A stretch of 53,039 nt of DNA from an uncultured Clostridium sp. (GCA_946540005.1 CAMNHY010000008.1:1-53039); one strand, 5' to 3'. Positions 1 to 53,039 are shown, counted from the first letter of the stretch. Notes: generated by a model not told the origin, from the letters alone. Numbers and translations: made by a program.

Positions 1-26
1 AAATACTCCTTAGATTTTATAGTTAG

Positions 27-131
27 TTACTCTACTCCGCAGAATTTAATATACTAATAATTGGGGCAATAGCTCCAATTTTTTTGATTTATTTTGTTAT
101 TGAAAAACATATAAATAAAAAAGAATATTAA
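27..131 (+). pseudogene. C-terminal tail of a membrane protein, possibly an ABC sugar permease (fragment)
   Basis: An open frame of 34 codons ends in TAA at 129-131 and encodes one hydrophobic segment (about IIGAIAPIFLIYFVIE) followed by a basic tail. This looks like the last helix of a binding-protein-dependent permease. A TAG at 24-26 interrupts the same frame, which continues hydrophobic on its other side (ILLRFYS), so the gene is either cut by a nonsense mutation or is a remnant. No start or Shine-Dalgarno is visible. Family assignment is a guess from pattern only. Confidence 0.3.
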
Positions 132-170
132 ATTAAAGAGGCTCTTATACTATAGCTATATATTCCTGTG

Positions 171-232
171 AATAGGTGGCTCTATTCGTGCGTATCGGTG
201 GCTCTCAAAAAGCGTATCGTGTGCACTCACAT
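171..232. repeat. Three tandem ~22-nt repeats, IS21-type terminus remnant
   Basis: GGTGGCTCT occurs at 175-183 and 197-205, and a degenerate third copy (TGTGCACTC) follows at 220-228. Copies two and three are both preceded by CGTATCG (191-197, 213-219). The ~22-nt pitch of short repeats is typical of the multiple transposase-binding sites at IS21-family ends. No transposase gene is present in the window, so this would be a solitary end or scar. The IS21 link is inference. Confidence 0.4.
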
Positions 233-261
233 CGCGTAATAATCAATATTTGATTTATTTT

Positions 262-290
262 TTGTTAATTATAGATAAATATATTATAAT
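262..290 (+). promoter_or_regulatory. Promoter of the ABC exporter operon
   Basis: TTGTTA (262-267), a 17-nt spacer and TATAAT (285-290) form a good sigma-A promoter about 100 nt before the first ABC gene. Nothing else but AT-rich leader lies between it and the gene. Confidence 0.6.
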
Positions 291-387
291 TAAAGTATAA
301 ATTCATGCTATTTTTTGTGCTTTTTTTACCATATTAATATAACAAATATGCTAAAATTAATCTAATTAAAAAGGAAGAGGTGAAAGA

Positions 388-2145
388 ATGTTTTCTTTTA
401 TCAAAAAAATGTGGTGGTTCATTAAAAAACACCCATTCTTATATTTAACAATATTTATTTTAGGAGTATTATTAGCTCTAACTTTATTAATACCTGCAGA
501 TATTGTAGGTGATTTTACAGACCATATAGATAAGAATACATTAACACAAGATTATTTAATTTATAATGTAATCATTAAAGCTTTTAGTACTGCAGTATTA
601 ATTTATATAATAACTACTACACGTCGTGCATTCCAAGTTAGATTACGTACAAAATTATTTTACGCACTTCAAGTTCGCTATATGGAAAATATATTGAAAC
701 AAGATGCAACATTTTTTGAACATTTCCAAGCAGGTGACTTACTTACAAGAGCGCTTGGTGATGTAAAAAGTGTTAATTTCTCTGGTGGAAATAGATTATT
801 AAATATTTCTTATGAATTAACATCAATAATAATTTATATAATTGCGATGTCTTTTATTAATCCATTATTAACACTATATTCTGTATTACCACTTTCAATG
901 ATATTTATTGTTAATTTATTACTTCGTATTCGTGTTAAAAAGAATTGGAAGGAAGTTCGTGAAGCAAGCTCTAATATGAGTAATGTTATATTAGAAAGTG
1001 TTACTAATGTTCATACTATAAGAGCTTTTTCTAAAGAAGAAGAAAATTATAAAAAAAATATGGAATATTCTAAACTAACTTATGACATTGAAAGAAAAAA
1101 TTTATTTATTAATGTATCATTTCAACCAATATTCCAGTCTATAATCGCTATATCATTAATAATTGCCTATTTTTATGCAATTCATAAAATACCTACAGTA
1201 AATGGAAAGAGCGCATTCACATTAGCTATGTTTACTCAATTTATAATATATCTAAATTCATTAGCTGCTCCATTTAGAAACATAGGTAATATGTTAACTA
1301 ATTTCTATCAATCAATTATTTCACTTGATAGATTAAATGAAATATATGATTCTAATAGTGTAATTGTAGATAGAAAAGACGCAAAAGTGTTACAAAATGT
1401 GGATAAAATTGAATTTAAGGATATATCATTTAAATATCCTAATAATTTAGATTACATATTAAAAGATATTAATCTAACAATTAACAAAGGTGAAACTATT
1501 GGTATTGTTGGTAAAACAGGTAGTGGTAAATCTACACTAATTAGACAATTATTACGTCAATTTCCTATTGATGAAGGTAATTTATTAATTAATGGTATTG
1601 ATGTATCTTTATATAGTAAAGAATCTGTTAGAAAAATGATTTCATACGTTCCTCAAGAACATACCTTATTTACTCGTACAGTACTACAAAATGTAGAACT
1701 TGGTTCATCTCTTGAGTTTGATGAAGAAGATGTATATAAGATGATTAAAGCTGCAGATTTTGAAAAGGATATAGAAAATCTTCCACAAGGATTAAATACA
1801 GTTGTAGGTGAATATGGTGTTACATTATCAGGTGGACAAAAGCAACGTTTATCTATAGCTCGTGCGTTTATGAAAGATTCTGACGTTCTTATTATGGATG
1901 ATTCACTTTCTGCAGTAGATGGTAAAACTGAATCTAATATTATTCATAATATTGCAAACATTAGAAAAGGTAAAACTAATATTATTATTGCACATAGATT
2001 AAGTGCTGTAATGAATGCTGATCATATAATAGTTCTTGATAATGGTAGAATTAGCGAAGAAGGAACACATGAAGAATTAATGAATTTAAAAGGTTGGTAT
2101 TATGAATTATTTAATCATCAACTTATGACAAAGGAGGATGATTAA
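388..2145 (+). CDS. yheI: Heterodimeric ABC exporter, subunit 1 (YheI/BmrC-like)
   Basis: A 585-residue half-transporter with a six-helix exporter membrane domain (residues ~1-325) fused to an ATPase domain. The Walker A is GKTGSGKST, the signature LSGGQKQR, and the Walker B LIMDD. The residue after Walker B is Asp instead of the catalytic Glu, so this subunit carries the degenerate half-site of a heterodimer. It is followed two bases later by the partner subunit. AGGAAGAGGTGA precedes the ATG. By family, BmrC/D-type pairs export drugs or peptides through the cytoplasmic membrane; the substrate here cannot be told. The length equals that usual for YheI. Confidence 0.85.
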   Translation: MFSFIKKMWWFIKKHPFLYLTIFILGVLLALTLLIPADIVGDFTDHIDKNTLTQDYLIYNVIIKAFSTAVLIYIITTTRRAFQVRLRTKLFYALQVRYMENILKQDATFFEHFQAGDLLTRALGDVKSVNFSGGNRLLNISYELTSIIIYIIAMSFINPLLTLYSVLPLSMIFIVNLLLRIRVKKNWKEVREASSNMSNVILESVTNVHTIRAFSKEEENYKKNMEYSKLTYDIERKNLFINVSFQPIFQSIIAISLIIAYFYAIHKIPTVNGKSAFTLAMFTQFIIYLNSLAAPFRNIGNMLTNFYQSIISLDRLNEIYDSNSVIVDRKDAKVLQNVDKIEFKDISFKYPNNLDYILKDINLTINKGETIGIVGKTGSGKSTLIRQLLRQFPIDEGNLLINGIDVSLYSKESVRKMISYVPQEHTLFTRTVLQNVELGSSLEFDEEDVYKMIKAADFEKDIENLPQGLNTVVGEYGVTLSGGQKQRLSIARAFMKDSDVLIMDDSLSAVDGKTESNIIHNIANIRKGKTNIIIAHRLSAVMNADHIIVLDNGRISEEGTHEELMNLKGWYYELFNHQLMTKEDD

Positions 2146-2147
2146 TA

Positions 2148-3968
2148 ATGAGTAAGCAAATTAATAAATATAATAAAAAAAATATTTTAAGAAGAACATT
2201 GCCATATATTTTAAAAAATAAAATAAAAATTTTATTATGCATTGTTGAAGCAATCGCTATAGCGCTTATTACAACATATACTCCTCGTATAACTAAAAAT
2301 ATTTTAGACAATTATATTGCAAATAAAGAATATAGCGAAGTATTAGCTAATATAAGTATTATCAATAAAATGATGTTACTATATATTGGATTAACTATAT
2401 TTACTGTATTTTTAAGATATACTCAAAACTATCTACTAAATTTAGTAGGTATGAATATTGAAAGATCAATTAGAGAAGATGCGATAAGAAAGATTGATTA
2501 TTTACCAATTGATTATTTTGCTCTAGAACCAGATGGGAAAATAGTTGCGAAAATCACAAGTGATTCAAATGGTGTAAGAACATTCTTTACAGTATTCTTT
2601 TCAATTGGTCAAGCAATTGTAAATATTATATCTTTATACATAGGATTTATTTTGCTAGATTGGCATTTAGCTCTAATTTTACTAGCTGCAATGCCTATAA
2701 TTATATTGTGGATAACACTATATAGAAGAAAGATACATGCATATTATCAAGATATAAGAGAGACATCATCTCGTATAACTGGTAAATTAAATGAATTAAT
2801 CACTGGCACTCTTATTATTCAAGCATTTAATCAAGAAGAATATATGCTAGAAGATTATAGAGATTTAGTTAGAAGATATAATTCTATGCAGACAAAAGCT
2901 AATACAATAAATGCTTATTTAGGATTTGAATTATTAGTATTCATTAAGCGTTTAATTGAAGCTGCTATTCTATTATTCTTTGGTATTACAACTCTTCAAA
3001 TTAAAGATGTAAATGGAGTGGTTGTATCAGTTGTAACAGTTGGTATGATTACAACATTTACTGATTACTTAGATAAAATGATTAACCCTATTAATACAAT
3101 CTTCAATAATTTAAATGAATTAGAAGATTCTATAGTAGCTGCTAATCGTGTATATATGTTTATGGATGAAGAAAATGATGTAAGAATATTTGATGGTGAA
3201 AAGGCACCAAGTGATATTTTAGGTAATGTAGAATTTAAAGATGTACACTTCTCATATGTTAAAGATAAAGAGGTTTTACATGGTATTAATTTAAAAGTAT
3301 CAAGTGGTGAAAGTATAGGTATTGTAGGGCACACAGGAAGTGGTAAATCTTCACTTATGAATTTATTACTACAATTTAATGATTATCAAAGTGGAGAAAT
3401 ATTAGTTGATGGTAAACCTATTAATATTTATAATAAAGCTTCATATAGAAAGAATTGTGGAATTGTATTACAAACTCCAGCTTTATTTGCAGGTACATTA
3501 AAATCAAATATCACAATGGATAGAGATTATTCAGATGATGAAGTAATAAAAGTACTTGAAGAAGTAGGAGCTGATTATATGCTAGCTAAAGATCCTAGAG
3601 GTATATATCAACCTATTTCATTTAGAGGTGAGAATTTATCCTTAGGTGAGAAGCAATTAATATCTTTTGCAAGAATATTGCTAAGAAATCCAAAGATATT
3701 AGTCCTTGATGAAGCTACAGCTAATATTGATACTGAGACTGAATTATTAATTAAAAAGGCTATGGATGTTGTAGCTAAGGGTAGAACTACCTTTATAATT
3801 GCGCATAGACTATCAACAATTAAAAATTGTGATAGAATTGTAGTCCTTGACCATGGATTAATTAAAGGCGAAGGAAGTCATGAAGAATTGTATAAAAATT
3901 GTGATATTTATAAAGATATGTATGATTCACAATATAAAACAATTCTTGAATATGAATTAACTCATTAG
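2148..3968 (+). CDS. yheH: Heterodimeric ABC exporter, subunit 2 (YheH/BmrD-like)
   Basis: A 606-residue half-transporter with an N-terminal six-helix membrane domain and a C-terminal ATPase. The Walker A is GHTGSGKSS, the signature is the atypical LSLGEKQ, and the Walker B LVLDEATANID keeps the catalytic Glu. The complementary defects (Asp for Glu in subunit 1, altered signature here) fit one consensus and one degenerate ATP site. It is translationally linked to subunit 1 (2-nt gap, AAGGAGG at the upstream stop) and ends at a strong terminator. Confidence 0.85.
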   Translation: MSKQINKYNKKNILRRTLPYILKNKIKILLCIVEAIAIALITTYTPRITKNILDNYIANKEYSEVLANISIINKMMLLYIGLTIFTVFLRYTQNYLLNLVGMNIERSIREDAIRKIDYLPIDYFALEPDGKIVAKITSDSNGVRTFFTVFFSIGQAIVNIISLYIGFILLDWHLALILLAAMPIIILWITLYRRKIHAYYQDIRETSSRITGKLNELITGTLIIQAFNQEEYMLEDYRDLVRRYNSMQTKANTINAYLGFELLVFIKRLIEAAILLFFGITTLQIKDVNGVVVSVVTVGMITTFTDYLDKMINPINTIFNNLNELEDSIVAANRVYMFMDEENDVRIFDGEKAPSDILGNVEFKDVHFSYVKDKEVLHGINLKVSSGESIGIVGHTGSGKSSLMNLLLQFNDYQSGEILVDGKPINIYNKASYRKNCGIVLQTPALFAGTLKSNITMDRDYSDDEVIKVLEEVGADYMLAKDPRGIYQPISFRGENLSLGEKQLISFARILLRNPKILVLDEATANIDTETELLIKKAMDVVAKGRTTFIIAHRLSTIKNCDRIVVLDHGLIKGEGSHEELYKNCDIYKDMYDSQYKTILEYELTH

Positions 3969-3973
3969 TATAT

Positions 3974-4010
3974 AAGCTTATAAACTAATTTCAGTTTATA
4001 GGCTTTTTTT
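3974..4010 (+). terminator. Rho-independent terminator after the ABC exporter operon
   Basis: The arms AAGCTTATAAACT and AGTTTATAGGCTT pair around a short loop and are followed by a run of T. Confidence 0.85.
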
Positions 4011-4049
4011 CAATTTTTAAAGATTATTTAAGTTGTCGAGATATATCAT

Positions 4050-4079
4050 TTGATAATTAATTAATCTTTATTGTATAAT
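4050..4079 (+). promoter_or_regulatory. suf operon promoter
   Basis: TTGATA (4050-4055), an 18-nt spacer and TATAAT (4074-4079) stand just upstream of sufC. Confidence 0.7.
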
Positions 4080-4095
4080 GATTAAGGTTAAAGAC

Positions 4096-4114
4096 ATGAG
4101 ATTTCATATCTCAT
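4096..4114 (+). promoter_or_regulatory. Inverted repeat in the suf leader
   Basis: ATGAGAT and ATCTCAT are a perfect 7-bp inverted repeat with a 5-nt loop, about 10 nt after the expected transcription start and before the sufC ribosome site. It could be a repressor operator or a leader hairpin; the sequence does not decide. Confidence 0.4.
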
Positions 4115-4146
4115 TTTATTATCTATAGATATTGGAGGCTTGTATT

Positions 4147-4959
4147 ATGCAAGATGTATTAGAGATTAAAAATTTGCATGCTAGAGTTGTAGAAAAAGAA
4201 ATATTAAAAGGCGTTAACTTAGTCATGAAAACTGGTGAAGTTCACGCTATAATGGGACCTAATGGTACTGGTAAATCTACATTATCAAGTATTATTATGG
4301 GAAATCCAAAATATGAAATTACTGATGGAGAGATTTTATTTAATGGTAAAAACATTAATGATTTATCTGTTGATGAAAGAGCTAGATTAGGTTTATTTTT
4401 AGCATATCAAACTCCAATTGAGGTTCCTGGTGTAACTAATAGTGATTTCATTCGTCAAGCTATGAAGGCGTGTGGATCTGAATTATCATTATTTAAGTTT
4501 ATTAAAGAATATGATAAGGCTTGTGAAGATTTAGAAATGCCTGAAGGCTTAGCTCAAAGAAATTTAAATCAAGGATTCTCTGGTGGAGAAATGAAGAGAA
4601 ATGAAATTCTTCAAATGAAGATGTTAAAGCCTAAGTTTGCGATTTTAGATGAAATTGATTCAGGACTTGATGTTGACGCACTTCGTATTGTAGGAGAAAA
4701 CGTTTCAAACATGGTTGGACCTAATTTTGGTTGTTTATTAATAACTCATTATGAAAGATTACTTGATTATATTAAACCTGATTTTGTTCATGTAATGATT
4801 AATGGTAGAATTGTTAAAACTGGTGGTCATGAATTAATTGAAAAGATTGATAAAGAAGGTTATCGTTGGGTTAAACGTGAGCTTGGCATTGATATTGAAA
4901 AAACAGAGGAGACACATGCAATACTTGGTGCATGTGCAAGAGCTGGTAAAAATGAATAA
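4147..4959 (+). CDS. sufC: SufC, Fe-S cluster assembly ATPase
   Basis: A 270-residue ABC-type ATPase of the SUF scaffold. It powers conformational change of the SufB-SufD complex during Fe-S cluster assembly in the cytosol. Visible motifs are Walker A GPNGTGKST, signature FSGGEMKR and Walker B ILDEIDSGLD, with the SufC-typical ITHYERLL after it. The ATG at 4147 is chosen because GGAGG (4134-4138) sits at ideal distance; an in-frame TTG at 4132 overlaps that site. It is first in the sufC-D-S-U-B operon, and its end overlaps sufD by 8 nt. Confidence 0.95.
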   Translation: MQDVLEIKNLHARVVEKEILKGVNLVMKTGEVHAIMGPNGTGKSTLSSIIMGNPKYEITDGEILFNGKNINDLSVDERARLGLFLAYQTPIEVPGVTNSDFIRQAMKACGSELSLFKFIKEYDKACEDLEMPEGLAQRNLNQGFSGGEMKRNEILQMKMLKPKFAILDEIDSGLDVDALRIVGENVSNMVGPNFGCLLITHYERLLDYIKPDFVHVMINGRIVKTGGHELIEKIDKEGYRWVKRELGIDIEKTEETHAILGACARAGKNE

Positions 4960-5725
4960 TTATATTATTAAAAATGATGATATTTTAGTTATTGATTCTA
5001 ATGCAGAATATATTATTGAAGGTTCTGGTAATCTTACAATTAATATATTAAAAGATGTTAATACTAAGATATATTTAAAAGAAATATCTGCCAATCTAAC
5101 AATTAATCTAGATGATTATTCAAATCTTGATTTAGTTCAAATAAATTATAATGAAAATAATAATAGTAAGGTTATTAATCTAAAAGAACATTCTAATCTT
5201 AATTTTATAGATCTTACTATCAATAAAGCGCTAGATGATTTAAAAATTAATTTAAACGGATATAAAGCAGTTACAAATGTTAAATATCTTGTGATAAATA
5301 AAAATATTGAATCTAAATTCAATTGTTTAGTAACACATAATGCAAAAGAAACAGAATCAAGTGTTAATAATGTTGGTATAGCACTTGATGCATCAAGCAT
5401 TTGGTTTGATACAGTTGGAAAGATTAATAAAGGTATGGCCAAATCAAATGCTGTTCAATTAGCTAGAGGTATTTTAATTGGACAAAATGCTAGAGTGGTT
5501 AGCCAACCTGTATTAAAAATTGATGAATATGATGTAAAAGCTAACCATGGTACTGCCATTGGTAGAATGAGTGATGATGAATTATTCTATTTAATGAGTA
5601 GAGGATTAAATCGTGAGGAAGCATATAAATTGATCTTATTTGGATTAATTAATCCAATTATAGATGCGATATGGTATAAGGATGAATCAAAGAAATTTTC
5701 TGACGCTGTTATAAATCTAATTTAG
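4952..5725 (+). CDS. sufD: SufD-like scaffold protein (short form)
   Basis: A 257-residue SufB/SufD-family protein. The C-terminal half carries the family's conserved region (ARGILIGQNARVVSQPVL, then ANHGTAIGRMSDDELFYLMS), which is also seen in SufB of this operon. Canonical SufD is over 400 residues, so much of the N-terminal part is missing or strongly diverged. The ATG at 4952 overlaps the sufC end, suggesting translational coupling. By family it forms the SufBCD scaffold with SufB and SufC. Operon position supports the call more than the weakly conserved N-terminus. Confidence 0.85.
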   Translation: MNNYIIKNDDILVIDSNAEYIIEGSGNLTINILKDVNTKIYLKEISANLTINLDDYSNLDLVQINYNENNNSKVINLKEHSNLNFIDLTINKALDDLKINLNGYKAVTNVKYLVINKNIESKFNCLVTHNAKETESSVNNVGIALDASSIWFDTVGKINKGMAKSNAVQLARGILIGQNARVVSQPVLKIDEYDVKANHGTAIGRMSDDELFYLMSRGLNREEAYKLILFGLINPIIDAIWYKDESKKFSDAVINLI

Positions 5726-5734
5726 AGGTATCTT

Positions 5735-6940
5735 ATGAATATAGATGAAATAAAAAAGGATTTTCCTGTATTACAAAACAATCCTAATCTGCATTATCTA
5801 GATAGCGCAGCTTCAAGCTTAAAGCCTAAGTGTGTTATCGATAAAATTGATTATTATTATAATAATTTATCTTGTAATGTTCATAGAGGTGTTTATAGCC
5901 TTTCGTATCGTGCAACAGACATGTATGAAAACGCAAGAAAAATTATTGCAGATTTTATTAATGCGAAAGAAGAAGAAATAGTATTTACAAGAGGTGCATC
6001 TCAATCACTTAATTTAGTTGCACAAAGCTATGGAATGAATTTCATTGAAAAAGATGATGAAATTATTACAAGTGAACTTGAACACCATTCTAATTTCATG
6101 CCTTGGCTAAATGTATGTAATAAGAAAGGGGCAAAGCTTAAATTTGTAGAATTAACAGATGAAGGTAGAATCACTGTTGAAAACTTTAAGAAACAATTAA
6201 GCGACAAAACTAAACTTGTAGCACTTACTTATGTATCAAATGTAATGGGCTATATTACTCCTATTAAAGAAATTATTAAGATTTGTCATGAAAGAGGTAT
6301 TGTTGTATCAGTTGATGCAGCTCAAGCTGTACCTCATATGGCAATTGATGTCAAAGATTTAGATTGTGATTTCTTGTCATTCTCAGGACATAAGATGTGT
6401 GGTCCTTCTGGTATTGGAGTTTTATACGCTAAGTTTGATTTATTAGAGAAAATGCCACCTATTGAATTTGGCGGAGATATGGCTGATGAAGTTTATAAAG
6501 ACAAAATGAGTTATAAGGTTTCTCCATATAAATTTGAAACAGGTACACCTATTATAGACGGTGCGATTGGTCTTGGTGAAGCTTGCAAGTACTTAAAAAA
6601 GATTGGCTTAGATAATATTGCAAAGCATGAAAGCCATTTAGCAAGACTTGCGATAAATGAACTTGAAAAGATTGATGGCGTAACTATTTATAATAAGAGT
6701 GTTGAAACAGGTGTTATCGCATTTAATATTGAAGGAATCCATCCACATGATGCCGCTTCAATATATGATGAAAATGGTGTATGTATTCGTGCCGGACACC
6801 ATTGTGCACAATTAGTTACACGTTGGTTAAACCAAATTTCAACTACACGCGCTTCTTTCTATTTCTATAATACAGAAGAAGATGTATACGCATTAGTTGA
6901 TGCGGTTAAGAAAGCTAAAGAATTCTTTACTATGTTTTAG
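5735..6940 (+). CDS. sufS: SufS, cysteine desulfurase
   Basis: A 401-residue PLP-dependent group II cysteine desulfurase that takes sulfur from cysteine as a persulfide for the SUF scaffold. The PLP lysine is Lys220 in SFSGHKMCGPSG, and the active-site cysteine is Cys357 in CIRAGHHCAQ. Full family length. It lies 9 nt after sufD and 9 nt before sufU, whose product is its usual sulfur acceptor in Firmicutes. It may also supply the ThiI encoded at 29942, because no dedicated desulfurase is adjacent to thiI. Confidence 0.95.
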   Translation: MNIDEIKKDFPVLQNNPNLHYLDSAASSLKPKCVIDKIDYYYNNLSCNVHRGVYSLSYRATDMYENARKIIADFINAKEEEIVFTRGASQSLNLVAQSYGMNFIEKDDEIITSELEHHSNFMPWLNVCNKKGAKLKFVELTDEGRITVENFKKQLSDKTKLVALTYVSNVMGYITPIKEIIKICHERGIVVSVDAAQAVPHMAIDVKDLDCDFLSFSGHKMCGPSGIGVLYAKFDLLEKMPPIEFGGDMADEVYKDKMSYKVSPYKFETGTPIIDGAIGLGEACKYLKKIGLDNIAKHESHLARLAINELEKIDGVTIYNKSVETGVIAFNIEGIHPHDAASIYDENGVCIRAGHHCAQLVTRWLNQISTTRASFYFYNTEEDVYALVDAVKKAKEFFTMF

Positions 6941-6949
6941 GAGGATAAA

Positions 6950-7399
6950 ATGGCAGATTTAACTAATTTATATAGACAAGTAATAATGGATCATTATAAA
7001 AACCCTTTAAATAAAGGCTTAACTCATGATCCTAAATATCAATTTTTACATTTAAATAATCCTAGCTGTGGAGATGATATGAATGTTGAAGTTGAAGTTG
7101 TTGATGGTATAGTAAAAGATGTTAGACATGATGGAAGAGGTTGTTCAATTTGTTGTTCAAGCGCTTCTGTTATGTCAGAAACAATTAAGAATAAAACAGT
7201 AGAAGAAGCTTTAAGAATATGTGAAGACTTCTATTTAATGATTGAAGGAAAAGAAATTAGTGATGAAGAAACAGAAGCTTTAGGAGAAGCAATAGCTTAT
7301 ACAGGTGTATCACAATTTCCTGCACGTATTAAGTGTGCAACATTATCTTGGAAGGCAGCAGAAAGAATTCTAAGAGGTGGTAATGGTGAGTCAAAATAA
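6950..7399 (+). CDS. sufU: SufU, zinc-dependent sulfurtransferase
   Basis: A 149-residue IscU-like protein. The zinc/sulfur-acceptor residues of SufU are all visible: Cys40 and Asp42 (NPSCGDD), Cys65 (GRGCSIC) and Cys129 (IKCATLSW). In Gram-positives SufU accepts persulfide sulfur from SufS and passes it to SufBCD. GGAGG lies 7 nt before the ATG. The 3' end overlaps sufB by 17 nt. Confidence 0.93.
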
Positions 7400-8804
7400 A
7401 GAAAATATTGATGCGAAAAATATAATCTCTGATGACTATCAATTTGGATTTAAGACTGACGCAAAGGTTTTATATTCAACTGGTAAAGGTTTAAGTGAAG
7501 AAGTTGTAAGGCAAATCTCTAAATCTAAAAATGAACCAGAATGGATGTTAGAATATAGATTAAAAGCTTTCCACCAATTTGAAAAAATGCCACAACCTAC
7601 ATGGGGTGTTGATTTATCAAATATTAATTTTGATGATTACACTTATTTTATAAGAACAAGTGAAAAGACAACATCTGAGTGGGATGAGGTACCTGATGAG
7701 ATTAAACAAACTTTTGAAAAAATTGGTATTCCTGAAGCTGAAAGAAAATATTTAGCTGGAGCTTCAACTCAATTTGAATCAGAAGTTGTATATCATAATA
7801 ATTTAAAAGAATTAGATGAAATGGGTGTTATATTCTTAGACACAGATACTGGATTAAAGAAATATCCTGAAATCTTTAAGGAATATTTTGGTAAAGTAGT
7901 ACCTGCATCAGATAATAAATATGCCGCACTTAATTCTGCAGTTTGGTCAGGTGGTTCATTTATTTATGTACCAAAGGGTGTAAAAATTAATAAACCACTT
8001 CAAAGCTATTTTAGAATTAATAGTGAACGTATGGGTCAATTTGAAAGAACATTAATTGTTGTAGATGAAGGTGCATCACTAAATTATGTAGAAGGATGTA
8101 CAGCACCTATTTATTCTAAAGATTCATTACATGCAGCAGTTGTTGAAATAATTGTTCGTGATGGTGGATATTGTAGATATACTACAATTCAAAACTGGTC
8201 TAAAAATATTATCAATTTAGTAACTCAAAGAAGTGAAGTTGGTAGTGATGCAACTATGGAATGGGTTGATGGTAATATGGGTTCTGGAATGAATATGAAA
8301 TATCCTTGTTGTGTACTTAAAGGAGATAGAGCTCGTGGTACTGTTATATCAGTTGCGTATGCTGCAAAAGATCAATTTCAGGATACAGGTGCAAAAATGA
8401 TTCATATTGGTGCAAATACTACATCAACTATCATTTCTAAATCTATCTGTAAGGGTGGCGGTAAAGTAAATTACCGTGGAATGGTTAAGCAGTTAGGCAA
8501 TGCAAAAGGTGCAAGAAGCCATGTAGAATGTGATACATTAATATTAGATGATAAATCTACATCTGATACAATTCCATTCAATGAATCTAGAAATAGTGAT
8601 GTATATCTAGAACATGAAGCAAGTGTTTCAAAGGTTAATGAAGATCAATTATTCTATTTAATGAGTAGAGGATTAACAGAAGAACAAGCTACAAAGATGA
8701 TTGTAATGGGATTTATTGAACCATTCGCAAAAGAATTACCTATGGAATATGCAGTTGAACTTAACAGACTTATTGATTTAAGCATGGAAGGTTCAATTGG
8801 TTAA
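7383..8804 (+). CDS. sufB: SufB, Fe-S cluster scaffold
   Basis: A 473-residue SufB, the scaffold on which the Fe-S cluster is built with SufC and SufD. Family hallmarks include [31 protein letters not shown] and the C-terminal [21 protein letters not shown] 7383 is chosen because AGAGG at 7374-7378 fits it; GTG codons at 7377 and 7386 are alternatives. It is last in the operon and followed by a terminator. Confidence 0.95.
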
Positions 8805-8829
8805 TCTAGGCAATAATAATAAGATAAAT

Positions 8830-8862
8830 GACAATATATGACAAAATATTGTCTTTTATTTT
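8830..8862 (+). terminator. Terminator of the suf operon
   Basis: GACAATAT (8830-8837) pairs with ATATTGTC (8846-8853), followed by TTTTATTTT. The second arm and T-run also hold the -35 element of the next promoter. Confidence 0.75.
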
Positions 8863-8878
8863 GCCTTTATGTTATAAT
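8849..8878 (+). promoter_or_regulatory. Promoter of the flavodiiron/rubrerythrin operon
   Basis: TTGTCT (8849-8854), an 18-nt spacer and TATAAT (8873-8878). The -35 is nested inside the suf terminator. Confidence 0.65.
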
Positions 8879-8929
8879 TAAAATTAAGGAGAAAAGGATT
8901 AAAATAGGGAAAAGGAAGGAATAGAGATT

Positions 8930-10081
8930 ATGGATAAGAAAAGTATTACAAATGATATTGCCTACATTGGCGTAAATGATCATGATATTGATTTATTTGA
9001 GGGTCAATTTAGTGTACCTAATGGTATGTCTTATAATAGTTATGCCATTATGGATTATAAAGTAGCAATTGTCGATGCAGTAGATAATCGTTTTGCAGAT
9101 CAATGGCTAAATAATATAAGACTTGAATTAAAAGGTAGAAGACCTGATTATTTAATTATTTCACACATGGAACCAGATCACTCTGGTAGCATCATGGATT
9201 TTGTACGTGCTTATCCTGCTATTTTGTTAGTTGGTAATGATAAGACTTTCGAAATGCTTGATAATATGTTTCCAAATAATCATGCAAATTCACGCATAAT
9301 TGTTAAAGATGGTGATACACTAGATTTAGGAGAACATATTTTAAAATTTATATATGCTCCAATGGTACATTGGCCTGAGGTTATGTTTACATATGATCAA
9401 AAGGAAGGTGTATTATTTACAGCTGATGCCTTTGGTAAGTTTGGCGCTTTAGATATTGATGAAGATTGGGATAAAGAAGCTAGAAGATATTATTATGGTA
9501 TTGTAGGTAAATTTGGTAAACCAGTATTATTAGCTTTAAATAAAATATCTAATTTAGATATTAAAGCTATTTGCCCACTTCATGGACCTGTTCTTCTTAC
9601 AAGCCTTGATTATTATATTTCTCGCTATGAGAAATGGGCAAATTATGAAGCAGATCAAGATGGCGTATTAATTGTTGTATGTTCTGCATATGGATCTACA
9701 ATGAAAGTTTGCAATAAGCTTCGTGAATTAATGGAAGAGGATTATAAGAGCGTAAAAGTTATAGACTTATTAAGATGTGATATGTCTGATGCGGTAGCTA
9801 AGGCTTTTAAGTACAAGAAATTAGTTCTTGCATCTATCACTTATAATGGTGATATGTTTCCACCAATGAAGAAATTTATTGATGCATTATGTGATAGAAA
9901 TTATCAAAATAGAAGTGTAGGATTTATACAAAATGGTTCTTGGGCACCAAATTCAGCAAGAGCCATGCAAGATAAATTAAAAGATTTAAAAGATATTAAG
10001 ATATTACCTACTGTAACAGTAAAATCTTCAGTTTATAATGACAAAGAATTAAGAACTTTGGCTGAGGCGTTAAAAGATTAA
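8930..10081 (+). CDS. Flavodiiron protein (FprA-like O2/NO reductase)
   Basis: A 383-residue A-type flavoprotein. The N-terminal beta-lactamase-like domain has diiron ligands in HMEPDHSG (H-x-E-x-D-H) and later histidines (MVHWPEV, PLHGP). The C-terminal flavodoxin domain begins near residue 245 with an FMN-binding SAYGSTMKV. Such proteins reduce O2 to water, or NO to N2O, in the cytosol of anaerobes using rubredoxin-type donors. AAGGAAGG precedes the ATG. Rubrerythrin follows 18 nt later and the pair probably forms an oxidative-stress operon. Confidence 0.93.
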   Translation: MDKKSITNDIAYIGVNDHDIDLFEGQFSVPNGMSYNSYAIMDYKVAIVDAVDNRFADQWLNNIRLELKGRRPDYLIISHMEPDHSGSIMDFVRAYPAILLVGNDKTFEMLDNMFPNNHANSRIIVKDGDTLDLGEHILKFIYAPMVHWPEVMFTYDQKEGVLFTADAFGKFGALDIDEDWDKEARRYYYGIVGKFGKPVLLALNKISNLDIKAICPLHGPVLLTSLDYYISRYEKWANYEADQDGVLIVVCSAYGSTMKVCNKLRELMEEDYKSVKVIDLLRCDMSDAVAKAFKYKKLVLASITYNGDMFPPMKKFIDALCDRNYQNRSVGFIQNGSWAPNSARAMQDKLKDLKDIKILPTVTVKSSVYNDKELRTLAEALKD

Positions 10082-10099
10082 TATATAGGAGGAATTATT

Positions 10100-10645
10100 A
10101 TGACTGAACCAAAAGATTTAAAGGGTACTCAAACAGAAAAAAATTTACAAACTGCATTTGCAGGAGAATCTCAAGCAAGAAATAAGTATACTTATTTCGC
10201 ATCTGTTGCAAAAAAAGAAGGATATGAACAAATTGCTGCAATATTCTTAGAGACTGCTGAGAACGAAAAAGAACATGCAAAATTATGGTTTAAATATCTA
10301 GATGGTATTGGAACTACTGCAGAAAATTTAAAAACTGCTGCAAGTGGTGAAAATTACGAATATACTGATATGTATAAGGAATTTGCAGAAGTTGCTGAAA
10401 AAGAAGGTTTCAAAGATTTAGCGTATAAGTTTAGAGCTGTCGGTGAAATTGAACGTCATCATGAACAAAGATATTTAGCTCTACTTGATAATATCAATAT
10501 GAAAAAAGTATTTGCTAAATCTGAAGAAAAAATGTGGAAATGCAGAAACTGCGGACATTTAGTAATTGGAAAAACTGCACCTGCAGTATGTCCTGTATGT
10601 AATCATCCACAAAGCTATTTTGAAGTTAATGCTGAAAATTACTAA
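10100..10645 (+). CDS. rbr: Rubrerythrin
   Basis: A 181-residue peroxide-scavenging diiron protein. The ferritin-like domain (residues ~5-135) has the two E-x-x-H helices (ENEKEHAK and GEIERHHE) and the entry Glu in [10 protein letters not shown]. The C-terminal rubredoxin-like domain has CRNCG and CPVCN zinc/iron knuckles. It reduces H2O2 to water. A good AGGAGG site and close spacing link it to the flavodiiron gene upstream. Confidence 0.95.
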
Positions 10646-10669
10646 TATTTAATTTAAAAGTGGTAAATA

Positions 10670-10722
10670 AAGTCTTTGAAAATATAGGAATAATCTCTTA
10701 TATTTATTCAAAGACTTTTTTG
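10670..10722 (+). terminator. Terminator after rubrerythrin
   Basis: AAGTCTTTGAA (10670-10680) pairs with TTCAAAGACTT (10707-10717), followed by a T-run. Confidence 0.85.
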
Positions 10723-10748
10723 CTTGATAAAAACATTTATGGTATAAT
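10720..10748 (+). promoter_or_regulatory. Promoter of the RDD-protein operon
   Basis: TTGCTT (10720-10725), a 17-nt spacer and an extended -10 TGGTATAAT (10740-10748). The -35 overlaps the T-run of the preceding terminator. Confidence 0.65.
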
Positions 10749-10774
10749 TTTTTTATAGAAAGAAGTGATATAAA

Positions 10775-11524
10775 ATGGTGAAAGCATCTACTTTACAAAG
10801 ATTTGGTGCGTTTATAATAGATATAGCAATTATAATCTTTGTATATAGTATTATTATAAGATTTGTAAATGTTAATATTAAGATTCCTCAAATGGGTGAA
10901 GAAGTTATTAATGCAATGGGAGATGATTTAAAAGCTTTTTATTTAAAAGACCCATCATCTTTCCCATTAAGAATATTTAGTGCTGATAGTAATATTTCAA
11001 ATGCATATCAAGCGTGGATTCAAAGCAATGAATATTTAAGCTTCTATGCATCTTATAGAAATGCATTATTTTCACTAGCTGGAATTATTATTTTAATAAT
11101 TACATCTATAGTTTTTATATATATGGTTATTCTACCATATTTTTGGGACAAACAAACTGTTGGAAGATTAATATTAAAAGTTAAAGTTGTTAATGAAGAT
11201 GAAACTAAGCCAAGCTTTTTAACTTATTTAATTCGTGAAGTTGTAGGCGGAGTATTAATTAATTTATTAAATGTTTTCTTCTTCGTAATAGCTATTATTA
11301 ATATTGTGTTTATCTCAAAAAAGAATTATACAATAGGCGATATGATTTCAAAAACTAAGCTTATTAGATATGATGAAGAAAGTAAAGCTATTAAAGAGAG
11401 TATAGTTGATAGTGATGACGATATCTTAAAAGCTGATACAAATGAGAATAAGATTGAATCAAATGTAGAAGAATATGAAATTGTCGTTGACCCAGAAGAT
11501 AATTGGAATGATAAGAATGAATAA
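10775..11524 (+). CDS. RDD-family membrane protein
   Basis: A 249-residue membrane protein with the RDD signature at its start (RFGAFIIDIAIIIFV). Two further hydrophobic stretches lie near residues 95-125 and 145-180, and GRLILKVKV follows the second helix as is usual in the family. The last 50 residues are acidic and cytosolic. RDD proteins are of uncertain function; some are linked to ion or compatible-solute transport. It is first of three overlapping or close genes; the next starts inside its 3' end. Confidence 0.8.
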   Translation: MVKASTLQRFGAFIIDIAIIIFVYSIIIRFVNVNIKIPQMGEEVINAMGDDLKAFYLKDPSSFPLRIFSADSNISNAYQAWIQSNEYLSFYASYRNALFSLAGIIILIITSIVFIYMVILPYFWDKQTVGRLILKVKVVNEDETKPSFLTYLIREVVGGVLINLLNVFFFVIAIINIVFISKKNYTIGDMISKTKLIRYDEESKAIKESIVDSDDDILKADTNENKIESNVEEYEIVVDPEDNWNDKNE

Positions 11525-12077
11525 ATACATATTATTAACTAAATCTAATGATATTGATATAAGTTTGTTTAATGATTTTTTAAAGGATTTACTCAAAAAT
11601 TATGAATTATTAACGTTAAATGATTATTTCTTAATTAAACATCAATATCAAGATGATAAGGAATTAGAAGATGCAATTAATTCATATATGTTTGATGTTG
11701 AAATAAATGCTAAAGTATTCTTTGGCACATATCAAAATGATGCTGAATTAGATGATGAATTATTTGTAATAACTAAATATTTTAACAATTCATTAAAGGA
11801 TATTTTTTATGATAAAAAGAAATTATTAAGTGAATATTTAACGCATGACTTAGATGATTTTAAAAGTATTGTGTTAAAAGAGTATTCAAATGATTTCGAT
11901 ATGCAAAATACTCTTAAAGTATTCTTTTTAAATAATATGAATGTTTTAAAAAGTAGTAAAGATTTATATGTTCATAGAAATACCTTAATTAATAAGTTAG
12001 ATCGATTTAAAGAAAAGACAGGATATGATCCTAAAGATTTTAAGGATGCATATTTAATTTATAGTCTTATAAAATAG
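11517..12077 (+). CDS. PucR/CdaR-type C-terminal HTH protein
   Basis: A 186-residue protein whose last ~55 residues (from LKVFFLNNMN through VHRNTLINKLDRFKE to the end) match the PucR C-terminal helix-turn-helix. The N-terminal part is acidic and not recognised, and lacks the GGDEF-like or sensor domains of full-length PucR regulators. ATG 11517 overlaps the RDD gene by 8 nt, so the two are probably coupled. It may regulate the neighbouring membrane genes, which is inference only. Confidence 0.7.
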   Translation: MNKYILLTKSNDIDISLFNDFLKDLLKNYELLTLNDYFLIKHQYQDDKELEDAINSYMFDVEINAKVFFGTYQNDAELDDELFVITKYFNNSLKDIFYDKKKLLSEYLTHDLDDFKSIVLKEYSNDFDMQNTLKVFFLNNMNVLKSSKDLYVHRNTLINKLDRFKEKTGYDPKDFKDAYLIYSLIK

Positions 12078-12084
12078 GTGGATT

Positions 12085-13005
12085 ATGGGTATAATACAAA
12101 GTTTTATTTCTGAATTTATGACTTTCTATTTAATATATTTTATAGTTAGTTTATTTAGAAGCGCAAAGGGTAGATTAATATCATTTATTTTAATAACACT
12201 ATCTTATATCGGATATTTAGTTTGGCCAATTATGTCTATTATTGCATTCAGTACTGATATTGGTCAATTATCTGAACTTGATAGAAATTCTCTTGGTAAT
12301 GAAATAACAATGATTTATATTGTTTATGCAGCTCAAATATTGACTACAACAATTGCGTATTTCTTATTTACTTATTTATTCTATGGCAGATCAATACAAT
12401 TTAAAAATAGACGTCTTAAAGCTTTTGAAAAAGCATATAATGGTAAACAAAATATATTATCTATTATTTGCCAAATAGGAATGATTATTTTATCAATAGC
12501 TTTAATTGTAATAGGTATTGTGTTATTTGCAAATATTAAATCTGTAAGTTCTGGTAAATTATTAATGGTAATTATTTCATCTAGCGCGCTTGTTGTTGTT
12601 GGATTAATTATCTTAATAGTTACATTGTTAGGCTTTAGAAAAAAAGGCGTTAATGTATCAAAGGTTGTTAAAATTGAAAAAACTAACGATTTCTATTTTT
12701 ATATTAAAACACAATATGAATCATATTTATATAAATCTAATGGAAGAACATTAAAAGATTCAATTAATGGATTTGATGATTATTATGTAATTGAGAATTT
12801 TGGTACAATTATACAAAATGGAAATAAAAAAGAGATTTATGGATTAAATGTATCATCAGTTGATCATAATTTATTGAATTTAATTAATTTAGATTTAATT
12901 AAAAATGATAAATTATATGATTTAATAATTTCTATTGATAAACTTAATAAAGAAGTTATTACAGTAGATGATGAGTTTAATGTTATTAATCGAAAAAATA
13001 GATAA
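12085..13005 (+). CDS. Polytopic membrane protein of unknown function
   Basis: 306 residues with about five hydrophobic segments (near 5-25, 32-55, 72-95, 125-150 and 155-182), then a ~120-residue cytosolic tail containing TNDFYFYIKTQYESYLY. I do not recognise the family. It starts 7 nt after the PucR-like gene (TAGGTGG site) and ends in a terminator, so it belongs to the same operon. Confidence 0.7.
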   Translation: MGIIQSFISEFMTFYLIYFIVSLFRSAKGRLISFILITLSYIGYLVWPIMSIIAFSTDIGQLSELDRNSLGNEITMIYIVYAAQILTTTIAYFLFTYLFYGRSIQFKNRRLKAFEKAYNGKQNILSIICQIGMIILSIALIVIGIVLFANIKSVSSGKLLMVIISSSALVVVGLIILIVTLLGFRKKGVNVSKVVKIEKTNDFYFYIKTQYESYLYKSNGRTLKDSINGFDDYYVIENFGTIIQNGNKKEIYGLNVSSVDHNLLNLINLDLIKNDKLYDLIISIDKLNKEVITVDDEFNVINRKNR

Positions 13006-13031
13006 AAATGTGCACTTTGCACATTTTTTTT
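13006..13031 (+). terminator. Terminator after the RDD operon
   Basis: AAATGTGCA and TGCACATTT pair around CTT, followed by T8. The first arm begins at the stop codon. Confidence 0.85.
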
Positions 13032-13043
13032 ATGAAAGCGTTT

Positions 13044-13052
13044 TGGTATAAT
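13044..13052 (+). promoter_or_regulatory. Extended -10 promoter of the sugar ABC ATPase gene
   Basis: TGGTATAAT, an extended -10; the -35 region overlaps the preceding terminator's T-run and is weak. Confidence 0.5.
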
Positions 13053-13077
13053 ATTTTTGTATTATGGAGGAAAATCT

Positions 13078-14202
13078 ATGGCAACTTTAAGCTTAAGAAA
13101 TATAAATAAGATTTACCCTAACGGTACACAAGCTGTATTCGATTTTAATCTTGAAATCGCTGATAAGGACTTCGTTTGTTTCGTAGGTCCATCAGGTTGT
13201 GGTAAAACAACTACTCTACGTATGATTGCAGGTCTTGAGGACATTTCTTCAGGTGATCTATTCATCGACGGTGTAAGAGTTAATGATGTAGCATCAAAGA
13301 ATAGAGACATCGCTATGTGTTTCCAATCTTATGCGCTATATCCACATATGTCAGTTTATGACAATCTAGCATTCGGTCTTCGTTTAAGAGGTATTGATAG
13401 AAGAGAAATCAATCACCGTGTAAGAGAAGCAAGTAGAATGCTTGGGCTTGACCCATATTTAAAGAGAAAACCAAGAGACTTATCAGGTGGTCAACAACAA
13501 AGAGTTGCACTTGGTAGAGCTATCGTTAGACATGCTCGTGTATTCTTAATGGACGAACCACTATCTAACCTAGATGCTAAGCTTCGTGTTTCTACACGTG
13601 GTGAATTAATTAAGTTACACAAGAGACTTGGTTCTACAACTATCTATGTAACACATGACCAAATTGAAGCTATGACAATGGCTACTAAGATTGTAGTTAT
13701 GAAATTAGGTAGAATTCAACAAGTTGGTGTTCCAAAAGAAATTTATGACCATCCAGCAAATGTATTCGTTGGTGGATTCATTGGTACACCTCCAATGAAC
13801 TTTATTCATGGTACTGTATCTGAAGATGGTATCTTCACTGCAAAAGACGGTACTACAATTGAAGTTCCTGCAGGTAAGGTTGATCTTGTAAAACAAAAAG
13901 GATATATCGGTAAAGAAGTATATCTTGGAATTCGTCCTGAAGATATTCATGATGAACAAGAACCTATTATGTTTGAAACATATCCAAATGCTGTAGTTAA
14001 CTGCAAGGTTAAGATTTCAGAATTACTTGGTTCAGAAACAAACATCTATACTGAAGTTAGTGGAGATGCTGTTATCGCTTCTGTACCTTCTCGTTCAGAT
14101 TTAACATTTGATTCAGATGTTAAGCTTGTATTCGATATGAATAAGTGCCATTTCTTTGATGTTGAATCAGAAATGAATCTTGAATTCGTTAATGCTGACT
14201 AA
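13078..14202 (+). CDS. ugpC: Carbohydrate ABC transporter ATPase (MsmK/UgpC/MalK type)
   Basis: A 374-residue ATPase shared by carbohydrate importers. Motifs are Walker A GPSGCGKTTTL, signature LSGGQQQRV, Walker B FLMDEPLSNLD and H-loop VTHDQIEAMT. The C-terminal ~130 residues form the OB-fold regulatory domain (LGIRPEDIHD). ATG 13078 is preceded by GGAGG at 13065-13069. No permease or binding protein is adjacent, so it probably serves several sugar importers in trans, as MsmK does in streptococci. Confidence 0.93.
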   Translation: MATLSLRNINKIYPNGTQAVFDFNLEIADKDFVCFVGPSGCGKTTTLRMIAGLEDISSGDLFIDGVRVNDVASKNRDIAMCFQSYALYPHMSVYDNLAFGLRLRGIDRREINHRVREASRMLGLDPYLKRKPRDLSGGQQQRVALGRAIVRHARVFLMDEPLSNLDAKLRVSTRGELIKLHKRLGSTTIYVTHDQIEAMTMATKIVVMKLGRIQQVGVPKEIYDHPANVFVGGFIGTPPMNFIHGTVSEDGIFTAKDGTTIEVPAGKVDLVKQKGYIGKEVYLGIRPEDIHDEQEPIMFETYPNAVVNCKVKISELLGSETNIYTEVSGDAVIASVPSRSDLTFDSDVKLVFDMNKCHFFDVESEMNLEFVNAD

Positions 14203-14211
14203 TAAATATTT

Positions 14212-14239
14212 AAGCCACTAACACTCTTAGTGGCTTTTT
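14212..14239 (+). terminator. Terminator after the sugar ABC ATPase gene
   Basis: AGCCACTAA pairs with TTAGTGGCT around CACTC, followed by T5. Confidence 0.9.
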
Positions 14240-14251
14240 ACTGATTTTTAA

Positions 14252-14280
14252 TTTACTAGAAAATTATAAAATGTTATAAT
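14252..14280 (+). promoter_or_regulatory. pgk promoter
   Basis: TTTACT (14252-14257), a 17-nt spacer and TATAAT (14275-14280). A second TATAAT at 14294-14299 could be an additional start. Confidence 0.6.
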
Positions 14281-14326
14281 TATTAAGAAGTGTTATAATC
14301 ACTAAATTTTAATGGAGGAAAATAAT

Positions 14327-15550
14327 ATGGCTAAAAAAGTTTTAACTGATTTAGATGTAAAAGGTAAAAAAGTTTTAATTCGTGTTGATTTTAACGTACC
14401 TATGAAAGATGGTAAGATTACTGATAATACACGTGTTGTTGCTGCATTACCTACTATAAAATATGTAATTGAAAATGGTGGAAAGGCAATCGTATTCTCT
14501 CACCTTGGTAGAATTAAGTCTGCTGATGATTTTAAGAAGAACGATATTACACCAGTTGCACATGAGTTAGAAAAGGAAATTGGACAAAAGGTTACTTTTG
14601 TAAATGCTACTCGTGGTAAAGCTTTAGAAGATGCAATTGCTGCAATGAAAGACGGAGAAATCGTTATGTTCCAAAATACTCGTTATGAGGACTTCGATTT
14701 AGCTTCTAATACTGAAACTAAGAAAGAAAGCAAGAATAACGAAGAACTTGGTGCATATTGGGCAAGTCTTGGTGACTTATTCGTAAATGATGCATTCGGA
14801 ACTGCTCACAGAGCTGCTGCATCTAATGTTGGTATTGCTGCTCACATTGGAGAAGGTAAGTCTGCTGCTGGTTTCTTACTAGAAAAGGAAATTAAGTTCA
14901 TCGGTGGTGCTGTAGATAGCCCTAAGAGACCATATGTTGCTATTATGGGTGGATCTAAGGTATCTGATAAGATTGGCGTAATTGAAGCTTTAATCCAAAA
15001 GGCTGATAAGGTTCTTGTTGGTGGAGCTATGATGTTTACTTTCTTAAAGGCTTTAGGTAAGAATATTGGTTCATCTCGTTGCGAGGAACAAGAATTCGTT
15101 GATTTAGCTAAGTCTTTATTAGATAAGGCAAATGGTAAGATTGTATTACCAGTTGATGCTGTTGTAAATACTGCATTTGAAGATGTTCCAGGTACTGCAA
15201 AGTCAGTTGATAGCTTTGATGCTAATGACATGGGACTTGATATCGGACCAAAGACATTAGAATTATTCAAAAAAGAATTAGCAGGTGCTAAGACTGTTGT
15301 TTGGAATGGACCTATGGGTGTATTCGAAATGAAGAATTATGCTGCAGGTACTATTGGTGTATGTGACTTATTAGCTGATTTAACTAAAGAAGGTGCTGCT
15401 ACTATTATTGGTGGTGGTGATTCTGCAGCTGCTGCAAACCAATTAGGTTATGGAGATAAGGTATCTCATATCTCAACTGGTGGTGGAGCTTCTCTTGAAT
15501 ATTTAGAGGGAAAGACTTTACCAGGTATTGCTTGTATTAGCGAAAAGTAA
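14327..15550 (+). CDS. pgk: Phosphoglycerate kinase
   Basis: A 407-residue glycolytic kinase making ATP from 1,3-bisphosphoglycerate in the cytosol. Family motifs: [15 protein letters not shown], the [11 protein letters not shown] hinge and the C-terminal nucleotide loop [11 protein letters not shown] 14327 has GGAGG (14314-14318) in front of it. It begins the pgk-HPr-tpiA operon, which ends at the hairpin in tpiA. Confidence 0.97.
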
Positions 15551-15597
15551 TTTTAAAAGAAGAAGAATTAGATTAGAAGAAGAGAGGATTAAGCAAT

Positions 15598-15849
15598 ATG
15601 GAAAAGAAGATTGTAGTAAAAAGTACTGTAGGTCTACATGCTAGTCTAGCTGCAAAAGTAGTTCAAGCTGCTTCAAAATATTCTGTAGACATTACATTGC
15701 ATTATCATGATAAAGTTGTAGATGTTAAATCTATTCTAGGTTTAATGTCTTTAGCTGTACCACAAGGTGAGAATGTAGTTGTTGTTGCTCAAGGTGACCA
15801 AGCAGAAAGAGCAATTGATGAAATTGCTGATTTATTAGAGAGTAGATAG
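15598..15849 (+). CDS. ptsH: HPr-family phosphocarrier with variant active site
   Basis: An 83-residue HPr-like protein of normal length. The phosphorylatable histidine (His14, equivalent to His15) is present, but the usual HARPA loop reads HASLA, so the conserved Arg17 and Pro18 are replaced by Ser and Leu. The Ser46 site (KSILGLMSL, Ser45) for HPr kinase is intact. By family it passes phosphate from EI to PTS EIIA proteins and, Ser-phosphorylated, acts with CcpA. The altered loop raises the option of a mainly regulatory, Crh-like role. It sits between pgk and tpiA with an AGAGAGGA site. Confidence 0.85.
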   Translation: MEKKIVVKSTVGLHASLAAKVVQAASKYSVDITLHYHDKVVDVKSILGLMSLAVPQGENVVVVAQGDQAERAIDEIADLLESR

Positions 15850-15865
15850 TATAAAAGGAGGGCCT

Positions 15866-16654
15866 ATGCGTAAGCCAATTGTTGCAGGAAACTGGAAGAT
15901 GTATAAGACCCGTGATGAGGGTATACATTTCGTTTACGATGTAAATGATGAAGTTCCTGACAAAGATGTTGTTGAGACCGTAATATGTGCTCCTTCTATC
16001 CTATTAAGATGTCTTACAAGACGTCAAGGTGAAAACCTTAGAATAGGTGCACAAAATATGCATTACGAAGAAGAAGGAGCATATACTGGTGAAATTTCTC
16101 CATCTATGCTATCTTCAACTGGAGTAACATATTGTATTATTGGACACAGTGAGCGTCGTCAATTCAACGGAGAAACAGAAACCGATGTTAATTTAAAACT
16201 AAAGGCCGCCTTAAAACATCATATAATTCCAATTGTTTGCGTCGGAGAAACAAAAGACCAATATGAACACGCAGACACTGATTATATCTTAGGACTTCAA
16301 GTTAAATTAGCATTAAAGGATATTTCAATAGAAGATATTCCAAACATAGTGATTGCTTACGAACCTATTTGGGCTGTTGGTGCTAAACAAGCAGCTCCAA
16401 CAGATTTAGCAAATGCTAAATGTGGTTTCATAAGAAAGATAATTGCTAAGACATATAACAAAGAAGTGGCAAATCAAATTAGAATCCTTTATGGTGGTTC
16501 AGTTAATAAGACTAATTTTAGAGAACTTATTAGACAAGAACACGTAGATGGAGCACTACTTGGTAGAGCTTCTCTTGATTCTAACCATTTCTTAGAAATT
16601 TGCCAAATGGCAGTTGATTATGTAAAAGAAGTAGAAAAGGGACAAGCTGAATAG
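15866..16654 (+). CDS. tpiA: Triosephosphate isomerase with variant loop 6
   Basis: 262 residues of TIM-barrel isomerase interconverting DHAP and glyceraldehyde-3-phosphate. Catalytic residues are visible: Lys11 (GNWKM), His94 (IIGHSERR), Glu166 (AYEPIWA) and the phosphate loop LYGGSV. The mobile lid, normally WAIGTGK, reads WAVGAKQ, so the family's TGK is replaced. Such lids occur in TPI paralogues, so a related sugar-phosphate substrate is possible, but operon context with pgk favours glycolysis. AAGGAGGG precedes the ATG. Confidence 0.88.
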   Translation: MRKPIVAGNWKMYKTRDEGIHFVYDVNDEVPDKDVVETVICAPSILLRCLTRRQGENLRIGAQNMHYEEEGAYTGEISPSMLSSTGVTYCIIGHSERRQFNGETETDVNLKLKAALKHHIIPIVCVGETKDQYEHADTDYILGLQVKLALKDISIEDIPNIVIAYEPIWAVGAKQAAPTDLANAKCGFIRKIIAKTYNKEVANQIRILYGGSVNKTNFRELIRQEHVDGALLGRASLDSNHFLEICQMAVDYVKEVEKGQAE

Positions 16655-16666
16655 CTTGTCTTTTTT
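16641..16666 (+). terminator. Terminator overlapping the tpiA stop codon
   Basis: GACAAGCT (16641-16648) pairs with AGCTTGTC (16653-16660), then T6. The tpiA stop (16652-16654) lies in the hairpin, so the stem partly encodes the last residues. Confidence 0.85.
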
Positions 16667-16689
16667 AAGAAAATTATTGAGGAGAACTT

Positions 16690-17103
16690 ATGGTAAAAGA
16701 GATTATTAAAGATAAAGAAATCCTATCTAAAGTTTGTGATGATATCACAAAAGGTGATAGACAAATTATCCGTGATTTAGTTGACACATTAAAAGCTAAT
16801 AGTGAAGAGTGTGTTTGCTTAGCTGCTAATCAAATCGGTTATACAAAGAGAGTATTAGCATATTTTGACAATGGTAGAATCTTTGTAATGGTAAATCCTA
16901 AGGTTGTCGGTCATTCAATGGAAGCTGTTGAATGCGAAGAAGGATGCTTGTCATTAGAAGGTGTAACTAAAGTTTCTAGATATAAGACAATTAAGATTAA
17001 ATTTGAAGATGAAAACTTCAAAGTTAAAACTAATTCATATAATGGTTTCGTTGCAGAATGTATTCAACACATGCTTGACCATTTTGAAGGTACATTAATT
17101 TAA
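16690..17103 (+). CDS. Peptide deformylase-like protein lacking the catalytic Glu
   Basis: 137 residues with all three deformylase motifs: CLAANQIG (motif 1, with Cys for the first Gly pair), EGCLS (84-88, metal ligand Cys86) and QHMLDH (126-131). The metal ligands His127 and His131 remain, but the general-base Glu of HExxH is Met128. By family, deformylases remove the N-formyl group from nascent proteins; without this Glu, activity is expected to be very low. It could be a pseudo-enzyme or have another role; a second, canonical def elsewhere is likely. TGAGGAGA precedes the ATG. Confidence 0.8.
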   Translation: MVKEIIKDKEILSKVCDDITKGDRQIIRDLVDTLKANSEECVCLAANQIGYTKRVLAYFDNGRIFVMVNPKVVGHSMEAVECEEGCLSLEGVTKVSRYKTIKIKFEDENFKVKTNSYNGFVAECIQHMLDHFEGTLI

Positions 17104-17114
17104 TTAATTTGCAA

Positions 17115-17156
17115 AAAAAAGAGATTATGAATTTTTTCATAATCTCAATTTTTTTA
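17115..17156. terminator. Bidirectional terminator between convergent genes
   Basis: GAGATTATGA (17121-17130) pairs with TCATAATCTC (17137-17146), flanked by A8 and T7, serving the deformylase-like gene on + and the ABC permease on -. Confidence 0.85.
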
Positions 17157-19223
17157 TTATAATGGTAAATCTTTTTTCTTAAATTTAATTGAACCAATAA
17201 TATATCCAACTAAACCAACTAATATTAAAATTATAAACTTATAGATATATGCATTTTCACCATTTAGTATTGATACTACATCAAATAATGTAATTAATGA
17301 TACATAATTGAAGTTGTTTAATGCACTTATTCTTACAACAGAAGGAATAACAGGAGAACCAAATAATCCTAGCATTGTAGCAACTAAGAAGAACATTGAA
17401 ATTCCACCGCCTAGAGCCATAGCTTTCTTTGATCTATCGAAGAAGCAAGAAGTTAAGAAATTAATTCCTGAGATAGCAAATAATGTAATAAATGCACCTA
17501 AATTGATTAATACAAGTTTACCATATGTTAAATCAGTTGTTACATTTGCAATCTTGAAGCAAATACATGATGTAATTGTTGTACATACAAACATTAAGAA
17601 TAAAGAACCTATTAAGTATAAGGCTTGAGTAAATGTAACTTCTTCTCTACGAGTTGAAGTTGATAATACATAAGCCATAGAACCTGTATCAACTTGTGAA
17701 GCGATTAAGTTATTACTTGTCATAATTACATAGATTATAGGTAAAAGAAGACCTGCCATCTTGAAGAAGATAGAACCAACAATTAGACCATATAAATCCA
17801 TTGTACCTAATTCTTCAATACCATCACTTACATTTTTAGGTAGTTTATCTAATAATGATCCAGCAACAGCTAAATATTGTGCTTCACTTATCTTTTTTGT
17901 TTCTTCATGTAATTTATCTTGATCATTTTTGATTGAATCATCTAATCTATTAATTTCATAATTAATCTTTTCTTGGAATTCTAACATTGATTCATAAGAA
18001 ATAGTCTTAGTATTTGAATAGTTAAATCCCATATTGTCATATTTTTCTTCAGATACATTATATTCACTAAGCTTATCTAGAATAGTTTTCTTATATTCTT
18101 TATCTGTCATACGATTAGCTATTAACATAGATAATGAATTATATTCTCTTTCATATTCATAATCTTTTCTTTCATCACTTATAACATATTCATTTAAATA
18201 AGTAGAAGGAGTATTTGATTCTTCATATGAATAAACATCAATTTGCATGTAATCTAAATATCTTTCAATGAATTCATCAGGAATTGCTTCATTACATTCA
18301 ACATATTTATTATCTAATAAATTATTAGGGTTAATTGTAACCATAATTGCACCGTAATTTATATTAGACTCGTTATTATTATATTTATTTTTAATAGCGT
18401 TTATTGCAGCGTTATATGAAGGAATTACATATAACTCTTTAAATTTTTCTTTTGTATTGTTAGTAGCTGTTAAACTAATATTAGCTAGTTCACTACTTAA
18501 TTCATCTTGAGCTCTTTGTGTATATGAAGCTAGATTTTGATTTAATAATTGAGTTGATACTTCAGATTGATGAAGAGGAGTATTTATTTGTTGTTCTGCT
18601 AAAACTTTATATTTATTTGTTACATTGACTGTTTCAATCTCTTTATAATAATTAATTGTTTCGTTTATAGCTTCAGTTTGGCTCATTCCTTTATTCATGT
18701 ATTCAACCACTTTAGCTTGACCTTCAGTACTATTTAAATCCTCTTCAACTTTTGTACTTACTTCTTGTTCGATATCAGCTTTGTGTGAGTAAACATTAGT
18801 AGCTATTTCATTTGTAATGTATTCTGTTACATCTTGGGTTACATAAGAAGTAATTTTATTTTTTACTAAAGTTTCTCCCTCAGTTTGTGCACCAAGCTTT
18901 ATTTTGTTTAATTCATCATAGTTTTCTTTTGTGTTAAGTGCATTAAATGTTGATACAAATGTTGTATCAAATAAATACATATCATCATTTGATGTTTGAT
19001 ACATCTTTAAAGAACTCTTTTTAATTTCAGATTTAATTAATTCTTCAATAATTGTATCTTGTACACCATCTTTAACAGAAGAAATGTTAGATGTACCAGA
19101 TATCAACATTACGCATGATAACATAAAACATACAGCGCATGTGATAATTAACCACATAATACCATTGGCTTTTATACTTTGTTTAAATAATGCTTTTGAA
19201 AATAATTTATGATTCTTTTTCAT
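17157..19223 (-). CDS. ABC-2 type permease with large external domain
   Basis: A 688-residue membrane protein. One N-terminal helix (near residues 20-45) is followed by ~440 residues of soluble, largely helical sequence, and then about six helices in the last 220 residues (starting near SIFFKMAGLLLPIIYVIMTS). That arrangement matches large ABC-2 export permeases. ATG at 19223 is chosen because TAAGGAGAG precedes it; a start 27 nt upstream would overlap the ATPase. It is third in an operon behind two ATPases. The substrate is unknown; the TetR neighbour suggests a drug or peptide. Confidence 0.8.
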   Translation of the reverse strand: MKKNHKLFSKALFKQSIKANGIMWLIITCAVCFMLSCVMLISGTSNISSVKDGVQDTIIEELIKSEIKKSSLKMYQTSNDDMYLFDTTFVSTFNALNTKENYDELNKIKLGAQTEGETLVKNKITSYVTQDVTEYITNEIATNVYSHKADIEQEVSTKVEEDLNSTEGQAKVVEYMNKGMSQTEAINETINYYKEIETVNVTNKYKVLAEQQINTPLHQSEVSTQLLNQNLASYTQRAQDELSSELANISLTATNNTKEKFKELYVIPSYNAAINAIKNKYNNNESNINYGAIMVTINPNNLLDNKYVECNEAIPDEFIERYLDYMQIDVYSYEESNTPSTYLNEYVISDERKDYEYEREYNSLSMLIANRMTDKEYKKTILDKLSEYNVSEEKYDNMGFNYSNTKTISYESMLEFQEKINYEINRLDDSIKNDQDKLHEETKKISEAQYLAVAGSLLDKLPKNVSDGIEELGTMDLYGLIVGSIFFKMAGLLLPIIYVIMTSNNLIASQVDTGSMAYVLSTSTRREEVTFTQALYLIGSLFLMFVCTTITSCICFKIANVTTDLTYGKLVLINLGAFITLFAISGINFLTSCFFDRSKKAMALGGGISMFFLVATMLGLFGSPVIPSVVRISALNNFNYVSLITLFDVVSILNGENAYIYKFIILILVGLVGYIIGSIKFKKKDLPL

Positions 19224-19224
19224 A

Positions 19225-20133
19225 TTACTTACTCTCCTTAATAACTTCATTAAAATGCTTTTCTAGTGTATATTTAACTTCTGAAATAAATTTAACATTT
19301 AAACCTTTTAAAGATTTAAATAAATTATTTATTTCACTCTTTTTTATATTAATTGTATATTGCATATATTTTTCTTGAACACGTGTGATATTAAAATTGA
19401 AATCTTTGAATTTATCAAATGATTCTTTATCCACAAATTCAATTTTAAAGTCCTCACTATCTCTATTTCTAATCTTATTCATATCACAAATATCAATTAT
19501 CTTACCATCAGATATTAATGCTACTCTATCACATGTTTCTTCCATTTCATTAAACATGTGGCTAGACATGAATATTGTCTTTCCTTTTTCATGTTCTCTT
19601 TTAATAATTGATAAGAATGCATCTCTCATTAGTGGGTCAAGACCTGTTGTTGGTTCATCTAAGATAATGATAGGTGCGTCAGCCATTAGTGCTGCGACTA
19701 AGGCTGTTTTTTGTTTCATACCCTTACTCATTCTTTTTAAGTTAGCTTTAGGATCTAATTGTAATTCTTGAATAAGTTTATCTGCATATTCTAGATTTGA
19801 TATATTTTTATATTCAGCTTGGCTTTTAATAAAATTAACACCAGTTTTTAAATCAGGGAATGCTATTTCACCAGGTACATAACCTACTAGTTTTGCAATT
19901 TCACTTTGATTTGACCATGATTCAAGTCCATTCACATAACAACATCCTTTTGTAGGTTTTATAAATCCTAAAATTGATCTGATAGTAGTGGTTTTTCCAC
20001 TACCATTCGTACCTACAAAACCTACCATTTCACCTTTATTAATTGAAAGATTAATATCAAATAGACCTCTGTTATTAGAATAGTCTTTTGTTAGGTGTTT
20101 AATTTCTATTAAACCTTCATTTTTTAATTCCAT
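19225..20133 (-). CDS. ABC-2 transporter ATPase (second of pair)
   Basis: 302 residues with Walker A GTNGSGKTTT, signature MSKGMKQK and Walker B IILDEPTTGLDP, and a ~90-residue C-terminal extension. It is related to the ATPase encoded just upstream and probably pairs with it to drive the large permease. Its ATG overlaps the preceding stop (TAATG), with GGAGGTG in front, indicating tight coupling. Confidence 0.88.
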   Translation of the reverse strand: MELKNEGLIEIKHLTKDYSNNRGLFDINLSINKGEMVGFVGTNGSGKTTTIRSILGFIKPTKGCCYVNGLESWSNQSEIAKLVGYVPGEIAFPDLKTGVNFIKSQAEYKNISNLEYADKLIQELQLDPKANLKRMSKGMKQKTALVAALMADAPIIILDEPTTGLDPLMRDAFLSIIKREHEKGKTIFMSSHMFNEMEETCDRVALISDGKIIDICDMNKIRNRDSEDFKIEFVDKESFDKFKDFNFNITRVQEKYMQYTINIKKSEINNLFKSLKGLNVKFISEVKYTLEKHFNEVIKESK

Positions 20134-21065
20134 TATAATGCACCTCCAAATTCTTTATCTTCTTTATAGAATTTCATAAAGTAATCTTCTAAGGTTTCTT
20201 TTATATGGTTAAATTCTTTAAGTGAATAATTAGATAAAAAGTTTATAACTTCATTAATATCTTTATCTTGGCATGTAATAAAGATTTTATTTTTTTCATC
20301 TTTTTCTTTTACTATAGTAATAATTTTTTTATCATATTCATTCTTAAATCTTTGATAATCTTCCTTTGTATCAAATACTAAACGATATTGCTTCAAAGTG
20401 GCATGCTTCAAATCATTTGCGATAAATTCTGATACAATCTTTCCATCTTTTATAATTGCGATTCTATCACAAGTTGAATCAACTTCAGAGAAGATGTGGC
20501 TTGATAGAAGAATTGTTTTGCCTCTTTTCTTTTCTTCAATTATAAATTCAATAAATTTTTGTTGCATTACAGGATCTAGTCCTGATGTTGGTTCATCTAA
20601 AACTAACACTTCAGGATCTGACATAAATGCGCATACAATAGCTAGTTTTCTTTTAACACCAAGAGACATATGCTTTGTATCACCTTTTAAGACATTATCT
20701 TTTAATTCAAATAAGTCTAACATTTTAGTTAGCATATCATAATTATGAATATGATACATATCTTGCATCATCTTAATGAATTCATATCCTGTTAATCCAC
20801 TAGGCAAAGCTATTTCACCAGGAATATATCCTACTTTGTTTAATACTTTTGAATATTCTTTAAATGAATCCATATCAAGTATTTTAGTTTCTCCACTATC
20901 AGGATGAGAGAATCCCATAAGATGACGAATTGTTGTTGATTTTCCTGCTCCATTAGGGCCTAAAAATCCAAATACTTCACCTTTATTTATTTTAAAAGAA
21001 ACGTCAAACACACCTCTACCTGAACCATAATCTTTAGTTAGATGATTTACTTCAACAACACTCAT
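20133..21065 (-). CDS. ABC-2 transporter ATPase (first of pair)
   Basis: 310 residues with Walker A GPNGAGKSTT, signature MSLGVKRK (a variant of LSGGQ), Walker B VLVLDEPTSGLDP and H-loop LLSSHIFSEV. It heads a three-gene export operon transcribed away from a TetR gene. AAGGAGGT precedes the ATG at 21065. Confidence 0.88.
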   Translation of the reverse strand: MSVVEVNHLTKDYGSGRGVFDVSFKINKGEVFGFLGPNGAGKSTTIRHLMGFSHPDSGETKILDMDSFKEYSKVLNKVGYIPGEIALPSGLTGYEFIKMMQDMYHIHNYDMLTKMLDLFELKDNVLKGDTKHMSLGVKRKLAIVCAFMSDPEVLVLDEPTSGLDPVMQQKFIEFIIEEKKRGKTILLSSHIFSEVDSTCDRIAIIKDGKIVSEFIANDLKHATLKQYRLVFDTKEDYQRFKNEYDKKIITIVKEKDEKNKIFITCQDKDINEVINFLSNYSLKEFNHIKETLEDYFMKFYKEDKEFGGAL

Positions 21066-21088
21066 ATAAATACCTCCTTGGTTCTAAA

Positions 21089-21214
21089 ATTATACTCGAA
21101 ATCAATTTCATACTCGAGTTTGATTTTTAGACACAAACATAGTATACTTATTATTGAAGAATAAACAACAGACAGTTTTCATTCTCTAGTATGATTTCGG
21201 ACTAAAGTATGAAA
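21089..21214. promoter_or_regulatory. Divergent TetR/ABC control region with repeated half-sites
   Basis: ATACTCGA occurs at 21092-21099 and 21110-21117 (18-nt pitch). AGTATGA occurs at 21188-21194 and 21206-21212 (also 18-nt pitch); it is the reverse complement of the TCATACT at 21108-21114. A forward promoter TTGATT-17-TATACT (21120-21148) serves tetR, and a reverse -10 (ATTATA 21089-21094) overlaps the first repeat. The layout fits TetR operators controlling both directions. Confidence 0.6.
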
Positions 21215-21239
21215 ATTGACTGGTTTTCGAGGTGATAAA

Positions 21240-21833
21240 ATGACTTTATATCGTAATTCAAGAAGAAGTAAAAGACTAATTAGAGAAGCATTTGCTGAAT
21301 TAGTTGATGAAAAAGGTGATATTAATAAAATTACAGTAAAAGAAATAATTGATAAGGCTGATATTTCAAAATCAACATTTTATGCTCATTATGTTGATAT
21401 CTATGCGGTAATTGAAGAATTTGAAAACGAAATAATTTCAACTATTAATAATTCAATTGATGATTTTTTGAAAGATAAAAATAATCAAGAATTTATGCCA
21501 TATATTAATAGATTGCTTGAACTATTTACTGAAAACGAAGAATTGTATAAAAAATTATTTAAGGTTGAAAATGAAGTTAATTTTGTGGATAAAATAAAAA
21601 CTATTATTTTAAAGAAATTAGAAAATAGTTTGAAAGTAGAATTAAGACTTTTCCCTAAAGAACAATTTAAATTCTATTTAGATTTTATTACTAATGGTAT
21701 TACATATTTAGTTGTTGATTATTTCAAATCTACAGTAGATTTATCTCTTAATTTTATCGCAGATGAAATGAATAATATGTTAAAGATGTTAGTTTCTTTT
21801 TTAAAAGCGGAAGAAGCTAAATTAAATAATTAA
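21240..21833 (+). CDS. TetR-family transcriptional regulator
   Basis: A 197-residue repressor with an N-terminal TetR helix-turn-helix (ITVKEIIDKADISKSTFYAHY, residues ~30-50) and a helical C-terminal ligand domain. Start ATG 21240 has GAGGTGA at ideal distance. It is divergent from the ABC-2 operon, which it probably represses along with itself; the ligand is unknown. Confidence 0.9.
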   Translation: MTLYRNSRRSKRLIREAFAELVDEKGDINKITVKEIIDKADISKSTFYAHYVDIYAVIEEFENEIISTINNSIDDFLKDKNNQEFMPYINRLLELFTENEELYKKLFKVENEVNFVDKIKTIILKKLENSLKVELRLFPKEQFKFYLDFITNGITYLVVDYFKSTVDLSLNFIADEMNNMLKMLVSFLKAEEAKLNN

Positions 21834-21876
21834 AAAAAAGAACTTCTCTTTGTTGACTCACCAACAGAAAGAAGTC
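21834..21876. terminator. Terminator between tetR and the TrmH-family gene
   Basis: ACTTCTCTTTGTTG (21842-21855) pairs with CAACAGAAAGAAGT (21862-21875). The A-run at 21832-21839 gives a T-run on the minus strand for the TrmH gene; the plus-strand T tract is poorer. Confidence 0.75.
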
Positions 21877-22661
21877 TATTTATTATATTTCTTCATTGAA
21901 GCTTCATATATAAGTATTGAACAAGCTACACTTACATTTAAAGAATTATTAGATCCATACATTGGAATAAACACTTTTTCATGCTTGTGATTATACCAAT
22001 CAGGATTTATTCCAAATCTTTCATTACCTACTACAATGGCAATTTTGCCGTTATAATCATATTTTTGGTAATCTTTACCTAAATTTGGTTCTCCAAGGAA
22101 AATTGTATAACCATTTTCTTGTAAGAACTTTTGGCATTCTTCATAACTTACAGAAGATGTTGGTATTAATAGATTACATCCTCTAGAACTAGATACTAGA
22201 TTTGGATTATATGGTTTAGTTCTTGTGTCTACAAGAATTAATCCACCAACTTTTGCGCTATCACATGTTCTATAAATAGTTCCTATGTTTCCTGGTATTT
22301 CTAATTGATCACATACTACAAGATAATCTAAATTCTTCATTTCATCTAATGAACGTAGTTTTAAATCAATTATTCCAAATATTCCAGCAGAATTATCTTT
22401 TCTTTTTAAAGTTTCTACATTTTTCTTAGATATTACATATATATTTTCAGATTTTTCTTTTAATTTTAAAATATCATCCATTGTATCTTTATGATATTCT
22501 ATTTCATTAGAATAAAATAAACTAATTATTCTAATATCATATCTTAAAGCTAATCTAAGTACAGATAAATCATCTGTCGCAACAAGGCCTTCTTTACCAT
22601 CTTTTAATAAAGTTTTTAATTCTTGAAATTCTAAACTTGATTTTGAAATTAATTTTTCCAT
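21876..22661 (-). CDS. SpoU/TrmH-family RNA 2'-O-methyltransferase
   Basis: 261 residues. The SPOUT domain carries the three family motifs: LEIPGNIGTIYRTCDS, VVGNERFGI and LNVSVACSILIYEA. The N-terminal ~110 residues look like the substrate-binding domain of TsnR/RlmB-like enzymes. It methylates ribose 2'-OH in rRNA or tRNA using SAM; the target nucleotide cannot be told. It begins 7 nt after the DtxR-type gene and is probably cotranscribed. A second family member is at 31204. Confidence 0.85.
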   Translation of the reverse strand: MEKLISKSSLEFQELKTLLKDGKEGLVATDDLSVLRLALRYDIRIISLFYSNEIEYHKDTMDDILKLKEKSENIYVISKKNVETLKRKDNSAGIFGIIDLKLRSLDEMKNLDYLVVCDQLEIPGNIGTIYRTCDSAKVGGLILVDTRTKPYNPNLVSSSRGCNLLIPTSSVSYEECQKFLQENGYTIFLGEPNLGKDYQKYDYNGKIAIVVGNERFGINPDWYNHKHEKVFIPMYGSNNSLNVSVACSILIYEASMKKYNK

Positions 22662-22668
22662 GTTTTAC

Positions 22669-23037
22669 CTATTTATTCTTAGCTAGATATTCTTTGATTT
22701 TTTCAAATGTTTCATCTGAAATAATATGTTCAATTTTGCATGCATCATCTTCAGCAGTCTTAGGATTAACACCAAAGCTTTCAAGTAAAGAAGTTAGGGC
22801 TTTGTGTTTTTCAAATACAGCATTAGCCGCATTTAATCCTAAACTTGTAAGTTTTATAGATTGATCACTTAATACTTCAATATAACCATTTTCTTTTAAT
22901 GATTTAAGTGCGATTGATACGCTTGGTCTTGAAAAACCTAATTCATTTGCTACATCAATAGCGTGTACTTCATCTTTTATTTCACTTAATCTTAAAATTG
23001 TTTCTAAATACATTTCTTGTGATTCATGTAATACCAT
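22669..23037 (-). CDS. DtxR-family iron-dependent regulator
   Basis: 122 residues: winged helix (ANELGFSRPSVSIALKSLKENG) and a short dimerisation/metal domain. Met9, Cys100, Glu103 and His104 (ACKIEH) correspond to Met10, Cys102, Glu105 and His106 of DtxR's metal site. Cys rather than Glu at the first of these suggests iron over manganese sensing. The C-terminal SH3-like domain is absent, as in MntR. AAAGGAGAT precedes the ATG. Confidence 0.88.
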   Translation of the reverse strand: MVLHESQEMYLETILRLSEIKDEVHAIDVANELGFSRPSVSIALKSLKENGYIEVLSDQSIKLTSLGLNAANAVFEKHKALTSLLESFGVNPKTAEDDACKIEHIISDETFEKIKEYLAKNK

Positions 23038-23070
23038 TTTTAGTTATCTCCTTTTAAAAAGATTATATTT

Positions 23071-23099
23071 ATTATAACATAAAATCTATTATTCGTTAA
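23071..23099 (-). promoter_or_regulatory. Promoter of the DtxR-type gene
   Basis: On the minus strand, TTAACG, a 17-nt spacer and TATAAT. Confidence 0.6.
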
Positions 23100-23206
23100 C
23101 ATTAGAAATTAGATTTAGCAAGATACACAAAAATATTGTAAGTTTGTAATATTTATTACATTTAAAATCAAATTTTTATTGTATAATAAATTGAGGGGAT
23201 TATTAT

Positions 23207-24151
23207 ATGAAAAAGAAGATTTATTATTTTACAACTTTATTTATTATTTTTATATTATTTTTATCATCATGTGGAAAAAATGATGATAAAACTTTAAAAA
23301 TAGCTACGCCTACAGGTGCTCCATCACTTGCACAGTTAGATATATCATATGATGTTTATAAAGAAAAAGAAAAAAGATTTGAAATATCCATTTTATCAGG
23401 ACCTGATGAAATAAAGGCCTCTTTTTTAGAAGGAAGATATGATTTAATTTATGCACCTATTAATATTGGTGCACAAATATATAACGCAAATAAAGAATAT
23501 AGATTAGTTTCAGGTATAACATTTGGTAATTTATATTTTGTATCAAAAGATAAAATTGAATCTATTAATGATTTAACTGATAAGGATATTATATTATTTG
23601 GTAAAAATACAATTAATGATTTAATTGCTTCATATATATTAACATATAATGAAATTAAGACTAAATCTATTAATTATGTTTCAGATGTACAAGCTAGTAA
23701 AGCTAGACTAATTGAATCTAATAATAATGAAGTATATTTAATTGCTGACCCAATTAAATCTGTAATAGAATCAACACTTGATGTATCTATATTATCTATT
23801 CAAGATTTATTTTATGATATAAAAAACATATCAGGCTTTGCCCAAGCAGGACTATTTGTTAAACATAGTTCATATGTTTCAAATACTAATTTAATAAATG
23901 AATATATTAAATTAGTAAAAGAATCAATTAATTCTTTAAATAATGAAGAAAATATAACTAAGACTAATAATATGATAAAAGAATTAAAATATTTTAATTA
24001 TTCAGATGAAATAATGATAGACGCAATCAAAGGAAGTAATATTAGATTTGTTGAGGGTTTAAATATGAAAAATATTGTGGAAAACACATATAATTTAAAC
24101 TTAAAATTATTAGGAGGTAAACTTCCTGATGAAGATTTCTACAAATTATAA
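23207..24151 (+). CDS. Solute-binding lipoprotein, NitT/TauT-like
   Basis: A 314-residue lipoprotein with a signal peptide ending in the lipobox LSSC (Cys22), hence tethered outside the membrane. The mature part has the periplasmic-binding-protein-2 pattern of the NitT/TauT/ThiY/SsuA group (IATPTGAPSLAQL, ASFLEGRYDLIYAPINIG). The ligand is not clear. The permease gene overlaps its 3' end, so the two form an importer, but no ATPase is adjacent. Confidence 0.78.
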   Translation: MKKKIYYFTTLFIIFILFLSSCGKNDDKTLKIATPTGAPSLAQLDISYDVYKEKEKRFEISILSGPDEIKASFLEGRYDLIYAPINIGAQIYNANKEYRLVSGITFGNLYFVSKDKIESINDLTDKDIILFGKNTINDLIASYILTYNEIKTKSINYVSDVQASKARLIESNNNEVYLIADPIKSVIESTLDVSILSIQDLFYDIKNISGFAQAGLFVKHSSYVSNTNLINEYIKLVKESINSLNNEENITKTNNMIKELKYFNYSDEIMIDAIKGSNIRFVEGLNMKNIVENTYNLNLKLLGGKLPDEDFYKL

Positions 24152-24875
24152 AAAAATAATTGGTATTATCATTTCTATATTATTAATATATTTATTATTT
24201 TTATTTCTTTATTTAACTAAAAATAATAGTTTAGCATTTCCTAATCCTAATAATATTATTAAAGAAGCGGGCTTATTATTAATAAAAAAAGAAACATATA
24301 TATCTATTTCTTTATCTATTTTAAGATTATTATTATGTTTATTAATATCATTTGTATTAGGATTAGTTTTAGCCTCATTAAGCTTTTTTAGTGAATTAAT
24401 AAAAAATATCATTAATCCTTATATTTTAATATTTAGATCAGTTCCTGTTGTAAGCTTAATTATATTATTTATTATATTATTTGGTAATAAAGAAGCGTGT
24501 CTCTTTATTACATGTTTAATGCTTGTGCCTATATTTTATGAAAATATATATCAAAGCTTTTTAAACATAGATCCTAATATTGTAAGAGCTTATAAGATTG
24601 ATTCTAATTTTAATTTAAAAATATTATTTAAAATATATATTCCTGAATCTATAAAAGATATAAAAACGTCTTTTATAGAATGTGTAGGACTAGGGTTTAA
24701 GGTATTAGTAATGAGTGAATATTTATCTGGCAAAACTAATTCGCTTGGTTATTCAATACTTGAAGCTTATCAAAATAATATTGATATGGTATATATTTAT
24801 TCATGGACTTTAATCTTAGTAATATTATCCGTTAGTATTACTAAATTATGTAATTTAATTAAGAACAAATCTTAA
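24129..24875 (+). CDS. ABC importer permease, NitT/TauT type
   Basis: A 248-residue permease with about six helices. The cytoplasmic EAA-type loop appears as ECVGLGFKVLVMSEYLSG near residue 180. It overlaps the lipoprotein gene by 23 nt, with AGGAGGT at 24113-24119 as its ribosome site. Partner ATPase is missing from the cluster and must be encoded elsewhere. A terminator follows. Confidence 0.82.
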   Translation: MKISTNYKKIIGIIISILLIYLLFLFLYLTKNNSLAFPNPNNIIKEAGLLLIKKETYISISLSILRLLLCLLISFVLGLVLASLSFFSELIKNIINPYILIFRSVPVVSLIILFIILFGNKEACLFITCLMLVPIFYENIYQSFLNIDPNIVRAYKIDSNFNLKILFKIYIPESIKDIKTSFIECVGLGFKVLVMSEYLSGKTNSLGYSILEAYQNNIDMVYIYSWTLILVILSVSITKLCNLIKNKS

Positions 24876-24899
24876 ATATATTTAATTGTTATAAAAAGG

Positions 24900-24943
24900 A
24901 ACTTATAAAGTTTATTTTGTATTTTAACTTTATAAGTTTTTTA
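24900..24943 (+). terminator. Terminator after the importer genes
   Basis: AACTTATAAAGTT (24900-24912) pairs with AACTTTATAAGTT (24926-24938), then T-rich. Confidence 0.8.
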
Positions 24944-24951
24944 TTTTGCAT

Positions 24952-24982
24952 AAAAAAAGATTCCACAAAAAGTGGAATCTTC
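24952..24982 (-). terminator. Terminator of rpsD
   Basis: On the minus strand AGATTCCAC pairs with GTGGAATCT around TTTTT, followed by T7. Confidence 0.85.
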
Positions 24983-24989
24983 ATTTAAA

Positions 24990-25589
24990 CTATCTGTTGT
25001 AGAATTCAACGATTAATTGATCATTGATGTCTGTTAAGAACTCGTTACGTTCTGGGTTTCTAACTAATGTACCAACTAAAGTGTCAGCATTGAAAGAAAC
25101 ATATTCAGGTCTAGCAACAACAGCTTCTAGAGAAGCCTTAACGATTGCGAAATCCTTAGCCTTAGCTGAAACAGTAACTGTTTGACCAGCTTTTAATCTG
25201 TATGAAGGAATGTCTACCTTCTTACCATCAACTAGGATGTGACCATGGTTAACTAATTGTCTAGCTTGAGCTCTTGTTGAAGCGAATCCTAAACGATAAA
25301 CGATGTTATCTAGTCTTCTTTCAAGAAGAATCATGAAGTTATGACCAGTTTGTCCAGCCATACGAGAAGCTTCATCGAATACTTTACGGAATGGCTTTTC
25401 GCTCATACCGTAAGTGAATCTTACTCTTTGCTTTTCTTGTTGTTGGATACCATATTCCTTTAACTTACCTTGAGATTGTCCATGTTGTCCTGGTGCATAT
25501 GGTCTTCTTGCGATTTCCTTACCAGTACCTGAAATTGAATAATTTAGACGTCTAGAAACTTTCCAGCTTGGTCCAGTATATCTTGACAT
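24990..25589 (-). CDS. rpsD: Ribosomal protein S4
   Basis: 199 residues of the small-subunit assembly protein S4. The N-terminus [18 protein letters not shown] lacks the CxxC zinc pairs found in zinc-binding S4, so it is the C-minus form. The S4 RNA-binding domain is visible at [20 protein letters not shown] and [18 protein letters not shown]. It is a single-gene unit, as in Bacillus, with its own strong promoter and structured leader. AGGAGG precedes the ATG. Confidence 0.97.
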
Positions 25590-25770
25590 AATTAAATCCT
25601 CCTATATGTAGATATATTCGGAATAAAAAACGAATTAATGTCTATATTTTATTATACTTATCGTTGACTCATCATTTCACCATCAGCAGCGAAGGTTACT
25701 TTGTGCCTTTAAAGGATCGATATTATATATAATATAATAATATAAACGCTGCTTTTTACTCACGCCTTAT
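25590..25770 (-). promoter_or_regulatory. Structured rpsD leader, probable S4 autoregulatory element
   Basis: The ~175-nt leader can form a long-range stem between AGCAGCG and CGCTGCT (plus-strand arms 25685-25691 and 25747-25753). A further helix near the start codon involves ATTCG/CGAAT just before the AGGAGG. S4 is known to repress its own mRNA in Bacillus through a leader structure. That this leader does so is inference. Confidence 0.6.
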
Positions 25771-25771
25771 T

Positions 25772-25800
25772 ATTATAGTGTTTTTCTTATATAAAGTCAA
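25772..25800 (-). promoter_or_regulatory. rpsD promoter
   Basis: On the minus strand TTGACT, a 17-nt spacer and TATAAT: a near-consensus promoter. Confidence 0.8.
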
Positions 25801-25834
25801 CACTTATTTATTATGTTTTTGTAAAAAGATTTTT

Positions 25835-25920
25835 ATAAAAATGTTTGGAATTAATTATTAAACTCTTAAGAAAAAGATATTAATCATGACTAAAGTGAAC
25901 CCTGCTTTTTATTTTGAATA
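25835..25920. repeat. Dispersed repeat, copy A
   Basis: It contains AGATTTTTATAAAAATGTTTG (also near 28675), then CTTAAGAAAAAGATATTA and CCCTGCTTTTTATTTTG, which recur at about 26144-26216 (copy B) and 28558-28617 (copy C). It lies in gene-free sequence. Confidence 0.5.
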
Positions 25921-26015
25921 ATTCCATATTATAAATTATTGCCATTTTTTTATCACTCACTACATAATTAACTCGTAAGTTAATAACTATCGAGTTAATA
26001 AAAAGTGAGTGATTG

Positions 26016-26142
26016 ATTCATGCGGTATGTGGTATGATATTGATGTTAAATTTTTTAAAAAGAGAAATATGGATATACCAGATGATTTTAATAAAAAAAT
26101 AGCTCCTCTTGGTTTAAATAAAGCCGCTGAATTTACTAATCT
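26016..26142 (+). pseudogene. Partial duplicate of the HAD hydrolase gene
   Basis: About 127 nt match the HAD gene at 28798-28924 with only a handful of mismatches. The match begins at GATTC-TGCGGTATGTGG and ends near CTGAATTT-CTAA. It covers only the codons after the catalytic DLDGT motif, has no start, and runs into a stop (TAA at 26145). It is a non-functional fragment left by duplication or recombination. Confidence 0.85.
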
Positions 26143-26143
26143 T

Positions 26144-26216
26144 TAATTGTTTGATTATTATAATTGCAAAGAAAAAGATATTAAGCAGGACTTCTCACCC
26201 TGCTTTTTATTTTGCA
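26144..26216. repeat. Dispersed repeat, copy B, with terminator-like hairpin
   Basis: It shares TTAATTGTTTGATTATTA and AAGAAAA-GATATTA with copy C and CCCTGCTTTTTATTTTG with copy A. AGCAGG and CCTGCT form a hairpin with a T-rich tail, so the repeat may derive from a transcription terminator. Confidence 0.5.
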
Positions 26217-26225
26217 TAAATGCAT

Positions 26226-26271
26226 TTAATGTTACCGTTTTTCGTTTTTTTGTAAAAAGTGGTAACGTTAA
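26226..26271. repeat. Inverted repeat TTAATGTTACC / GGTAACGTTAA
   Basis: 11-nt arms with one mismatch and 24 nt between them. It sits in gene-free sequence about 230 nt before the AAA ATPase gene; operator, terminator remnant or element end are all possible. The following stretch to 26429 holds only a 38-codon open frame (26308-26424) without a ribosome site. Confidence 0.5.
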
Positions 26272-26429
26272 ATTGACTTCGTAGAAATGTTATAAGTTAA
26301 TACAAATATGCTAGTAGAATTAAATTATTCATATGTTCAAATAGCTTATACTATACTTGCAAGTATAGATACAGAAAATAGAGAGTATGAACCATTAGAA
26401 AATATTAAAGACAATTTCAATTAATTATA

Positions 26430-26458
26430 TTGACATGAAAGTATATATTGGCTAAAAT
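26430..26458 (+). promoter_or_regulatory. Promoter of the AAA ATPase gene
   Basis: TTGACA (26430-26435), a 17-nt spacer and TAAAAT (26453-26458). Confidence 0.6.
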
Positions 26459-26501
26459 AAAGTTGTACTTTACTTTTGGCATAATTTAAGAGGGTGTTAT
26501 T

Positions 26502-27764
26502 GTGTATACTATCAAAAGAAATATAGAAGAGATATTAAAACAAAGGGCATCAAATAATAAAGCAATATTATTGACAGGCCCAAGACAGGTTGGGAAATCA
26601 ACTTTATTTAACTATTTATTTAAAAATGCTAATAAAGTGACATTTGATGATGATTTATTACTTGCTCAAGCAACAGATGATCCACAAATGTTTTTATATA
26701 ATAATCCATGTCCTTTAATTATTGATGAGGTTCAAAAATGTCCAACAATATTTAATAGATTAAAGATTGTATTAGATAATACTGACGAGATGTCTAATTT
26801 CTATTTAACTGGCTCTCAAAAGCTACAATTGATGGAAGGCATAAGTGAATCTTTGGCTGGTAGAGTATCTATTGTTGAACTTGATGGATTATCAATGAGA
26901 GAAATAAATAATATTTCTTTTAATAAGCATTTTGTTCCTACAAAAGAATATTTGGATGAGAGAGAAAAATGTTTAGTTGATTATAAGGATATATGGACAA
27001 AAATTCATAGAGGTTTTTATCCGGAATTATATAGTAATACTAAAAAAGAGTGGGTTGATTTTTATCAATCATATGTTAAAACTTATCTTGAAAGAGATGT
27101 TAATAAAATAATAAAAGTCAAGAATCATTTAACCTTTGTTAAATTTATGACAAGTGTTGCTGCAAGAACAGGTCAAGTTTTAAACTATAAAACCATTTCA
27201 ACTGAAGTTGGTGTATCTGAGGTAACAATTAAAGAATGGATATCTATTCTTGAAAAGAGTGGACTAGTTTATATTTTAAAACCATATACACCAAGCGTAT
27301 TGTCAAGAGCGATAAAAAGTCCCAAATTATATTTTAGAGATACAGGCTTAGCATGTTATCTAACAAGATGGTTAACTCCAGAAACTTTAAAAAATGGTGC
27401 TATGGCTGGAGCTATGTTTGAAACATTTGTTATAAATGAGATATTAAAATCATTTTCAAACGAAGGATTAGAATATGATTTTAATGTATTTTATTATAAT
27501 GGTAAAGATAAAAAGAAAAAGAACATTAATGGAGAAGAAATAGAAGTTGATGGTGAAATAGATTTAATTATTTCAGAAAATGGCATATTATATCCAGTGG
27601 AAATAAAGATGACAGCAAATCCAAAAGCAGATATGACATCGGAATTTGATGTTTTAGATAAGGTAAAGGAATCTCAAAGAGGTATGGGTACTATTATATG
27701 CATGTATGATAAGAAAATGTATCTTAGAGAAAATCTTGTTGTTTTACCAATTAAGTATTTATAA
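26502..27764 (+). CDS. AAA-14/DUF4143 ATPase (COG1373 type)
   Basis: 420 residues. The N-terminal AAA domain has Walker A GPRQVGKST and Walker B PLIIDEVQKCP, plus the sensor-like YLTGSQKLQLM. The C-terminal half (VAARTGQVLNYKTISTEVGV, then PKLYFRDTGLACYL) is the DUF4143 part. A final PD-(D/E)xK-like patch (GEIDLIISENGILYPVEIK) ends the protein. GTG start with AAGAGGG in front. Function of this widespread family is unknown; it is frequent in accessory regions. Confidence 0.88.
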   Translation: MYTIKRNIEEILKQRASNNKAILLTGPRQVGKSTLFNYLFKNANKVTFDDDLLLAQATDDPQMFLYNNPCPLIIDEVQKCPTIFNRLKIVLDNTDEMSNFYLTGSQKLQLMEGISESLAGRVSIVELDGLSMREINNISFNKHFVPTKEYLDEREKCLVDYKDIWTKIHRGFYPELYSNTKKEWVDFYQSYVKTYLERDVNKIIKVKNHLTFVKFMTSVAARTGQVLNYKTISTEVGVSEVTIKEWISILEKSGLVYILKPYTPSVLSRAIKSPKLYFRDTGLACYLTRWLTPETLKNGAMAGAMFETFVINEILKSFSNEGLEYDFNVFYYNGKDKKKKNINGEEIEVDGEIDLIISENGILYPVEIKMTANPKADMTSEFDVLDKVKESQRGMGTIICMYDKKMYLRENLVVLPIKYL

Positions 27765-27862
27765 AAAACTTTTTTAATCATTAAGTGCTCGTATAATACG
27801 CAATGTCACTGCAAAAATTATGAAGCTATCATAAAATTAATTTAATGAGAAGGAGTAAATGA

Positions 27863-28445
27863 ATGAAAGTTTATCATTATAGTCCAACATTAAAATTAGG
27901 GGATAAAATGATTCCTGGATATCAAAAATATATTAGCTTATGTGAGCCATTTATCCAAGCTTTAGAATATGGTAAAGAATGTTTTTATGACATGATTTTA
28001 AATGGTAAGTATATGTATGCAGTAATGAAACGTTCTGGACTTAAAGAATGGGCTGATTATGCAAAATGGGGCAACAGAAGCTATTTTTGAATACATTCGT
28101 AAAAATGAATTTCCACAATGTATTAGTAGATTATACTGTAATTATTTTTATGTGGATTTGCCTGAATGTATAAAAATGTATAATGATGATTGGGGCGAAG
28201 CCTCTTTAGAAGAAAAAGAAGCAATACATCTTTATGAAATAGAAATCTCTGGAAATTTAGAAAAAAGAGATATCACTATTTTTGATGAAGCTTATGATGC
28301 TATAAGTGAAAAGCAGGATATCGAATCTGCTATCAGACATGCAAGGAGATATTTTGAGTGTGAATATAATGATAAGCCTATTTTTGAATATCTATCTGCA
28401 AAAGAAACAATAGCACAAAAAGATATTTCAGATATGCTTAAATAG
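27863..28445 (+). pseudogene. DUF2441-like gene with a frameshift
   Basis: The frame starting at ATG 27863 (MKVYHYSPTLKLGD, AAGGAG site) ends at 28090. A second frame (28059-28445, containing EAIFEYIRKNEFPQC) continues the same protein. The break is at a GGGG run (28067-28070): one G fewer would read AKWATEAIFEYIRK and give one protein of ~190 residues. It resembles DUF2441-type proteins, but the assignment is weak. Either a pseudogene or a sequencing error in the G-run. Confidence 0.65.
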
Positions 28446-28690
28446 GATAAAACTAATTTTCTTAAAAATATACTATATAATAACTATATCGTAACTAACA
28501 AAATTTTATAAAACAGCGTAGTCAAGCCAAAAATTAGCGTTGCCTGTATCTCTAAGCGTTAATTGTTTGATTATTAAATTCTTAAGAAAAGATATTATCC
28601 ATCCTGCTATTATTTTGTAGAAAACTATTCAAAAATTCCACTATTTTGGAAAAGTGGAAAAATGAAAGAAAAAGATTTTTATAAAAATAT
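28446..28690. repeat. Gene-free stretch with dispersed repeat copy C
   Basis: TTAATTGTTTGATTATTA and CTTAAGAAAAGATATTA (28558-28600) match copies A and B, and AGATTTTTATAAAAATATTTG (28675-28695) matches the start of copy A. TTCCACTATTTTGGAAAAGTGG forms a small hairpin. Otherwise nothing recognisable. Confidence 0.5.
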
Positions 28691-28719
28691 TTGAAATTAA
28701 TTTGAAAAATTAATATACT
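28691..28719 (+). promoter_or_regulatory. Promoter of the HAD hydrolase gene
   Basis: TTGAAA (28691-28696), a 17-nt spacer and TATACT (28714-28719). Confidence 0.7.
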
Positions 28720-28746
28720 TTAAATATGTATTTTGGAGACTATATT

Positions 28747-29391
28747 ATGAATAAAAATATAAAGGGCATAATTTTTGACTTGGATGGAACTTTATTTGAT
28801 TCTTGCGGTATGTGGCATGATATTGATGTTAAATTTTTTAAAAAGAGAAATATGGATATACCAGATGATTTTAATAAAAAAATAGCTCCTCTTGGTTTAA
28901 ATAAAGCTGCTGAATTTGCTAAGCGTGAATATAATTTATCAGATGAAATAGAAGATATCATCGAAGAATGGCATGAAATGGCTATATATGAATATACAAA
29001 TAATGTATTAATAAAACCATATGTTAAAGAATTCCTTGAACATCTTAAACAAAATGGTATTAAAATGGCAATAGCTACTGCAAACGATGATAAATTTTAC
29101 ATGCCTTGCCTTAAGAGAAATAATATATTTGAATATTTCGACTATATATGTGACGTAAATGAATTTAAGGGCTCAAAAAATGATCCAGGAATTTATTTAC
29201 ATGCTGCACAAAAATTAAATCTAAATCCTAATGAAATTGCTGTTTTTGAAGATATTCCAAATGCGATTAAATCAGCAAAAAATGGTGGATTTTATGTTGT
29301 TGCAGTAGATGATTTAAATGAAATTAATTTAAGAAAAGAAAAAAAAGAACTTGCTGATATGTTCATAAGTTCTTTTAGTGAATTATTATAA
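28747..29391 (+). CDS. HAD-superfamily hydrolase (beta-phosphoglucomutase/phosphatase group)
   Basis: 214 residues. Motif I DLDGTLFDS holds the nucleophilic Asp, motif II is IAIATAND, and the Mg-binding end is VFEDIPNAIKSAKNGG. The helical cap lies between residues ~18 and 80. It hydrolyses a phosphate ester or acts as a mutase; the substrate is unknown. ATG 28747 is chosen for TTGGAGAC (28734-28741). The 3' end overlaps the convergent msrC by 6 nt. A partial copy of this gene is at 26016. Confidence 0.88.
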   Translation: MNKNIKGIIFDLDGTLFDSCGMWHDIDVKFFKKRNMDIPDDFNKKIAPLGLNKAAEFAKREYNLSDEIEDIIEEWHEMAIYEYTNNVLIKPYVKEFLEHLKQNGIKMAIATANDDKFYMPCLKRNNIFEYFDYICDVNEFKGSKNDPGIYLHAAQKLNLNPNEIAVFEDIPNAIKSAKNGGFYVVAVDDLNEINLRKEKKELADMFISSFSELL

Positions 29392-29844
29392 AATTCTTTC
29401 TAAATCTTGAGATAGATTATTAATAAATATCTCAAGATTTTTTTTGTCTTCTTCGTTAAATCTGTTAAATGAAGTAGAATCAATATCTAATTCTCCATAA
29501 AATTTGTTATGTACAAATATTGGAAGTACAATTTCAGAATTAGATCTTGAATCACATGCTATATGTCCTTCAAATTCATGTACATTAGGTACAATTTGTG
29601 CTTTTTGTTCAAGAGCGCATTTTCCACATACGCCTTTTCCAACTGGAATTTGTGTACAAGCTACAAGACCTTGGAAAGGTCCTAATATTAATTGATTATC
29701 TTTAAATAAATAAAATCCAACCCAAGATACATCTTCAAGGTATTGATTTAATAATGCAGATGCATTAGATAAAATTGTTATTTCATATTTATCTGAATTA
29801 AAATATGATTCAGAAATTAAGTTTAATTCATTATAATTTGTCAT
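29386..29844 (-). CDS. msrC: Free methionine-R-sulfoxide reductase (GAF domain)
   Basis: 152 residues of one GAF domain. The three redox cysteines of the family are present: Cys63 (ACTQIP), Cys73 (GKGVCGKCA) and Cys97 (GHIACDSRSNSEIVLP). It reduces free methionine-(R)-sulfoxide in the cytosol. It stands alone on the minus strand, convergent with the HAD gene, and its 3' coding end contains the HAD gene's terminator hairpin. Confidence 0.93.
   Translation of the reverse strand: MTNYNELNLISESYFNSDKYEITILSNASALLNQYLEDVSWVGFYLFKDNQLILGPFQGLVACTQIPVGKGVCGKCALEQKAQIVPNVHEFEGHIACDSRSNSEIVLPIFVHNKFYGELDIDSTSFNRFNEEDKKNLEIFINNLSQDLERIL
29402..29445 (+). terminator. Terminator of the HAD gene embedded in msrC coding sequence
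   Basis: AAATCTTGAGATA (29402-29414) pairs with TATCTCAAGATTT (29428-29440), followed by more T. It lies fully inside the 3' end of the opposite-strand msrC gene. Confidence 0.8.
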
Positions 29845-29941
29845 AATATCACCTGGGAGTATTATATCATATATATAAACTTTTATTGATTTTAATGCTT
29901 AGATATATTAAAATAGGTAGGTATGAAAAGAGGTTAATTTT

Positions 29942-31204
29942 ATGATATATAACCAAATATTAATCCGTTTTGGAGATTTAACTTTAAAAGGTAAGAACCA
30001 AAGAAATTTCGTTTCTAAAGAAATGGCTTTAATTAAGAGTAAACTTGCAGGTCTTGATGTTGATATTATAAAAGCTCATGAACGTGTATATGTTGACTTA
30101 AAGAATGAAGATTATAAAAAGGTAATTGAAAGATTAGACTTAGTATCAGGTCTATCAAGTTATTCTTTAGTTTTAACTGCTGAAAAGAATATGGATGATA
30201 TTAAGAAAAAAGCTTTAATGTTAGTTGAATCTGAAATTAAAGGAAATACTACATTTAAGGTTTCAACAAGAAGAGCTGATAAGAGATTTGAACTTGATTC
30301 ATTAACTGTATCAAAAGAGGTTTCTGGATATATTTTATCTGATAATAAATTCCCAGGTCTTCATGTAGATGTACATAATCCAATTAATGAACTTCATGTA
30401 GAAATTCGTGATGAAGGTGTTTATTTATTCTTAAATGATATTCGTGCTATGGGTGGATATCCTGTTGGTATTGGTGGAAAAGGATTATTAATGCTATCTG
30501 GTGGTCTTGATAGCCCTGTTGCTGGATATCTTGCGATGAAACAAGGTATTGAAATTGAATGCTTACACTTTGAATCAACACCTCTTACTTCAATTGAATC
30601 TTCTCAAAAAGTTGTAGACTTATGTAAGATTATTTCAAAATACATGCCTCACAACAAAATTAATCTTATAATGGTACCATTTAAAGAACTTCATATGGCA
30701 TTACTTGAAAATGTTGATGATTCATATAAGATTACAGTTATGCGTAGAATGATGTTTAGAATTGCTACTAAACTTGCTCATAAGAGAAAAGACTTATGTA
30801 TTGTTTCAGGTGAGTCTGTTGGTCAAGTTGCATCTCAAACACTTCAATCAATGGTAACAATTAATAGTGTTACTAATACACCAATTATTAGACCACTTGT
30901 TACAACTGATAAAGTTGATATTGTACGTTTAGCTCATAAGATTGGTACATATGAAACTTCAATAAGACCATTTGAAGATTGTTGTACAGTATATCTTCCA
31001 GTTAACCCTGCTACAGCTCCTAAGATTAATATTGCTGAGCATTATGAAGAAAAATTCGATTGGGAACCTATGGTAGATTGGTGCGTTGAAAATGTTCGCG
31101 TTGTATCAATTTCACCAGATACACAATTAGATTTACCTTCATTAGGTTTTGAAGTTCGTGATGTTATTGATGAATATAAAGCTAGTTTAAAGGAAAATAA
31201 ATAA
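29942..31204 (+). CDS. thiI: ThiI, tRNA 4-thiouridine sulfurtransferase
   Basis: 420 residues: an N-terminal ferredoxin-like/THUMP region (residues ~1-165) and a PP-loop adenylation domain (LSGGLDSPVAGY). There is no C-terminal rhodanese domain, as in Bacillus. It makes 4-thiouridine at tRNA position 8 and in some species donates sulfur to thiazole. A cysteine desulfurase is needed; SufS encoded upstream is a candidate. AGAGGT site; TAATG overlap with the next gene. Confidence 0.95.
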   Translation: MIYNQILIRFGDLTLKGKNQRNFVSKEMALIKSKLAGLDVDIIKAHERVYVDLKNEDYKKVIERLDLVSGLSSYSLVLTAEKNMDDIKKKALMLVESEIKGNTTFKVSTRRADKRFELDSLTVSKEVSGYILSDNKFPGLHVDVHNPINELHVEIRDEGVYLFLNDIRAMGGYPVGIGGKGLLMLSGGLDSPVAGYLAMKQGIEIECLHFESTPLTSIESSQKVVDLCKIISKYMPHNKINLIMVPFKELHMALLENVDDSYKITVMRRMMFRIATKLAHKRKDLCIVSGESVGQVASQTLQSMVTINSVTNTPIIRPLVTTDKVDIVRLAHKIGTYETSIRPFEDCCTVYLPVNPATAPKINIAEHYEEKFDWEPMVDWCVENVRVVSISPDTQLDLPSLGFEVRDVIDEYKASLKENK

Positions 31205-31911
31205 TGATTACTTCAGTTAATAATCAAACTGTTAAAGATATCGTTTCTTTAAGAACTGCTAAAGGTCGTAAGAAACTTAATATGTTTATTGTTGAAGGTT
31301 CTCATCTTGTAAAAGAAGCTAAAGATAATGGTTATCTTATAAAGTCTTATACAACAGATGAAACACTTGAAGGTGAAGTTGTATCAAAAGAGGTTATGAA
31401 AAAAATTTGTGAAACAAATACTCCTGTTACACAAATTGGTCTTTGTAAAATGTTAGATAAGAAGGAAATATCTAAAAGAGTTTTAATATTAGATCAAATT
31501 CAAGACCCAGGTAATCTTGGTACAATAATGCGTAGTGCTAAAGCTTTTGATTTTAATACTATATTTTTAGCACAAGGTACTTGTGACATTTATAATGATA
31601 AAGTAATTAGAAGTTCACAAGGTTCAATTTTTAAACTTAATTTCATTCAAGGTGATAAAATAGAGTTTATTAATTCATTATCAAAAACTCATAAAGTTTT
31701 TAATACTAATGTCAGAAATGGCAAAGATATTAAAGGCGTTGAATTACCTGAAAATATAGCTATTATTCTTGGTAATGAGGGTAATGGCGTAAGTGATGAA
31801 ATTAATAACTTACCATTAGATAGTTTATTTATAAATATGTCTAATATGGAAAGTTTGAATGTCGGAGTAGCTGGTTCTATTTTAATGTATGAAATAGCAT
31901 CAAGAAAATAA
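31204..31911 (+). CDS. SpoU/TrmH-family RNA 2'-O-methyltransferase
   Basis: 235 residues with the SPOUT motifs QIQDPGNLGTIMRSAKAFDF, IILGNEGNGVS and MESLNVGVAGSILMYE. It has a short N-terminal L30e-like part (RTAKGRKKLNMFIVEGSHLV), as in RlmB/TsnR-type enzymes. It modifies rRNA ribose; the site is not predictable here. It is translationally coupled to thiI through TAATG and ends at a terminator. Confidence 0.88.
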   Translation: MITSVNNQTVKDIVSLRTAKGRKKLNMFIVEGSHLVKEAKDNGYLIKSYTTDETLEGEVVSKEVMKKICETNTPVTQIGLCKMLDKKEISKRVLILDQIQDPGNLGTIMRSAKAFDFNTIFLAQGTCDIYNDKVIRSSQGSIFKLNFIQGDKIEFINSLSKTHKVFNTNVRNGKDIKGVELPENIAIILGNEGNGVSDEINNLPLDSLFINMSNMESLNVGVAGSILMYEIASRK

Positions 31912-31917
31912 TATTTT

Positions 31918-31951
31918 ATATGACTACCATTTGGTGGTCATATTTTTTTTA
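31918..31951 (+). terminator. Terminator after the thiI operon
   Basis: ATATGACTACCA and TGGTGGTCATAT pair (one G-T) around TT, followed by T8. Confidence 0.9.
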
Positions 31952-31998
31952 ATTTAAAAAGTTTAGCTTTTTACAATTAAATATAAAATTGTATTTTA

Positions 31999-32027
31999 TT
32001 TACAAACTTATCTAATTTTGTTATAAT
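31999..32027 (+). promoter_or_regulatory. Promoter of the ytxK-like/ackA operon
   Basis: TTTACA (31999-32004), a 17-nt spacer and TATAAT (32022-32027), only 17 nt from the ATG, so the leader would be about 10 nt. Confidence 0.75.
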
Positions 32028-32043
32028 GCTTAATGGTGATAAA

Positions 32044-32994
32044 ATGGCTTATGAAGATAAAACTGAAAGTAATATGGAGTTAGTCTTTGATGTAATAAGC
32101 GAATCAATTGAATTTTTATTTGATAGAATAAAAGGTGATTTCTTTACATTATATGGATTAACAATAAAAAATATCTTAGCTAATTCTGTACTTCAAGAAG
32201 AATTTAGTGAAGAAGATAAAAAAGAATTAACTAAAATTTATGAAAAATTAGAAGGCAAAGATATTTCTACTGAAGATATTAGAAAAGCTATTCAATCATT
32301 AATGCTAAGAGGTCTTCAAGAGGTTAAAATGAATAATGGTGGAATAACACCTGATACAATTGGTATGTTATTTGCATATTTCATTTCTAAATTTGATCCT
32401 GTTTCAAGAAAAGTAAAAATATTAGATCCTATTGCTGGATTTGGTAATTTATTATTTACACTTGAAAATCATCTATCTCTTGATATGGATTTATATGCAA
32501 TCGAACATAATCAAGCTTTAGTTAACACAATGAAGTTGAATGCTGATTTAATGGATATAAATATTAACATTTATTTCCAAGACACATTAAATTCAAATGT
32601 GACTGATATGGATTATGTTGTATGTGATTTTGATTACTACGATCCAATTGAATCTGGCTATTTCCCATATAATGTAGTATTACATCATATGCAAAGTCTT
32701 AAAGAAAATGGTTATATGATTTGTTGTATACCAGATGATTTCTTTAACTTCGATGGTGATGGACAATTCAAAAAGTCTCTAGTTGAAAATGGTTCTATTG
32801 TTGGTCTTATAGAACTTCCTGATGAGTTCTTTAAACAACAAAAGAAATCTATTCTTATTATTAAAAAAGGACAATTTGATAATAAGAAATGTTTAATGGT
32901 CAAACTACCAAGTTTCGATGATCCAAAAGAATTTAATAATGTATTAGTTCAAATCGAAATGTGGTTTGATGAAAATATAAATAACAAAAATTAA
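32044..32994 (+). CDS. YtxK-like class I SAM methyltransferase
   Basis: 316 residues resembling N6-adenine methylases. Motif I is LDPIAGFGNLL, but the catalytic NPPY position reads CDFDYYDP, so catalysis as a DNA adenine methylase is doubtful. The gene directly upstream of ackA is typically ytxK in Bacillus, which supports the call. The ATG at 32044 has GGTGAT (32035-32040) in front; an earlier ATG at 32026 lies inside the -10 box and cannot be used. Confidence 0.75.
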   Translation: MAYEDKTESNMELVFDVISESIEFLFDRIKGDFFTLYGLTIKNILANSVLQEEFSEEDKKELTKIYEKLEGKDISTEDIRKAIQSLMLRGLQEVKMNNGGITPDTIGMLFAYFISKFDPVSRKVKILDPIAGFGNLLFTLENHLSLDMDLYAIEHNQALVNTMKLNADLMDININIYFQDTLNSNVTDMDYVVCDFDYYDPIESGYFPYNVVLHHMQSLKENGYMICCIPDDFFNFDGDGQFKKSLVENGSIVGLIELPDEFFKQQKKSILIIKKGQFDNKKCLMVKLPSFDDPKEFNNVLVQIEMWFDENINNKN

Positions 32995-33010
32995 AGTGAG
33001 GATAATAAAA

Positions 33011-34249
33011 ATGGCAAAAATTATGGCTGTAAATGCTGGTTCTAGTTCAATTAAGTTCCAATTACTTGATATGCCAGCTGAAACATTAATCGCTTCAGGT
33101 GTTATGGAGCGTATTGGTACTAAAGATGCAAATGGTAATCCACAAAATGGTATCTTTACATTAAAGTACAATAAGAATGGTGAAAAGGTTAAAGAAGAAA
33201 CTAACCCAATGTTACCAGACCACGCTGTTGGTGTTGAATTATTATTAAAGACATTAGTTGAAAAGAATATCGTTAAAGAATTAACTGAAATTACTGGTGT
33301 TGGCCACCGTGTTGTTCAAGGTGGAGAATATTTCAAAGATTCTGCATTAATTGATGGTCCAGATGGTACTGTTATTAATAAGATTCTTGAATTAGCTGAC
33401 CTTGCACCACTTCATAATAAGGCACACGTTGTTGGTATGCGTGCATTCTTTAAGGCTCTTCCAGGTGTTCCTGAAGTTGCAGTATTCGATACTACATTCC
33501 ACCAAACAATGCCAGAAGAAGCATATATGTATGCTACTCCATATGAATGGTATACAAAGTATGGTATTCGTAAATACGGTGCTCATGGTACAAGCCACAA
33601 GTACGTTTCTCAAAGAACAGCTGAATTAATCAATAAGCCACTTGAAGATACAAAGATTATCGTTTGCCACTTAGGTAACGGAGCTTCAATTTCTGCAGTT
33701 AAGGGTGGTAAGTGTGTAGATACTTCTATGGGTCTTACACCACTTGAAGGTATTCCTATGGGAACTCGTTCTGGTAATATTGACCCAACTGCATTACAAG
33801 TTGTTGCAAAGCATGAAGGTTTAACTCTTGACGAATTACTAACTATATTAAATAAGAAGTCAGGTTTACTTGGTATGGGTGGACGTACAAATGACGCTCG
33901 TGACGTAACAAAGGGTATGAATGAAGGAGACCATAGATGTATTATGGCATTCAACGTTCAATCTAAGCGTATTGCTGACTATATCGCTTCATATTATGTT
34001 TATATGGGTGGATGTGACGCTATTGCATTCACAGCTGGTATGGGTGAAAACTTAACTCACTTACGTGAAAAGATTTTAAACCGTCTATCTGTATTAGGTG
34101 TTGAAATTGATAAGGCTGCAAATGATGCTGCTTATGGTGTTGAAGCTAAGATTTCTACAGCTAACTCAAAGATTGCTTGTTGGGTAGTTCCTACAAACGA
34201 AGAAGTTATGATTGCTCGTGACGTTGTTCGTATTGGTAACGTTAAGTAA
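33011..34249 (+). CDS. ackA: Acetate kinase
   Basis: 412 residues. Motifs: NAGSSSIKFQLL, HRVVQGGEYF, VFDTTFHQTMP and GAHGTSHKYVS, with the C-terminal FTAGMGENL. It interconverts acetyl phosphate and acetate, making ATP during fermentation. It follows the YtxK-like gene by 16 nt with a GTGAGGA site. A terminator follows. Confidence 0.97.
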   Translation: MAKIMAVNAGSSSIKFQLLDMPAETLIASGVMERIGTKDANGNPQNGIFTLKYNKNGEKVKEETNPMLPDHAVGVELLLKTLVEKNIVKELTEITGVGHRVVQGGEYFKDSALIDGPDGTVINKILELADLAPLHNKAHVVGMRAFFKALPGVPEVAVFDTTFHQTMPEEAYMYATPYEWYTKYGIRKYGAHGTSHKYVSQRTAELINKPLEDTKIIVCHLGNGASISAVKGGKCVDTSMGLTPLEGIPMGTRSGNIDPTALQVVAKHEGLTLDELLTILNKKSGLLGMGGRTNDARDVTKGMNEGDHRCIMAFNVQSKRIADYIASYYVYMGGCDAIAFTAGMGENLTHLREKILNRLSVLGVEIDKAANDAAYGVEAKISTANSKIACWVVPTNEEVMIARDVVRIGNVK

Positions 34250-34263
34250 TTAATTTAAAACTT

Positions 34264-34292
34264 TAGGGCTTCAAATGAAGCCCTTTTATTTT
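34264..34292 (+). terminator. Terminator after ackA
   Basis: GGGCTTC pairs with GAAGCCC around AAAT, then TTTTATTTTT. Confidence 0.88.
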
Positions 34293-34305
34293 TATGAGGT
34301 AAAAT

Positions 34306-35037
34306 ATGCAAGAACAATTTATAAGAACTGAATTATTAATTGGTAGTGAAGCCTTAGAAAAACTTAATAAATCACGTATTGCTGTATTTGGTGTAGGTGG
34401 AGTTGGTGGATATGTAGTTGAAGCTTTAGCTAGATCTGGTGTTGGAAGAATTGATTTAATCGATGATGATAAAGTATCAATTTCAAATATCAATCGTCAA
34501 ATTGTCGCTACATTTGATACTATTGGTAAATATAAGGTTGATGTGATGAAAGAAAGAATTCTTTCAATTAATCCTGATTGTATAGTTAATACTTATAATA
34601 AGTTCTTTTTACCTGAAAATGCTTGTGAATTTCCATTTGAAGAATGGGACTATGTAGTAGATGCGATTGATACAATTGCAGCTAAAATTGCAATAATTAT
34701 TAAATGTAAAGAATTAAATATTAAATCGATTTCTGCAATGGGTGCAGGAAATAAATTTAATCCTCAAGGTTTTAAAGTCTCAGATATTTCTAAAACTAAA
34801 ATGGATCCTTTGTCTAGAGTTATAAGAACCGAACTTAGAAAAAGAAATATTAAGGATGTTAAGGTTGTATATTCTGAAGAAAAACCTATAACACCTAAAA
34901 ATGTTGTTAGTGAGAATAATAATAACGAAACAGTTGCACATCAAAAAAGGGTAACACCTGGTTCTAATGCTTATGTTCCTGCATCATGTGGATTACTAAT
35001 CGCATCTGAAGTTATAAATGATATTATTAATAATTAA
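34306..35037 (+). CDS. tcdA: TcdA-like tRNA threonylcarbamoyladenosine dehydratase (ThiF family)
   Basis: 243 residues of an E1/ThiF-type adenylating enzyme. The nucleotide loop is FGVGGVGGYVVEALARSG, followed by the NINRQI motif. Family member TcdA (CsdL) cyclises t6A37 of tRNA with ATP. The acidic C-terminal strand and VTPGSNAYVPASCGL match the TcdA subgroup. GAGGT lies before the ATG, which is inside the tail of the ackA terminator region. Confidence 0.9.
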   Translation: MQEQFIRTELLIGSEALEKLNKSRIAVFGVGGVGGYVVEALARSGVGRIDLIDDDKVSISNINRQIVATFDTIGKYKVDVMKERILSINPDCIVNTYNKFFLPENACEFPFEEWDYVVDAIDTIAAKIAIIIKCKELNIKSISAMGAGNKFNPQGFKVSDISKTKMDPLSRVIRTELRKRNIKDVKVVYSEEKPITPKNVVSENNNNETVAHQKRVTPGSNAYVPASCGLLIASEVINDIINN

Positions 35038-35096
35038 TATACATATTTAATAAATGTGTAGTTTTTTGTTGAAAAATAGAAAAAAATAAAAAAATG

Positions 35097-35105
35097 TGCT
35101 ATAAT
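35097..35105 (+). promoter_or_regulatory. Extended -10 promoter of the small membrane protein genes
   Basis: TGCTATAAT; no convincing -35 upstream. Confidence 0.5.
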
Positions 35106-35136
35106 TATTTCATAGAATGTTTATAGGAGGTAAATT

Positions 35137-35364
35137 ATGGCAACAAAAGGAAAAAATGATTATTTTGGATTAAGCCCACTAGTTAGCTTAATTCTAGCAA
35201 TTTTTTTACCTACATCTTGGATTTGCGGTGCAATTACTAGAATACAAGAAGGTAAATATGTAGCTGGTATTCTTCGTTTAATCTTAGGATGGAATATCAT
35301 TTGGATTTGCGATTTAATTCTTATGATTTTAGATAAGCATATCCTACGTTTATTAGATTGCTAA
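35137..35364 (+). CDS. Small membrane protein, unknown
   Basis: 75 residues with two hydrophobic segments (residues ~14-30 and 43-66) joined by TRIQEGKYVAG. A strong AGGAGGT and a second small membrane gene 18 nt later support it being real. Both proteins begin MA-TGK-like (MATKGKN, MAKTGKTG). No family recognised. Confidence 0.7.
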   Translation: MATKGKNDYFGLSPLVSLILAIFLPTSWICGAITRIQEGKYVAGILRLILGWNIIWICDLILMILDKHILRLLDC

Positions 35365-35382
35365 TTAAAAAAGGAGAATATT

Positions 35383-35694
35383 ATGGCAAAAACTGGAAAA
35401 ACTGGTACAGTTGGATTAGTTGCATTTGTTGCAATTATATTCGTTGCTGTAGCATATTTGTTTGTAGGTCTACAAGCAATGTTTAACGCATGGGGATGGA
35501 GTTTTAACTTTGGTAGAGTTCCTGGAGTTTTACAATGGTTAGCTTCAATCTTAATGACTGGTATTATTATTTATACTAGTTATGATTTTGCTATGAGACA
35601 AACTAAATTCTGGAGAATCGTTTGGTGGGTTTTAGCAATTGTTGCTATCATCTGCGTTCTTGGTTTAGGCGGTTTCAACGCATTTAATGCTTAA
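35383..35694 (+). CDS. Small membrane protein, unknown
   Basis: 103 residues with three hydrophobic segments (about residues 8-32, 46-65 and 77-98) and Trp-rich loops. It starts with AAGGAG in front and ends at a terminator. Cotranscribed with the 75-residue membrane protein; function unknown. Confidence 0.7.
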   Translation: MAKTGKTGTVGLVAFVAIIFVAVAYLFVGLQAMFNAWGWSFNFGRVPGVLQWLASILMTGIIIYTSYDFAMRQTKFWRIVWWVLAIVAIICVLGLGGFNAFNA

Positions 35695-35711
35695 AACGCA
35701 ATTTATAAATT

Positions 35712-35736
35712 AAGTGGCTTAGGCCACTTTTTTTTG
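35712..35736 (+). terminator. Terminator after the small membrane protein genes
   Basis: AAGTGGC (35712-35718) pairs with GCCACTT (35723-35729), then T7. Confidence 0.9.
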
Positions 35737-35807
35737 TACATAAAATTTACACAATTATTCCATAAAGTTTTCATATAATTAATTAAAACTTAAAGGAGTT
35801 GATTGTT

Positions 35808-36323
35808 GTGTCTACTTTTGGTGAAAAAATTAAAGAAAACTTAACTATATTAGGTTTAGATAATGAAAATGAAATTGATGAAAATAAACTTAAAAGAGCT
35901 TATTTAAAACAATCTAAAAAATATCATCCTGATGTATGTGAAGAAAAATATAAAGATGGTTTAATGTTTAAAAAAATAAATGAAGCTAATTCATTTATTA
36001 AAGATAATTTATCCACAGTAAATGATTATTTATTAAATCCTTCAAAATATTCATATGAGGAAATGAAACAAAGTAATAATCAATATTATTATAATACTAA
36101 TATGGATGATTTGTTTTCTCAGATTTTTAGAGCTTTTCAACAGTCTAGTCAAAAAGTTTATAGTGAGGAAGAAATTAATCGTATAAAAAAAGAAAGAAGA
36201 AAACAAACTATTAAAAGAAGAATTTTTGCAGCCTTTGGTTTGGCATTTGCGGTATTTATCGCATTTTTTATGCCTAATTTAGGATTAGCATTTTCTTTAA
36301 TTGCGTTACTACTATTATTATAA
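35808..36323 (+). CDS. J-domain protein with C-terminal membrane anchor
   Basis: 171 residues. The N-terminal J domain (residues ~5-70) contains the HPD tripeptide (KYHPDVCE) that stimulates DnaK ATPase. The middle is Asn/Tyr-rich, and the last ~35 residues are two hydrophobic stretches (AAFGLAFAVFIAFF and LGLAFSLIALLLLL). There is no G/F region or zinc domain, so it is a type III J protein that would recruit DnaK to the membrane. GTG 35808 is chosen because AAGGAG (35793-35798) is too near the alternative TTG at 35799. Confidence 0.82.
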   Translation: MSTFGEKIKENLTILGLDNENEIDENKLKRAYLKQSKKYHPDVCEEKYKDGLMFKKINEANSFIKDNLSTVNDYLLNPSKYSYEEMKQSNNQYYYNTNMDDLFSQIFRAFQQSSQKVYSEEEINRIKKERRKQTIKRRIFAAFGLAFAVFIAFFMPNLGLAFSLIALLLLL

Positions 36324-36350
36324 GTTAGATTCATATCTTACTTTTTTATA
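36321..36350 (+). terminator. Weak terminator after the J-domain gene
   Basis: GTTAGAT pairs with ATCTTAC (one mismatch), followed by T6. Confidence 0.5.
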
Positions 36351-36405
36351 TTAACTCAATATAATTTATGGTATAATCTTTACGTTAAAGGATGTGATTT
36401 GTATT

Positions 36406-37782
36406 ATGCAACAAACAGAATTAAAAGTAGGACAAGAAGTAATTGTCGATATTAAAAGATTAGGAATTAATGGTGAAGGTATTGCATTCTATAAGAAATT
36501 AGCAGTTTTTGTAAATAATGCTATTCCAGGTGAAGGTATTAATGTAAAAATTACAAAAATTGATAATAAAATGGCTTTTGCTGAAGTCGTTAATTTTAAA
36601 CATCAATCAGAGTCAAGATGTGAACCAGCTTGCCCATATTATAAAGATTGTGGTGCATGTCAAACTATGCATATCAAATATGATAAGATGTGTGAATTTA
36701 AGAGAGAAATGGTCAAAGAAGCAATTGATCGTTATACTAAATTAAACTCAAGATCTTTTGAGATTAAACCTACATATAAAATGGAGAATCCATTTAATTA
36801 CAGATTTAAATCTCAATTAACAGCTACATCACGTTTTGATAAAATTGAATTAGGTCTTATGAGACCAGAATCAAATGTTGTTACTCCAATTAAGAATTGT
36901 TTAACTCAAAATGAAATTATTAATGATATAAATAATAAAGTTCAAGATATTTTAAATAAATATGATTTAACAGCTTATGATAATAAGACTCAAAAAGGTG
37001 ATATTAGAAATGTAGTTGTTCGTTTATCACATTTTAATAAAGAAGCACAAGTTACAATTGTTTATTCTTATAAGCATTTAGATGAAAAATTAGCTAAGAT
37101 TGCAAAAGAAATTATTAATATTGAACACGTTGTATCTGTTGCAAAATCTTACCATGATCAATTTGATGATGGCTTAGTTATTCAAAAAGAATGTGTAATA
37201 TTAGAAGGTAAAAAGACTATTGTAGAAAACATTGGTAAATATAAATTTGAACTTTCTCCTGAAAGTTTCTTCCAGTTAAATCCTGTACAAACTGAAAAAC
37301 TATATGATTTTGCAGTAAAGGCTGCAAAACTTTCTCATAAAGAAACAGTTCTTGATTTATATTGCGGTGCAGGTACAATAGGTATTTACATGTCAAATTT
37401 AGCTAAAAGAATTATAGGCGTTGAAGTTAATAAACAAGCTGTTGAGAATGCTAAATTTAATGCAAAAAACAATAAGGTTAAGAATGCAGAATATTATGCA
37501 GGTACAGTAAAAGAAGTATTACCTGAATTAGCAAAGAAAAATATTAATATTGATGTATTAGTTTGTGATCCTCCTCGTATGGGATTAGGTGCTGATGTAT
37601 GTAATACAATACTTGAAAATGAATTTAAGCGTATTGTATATGTATCTTGTAATCCAGCTACACTTGCTAAAGATATTAACATATTAAGTAAAAAATATAA
37701 TGTTAATTACATTCAACCTATTGATATGTTTGGGTTCACTTCTCATTGCGAATCAATAACAACTTTAACTTTAAAGAAGTAA
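36406..37782 (+). CDS. rlmCD: 23S rRNA (uracil-C5)-methyltransferase, RlmD/RlmCD type
   Basis: 458 residues. An N-terminal TRAM domain (1-62), a 4Fe-4S cysteine cluster (CPYYKDCGAC, Cys76-82-85), and a SAM-binding catalytic domain with LDLYCGAGTIG, CDPPRMG and the nucleophile in YVSCNPATL. It methylates C5 of uridines in 23S rRNA. The cluster is one likely client of the SUF system in this window. ATG 36406 follows AAAGGATG. A strong terminator and then a group II intron follow. Confidence 0.92.
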   Translation: MQQTELKVGQEVIVDIKRLGINGEGIAFYKKLAVFVNNAIPGEGINVKITKIDNKMAFAEVVNFKHQSESRCEPACPYYKDCGACQTMHIKYDKMCEFKREMVKEAIDRYTKLNSRSFEIKPTYKMENPFNYRFKSQLTATSRFDKIELGLMRPESNVVTPIKNCLTQNEIINDINNKVQDILNKYDLTAYDNKTQKGDIRNVVVRLSHFNKEAQVTIVYSYKHLDEKLAKIAKEIINIEHVVSVAKSYHDQFDDGLVIQKECVILEGKKTIVENIGKYKFELSPESFFQLNPVQTEKLYDFAVKAAKLSHKETVLDLYCGAGTIGIYMSNLAKRIIGVEVNKQAVENAKFNAKNNKVKNAEYYAGTVKEVLPELAKKNINIDVLVCDPPRMGLGADVCNTILENEFKRIVYVSCNPATLAKDINILSKKYNVNYIQPIDMFGFTSHCESITTLTLKK

Positions 37783-37788
37783 TATAAT

Positions 37789-37820
37789 ACACCTTAAGAG
37801 AAATCTTGAGGTGTTTTTTT
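37789..37820 (+). terminator. Terminator of rlmCD
   Basis: ACACCTTAAGA pairs with TCTTGAGGTGT around GAAA, followed by T7. The group II intron begins 2 nt after the T-run. Confidence 0.92.
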
Positions 37821-37821
37821 A

Positions 37822-38442
37822 GTATGACGGGCATGTTATAAATCTAGGGTGAAAGTCCCAAGAGGCATAATTGCCAGTGAACTCGATAGCGACTTGCAAA
37901 GCATAAACCGGTGACGGAGTGTGAAAAGAAGCAATAGCGAAATAGTGGCCCAACGAACAGAAACTTGATAATAAGGCCCATTAGGCGGATGAGTTGACTA
38001 AACACAACAAAGTCCAAAAGGCAATCGTAACCCTAATCGGTAAATCAAGTGGGTAAACTAGGAAAGATTTATGGCTTATCCCGTGAGACCTTGTGAACAA
38101 GTGAAGCCTAGACGTTTTAAAACAACTATAGAAAACTTGGTTAAAAAGTTTGTCACAAGGAGTCAGCAGAGGTCATAGTAGGTAGAAATGCCGAAGGACT
38201 GAATGAAACTGCATATAAAGAAGCAAACAAATCTCTTTGATATGTATGATGAGCCCAAGTAATAGAAACGTATATGATATGAAAAGGCAGTAAAGTGTAA
38301 TGTGAATTCAATGATACTTTGTTAGCAATAAAGAAAGAATATGCAAATTTCAAACCGCCCATTGCCGAACGGCACGATGTGGTGGTGTGAGAGGGGATGA
38401 AGAATAAATATGAAAAATATTTATTCTTCTACTCTACTCGAT
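37822..38442 (+). mobile_element. ORF-less (degenerate) group II intron
   Basis: The 5' end GTATGACGGGCATG resembles group II intron starts (GUGYG). Domain V is recognisable at 38354-38386: ACCGCC/GGTGGT stem and a TGCC-GAAC-GGCA tip. Domain VI is the GAAGAATAAATAT hairpin (38399-38429), and the 3' end reads CTACTCGAT. Domain IV keeps only the first codons of the reverse transcriptase (38187-38259; NAEGLNETAYKEANKSL, then a stop and an out-of-frame DMYDEPK). The maturase is thus deleted, and the intron could splice or move only with help in trans. It lies immediately 3' of a terminator, the usual target of class C introns. Confidence 0.85.
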
Positions 38443-38471
38443 TTGCATTGTTCAATATTTACTGCTATAAT
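38443..38471 (+). promoter_or_regulatory. Promoter abutting the intron's 3' end
   Basis: TTGCAT (38443-38448), a 17-nt spacer and TATAAT (38466-38471), beginning at the first base after the intron; it would drive the DUF3990 gene cluster. Confidence 0.6.
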
Positions 38472-38505
38472 AAAAACGAAAGGAACGTGTATGTAAAAGC
38501 ATTGA

Positions 38506-38529
38506 TTTGGTGTATTACAATACATCAAA
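38506..38529. promoter_or_regulatory. 24-bp palindromic operator candidate
   Basis: TTTGGTGTATT-AC-AATACATCAAA is an inverted repeat with one mismatched pair, between the promoter and the DUF3990 gene, where a toxin-antitoxin autoregulator would bind. Confidence 0.6.
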
Positions 38530-38557
38530 ACAGCAAAATATGTACACGATATAGATT

Positions 38558-39214
38558 ATGGAAAGAATTTTATATCATGGTAGTGAATTTATAATAAAAG
38601 AGCCAGAATATCTAAAAGGGAATATTCACAATGATTATGGGCTTGGCTTTTATTGCACAACTATTAAAGGACTTGCAAAAGAATGGGCTGCAAAAAGAAG
38701 TGGTAAAGGATATATCAATAAATATAGTTTAAGAGATGATAGATTAAAAATTCTTGATTTGACGAAGCCTCCATTTAATGATGTTTTATATTGGGTTAGT
38801 TTATTAATGCATAATAGAGAATTATCAAGTAGCTTAAGAAATAATTATCCAAGAGAATTAAAATATCTTGAAGACAAATATTTACTTAAAGTTAGTGATT
38901 ATGATGTTGTAATTGGATATCGTGCTGATGATAGTTATTTCCATTTTCCTGAAGCTTTTGTTAGAAGTGAAATAACACTTGAATCATTGAATTCGATTTT
39001 TACAGCAGGAGATTTAGGTAAACAATATGTTCTAATATCTGAAAGAGCGTTCAAACTGATAAAGTTTATTGATTATCAAGAAGTGTCTGAAAAAAGCCAA
39101 GAGGATTATTATAAAAGAAAAAGTGATGCAGATAAGATCTTTACTGATTTATTAGAAGCTGATAGGTATAAAAAAGGAATTAGACTTAGAGATTTGGTGA
39201 TGGATAATGAATGA
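38558..39214 (+). CDS. DUF3990 protein, ADP-ribosyltransferase-like (putative toxin)
   Basis: 218 residues. The N-terminal ~170 residues match DUF3990: ILYHGSEFIIKEP, NDYGLGFYCTT and LAKEWAAKR in order, with a later FVRSEITLES. By family the fold is related to ADP-ribosyltransferases and is found as toxins in bacterial toxin-antitoxin cassettes. No clear Shine-Dalgarno precedes the ATG, hinting at low translation. The next gene overlaps by 8 nt. Toxin function is inferred from family and context. Confidence 0.75.
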   Translation: MERILYHGSEFIIKEPEYLKGNIHNDYGLGFYCTTIKGLAKEWAAKRSGKGYINKYSLRDDRLKILDLTKPPFNDVLYWVSLLMHNRELSSSLRNNYPRELKYLEDKYLLKVSDYDVVIGYRADDSYFHFPEAFVRSEITLESLNSIFTAGDLGKQYVLISERAFKLIKFIDYQEVSEKSQEDYYKRKSDADKIFTDLLEADRYKKGIRLRDLVMDNE

Positions 39215-39803
39215 TTATGAATTAGATAATTTAAGAGAAACTTTTTCTAGGTTATTTGTATTAGCAGTTAGAAATAAGATTAATTTTAAATCATTTACAA
39301 ATATGCTTTCAAATAGCTCTTTTATAGATGCAATTGAAAAAGATAAATATAATGAATTATTTAATAAGCCAATAGAACAGTTATTATTTTCTATTACTGG
39401 CTATGAACCAAAAGAAGATAATAGCTATGGTATATACAATGATGCATATTGGTGCGGTCAAAACTATTTTGATTTACATATTAAAACAAAAAAGTCATTT
39501 GTGTACCTTTTCTTAAAATTACCTTTTGAAGAAATGATGAATATATATTCTATTTATCACGAAATGGATTTTTCGTCATTGGTTGATTACTTCCATAAAA
39601 AGGAAAACGAAAAAACAATATTAAGAATACTATGTGAAGAAAAACGATGTTCCTTAAATGATTTATGTAAAGCTACTTCATTAAGCTTAAATACGTTGAG
39701 AAAGTATAATTCTAGCGATGATATTCTATATAATGCTTCATTTCAAAATATTGCAAAATTAATTCAGTATTTTAATGTAAGTTATCTTTTGTTTGTGAGG
39801 TAA
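39207..39803 (+). CDS. Partner of the DUF3990 protein with C-terminal HTH-like region (putative antitoxin)
   Basis: 198 residues. I do not recognise the N-terminal ~140 residues. The last ~55 look like a helix-turn-helix (CSLNDLCKATSLSLNTLRKY), usable for binding the palindrome at 38506. Overlap with the DUF3990 gene (ATGA-type, 8 nt) implies coupled synthesis. Antitoxin role is inference; it could also be a plain regulator. Confidence 0.55.
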   Translation: MNDYELDNLRETFSRLFVLAVRNKINFKSFTNMLSNSSFIDAIEKDKYNELFNKPIEQLLFSITGYEPKEDNSYGIYNDAYWCGQNYFDLHIKTKKSFVYLFLKLPFEEMMNIYSIYHEMDFSSLVDYFHKKENEKTILRILCEEKRCSLNDLCKATSLSLNTLRKYNSSDDILYNASFQNIAKLIQYFNVSYLLFVR

Positions 39804-39807
39804 TAAT

Positions 39808-40623
39808 ATGATTAAAAAAGTTGAAATATTAAAAGATTATACTGAATTTGTTGATTATTTTTATGCTGAAGGTGATTTTATTGATCCGCACATTATTAGT
39901 GAAGAAGATAAAATAAATTTACTAACACAAAAAAGAGAAACAAGAGAATCTCTTGTGATTTTATCAGGCAATAAAGTGATAGGTGCATTCGTTTTGCTAG
40001 TGTTACCAGATGAATTATATATTGAAATGCTCCTTGGATTATCAAAAGAAGAGAAAGCATATTTAGAATTGTTTGAGTACCTAAAAAGCAATTATAAAGG
40101 GTATAACTGCGATTTTGTTTTTAATGCTAAGAATTATTTATTGAAAAACATACTAAAAGGATATGATGCTACATTCGAAACTGAACAAATGAAAATGATA
40201 TATAGTCCTAAAAAAATAGATATCTCATTTGATGAAATAAAGCCTTTAGAAGATAAGTATTGTGATGAATATCTAAATATTCATGAAAAAGATACTTATT
40301 GGAGAGGGGAGAAAGTAATAAAAGCTAAAGATAGGTTTAGTGTTTATGTGGCATTAGATAATGATAAAGTGATTGGATACATTGATGTTACTAATTGTTT
40401 TAAAGAAAATGAACCATATGATATTTACGTTAAAGAAGAATATAGGAATAAAGGATATGGAAAGAAACTATTAGCAAAAGCACTATATGAGAATAAAGAT
40501 AATGATATGATGCTTTTAGTAGATATTGATAATATCGCAGCTATAAAAGTATATAAAAAATGTGGATTTATTGAAGATAAATATCCACATTATTTAACTG
40601 CACATATCAGTAAATTATTGTAG
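39808..40623 (+). CDS. GNAT-family N-acetyltransferase
   Basis: 271 residues. The C-terminal GNAT domain has the acetyl-CoA loop EEYRNKGYGKKLLAKAL and the closing AAIKVYKKCGFIEDK. The N-terminal ~130 residues resemble a diverged second GNAT-like unit. It follows the HTH-type gene by 4 nt, so all three are probably one operon. Substrate unknown; possibly a protein, antibiotic or an additional TA component. Confidence 0.8.
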   Translation: MIKKVEILKDYTEFVDYFYAEGDFIDPHIISEEDKINLLTQKRETRESLVILSGNKVIGAFVLLVLPDELYIEMLLGLSKEEKAYLELFEYLKSNYKGYNCDFVFNAKNYLLKNILKGYDATFETEQMKMIYSPKKIDISFDEIKPLEDKYCDEYLNIHEKDTYWRGEKVIKAKDRFSVYVALDNDKVIGYIDVTNCFKENEPYDIYVKEEYRNKGYGKKLLAKALYENKDNDMMLLVDIDNIAAIKVYKKCGFIEDKYPHYLTAHISKLL

Positions 40624-41045
40624 ACATGTTCTCTCAACCACAAAACTTTAGTTGCATCGTCGAAACAGTTTGCGCGTTATCCTTGTCAACTGACCGAACA
40701 TTTTTTAAGGATAAAATGTAATAATTATTATTACTAGTAATAATAAAAAGATTTCAAAAAACGTAACATAACAAAACGCCCCTTTAGGTTATATGAAAGT
40801 CTAGAGGGATTTTCTATATTTTTTTTTTTTTTAGTCAAAAAACTAAAAAGGAGATATATAAATATAGTATGTTAGAATAATCTTATAGTAAAAAGTTATA
40901 AATAATTTAAGACAAAGAAAAAGAATGTCTAACATCAACTGATAATCGAATTAATTTGCTTTTTATGCTATATTTTTATCAAAGAATAAATGAAATTAGT
41001 ATAAATTAATTGGTTAAATAAATTTGGATAAGAAAGAGGAATATT
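40624..41045. other. Gene-free stretch before the defence locus
   Basis: No gene is seen. It contains an 8-nt inverted repeat TTATCCTT/AAGGATAA (40677-40714), a perfect 22-bp palindrome (40725-40746, centre CTAG), and a weak hairpin CCCTTTAG/CTAGAGGG followed by a long T tract (to 40834), which may end the upstream operon. The promoter of the next gene is not obvious. Confidence 0.5.
40725..40746. repeat. Perfect 22-bp palindrome centred on CTAG
   Basis: TTATTATTACT and AGTAATAATAA are adjacent reverse complements without a loop. It could be an operator or terminator-like element. Confidence 0.6.
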
Positions 41046-42257
41046 ATGGAAAAATTGTTTCAATTCATTTTGGATAATTATATAAGTGCTCCAAAACTAG
41101 TTAGTAATATTGATGATGTATATAAAGTTATAAAGCATACCTTACCTTTTGAAATTAAAAACTTTCTAAATGATAACAAATTAATTGTTAGTGGCTCTAT
41201 GGGACAAGGTAGAAAATCAGATTGTCCATGGATATCAATCATGAATGCTGATATTACTAGAACAACTCAAAGCGGTTTATATATTGTCTTTTTATTTAAA
41301 AAGGATATGACAGGTTTTTATTTAACTTTAAATCAAGGAATTAAAAACTTTAACGATTTATTTAAAAATAAGAAGTATGAATATGCTACAAAAGTGACGA
41401 ATTATTTTAAAGAAGAAATTATCGAAACATCATTTTCAAAGTCAGAAATTCATCTGGGAAATTTCAAAAAAGGTGAGAGACCATATGGTTATGAAAAAAC
41501 TACTATTTTATCAAAGTATTATCCTTCAAACGAATTCAGTGACCTTATTTTGAAAAATGATTTGATTGAGTTAACTAAAATTTATAGTTATATTTCTAAA
41601 CATTTTACAACGACAAGTTATAATGATGTAATTAAACAAATATTGGCATCAGATTTACCGATAATGGTTGATGGCGATATCGCTATTAATGAAATTAAAA
41701 ATTTTGTGGATCCTAATGATGAAAATCCTTTTGGCTTTAGAAGAAAATTAATTGAAAAGAAACCGTATGTAGATATAACTAAAAGCTTTAGTTCCTTAAC
41801 TAAACCGAAAATTGGAAAGATTGATTATATAAAAAAGGCTTATAAAGATATGAAAGCAGGTTTACTAGGTGAATCTTTAGTTATGGATTATGAAAAAGAA
41901 CGTTTAATAGCTTTAGAAAGAGAAGATCTTGCTTCAAAAGTTGATTGGGTAGAAAGATATGCTGACGGATATGGTTATGATATTTTATCTTTTGATGTTG
42001 ATGAAAATGGAAAAGAGAAAAAAATGTTGATTGAAGTCAAATCGACTTCATCACGTGTAGATACTGAATTCTATATAAGCAGGAATGAAGTTGAAACCAG
42101 TGTTAAGTATAAGAATAATTATTGTGTATATAGATTATATGATGTATATGCGGAATCTCCAAAATTTTATGAAGCATATGGTGAAGTATCAAAAAACTTT
42201 ATTTTAGATCCAGTTACTTTTATGGCGAGATATAAATTTCCAGAAAAGGCCTTTTAA
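41046..42257 (+). CDS. McrB N-terminal domain (DUF3578) fused to DUF3883 nuclease-like domain
   Basis: 403 residues. The N-terminal ~190 match the McrB-type reader domain: GSMGQGRKSDCPWISI, then GLYIVFLFKKDM and YLTLNQG. The C-terminal ~130 are DUF3883: GESLVMDYEKERL, then DGYGYDILSF and LIEVKST. Asp312, Glu330 and Lys332 form a PD-(D/E)xK-type site. By family the first part senses modified DNA and the second cleaves, giving a type IV-like restriction protein. It has AGAGGAA before the ATG and its own terminator, so it is a separate unit from the operon downstream. Confidence 0.82.
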   Translation: MEKLFQFILDNYISAPKLVSNIDDVYKVIKHTLPFEIKNFLNDNKLIVSGSMGQGRKSDCPWISIMNADITRTTQSGLYIVFLFKKDMTGFYLTLNQGIKNFNDLFKNKKYEYATKVTNYFKEEIIETSFSKSEIHLGNFKKGERPYGYEKTTILSKYYPSNEFSDLILKNDLIELTKIYSYISKHFTTTSYNDVIKQILASDLPIMVDGDIAINEIKNFVDPNDENPFGFRRKLIEKKPYVDITKSFSSLTKPKIGKIDYIKKAYKDMKAGLLGESLVMDYEKERLIALEREDLASKVDWVERYADGYGYDILSFDVDENGKEKKMLIEVKSTSSRVDTEFYISRNEVETSVKYKNNYCVYRLYDVYAESPKFYEAYGEVSKNFILDPVTFMARYKFPEKAF

Positions 42258-42300
42258 ATCTTTTATTTTATAATTAAAATTTTAATAAGTTTGTAAAAAT

Positions 42301-42329
42301 AAGGTCAATTTTTGTTGGCCTTTTTTTAT
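42301..42329 (+). terminator. Terminator after the McrB-N/DUF3883 gene
   Basis: AAGGTCAA (42301-42308) pairs with TTGGCCTT (42315-42322), followed by T5. Confidence 0.8.
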
Positions 42330-42352
42330 AAAAAGCTCACTTTTTTATTGCA

Positions 42353-42429
42353 ATATTTTTGAAATATTACAAAATTGTATCAAAAACATACAAAAAATGT
42401 TTCAAAAATGTTGACATATTTTTGAAATA
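42353..42429. promoter_or_regulatory. Operator-like repeats at the defence operon promoter
   Basis: The 14-mer ATATTTTTGAAATA occurs exactly twice (42353-42366 and 42416-42429). The second copy forms a perfect 10-bp inverted repeat with TTTCAAAAAT (42400-42409), and the -35 hexamer lies in the 8-nt space between the arms. Confidence 0.65.
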
Positions 42430-42439
42430 GTTATATTCT
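42411..42439 (+). promoter_or_regulatory. Promoter of the six-gene defence operon
   Basis: TTGACA (42411-42416), a 17-nt spacer and TATTCT (42434-42439). Confidence 0.7.
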
Positions 42440-42463
42440 ATAGAAAAAGGATCGGTGATAATA

Positions 42464-42685
42464 ATGGAAGAAACTAAGCGAGAAAAATTTATAAGATTAG
42501 CAGAAAGCAGAATGAATAACGTTTTAAAACAAATTGAATTACTAGGGAATTTATCTAATACGAGAGCGTATGAGTATTCTCAATCTGATATAGATAAAAT
42601 GATTAAGACATTAAAAGATGCGTTAGTAGATTTAGAACATTCATTTAAACCAGATAAAAAGAGCAAAAAATTTAGTTTAAAATAG
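42464..42685 (+). CDS. Small helical protein, first gene of the defence operon
   Basis: 73 residues, highly charged and predicted helical (REKFIRLAESRMNNVLKQIE, then YSQSDIDKMIKTLKDALVDL). Small proteins beginning KREKFIRLAE-R and containing LGNLSN often sit beside methylases and restriction genes in Firmicutes; their role is unknown. ATG 42464 is preceded by AAGGATCGGTGAT. The next gene starts 9 nt after its stop. Confidence 0.7.
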   Translation: MEETKREKFIRLAESRMNNVLKQIELLGNLSNTRAYEYSQSDIDKMIKTLKDALVDLEHSFKPDKKSKKFSLK

Positions 42686-42694
42686 GTGCGGTAT

Positions 42695-44977
42695 ATGATT
42701 GATCTTGATCGTTTGTCTCTCTATAATTTTACAATACTAAAAAAATGGTCTAAACAATTTGAATGCTCTGGTCTTTCAAAGTTATCTGATATTTATAATT
42801 ATTCTGTTATCGATTTTTCTAAAAAAATGAATTTGGGATTACAAGATTCTTTAAGCTTATTCAAATCTTTACAAGAAATTAAGAATAAGCTTGTTAATAA
42901 TACTATTTTTGAAATTTACGATGGTGACTTGATTAAAAAAAATAATGAAGAGAGTAAAAATGATATAGCATGTTTGAATTTATCGGTTCGGTCTTATAAT
43001 GCTTTAAAGCTTAATTGCATTAATACTGTTAATGATCTACTTAAACTTGAGATTAACGATTTAATTAGGTTTAGAAATTTAGGGAAAAAAAGTATTAAAG
43101 AAATTATTTCTGTAATTAATATGCTAAAAGAAGGTAGTGGAATAGAAATCGATAATAAAGTCGACTATAAAACATATTTGACTATTGACAATCTTAATTT
43201 ATCACGTAGAACGTATAATTGTTTAATGCATTCCGGATTAATTAACGTTGATGACTTTATTAATTATACTAAATATGATTTTTATAATATCGAAAACATG
43301 GGGGAAAAGAGTGTTGATGAAATATACAATATTCTCAATAATTTAAAAAAAGAATATAATAATGGAACAAATTTTGATTATAAAAATAAGATTGTTTCTT
43401 TAAAAAAAGATGTTTCTGATTATATTTATCATAATATAAAATTGAGTAAATTTAATATATCAGAAATTGACTATGATTTATTAATGAGATTAGGAATTAC
43501 ATCAAATAATACTTTTTATGAGTTATTTAAATCTATTGATAATGCAATTAATGAATCGAATCTAAATATTACTGAAGATGAATTTAAGGCTTTGTATGAT
43601 TTTATATATAAGTACTTGCCTATACAGGAAAAATTTATTGGAATAATTGATATTACTGATGATGATAAAATCATCCTATATGATAGATGTCATGGTAAAA
43701 CTTTAGAAGAAATTGGAAAAACTTATAATGTCTCGAGAGAAAGAATTAGACAAAAAGAAAGTAGTATAAAAAAGAAAATAAAGTGTTCATTTTCGTCAAA
43801 TAAATTAGAGAGATTTCTTTTGAATGATTATTTTTATTTGGATTCTAAAACCGGTTTGCCAGATGAACTTTATGCATTATATTTTAATATACTTGATGAA
43901 CTTTTAGATGTTACTAAAATTGAAATAAACGAGCAATTTTTTTATGTATCGAATACACTTTTTAATAAATCAGTTGATATGGTAGATAGATTAAAAGATT
44001 TGATTGATAAAAATGGATTTGTGTTTGAATATGAATTTGATTATTCATCAATGGATAATTCATTGTTTAGTTATCTTTTAGACCAAAAAAATATTTATTT
44101 TAATGGAAAAACTTTTTATTTAAAAAGAAGCGATTCACATAAGGTTGTTGACTATATTAAGAGATTTGGTAGTATTGATTTATCTAGTTCAAATTTAGGT
44201 AAAATATGCGAAGAGTTACGAGAATATTTAGATATTTTGAATTTTGATAGACACAATATAATATCTTCTGTTACAAGGAAAGGTGTTATATCAATTGGGG
44301 AATCAAAATATTGTTTATTGGACTCTATTCCTAAAATAGACAAAATTACTATTAATAAAATTTTAAAATTCATAGAAAAGGGAAGAATCTGTGATTGTTC
44401 TGAAATATTAAATGAATTTAAGAATGAATTACCGGCTAATTTTACACCAGAAACATTATATTTTTCCATTAAGCAAATGTATCCTAATGAATATAATTAT
44501 GGTGGAACTAATCTTGTTATTTCACTTAAAGAAATGGCTGCAAGTAAAGCTTCTTCAATATACAACTTTTTGTCACAGCAAAGTGAACCAATTTCTAATA
44601 CAATAATTATGAATTATTTTAGGGTGGATAAGACAGCACTGAGTGTTATTGACTCGCAAAATACTGATATATTTTATATTGACGACGTGAATCTATGGTT
44701 ATACAGCAAAATGCCAGATATAGATTATATACTAGACAAAATGAAATTGTATATTTGTAGCAAAAATTCATTTTTTGTAACAGATTTTTACAAATATATG
44801 AGAAAAGAATATGAAGATATTTTACAAAGAAATTTTATTACAAGTTTGGAAAGATTTTCACGTTTAATAAAATCCAAGTGTAGTGATTTAATTAAAAATT
44901 ATGAATATGACAGATTTAAGAAATACTATTTTAAAAAACAAATAATTTCGGATTCTGGCTTTGATTTTGATTTTTAG
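42695..44977 (+). CDS. RNA-polymerase-like protein: alpha-CTD repeats plus sigma region 4 plus winged helices
   Basis: 760 residues. Two segments match the RNA polymerase alpha C-terminal domain: residues ~93-146 (LNLSVRSYNALKLNCINTVN, then FRNLGKKSIKEI) and ~164-218 (LNLSRRTYNCLMHSG, then ENMGEKSVDEI). A degenerate third may precede them (1-65). Residues ~325-365 resemble sigma-70 region 4 (GKTLEEIGKTYNVSRERIRQ). The remaining ~390 residues are helical with winged-helix-like parts near the end. It has no catalytic motif, so it is probably a DNA-binding regulator or targeting subunit. ATG 42695 follows AGGTG; GTG 42686 is less likely. Confidence 0.78.
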   Translation: MIDLDRLSLYNFTILKKWSKQFECSGLSKLSDIYNYSVIDFSKKMNLGLQDSLSLFKSLQEIKNKLVNNTIFEIYDGDLIKKNNEESKNDIACLNLSVRSYNALKLNCINTVNDLLKLEINDLIRFRNLGKKSIKEIISVINMLKEGSGIEIDNKVDYKTYLTIDNLNLSRRTYNCLMHSGLINVDDFINYTKYDFYNIENMGEKSVDEIYNILNNLKKEYNNGTNFDYKNKIVSLKKDVSDYIYHNIKLSKFNISEIDYDLLMRLGITSNNTFYELFKSIDNAINESNLNITEDEFKALYDFIYKYLPIQEKFIGIIDITDDDKIILYDRCHGKTLEEIGKTYNVSRERIRQKESSIKKKIKCSFSSNKLERFLLNDYFYLDSKTGLPDELYALYFNILDELLDVTKIEINEQFFYVSNTLFNKSVDMVDRLKDLIDKNGFVFEYEFDYSSMDNSLFSYLLDQKNIYFNGKTFYLKRSDSHKVVDYIKRFGSIDLSSSNLGKICEELREYLDILNFDRHNIISSVTRKGVISIGESKYCLLDSIPKIDKITINKILKFIEKGRICDCSEILNEFKNELPANFTPETLYFSIKQMYPNEYNYGGTNLVISLKEMAASKASSIYNFLSQQSEPISNTIIMNYFRVDKTALSVIDSQNTDIFYIDDVNLWLYSKMPDIDYILDKMKLYICSKNSFFVTDFYKYMRKEYEDILQRNFITSLERFSRLIKSKCSDLIKNYEYDRFKKYYFKKQIISDSGFDFDF

Positions 44978-44989
44978 AGGAGGTAAAAA

Positions 44990-46921
44990 ATGGAAAAAAA
45001 ATGGTTTTTTAGTTTTGATAATGCAGTAGGTGAAGATTTTAGTGATCATGGAACTGAAACATTTAAAAACAACAATGATGGCGCTGAAAAATTTAAAAAA
45101 TTTGCTAGAGAAATGGTTCAAAATTCTATTGATGTTAAAAACGAAAAAATTGATGAGCCTTTAGTTGTTGAATTTAGTTTATTTGAAGTTGATAAAAAAG
45201 ATTTACCTGATTTTGCTGATTTAGCAGAACATATTCAAGGAACAGTTGATCTATGTTTACAAAAGAATAAGCTAAATAATGCTTATAATACTTCAAGAAA
45301 AGAATTGCAAATATTAAAAAAAGATAAATTCAGAATATTAAAAATTTCTGATTATAATACGGTTGGAATTAAAGGTTCGACTGATTTAGATGCTGAAAAT
45401 AGTAGCTGGAAAGGCCTTGTATATAATGATGGTGATTCTGTCAAGTCAAGCAGTGATTCGCTAGGAAGCCATGGTTTAGGAAAAGGTGCCGCTTTTGCAA
45501 TGTCAAATTTAAGAACTGTATTTTACAATACAAAAGACATTGATGGAAATCGTGCATTAGAGGGTGTTTCTAGACAATATGTAAGTTCTATTAATGGTAA
45601 AAAGAAATTCTATAAAGGATATTATGGAAAGTATGAAAATGACAATATATATCCATTTGTTAACGACGAATTAAAGGAATTTTCTGACATTTTTGATAGA
45701 TCTGCTCCTGGATCTGACATTTATGTTTTAGAACCTGATGTTTCTTATTTATCAGATGAACATATAAAATGGTATCTTATTGAATCTGTTGTATGTAATT
45801 TCTTTGTTGCAATTCGAGATGGAGCGTTGGAATTAAAGGTAAATGGTACAGAAGTTAATCAATCGAGACTTGATAGTATTATTGTTATGCTCAATAATTT
45901 TTATGAAAAGAATAATCTTGAAAAGAGTGATGAATTAATTGCAACAGAACAATATCTTAAGGCTTTAGATTGTGGCGATATTATTGAAGAAGAACTTAAA
46001 GAATATGGAAATATAAAACTATGGCTATATAAAGATTCTAATACTAAATGGAAAAATGTCGCTATTATACGTAAGAATGGTATGTTCATTAAAAATATTG
46101 ATGTAAAATATGCTAATCAAAAATTTGCTGGTGTTGTAATTGTTCAAGGCCTAGAAGGAGTTGAATTTTTAAAAAGTATTGAAGATCCTAACCATATGGA
46201 TTTTGATCCAAGCAGAGATACTCCTGAAAAATATGGCTCTACAGATGAAAAGCAACGAAGATTAAATTGCTTTTATGATTGGATAAGAAATCATGCTAAA
46301 AATTTTACTAAAATAATTTCTGAAGATAAATTTACATTGTCTGGAATGGAAGATTATATTCAAATGCCTAGCGAGGAAGAAAAAAAATATAATCCTAAGA
46401 ATATTGAGCCTACAGTTATAAAAGTGAAACCTTCTAAACCTTCTAAATCTAGGGTCGCGAAGAAAACGACTGTTGATAATTCAGAAGATGGAACAACACT
46501 TGTTTCACCAGCCGGTGGTGAAACTCCAGGTTCACATATTCCAAATCCTAATCCAAAAGAAACAAATAATCCAAAAGAAGATGAAAATTCTACTAGAAAG
46601 AGCTTTGTTAAATCTTATGTTGCATCTTTTGAATTAGGCCCTGTGATTAAGCATAATGACAATGATTCAGTATTAGTATTTGAAATTACAGAAACAGATA
46701 AAGATTTCAAATTAAAACTTTGTGCTGTTGATGAAGATGGCAACGAGAATGGATTATTACCAAACATTATTTATGCATATGATGTAAACAATGGCGTAGA
46801 ATTAGAATGTAAAAGGCACATTGTATCTGGGTTAAAATGCCAAGGGGTTATGAAAATTATTATTAAATTTGATGAACCAATTGTTTCATGCGTTAAACCA
46901 ATTATTTACTGGGAGGAATAA
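44990..46921 (+). CDS. GHKL (MORC/MutL-type) ATPase
   Basis: 643 residues. The N-terminal Bergerat-fold ATPase has the N-box FAREMVQNSID (Glu41, Asn45), the D-x-G-type box LKISDYNTVG (Asp121) and the lid GSHGLGKGAAFAM (159-171), a MORC-like form. A transducer-like region follows to ~450, then a Pro/Lys-rich linker (~470-545) and a ~95-residue beta-rich C-terminal domain. MORC-like ATPases are known in bacterial restriction clusters and probably clamp or loop DNA when ATP-bound. Strong AGAGGAGGT site. Confidence 0.82.
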   Translation: MEKKWFFSFDNAVGEDFSDHGTETFKNNNDGAEKFKKFAREMVQNSIDVKNEKIDEPLVVEFSLFEVDKKDLPDFADLAEHIQGTVDLCLQKNKLNNAYNTSRKELQILKKDKFRILKISDYNTVGIKGSTDLDAENSSWKGLVYNDGDSVKSSSDSLGSHGLGKGAAFAMSNLRTVFYNTKDIDGNRALEGVSRQYVSSINGKKKFYKGYYGKYENDNIYPFVNDELKEFSDIFDRSAPGSDIYVLEPDVSYLSDEHIKWYLIESVVCNFFVAIRDGALELKVNGTEVNQSRLDSIIVMLNNFYEKNNLEKSDELIATEQYLKALDCGDIIEEELKEYGNIKLWLYKDSNTKWKNVAIIRKNGMFIKNIDVKYANQKFAGVVIVQGLEGVEFLKSIEDPNHMDFDPSRDTPEKYGSTDEKQRRLNCFYDWIRNHAKNFTKIISEDKFTLSGMEDYIQMPSEEEKKYNPKNIEPTVIKVKPSKPSKSRVAKKTTVDNSEDGTTLVSPAGGETPGSHIPNPNPKETNNPKEDENSTRKSFVKSYVASFELGPVIKHNDNDSVLVFEITETDKDFKLKLCAVDEDGNENGLLPNIIYAYDVNNGVELECKRHIVSGLKCQGVMKIIIKFDEPIVSCVKPIIYWEE

Positions 46922-46923
46922 TT

Positions 46924-47796
46924 ATGAAATCAATAATTGAAAGAAATTTTCCATATCCAATTTTATTAGAAAATGGTGGGGATTATAATGATGCACGTTT
47001 CAATGTTGAATGTAAAACTAGATTATCTGATGATAGTAAAGAATTGATAATGAGTTTTAATTTTATAATTGAATGTCCTACAATAAGGCGATTAATTGAA
47101 GAAGGTAAAGCATTCCCTTTTGTAAATGTGTCACAAAGAACATATCGTAAAAGTGGACCTTTAATTAATGGAAATGAATTTAAAATTCCTATGGACTGGC
47201 TTTCTCCTAATCACAACTTAGAAGTGATGCCTATGCTTGTTGCTAAATCCGATTTTGATTTTGATTACGATGAAAGTATGAATTTGGTTTTTTCTTATTT
47301 TGATGATTCTTTTAAAATTAAGAGAGGTCAAATTTTGGGATATGGTAACTTTTTAACTATTGAATTGCCAACAAATTCAAAGATTGGAAGTATTTTTACT
47401 ATATCTAAATTAAAGAAAAAAGAAGACATTGATAGAGGATTACCATATATTATATCTTTAGATACTCATGCAATTGATATTAAAGTCCTTCCTGATATAT
47501 ATGATTCTTTTTTTAAATTAAAAGACACTGATTCATCATATAGAAAACTTTTGTATTCAACTTTCGTTTATCCTGCAGTTCAAATGGCAATATTGAATAT
47601 TTTTCAAGATTATGATGGAGTAAAGGATTATAAATGGTGTATAGCTATTACGAATAAAATCAGTAAACTTAAAGGAATTAATTTTGAAACAAAAATAGAT
47701 TTTACATCTGAAGAAATAATTGAGTATACTAATTTAGTACTCGAAACTTTATTACAAGATGCTTTTAATGATATTGATAAAGGAGGAGAAGAATAA
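46924..47796 (+). CDS. Unknown protein of the defence operon
   Basis: 290 residues, no membrane segment or signal peptide. Mixed alpha/beta sequence with a beta-rich N-terminal half (NVECKTRLSDDSKELIMSFN, QRTYRKSGPLI) and a helical end (YPAVQMAILNIFQDY). I do not recognise the family. GGGAGGAA lies inside the GHKL gene's last codons, and the stop overlaps the next ATG (TAATG), so it is made together with its neighbours and is probably a complex subunit. Confidence 0.65.
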   Translation: MKSIIERNFPYPILLENGGDYNDARFNVECKTRLSDDSKELIMSFNFIIECPTIRRLIEEGKAFPFVNVSQRTYRKSGPLINGNEFKIPMDWLSPNHNLEVMPMLVAKSDFDFDYDESMNLVFSYFDDSFKIKRGQILGYGNFLTIELPTNSKIGSIFTISKLKKKEDIDRGLPYIISLDTHAIDIKVLPDIYDSFFKLKDTDSSYRKLLYSTFVYPAVQMAILNIFQDYDGVKDYKWCIAITNKISKLKGINFETKIDFTSEEIIEYTNLVLETLLQDAFNDIDKGGEE

Positions 47797-48575
47797 TGAT
47801 TTTAAAAATGTATACTGATTATCTTGTTAATGATTTAAAAACAAATAGGATTAATAATATTAATTTGTATGATACAAATAAACACTCTTTTGTTTCTTCT
47901 TTATACAATAATTATGATCTTGAATTATATAATATGGAAAAAGAAGTTGATTATCCTGAGTTGGATTTAACTATTGCAACAAAGGAAAATGGTAAAAATC
48001 AATGGGAAATAGATTTTAATAATGCTGTTAAATTACATAAAGAATTTGTATTAAAATATGATGTTCCTTTAAGTATTTTGAGTGATGAAAGATTTATCAC
48101 TTATTTAACACATGATATATATTATGAATATATGATATGCAGATGGCCAGTTAATGGGAAGGAAAATCGTTTAAATCAAAAATATTTTTTACCTACAGGC
48201 GGACAAGGTTTTACTAGAAATATGTTTATGAGACTATTCTGGTATGCTTATATAACCTATGATTCTTCTCTAGCAGATCCATATGAATTAACAAGAATTG
48301 CATTTGAATATGCAGACCCAGTTAATCAAATAATGGAAAGAAAATATGGAAAAAGCGAAAGAATCGTTAAAGCAGCTCTTCGTGCTATAAAAAATATAGG
48401 TTCTAAAGAATTGAATCAAAAGAGGACAATTTATGGTAAAAGAATAAATAATATTTTAAGTTTATATGCACTTGATGTTTTAAAAGAAAATGAATTGGTT
48501 TCTCTTTTTGAAAAAGAAATAAAAGGAATTGTTGAATCAGATATTGTTGACAGCTCTTTAGTCGAGGAGGAATAA
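47796..48575 (+). CDS. DUF6339-like protein of the defence operon
   Basis: 259 residues, soluble. The central part (FNNAVKLHKEFVLKYDVPLS, DERFITYLTHDIYYEYM, then LPTGGQGFTRNMFMRLFWYA) resembles DUF6339 proteins, which occur in accessory and defence regions; the assignment is from memory of the pattern and moderate. It is coupled on both sides (TAATG start; next start 1 nt after the stop). AAAGGAGGAG precedes the ATG. Function unknown. Confidence 0.62.
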   Translation: MILKMYTDYLVNDLKTNRINNINLYDTNKHSFVSSLYNNYDLELYNMEKEVDYPELDLTIATKENGKNQWEIDFNNAVKLHKEFVLKYDVPLSILSDERFITYLTHDIYYEYMICRWPVNGKENRLNQKYFLPTGGQGFTRNMFMRLFWYAYITYDSSLADPYELTRIAFEYADPVNQIMERKYGKSERIVKAALRAIKNIGSKELNQKRTIYGKRINNILSLYALDVLKENELVSLFEKEIKGIVESDIVDSSLVEEE

Positions 48576-48576
48576 C

Positions 48577-49992
48577 GTGTATAATAATGCTTTATTTGGC
48601 TTTATGGTACAAAGCTCAATTTGCAAAAAATATGGGATTTTTCCTACAAACGAAAGATTAATTAATACTTTTAAATCTAATTATGAGCCTGGATTAAGAA
48701 GCTATATCGATGAAATTATTGATGATGTTTTTTTAAATTTAGATTTAAAACCTATCAAGTGTACAACATTTGATATAGATGAAGATGGAATAGAAATACC
48801 ATATAATTTCATATTATCTAATAATCAGACATTATCAATTAGGACAAACATTAATGGATGTAAAGTAGCACCAAGAGTTGTTGGCCAAGCTGGTTTTGAA
48901 AAATTAAATTATTATTTTGCTGATATTTATGGAAAATGTATAGTTAACCAAGATGATATAAAACATTTAATGATTAATCAAATAAATGAAGCGTTACCAA
49001 TATTTATAGATAAATTATTTGATGCAGATTATATTCTATGGATTTTCCAAGATAAAAAGGAAAATAACAAGTTTTCTTATCAATTACTTAAAGGAAACTC
49101 AATTGTTGATATTGACTATTCATTAGATAATTTTACTTTTACGAAAAATTATTTTGACTGGAACGAGAGTACCACATTAAAATATAAAGGGAAATCAATT
49201 GCTGAAATCCAAGTTCATAAAAATCGTTCATTTAAGTTTAGATTTATTATGAATAATTTTATCTCTATGATTTCAGTGTTTGAGAAAAATAATGAAACTT
49301 TAGGAATAACTGCAGAGAAGACAATTTGTGATATTTTTGGTATAAAGTACCCTAACAGTTTTTTTGATAGAAGTTCACCTGATTTAGAATATCAAATAGA
49401 AGATACTATAAGAGAAGCCTTTTGTTATCTTCCTAAACCTATTAAACATTGCGGTAGCGAGCCTGGAACTCGTGGTGGAACAAGTAAAAGTCCATATGAC
49501 TTCTTATTAGACGGTAATAAAACATTATCTTTAAAAACAAACATTGGGAAAATGGTCTGCCCACCTGAAATTGGACAGCCTAATAACACAACATGCTATT
49601 TTTATTTTAAGGATTTGTTGAGTACTAATAAAGTAGATAAAAAAATATTTAAAAAGTTAGTTTTTGATAAGATTGATTTAATGATTCCACGCTACCTATT
49701 ACATTTATTTGAATCTGATTATTTATTAAGAATTTATGCAGATAAAGAATCTTTTGCAAAGGGGGCTTCACTTTATCAGTTTGATATATGCCCAAAAGAT
49801 TATGGTTCTGATTTTAGATGGGAAAAAAAGAAATTTTCATTTTCAAAAAAATCTATTACTGAATGGAATGAAAGCAATACTGTATATTATGATGGGATAA
49901 CTCTTGGAGAGTTCCAGGTTCATAACAATAGAAATTGCTTTAAATTTAGATTTAATTTTGAAAATCTACTTAGTATTTTACGTAAAAAATAA
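48577..49992 (+). CDS. Restriction-nuclease-like protein with internal duplication
   Basis: 471 residues made of two homologous halves (about 1-233 and 242-470). Matching landmarks: IPYNFIL/LSIRTN versus SPYDFLL/LSLKTN; VVGQ versus EIGQ; FDADYILWIF versus FESDYLLRIY; DWNEST versus EWNESN; and AEIQVHKNR versus GEFQVHNNR, each ending in FKFRF. The D-x-S-x-K pattern of half 2 (Asp308, Lys320) looks like a PD-(D/E)xK site; in half 1 it is Asn77 and Arg89. Position directly before a C5 methylase suggests the restriction enzyme of the pair. GTG start after GAGGAGG. Nuclease assignment is inference. Confidence 0.65.
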   Translation: MYNNALFGFMVQSSICKKYGIFPTNERLINTFKSNYEPGLRSYIDEIIDDVFLNLDLKPIKCTTFDIDEDGIEIPYNFILSNNQTLSIRTNINGCKVAPRVVGQAGFEKLNYYFADIYGKCIVNQDDIKHLMINQINEALPIFIDKLFDADYILWIFQDKKENNKFSYQLLKGNSIVDIDYSLDNFTFTKNYFDWNESTTLKYKGKSIAEIQVHKNRSFKFRFIMNNFISMISVFEKNNETLGITAEKTICDIFGIKYPNSFFDRSSPDLEYQIEDTIREAFCYLPKPIKHCGSEPGTRGGTSKSPYDFLLDGNKTLSLKTNIGKMVCPPEIGQPNNTTCYFYFKDLLSTNKVDKKIFKKLVFDKIDLMIPRYLLHLFESDYLLRIYADKESFAKGASLYQFDICPKDYGSDFRWEKKKFSFSKKSITEWNESNTVYYDGITLGEFQVHNNRNCFKFRFNFENLLSILRKK

Positions 49993-50001
49993 TACTTTAT
50001 A

Positions 50002-50030
50002 TTGACCTTTTAAATAAAAACATGTATAAT
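50002..50030 (+). promoter_or_regulatory. Promoter of the C5 methyltransferase gene
   Basis: TTGACC (50002-50007), a 17-nt spacer and TATAAT (50025-50030), giving the methylase expression independent of the nuclease operon. Confidence 0.75.
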
Positions 50031-50062
50031 GGACATTGAGTAAACATGCAAAGTGGACATTG
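50030..50062. promoter_or_regulatory. Direct repeat TGGACATTG in the methyltransferase leader
   Basis: TGGACATTG occurs at 50030-50038 and 50054-50062 (24-nt pitch), between the -10 box and the ribosome site, a position suited to repression by the methylase's own HTH. Confidence 0.5.
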
Positions 50063-50074
50063 GAGGTTTTATTT

Positions 50075-51319
50075 ATGTCAATTATCACAATTGCTGAAGC
50101 TGCAGAACTATCAAAAAAAAGTCAAAAAACAATAAGAAGAGCAGTTGCTGCTGGCAAATTAAAAAGTACTAAAATTCAAAATAAAACACGTATTGATAAG
50201 CGTGATTTTGATGAATGGCTTCAAAAGGGATGCTGTAGTACAGAAGAGCAAGATAAAAATTGCATACGAAATGATGAAGTTAATTGGATTGATATCTCTG
50301 ATGAATGGAAAAAAGATGGTTGGAAGAATAAAAAAGATAGAAACGGATACAATTTTATTGATTTATTCTCTGGAGCAGGCGGATTAAGTTGTGGTATGGT
50401 TATGGCAGGATTTAATCCAATTGCTAGCGTAGAAATTATGCCTCAAGCAGTTGAAACATATAAGTATAACTTTATTGAACAAAAAAATTTTAAAGAAGAA
50501 GTAGAAACACGAGATATTAGAACCAAAGAAGTAAAAGAAAAATTATATGAATCTGTAAAAAATAAAAAAGTTGATGTAATTGTTGGTGGATTCCCTTGCC
50601 AAGGTTTTAGTATGGCAGGATATCGTGTTGTTGATGATCCTCGTAATAGTTTATATAAAGAAATGAAGGAAATAGTTGAAAAGCTTCAACCTGAAGTAGT
50701 TGTTATGGAAAATGTTGAAGGACTTCGTTCTATGCTAAATGGTAAAGTTGAAGAAATGATTATTGATGATTATAAGAAGATAGGATATGAAATTAATCTT
50801 ACAGTTCTTAATAGTGCAAACTATGGAGTTCCACAATTTAGAAAAAGAGTGATATTTATTGGTAATAGGGTTGGTAAAAAGAATTATCATCCAAAAGCTC
50901 TTTATAATGAAAGTAATTATGTTACTTTAGGAGAAGCTATCAGTAAATTTATGTACATACCTGAAAACAAAGAGATTAACCATCAATTTACTAGACATAC
51001 TGAAGCTATGAAAAAAAGATTAGCTGCTGTCCCTGAAGGGAAAAGCTTATATAAAAACTATTCAGATTCTTGGAAGAAATCTCCATGGGATAAACCGTCA
51101 TGCACTATAAAGGAAAATCATGGTGGTACAAACATTCATCCTAAATTAGCTCGCTGTATGACCGCAAGAGAATTGGCTGCTTTGCAATCTTTCCCAGATG
51201 ATTTTATCTTTAAAGGAACAAAAAAATGGCAACTTGTTCAAATAGGTAATGCGGTACCTCCTTTGCTTGGAAAAGCTGTTGGGCTTTCTGTTAAAAAGAT
51301 GTTAGATAGCGATAAATAA
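50075..51319 (+). CDS. C5 cytosine DNA methyltransferase with N-terminal HTH
   Basis: 414 residues. Residues ~1-52 form an excisionase/MerR-like helix-turn-helix (ITIAEAAELSKKSQKTIRRA, then TRIDKRDFDEWL). From ~92 the Dcm-type catalytic domain follows: DLFSGAGGL, catalytic Cys175 in GGFPCQGFS, MENVEGLRS, and the C-terminal QIGNAVPPLLG. The recognition region (~310-350) contains NHQFTRHTEAM and ENHGGTNIH; the target site cannot be read from it. It should protect host DNA from the upstream nuclease. ATG 50075 follows TTGGAGG. HTH fusion suggests autoregulation. Confidence 0.92.
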   Translation: MSIITIAEAAELSKKSQKTIRRAVAAGKLKSTKIQNKTRIDKRDFDEWLQKGCCSTEEQDKNCIRNDEVNWIDISDEWKKDGWKNKKDRNGYNFIDLFSGAGGLSCGMVMAGFNPIASVEIMPQAVETYKYNFIEQKNFKEEVETRDIRTKEVKEKLYESVKNKKVDVIVGGFPCQGFSMAGYRVVDDPRNSLYKEMKEIVEKLQPEVVVMENVEGLRSMLNGKVEEMIIDDYKKIGYEINLTVLNSANYGVPQFRKRVIFIGNRVGKKNYHPKALYNESNYVTLGEAISKFMYIPENKEINHQFTRHTEAMKKRLAAVPEGKSLYKNYSDSWKKSPWDKPSCTIKENHGGTNIHPKLARCMTARELAALQSFPDDFIFKGTKKWQLVQIGNAVPPLLGKAVGLSVKKMLDSDK

Positions 51320-51353
51320 TTAAAAAAATATAAAAAATGTTTGCATAGAACAT

Positions 51354-51392
51354 TTAGAGGTGATTTTGGTTCTACAAATTAACCTCTTTTTT
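51354..51392 (+). terminator. Terminator after the methyltransferase gene
   Basis: AGAGGT pairs with ACCTCT across ~22 nt with partial inner pairing, followed by T8. Confidence 0.65.
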
Positions 51393-51542
51393 TATTTTTT
51401 TATAATTTTTTTAAATTTATTTAATCTCAAAATTTTTCCTGAATTTTCTCAAATTTGTATCAAATAAGAGTGTTCAAATAAAATAAAATGAGGTAATTAT
51501 AATAATTTGAGAAAACTCCATTTTTAGCCTCAATTTAGGCAT

Positions 51543-51571
51543 TTGACAAACTAAAACTTTATTGATATAAC
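51543..51571 (+). promoter_or_regulatory. Promoter of a candidate non-coding RNA
   Basis: TTGACA (51543-51548), a 17-nt spacer and TATAAC (51566-51571), with no open reading frame downstream before a terminator. Confidence 0.6.
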
Positions 51572-51584
51572 TATAGCGCTATAG
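51571..51584. repeat. 14-bp perfect palindrome CTATAGCGCTATAG
   Basis: It sits at the expected transcription start of the candidate RNA; operator or 5' hairpin. Confidence 0.6.
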
Positions 51585-51776
51585 CATAATTAATAAATAA
51601 AATACAGTGGAAATTTCAAATATGAATGATATGTTTTCAAAATAGTGAAAATAGCTAGTTGACGAGGAAAATGCGCAGGCTCTTGAGTCAATCACACCAC
51701 TAATTTGAAATGATGCAAAATAAAATGTTAAAAAAGCGACTTAAATACTGAAGTTTTGGTATTTAAGCCTTTTTTG
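51578..51776 (+). ncRNA. Candidate ~200-nt structured non-coding RNA
   Basis: Bounded by a near-consensus promoter and a terminator, it holds no gene. AGTGG (51606-51610) can pair with CCACT (51697-51701), and ATTTCAAAT (51613-51621) with ATTTGAAAT (51703-51711). These two helices cross, so they would make a pseudoknot. A further hairpin TTGAC/GTCAA (51659-51691) lies between them. No known RNA family was recognised; it shares only short strings with glmS ribozymes. Confidence 0.45.
51738..51776 (+). terminator. Terminator of the candidate RNA
   Basis: CTTAAATAC (51740-51748) pairs with GTATTTAAG (51759-51767), followed by T6. Confidence 0.8.
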
Positions 51777-51803
51777 TTGTCTTATGAACTAGTCACTGCT
51801 AAA

Positions 51804-51925
51804 GTCTAGGAGTGATGTATGAAAATGGGGGGGAATGACTAGATGAAAGGCCTTAACTATGTCTTATTGACTAGATCTGGATTAGATGCCACCATCTAGT
51901 CATTAAATTCATACTCCTCTAGGAT
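51804..51925. repeat. Nested inverted-repeat structure
   Basis: Inner arms AATGACTAGAT (51834-51844) and ATCTAGTCATT (51894-51904) are perfect. Outer arms, from CTAGGAG to TATGAA (51806-51821) and TTCATA to CTCTAG (51908-51922), pair imperfectly. GACTAGAT recurs at 51869-51876. It may be a small non-autonomous element or a structured transcript. No gene present. Confidence 0.5.
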
Positions 51926-51968
51926 GTTTCTATCAGAGTACTAGATGAATATCAATCTGCCAATTTTA

Positions 51969-51997
51969 TTGATTTAAAATCATATTTAATGTATAAT
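51969..51997 (+). promoter_or_regulatory. Promoter upstream of the RhuM remnant and XRE-Nudix gene
   Basis: TTGATT (51969-51974), a 17-nt spacer and TATAAT (51992-51997). Confidence 0.65.
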
Positions 51998-52008
51998 GGA
52001 TAAATAAG

Positions 52009-52149
52009 GATGCATTAGTAAATTTATATCAAACTTCAAGACAAAATATTGAAAAACGAATTAAACATATATATGAAGAAGGTGAATTTTAATTAAATCG
52101 AACATGCAAAAAAATTTTGCAAGTTCAAACGGAAGGAAATAGATTCTAA
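52009..52149 (+). pseudogene. RhuM-family fragment
   Basis: The frame reads LVNLYQTSRQNIEKRIKHIY, then EEGEF, a TAA stop (52090-52092), then NRTCKKILQVQTEGNR in the same frame, ending at TAA 52147-52149. That order matches the conserved N-terminal part of RhuM-type proteins (LYQTS-QNI, EEGEL-, VQTEGNR). Both ends of the gene are missing, so it is a relic of an accessory gene. Confidence 0.6.
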
Positions 52150-52181
52150 ATCATTAGATATTTTAAAGGAAAATAAATAGT

Positions 52182-52853
52182 ATGAATAAAAAAGAAATTG
52201 GATTAAGAATTAAGACTATTAGAAAAGAAAAAGGTTTATCTCAAAAAGAATTAGCTTCTCTTATGGGATATAAGGATGTATCTACTATAGCTAAGATAGA
52301 AACAGGTGTTAATGATGTTACAACTGAAACATTATATAAATTAGCAAATTATTTAGCAGTAGATATTCGTGATATATTAAAAGTTAATGCAAATTATAAT
52401 AATGATTATGTTAAATATATAAGAAGTATGGTTGGACATAATAAAATAATAATGAATGCATCTGGCGCAATAATAGAAAAAGATGGATTGATTTTATTGC
52501 AGAAAAGAAGTGACAATGGTAAGTGGGGTCTTCCTGGTGGCATTATGGAGATGGATGAAACTTATCGTGATGGTGCTATAAGAGAAGTTAAAGAAGAAAC
52601 AGGATTAGATATTAAATTAGATTATTTAGTTGGTATTTATCATAATAAAAACCTAAAATGGCCAAGTGGTGATAAAGCTCATGTAATTTGTGCCGTATTT
52701 AAAGCACATATTATATCTGGTGATATTCAAAAAGATCATGAATCATTAGAATTGAAGTTTTTTTCAAAAGATAATTTACCAGAAATAGCAGCAATTGACC
52801 ATAAAAATGCAATAAATGATTTCTTTAATGGTATTAAAAATAATATTGATTAA
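52182..52853 (+). CDS. XRE-type HTH fused to Nudix hydrolase
   Basis: 223 residues. Residues ~5-65 form a Cro/CI-type helix-turn-helix (IRKEKGLSQKELASLMGYKD). From ~88 comes a Nudix domain whose box GIMEMDETYRDGAIREVKEE matches Gx5Ex7REUxEExGU fully. It probably hydrolyses a nucleoside diphosphate derivative, and the HTH may couple substrate sensing to transcription. AAAGGAAAA precedes the ATG weakly. Confidence 0.88.
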   Translation: MNKKEIGLRIKTIRKEKGLSQKELASLMGYKDVSTIAKIETGVNDVTTETLYKLANYLAVDIRDILKVNANYNNDYVKYIRSMVGHNKIIMNASGAIIEKDGLILLQKRSDNGKWGLPGGIMEMDETYRDGAIREVKEETGLDIKLDYLVGIYHNKNLKWPSGDKAHVICAVFKAHIISGDIQKDHESLELKFFSKDNLPEIAAIDHKNAINDFFNGIKNNID

Positions 52854-52927
52854 AAGTATTTATCTAATAATTAATATAGCTGAATCGAAAAAACTGTAAA
52901 ATACAAAAAAACAAAAGGAGAAAACTA

Positions 52928-53039
52928 ATGGACTACATAAAAGTTACAAAAGAAAATATTGAAAAAGAACATATATGTTGTGCAATATCTAATAATAATG
53001 ATATCCAAGTTTCATCGAAAAAGAATTGGTTAAAAGATA
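52928..53039 (+). CDS. Start of a GNAT/YoaP-like gene, truncated by the window end
   Basis: ATG at 52928 after AAAAGGAG. 37 codons are visible: MDYIKVTKENIEKEHICCAI, then SNNND and SSKKNWLKD. The start resembles GNAT proteins with a YoaP-like tail, whose N-termini read ITKEN-E-EHICCAI. It continues past the window, so the assignment rests on the N-terminus alone. Confidence 0.6.
   Translation, partial: MDYIKVTKENIEKEHICCAISNNNDIQVSSKKNWLKD

What the first reader, a model, noticed from the sequence alone, without database searches (positions are those of the whole stretch)
41046..51319. Candidate undescribed restriction/defence system: GHKL ATPase, RNA-polymerase-like protein, duplicated nuclease, DUF6339-like and HTH-C5 methylase
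Seen: a six-gene, tightly coupled operon (42464-49992; overlaps, TAATG junctions, gaps of 12 nt or less) flanked by an McrB-N/DUF3883 nuclease and a C5 methylase, with three separate transcription units. Known: MORC/MutL-like GHKL ATPases have been described in prokaryotic restriction clusters (Iyer, Abhiman and Aravind), usually with Z1 helicase or other partners. Here no Z1, helicase or PLD nuclease is present; an alpha-CTD/sigma-like protein and two proteins of unknown role take their place. Inference: a distinct multi-subunit restriction system.
Basis: partly seen in the sequence, partly recalled or inferred. Interest (0 to 1): 0.92.

Follow-up and report, generated by a model that had tools for sequence, protein, structure and literature searches.

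The report
MutL-like restriction operon with promoter mimic
Next to an ordinary DNA-methylating restriction pair sits a five-gene block whose core is found across many bacterial phyla, here with an extra protein carrying the promoter-reading parts of RNA polymerase, and together they probably help the cell find and attack unmethylated foreign DNA.

Summary
B-C-D-E-F-G (42464-49992) is a tight operon with gaps of -1 to 12 nt; methylase H follows under its own promoter. But it is not one undescribed system.

D-E-F is PADLOC's unvalidated candidate PDC-M33, and D carries the ExxxH signature of Iyer's paraMORC2 ATPases. D-E-F order is conserved at 79 of 83 loci in about ten phyla. A C5 or D12 methylase lies within three genes of the core in 42 of 55 full-flank loci, against 4 of 55 at four to eight genes.

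G (a tandem-duplicated type II nuclease) plus H (HTH-C5 methylase) is a separate RM pair that also occurs alone. A (MrcB_N/NOV_C) is only a neighbour.

The new part is C. Two RNAP alpha-CTD repeats and a sigma region 4 keep the promoter-contacting residues, so C looks like a free-standing promoter reader. In one genome B and C sit with a different GHKL ATPase and a C5 methylase.

Best reading: a methylation-gated restriction helper in which C brings the MutL-like complex to DNA and a partner nuclease cuts. Coupling to cutting, defence and the role of C at promoters are inferred. New variant of a known kind; interest 0.6.

The parts
41046..42257 (+). A: MrcB_N + NOV_C (DUF3883-type) protein, 403 aa; neighbouring defence-type gene, not part of the conserved unit
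   Evidence: Pfam, PADLOC PDC-S36 2.6e-38; no homologue in the fetched neighbourhoods (1 hit, itself); terminator-like hairpin 42301-42322 after it
42340..42440 (+). A/T-rich inverted repeats and sigma-70-like promoter (TTGACA 42411, TATTCT to 42439) of the B-G operon
   Evidence: the C-clade relatives L054, L055 and L072 show A/T-rich inverted repeats at the same place by eye
42464..42685 (+). B: small 73-aa protein, no Pfam family; core companion
   Evidence: homologue just upstream of the core in 43 of 83 loci; also beside C and another GHKL ATPase in L192
42686..44977 (+). C: 763 aa, two RNAP alpha-CTD repeats (97-157, 167-217) and sigma-70 region 4 (339-378) plus a long unassigned C-terminal half
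   Evidence: promoter-contact residues kept; family in 13 of 83 loci
44990..46921 (+). D: GHKL-type ATPase, PDC-M33A / paraMORC2-like
   Evidence: PADLOC 8e-97; N, G1, G2 motifs and E398xxxH402 conserved over 70 homologues
46924..47796 (+). E: PDC-M33B; model: beta-sandwich-type domains (fibronectin III/cytokine-receptor-like, weak) plus helical C-terminus
   Evidence: PADLOC 7e-34; AlphaFold2 pLDDT 90.7, pTM 0.64; Foldseek TM about 0.25
47796..48575 (+). F: DUF6339 = PDC-M33C; almost all-helical model
   Evidence: pLDDT 90.3, pTM 0.88; no PDB fold match below E=1
48577..49992 (+). G: tandem-duplicated type II restriction-enzyme-like protein; C-half YDF..LSLKT intact, N-half has N77 in place of D (predicted degenerate)
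50002..50066 (+). promoter, operator-like repeats (50021-50035, 50045-50059) and ribosome-binding site of H
   Evidence: the element lies just upstream of the nine H-type methylase genes compared
50075..51319 (+). H: HTH_17 + C5-cytosine DNA methyltransferase
   Evidence: motifs PCQ, ENV; start revised from the RBS

Best explanation
The locus combines a conventional type II RM pair (G nuclease, H self-regulated C5 methylase) with a conserved accessory machine, B-D-E-F (PDC-M33), here extended by C. H marks the cell's own sites. C binds DNA through two alpha-CTD modules (A/T-rich minor groove) and a sigma-4 helix-turn-helix. D, a MutL/MORC-like GHKL ATPase, uses ATP to change conformation or clamp DNA. 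E and F are scaffold subunits. Unmethylated sites license the complex to load, and it activates or recruits a partner nuclease: G in this locus, and elsewhere Vsr, a MutH-type or another type II enzyme, much as MutL activates MutH. G looks like one active and one degenerate half, so I predict it nicks or needs a partner. Shown here: gene order, domain content, conserved residues, repeated pairing with diverse methylases, existence of the G-H pair alone, models of E and F without nuclease resemblance. Inferred: complex formation, methylation sensing, activation of cutting, defence function.
For: Methylase near the core in 42 of 55 full-flank loci against 4 of 55 farther out, of unrelated kinds: several C5 subfamilies, D12 adenine, HsdM with HsdS on a Ligilactobacillus salivarius plasmid with no HsdR annotated in the stretch, and a gene that looks like a type III Mod beside a type III Res (L034; for Res, for the Mod start). 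Nucleases vary: Vsr-like in 16 loci (one tested), MutH-like, other REase_II. G plus H alone in L179 and L180, split over contigs in L181/L182. Two further arrangements of G with the C-type core in L052 and L072. B and C with a different GHKL family and a C5 methylase in L192. Window D lies in a 99%-supported clade (SH-aLRT) of six, all with C.
Against: Many loci have a methylase but no recognised nuclease within three genes, so the core may act without one. A same-family cluster (L044-L047, L050) has D-E-F with no C5 or D12 methylase nearby. No experiment. The GHKL assignment rests on motifs, 2 of 70 weak Pfam hits and an N-box alignment to MutL, not on a structure. The nuclease scan of neighbours was not exhaustive.
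Confidence: 0.5

Rival explanations
1. B-(C)-D-E-F is an autonomous anti-phage system that happens to be embedded in RM loci (a 'guilt-by-embedding' neighbour), acting for instance when RM fails or is inhibited, without using methylation or the RM nuclease.
For: PADLOC lists it as a stand-alone candidate. D-E-F without a detected C5 or D12 methylase in several loci, including a same-family cluster. Many loci lack any recognised nuclease. Embedding of defence systems in RM loci is a known pattern (PMC12255303).
Against: The association is with methylases as such, of several unrelated kinds and at one to three genes' distance; plain island clustering would not be expected to drop so sharply at four to eight genes.
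Confidence: 0.27
2. A repair accessory: a MutL-like complex that works with Vsr-type nicking enzymes to mend T:G mismatches or breaks produced by the linked methylase and nuclease.
For: Vsr-like gene beside the core in 16 of 83 loci, Vsr model 4e-20 for one of them; MutL-like motifs; C5 methylation is mutagenic (general knowledge).
Against: Adenine methylases (D12, HsdM) also pair with the core and do not create T:G mismatches; most loci lack Vsr; D itself is not matched by the MutL family.
Confidence: 0.1
3. C is only a transcription regulator of the operon, and the rest is unrelated to promoter binding.
For: Sigma-4 and alpha-CTD modules are promoter readers; the operon has its own palindromic promoter region.
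Against: C is 728-763 aa in the C-type clade with a long C-terminal half that aligns across relatives, placed in the operon body; most D-E-F loci do without C; MzaA, a sigma-like subunit of the MZA defence system, suggests that such proteins can belong to the machine (NCBIfam name).
Confidence: 0.1

Closest known systems
PADLOC candidate PDC-M33 (models PDLC04582-04587)
   Same: D, E and F match its A, B and C models with E from 7e-34 to 8e-97, in the same order
   Different: Unvalidated candidate with no paper found in the library; no PDC-M33 model matched B, C, the methylase or the nuclease partner
paraMORC2 GHKL ATPases of RM loci (Iyer, Abhiman and Aravind 2008, PMC2292703)
   Same: GHKL motifs, strongly conserved ExxxH downstream (E398, H402 invariant in 70), Gram-positive bias, methylase/Vsr/RE neighbourhoods
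   Different: The paper's text stresses SFII helicases; none is in the window operon. E, F, B and the alpha-CTD/sigma-4 protein are not described in the text read (figures not held)
MZA system (MzaA sigma-like, MzaB MutL-like, Z1, AIPR; composition from general knowledge and NCBIfam names)
   Same: Sigma-4-bearing protein next to a MutL/GHKL-type ATPase; C matches MzaA over the sigma-4 part only, 1.8e-6
   Different: No MzaB, Z1 or AIPR match in the window genome; methylase present; alpha-CTD repeats extra
Type II restriction-modification
   Same: G matches a type II REase model and H is a C5 methylase; the pair occurs alone
   Different: G is a tandem duplication with one degenerate-looking half and is here the last gene of the GHKL operon
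MutL-MutH / MutL-Vsr
   Same: GHKL ATPase paired with MutH-like or Vsr nucleases in relatives
   Different: D is not MutL; no MutS partner sought

Membership tests
PADLOC PDC-M33 | Adjacent genes matching PDC-M33A, B and C | tested here: met
   order kept in 79 of 83 loci
paraMORC2 | GHKL ATP-binding motifs | tested here: met
   E41/Q44/N45/D48, D121/T124/G126, G159/G162/G164/K165 invariant or nearly so; HATPase_c_3 only weakly, 2 of 70 members, best 0.0016
[quoted passage not shown]
   E398 and H402 invariant over 70 homologues; motif definition from PMC2292703; the S5 fold itself was not modelled
paraMORC2 | Neighbourhood of methylases, Vsr and RE-fold nucleases | tested here: met
paraMORC2 | Linked SFII helicase (common, not universal) | tested here: inconclusive
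   none in the window operon and no Z1 in the 75.7%-complete genome; relatives not scanned for helicases as a set
MZA | MzaB MutL-like subunit | tested here: not met
   NF041932 finds no match in the window genome, D included
MZA | Z1 and AIPR subunits | tested here: not met
Type II RM | Methylase with C5 motifs | tested here: met
Type II RM | Partner restriction endonuclease | tested here: inconclusive
   REase_II model match 5e-16, homologues 5e-22 and 5e-27, catalytic-looking motif in the C-half; cleavage not testable
MutL mismatch repair | Match to the MutL family | tested here: not met
   TIGR00585 in the own genome finds only a weak match elsewhere, on contig C1; profile alignment covers little beyond the N-box
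Anti-phage defence system | Protection against phage or plasmid | not testable with these tools
   no assay possible

The most novel reading that the evidence does not exclude
C is a free-standing promoter reader (two alpha-CTDs for UP elements and a sigma-4 for -35 boxes, without RNA polymerase) that brings a MORC-like ATPase complex to the promoters of unmethylated incoming DNA, so that foreign genes are silenced or cut at their start sites: a bacterial counterpart of MORC silencing, gated by the linked methylase.
Probability: 0.14. Interest if true: 0.87.

Novelty: new variant of a known kind. Interest (0 to 1): 0.6.

Why it matters
A catalogued but apparently unpublished defence candidate turns out to be a conserved MutL/MORC-like module that pairs with many unrelated DNA methylases, which makes its link to methylation directly testable. 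The subtype here carries the promoter-reading parts of RNA polymerase in a separate protein; if that protein targets promoters, restriction would be aimed by gene starts and not only by short recognition words, and the eukaryotic MORC silencing ATPases would have a tractable bacterial relative.

Tried and rejected
A as part of the system: rejected, no relative of A among the fetched neighbourhoods. One indivisible six-gene system: rejected, G-H alone and most core loci without C or G. MZA membership: rejected. MutL orthology of D: rejected. E and F as nucleases: no nuclease-like fold matched, which is weak negative evidence; E's top matches are cytokine-receptor or fibronectin-like domains at TM about 0.25 and I read only the domain type from them. 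PDB sequence searches with D, E and F gave nothing usable. Paper searches for DUF6339 and PDC-M33 found nothing; the search for MZA terms returned mostly unrelated papers; the Payne 2024 preprint that may describe the PDC candidates is not held. Plasmids: no relative of C.

Full report
What is there. The eight genes are open, in order and on the plus strand. B to G run with spacings 0, 12, 2, -1 and 1 nt; H follows after 82 nt with its own promoter-like site and a start at 50075 behind GGAGG. A is separated by a terminator-like hairpin and has no relative among the fetched neighbourhoods, so I leave it out.

How conserved it is. D was found in 24 of 345 good genomes of the class sample and in 20 of 193 genera. 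I took larger stretches for twenty hits and 66 more loci from named genomes by a scan with a four-sequence profile. Over 83 loci after removing four known duplicates, D is followed by E and F in 79. Of the other four (L061, L107, L115, L116), L061, L107 and L115 end inside or just after D in the maps, and L116 continues with two unlabelled genes. Median spacings are -14 and -4 nt. B lies just upstream in 43, a C-family gene in 13, G in 4. The loci come from Bacillota, Mycoplasmatota, Pseudomonadota, Bacteroidota, Balneolota, Chlorobiota, Spirochaetota, Cyanobacteriota, Elusimicrobiota and several Patescibacteria lineages (titles, ranks). Loci are not independent; the tree needs at least 13 changes of the plain C5 label on well-supported branches, so the pairing arose or was lost many times.

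Link to methylation. A C5 or D12 methylase lies within three genes of the core in 60 of 83 loci, and in 42 of 55 with full flanks, against 4 of 55 at four to eight genes. My labels missed others: a Ligilactobacillus salivarius plasmid has HsdS, HsdM, an 80-aa gene, then D-E-F, with no HsdR in the annotated stretch; L034 has a gene whose start looks like a type III Mod beside a type III Res, then B, a sigma-4 protein, D, E, F; L036 has C5 one gene further out. So the partner methylases are unrelated to each other. Nucleases vary too: Vsr-like in 16 loci (confirmed by model for one), MutH-type, and other type II families. Some loci have a methylase and no nuclease that I recognised, but neighbours were not all scanned.

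What D, E and F are. D keeps the GHKL N, G1 and G2 motifs and an invariant E398xxxH402 over 70 homologues. Iyer and colleagues give ExxxH as the mark of paraMORC2 (PMC2292703). Standard models barely see the ATPase (two of 70 at 0.0016 or weaker), and alignment to MutL is confined essentially to the N-box. A second line of support: in L192, B and C stand beside a different protein that passes the HATPase_c_3 cut-off (1.5e-6) and beside a C5 methylase, as if one GHKL ATPase had replaced another. E was modelled at pLDDT 90.7 but pTM 0.64, with weak beta-sandwich matches. F was modelled at pLDDT 90.3, pTM 0.88, almost all helix, with no solved counterpart. Neither resembles a nuclease in these searches.

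G and H. G matches a type II REase model, its relatives more strongly. In the aligned set the C-half reads YDF or VDF followed by LSLKT, while the N-half has N77 in all four, so I predict one working and one degraded half. G and an H-type methylase occur together without B to F in L179 and L180, and, split across two contigs of one genome, in L181/L182. In L052 the order is G-H-C-D-E-F with B readable in the DNA before C, in L072 G is divergent, and in the window G ends the operon. Hence G-H is a type II pair and B-F a module beside it. An element CATG...RTGGACA lies just upstream of H in the window and of the eight relatives compared, overlapping or next to the -10 region; in the window its exact form occurs once and a one-mismatch copy 24 nt on. 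This fits self-control by the HTH of H, as known for other HTH-bearing C5 methylases (general knowledge).

C. Pairwise alignment to E. coli RpoA and RpoD: both alpha-CTD repeats of the window protein keep R265, N268, N294, G296, K298, S299 and E302, and sigma region 4 keeps R584, E585, R586, I587, R588 and Q589. In the ten C-family proteins where sigma-4 aligned, R584, E585, R586, R588 and Q589 are kept; position 587 is V in L034 and L039. The alpha-CTD residues are kept less strictly in relatives (for example K298 is I, R or N in some repeats of L052 and L054), and L034 and L048 show no alpha-CTD. These positions are the known promoter contacts of RNA polymerase (general knowledge). Pfam finds two alpha-CTDs and sigma-4 in L052 to L055 and, split over two frames, in L072. 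No sigma region 2 or RNAP alpha N-terminal domain was reported in C. In 395 genomes the C profile gave six hits; four lie next to D, one is L192, and one (L193) is a 416-aa weak match in another context. Window D falls in a clade of six with SH-aLRT 99, all with C (L072 has a split D and was not in the tree).

Mechanism and verdict. I favour a methylation-gated helper of restriction: H protects self sites, C places the complex on DNA, D works as an ATP-driven clamp or loop-maker, E and F hold it together, and a partner nuclease is switched on. The steps from binding to cutting are inferred. The main rival is an autonomous defence system embedded in RM loci; repair and plain regulation are less likely. 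The finding is real, partly catalogued, and the C-bearing subtype is the new part.

Noticed in passing
window 37840-38400 (Rfam match 38133-38199): Group II intron RNA (RF01998, 43.2 bits) in a ribozyme-like stretch; no reverse-transcriptase-sized ORF lies beside it, so it may be an ORF-less or remnant intron.
   Followed up: partly
window 38558-40623: DUF3990 protein followed at once by an HTH protein and a GNAT acetyltransferase; the first two look like a toxin-antitoxin type pair.
   Followed up: no
window 41046-42257: Stand-alone MrcB_N + NOV_C protein matching PADLOC PDC-S36, a separate candidate defence gene next to the operon.
   Followed up: partly
window 50021-50059 and L052, L053, L054, L055, L072, L179, L180, L182: Shared CATG...RTGGACA element at the promoter of HTH-C5 methylase genes, with and without the GHKL module; likely autoregulatory operator.
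   Followed up: partly
L192 (B 193-408, GHKL 1036-3228, C-like 3228-4988, C5 5003-5794): B and C family genes with a different GHKL ATPase and an unknown 208-aa gene in place of D-E-F, beside a C5 methylase fragment at the contig end.
   Followed up: partly
L051:4883-5608: In the closest relative the G frame has a TAA after the N-half (241 aa) and runs to the contig end, so G may be split or broken there.
   Followed up: no
L044, L045, L046, L047, L050: D-E-F in the window's own family without a detected C5 or D12 methylase, followed by a shared set of flanking genes, as if at one conserved chromosomal place.
   Followed up: no
L183 (Ligilactobacillus salivarius plasmid pMP1046A): HsdS, HsdM, 80-aa gene, D-E-F, MmeI-type enzyme and a DEAD/DEAH helicase gene in one run, next to a site-specific integrase.
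   Followed up: partly
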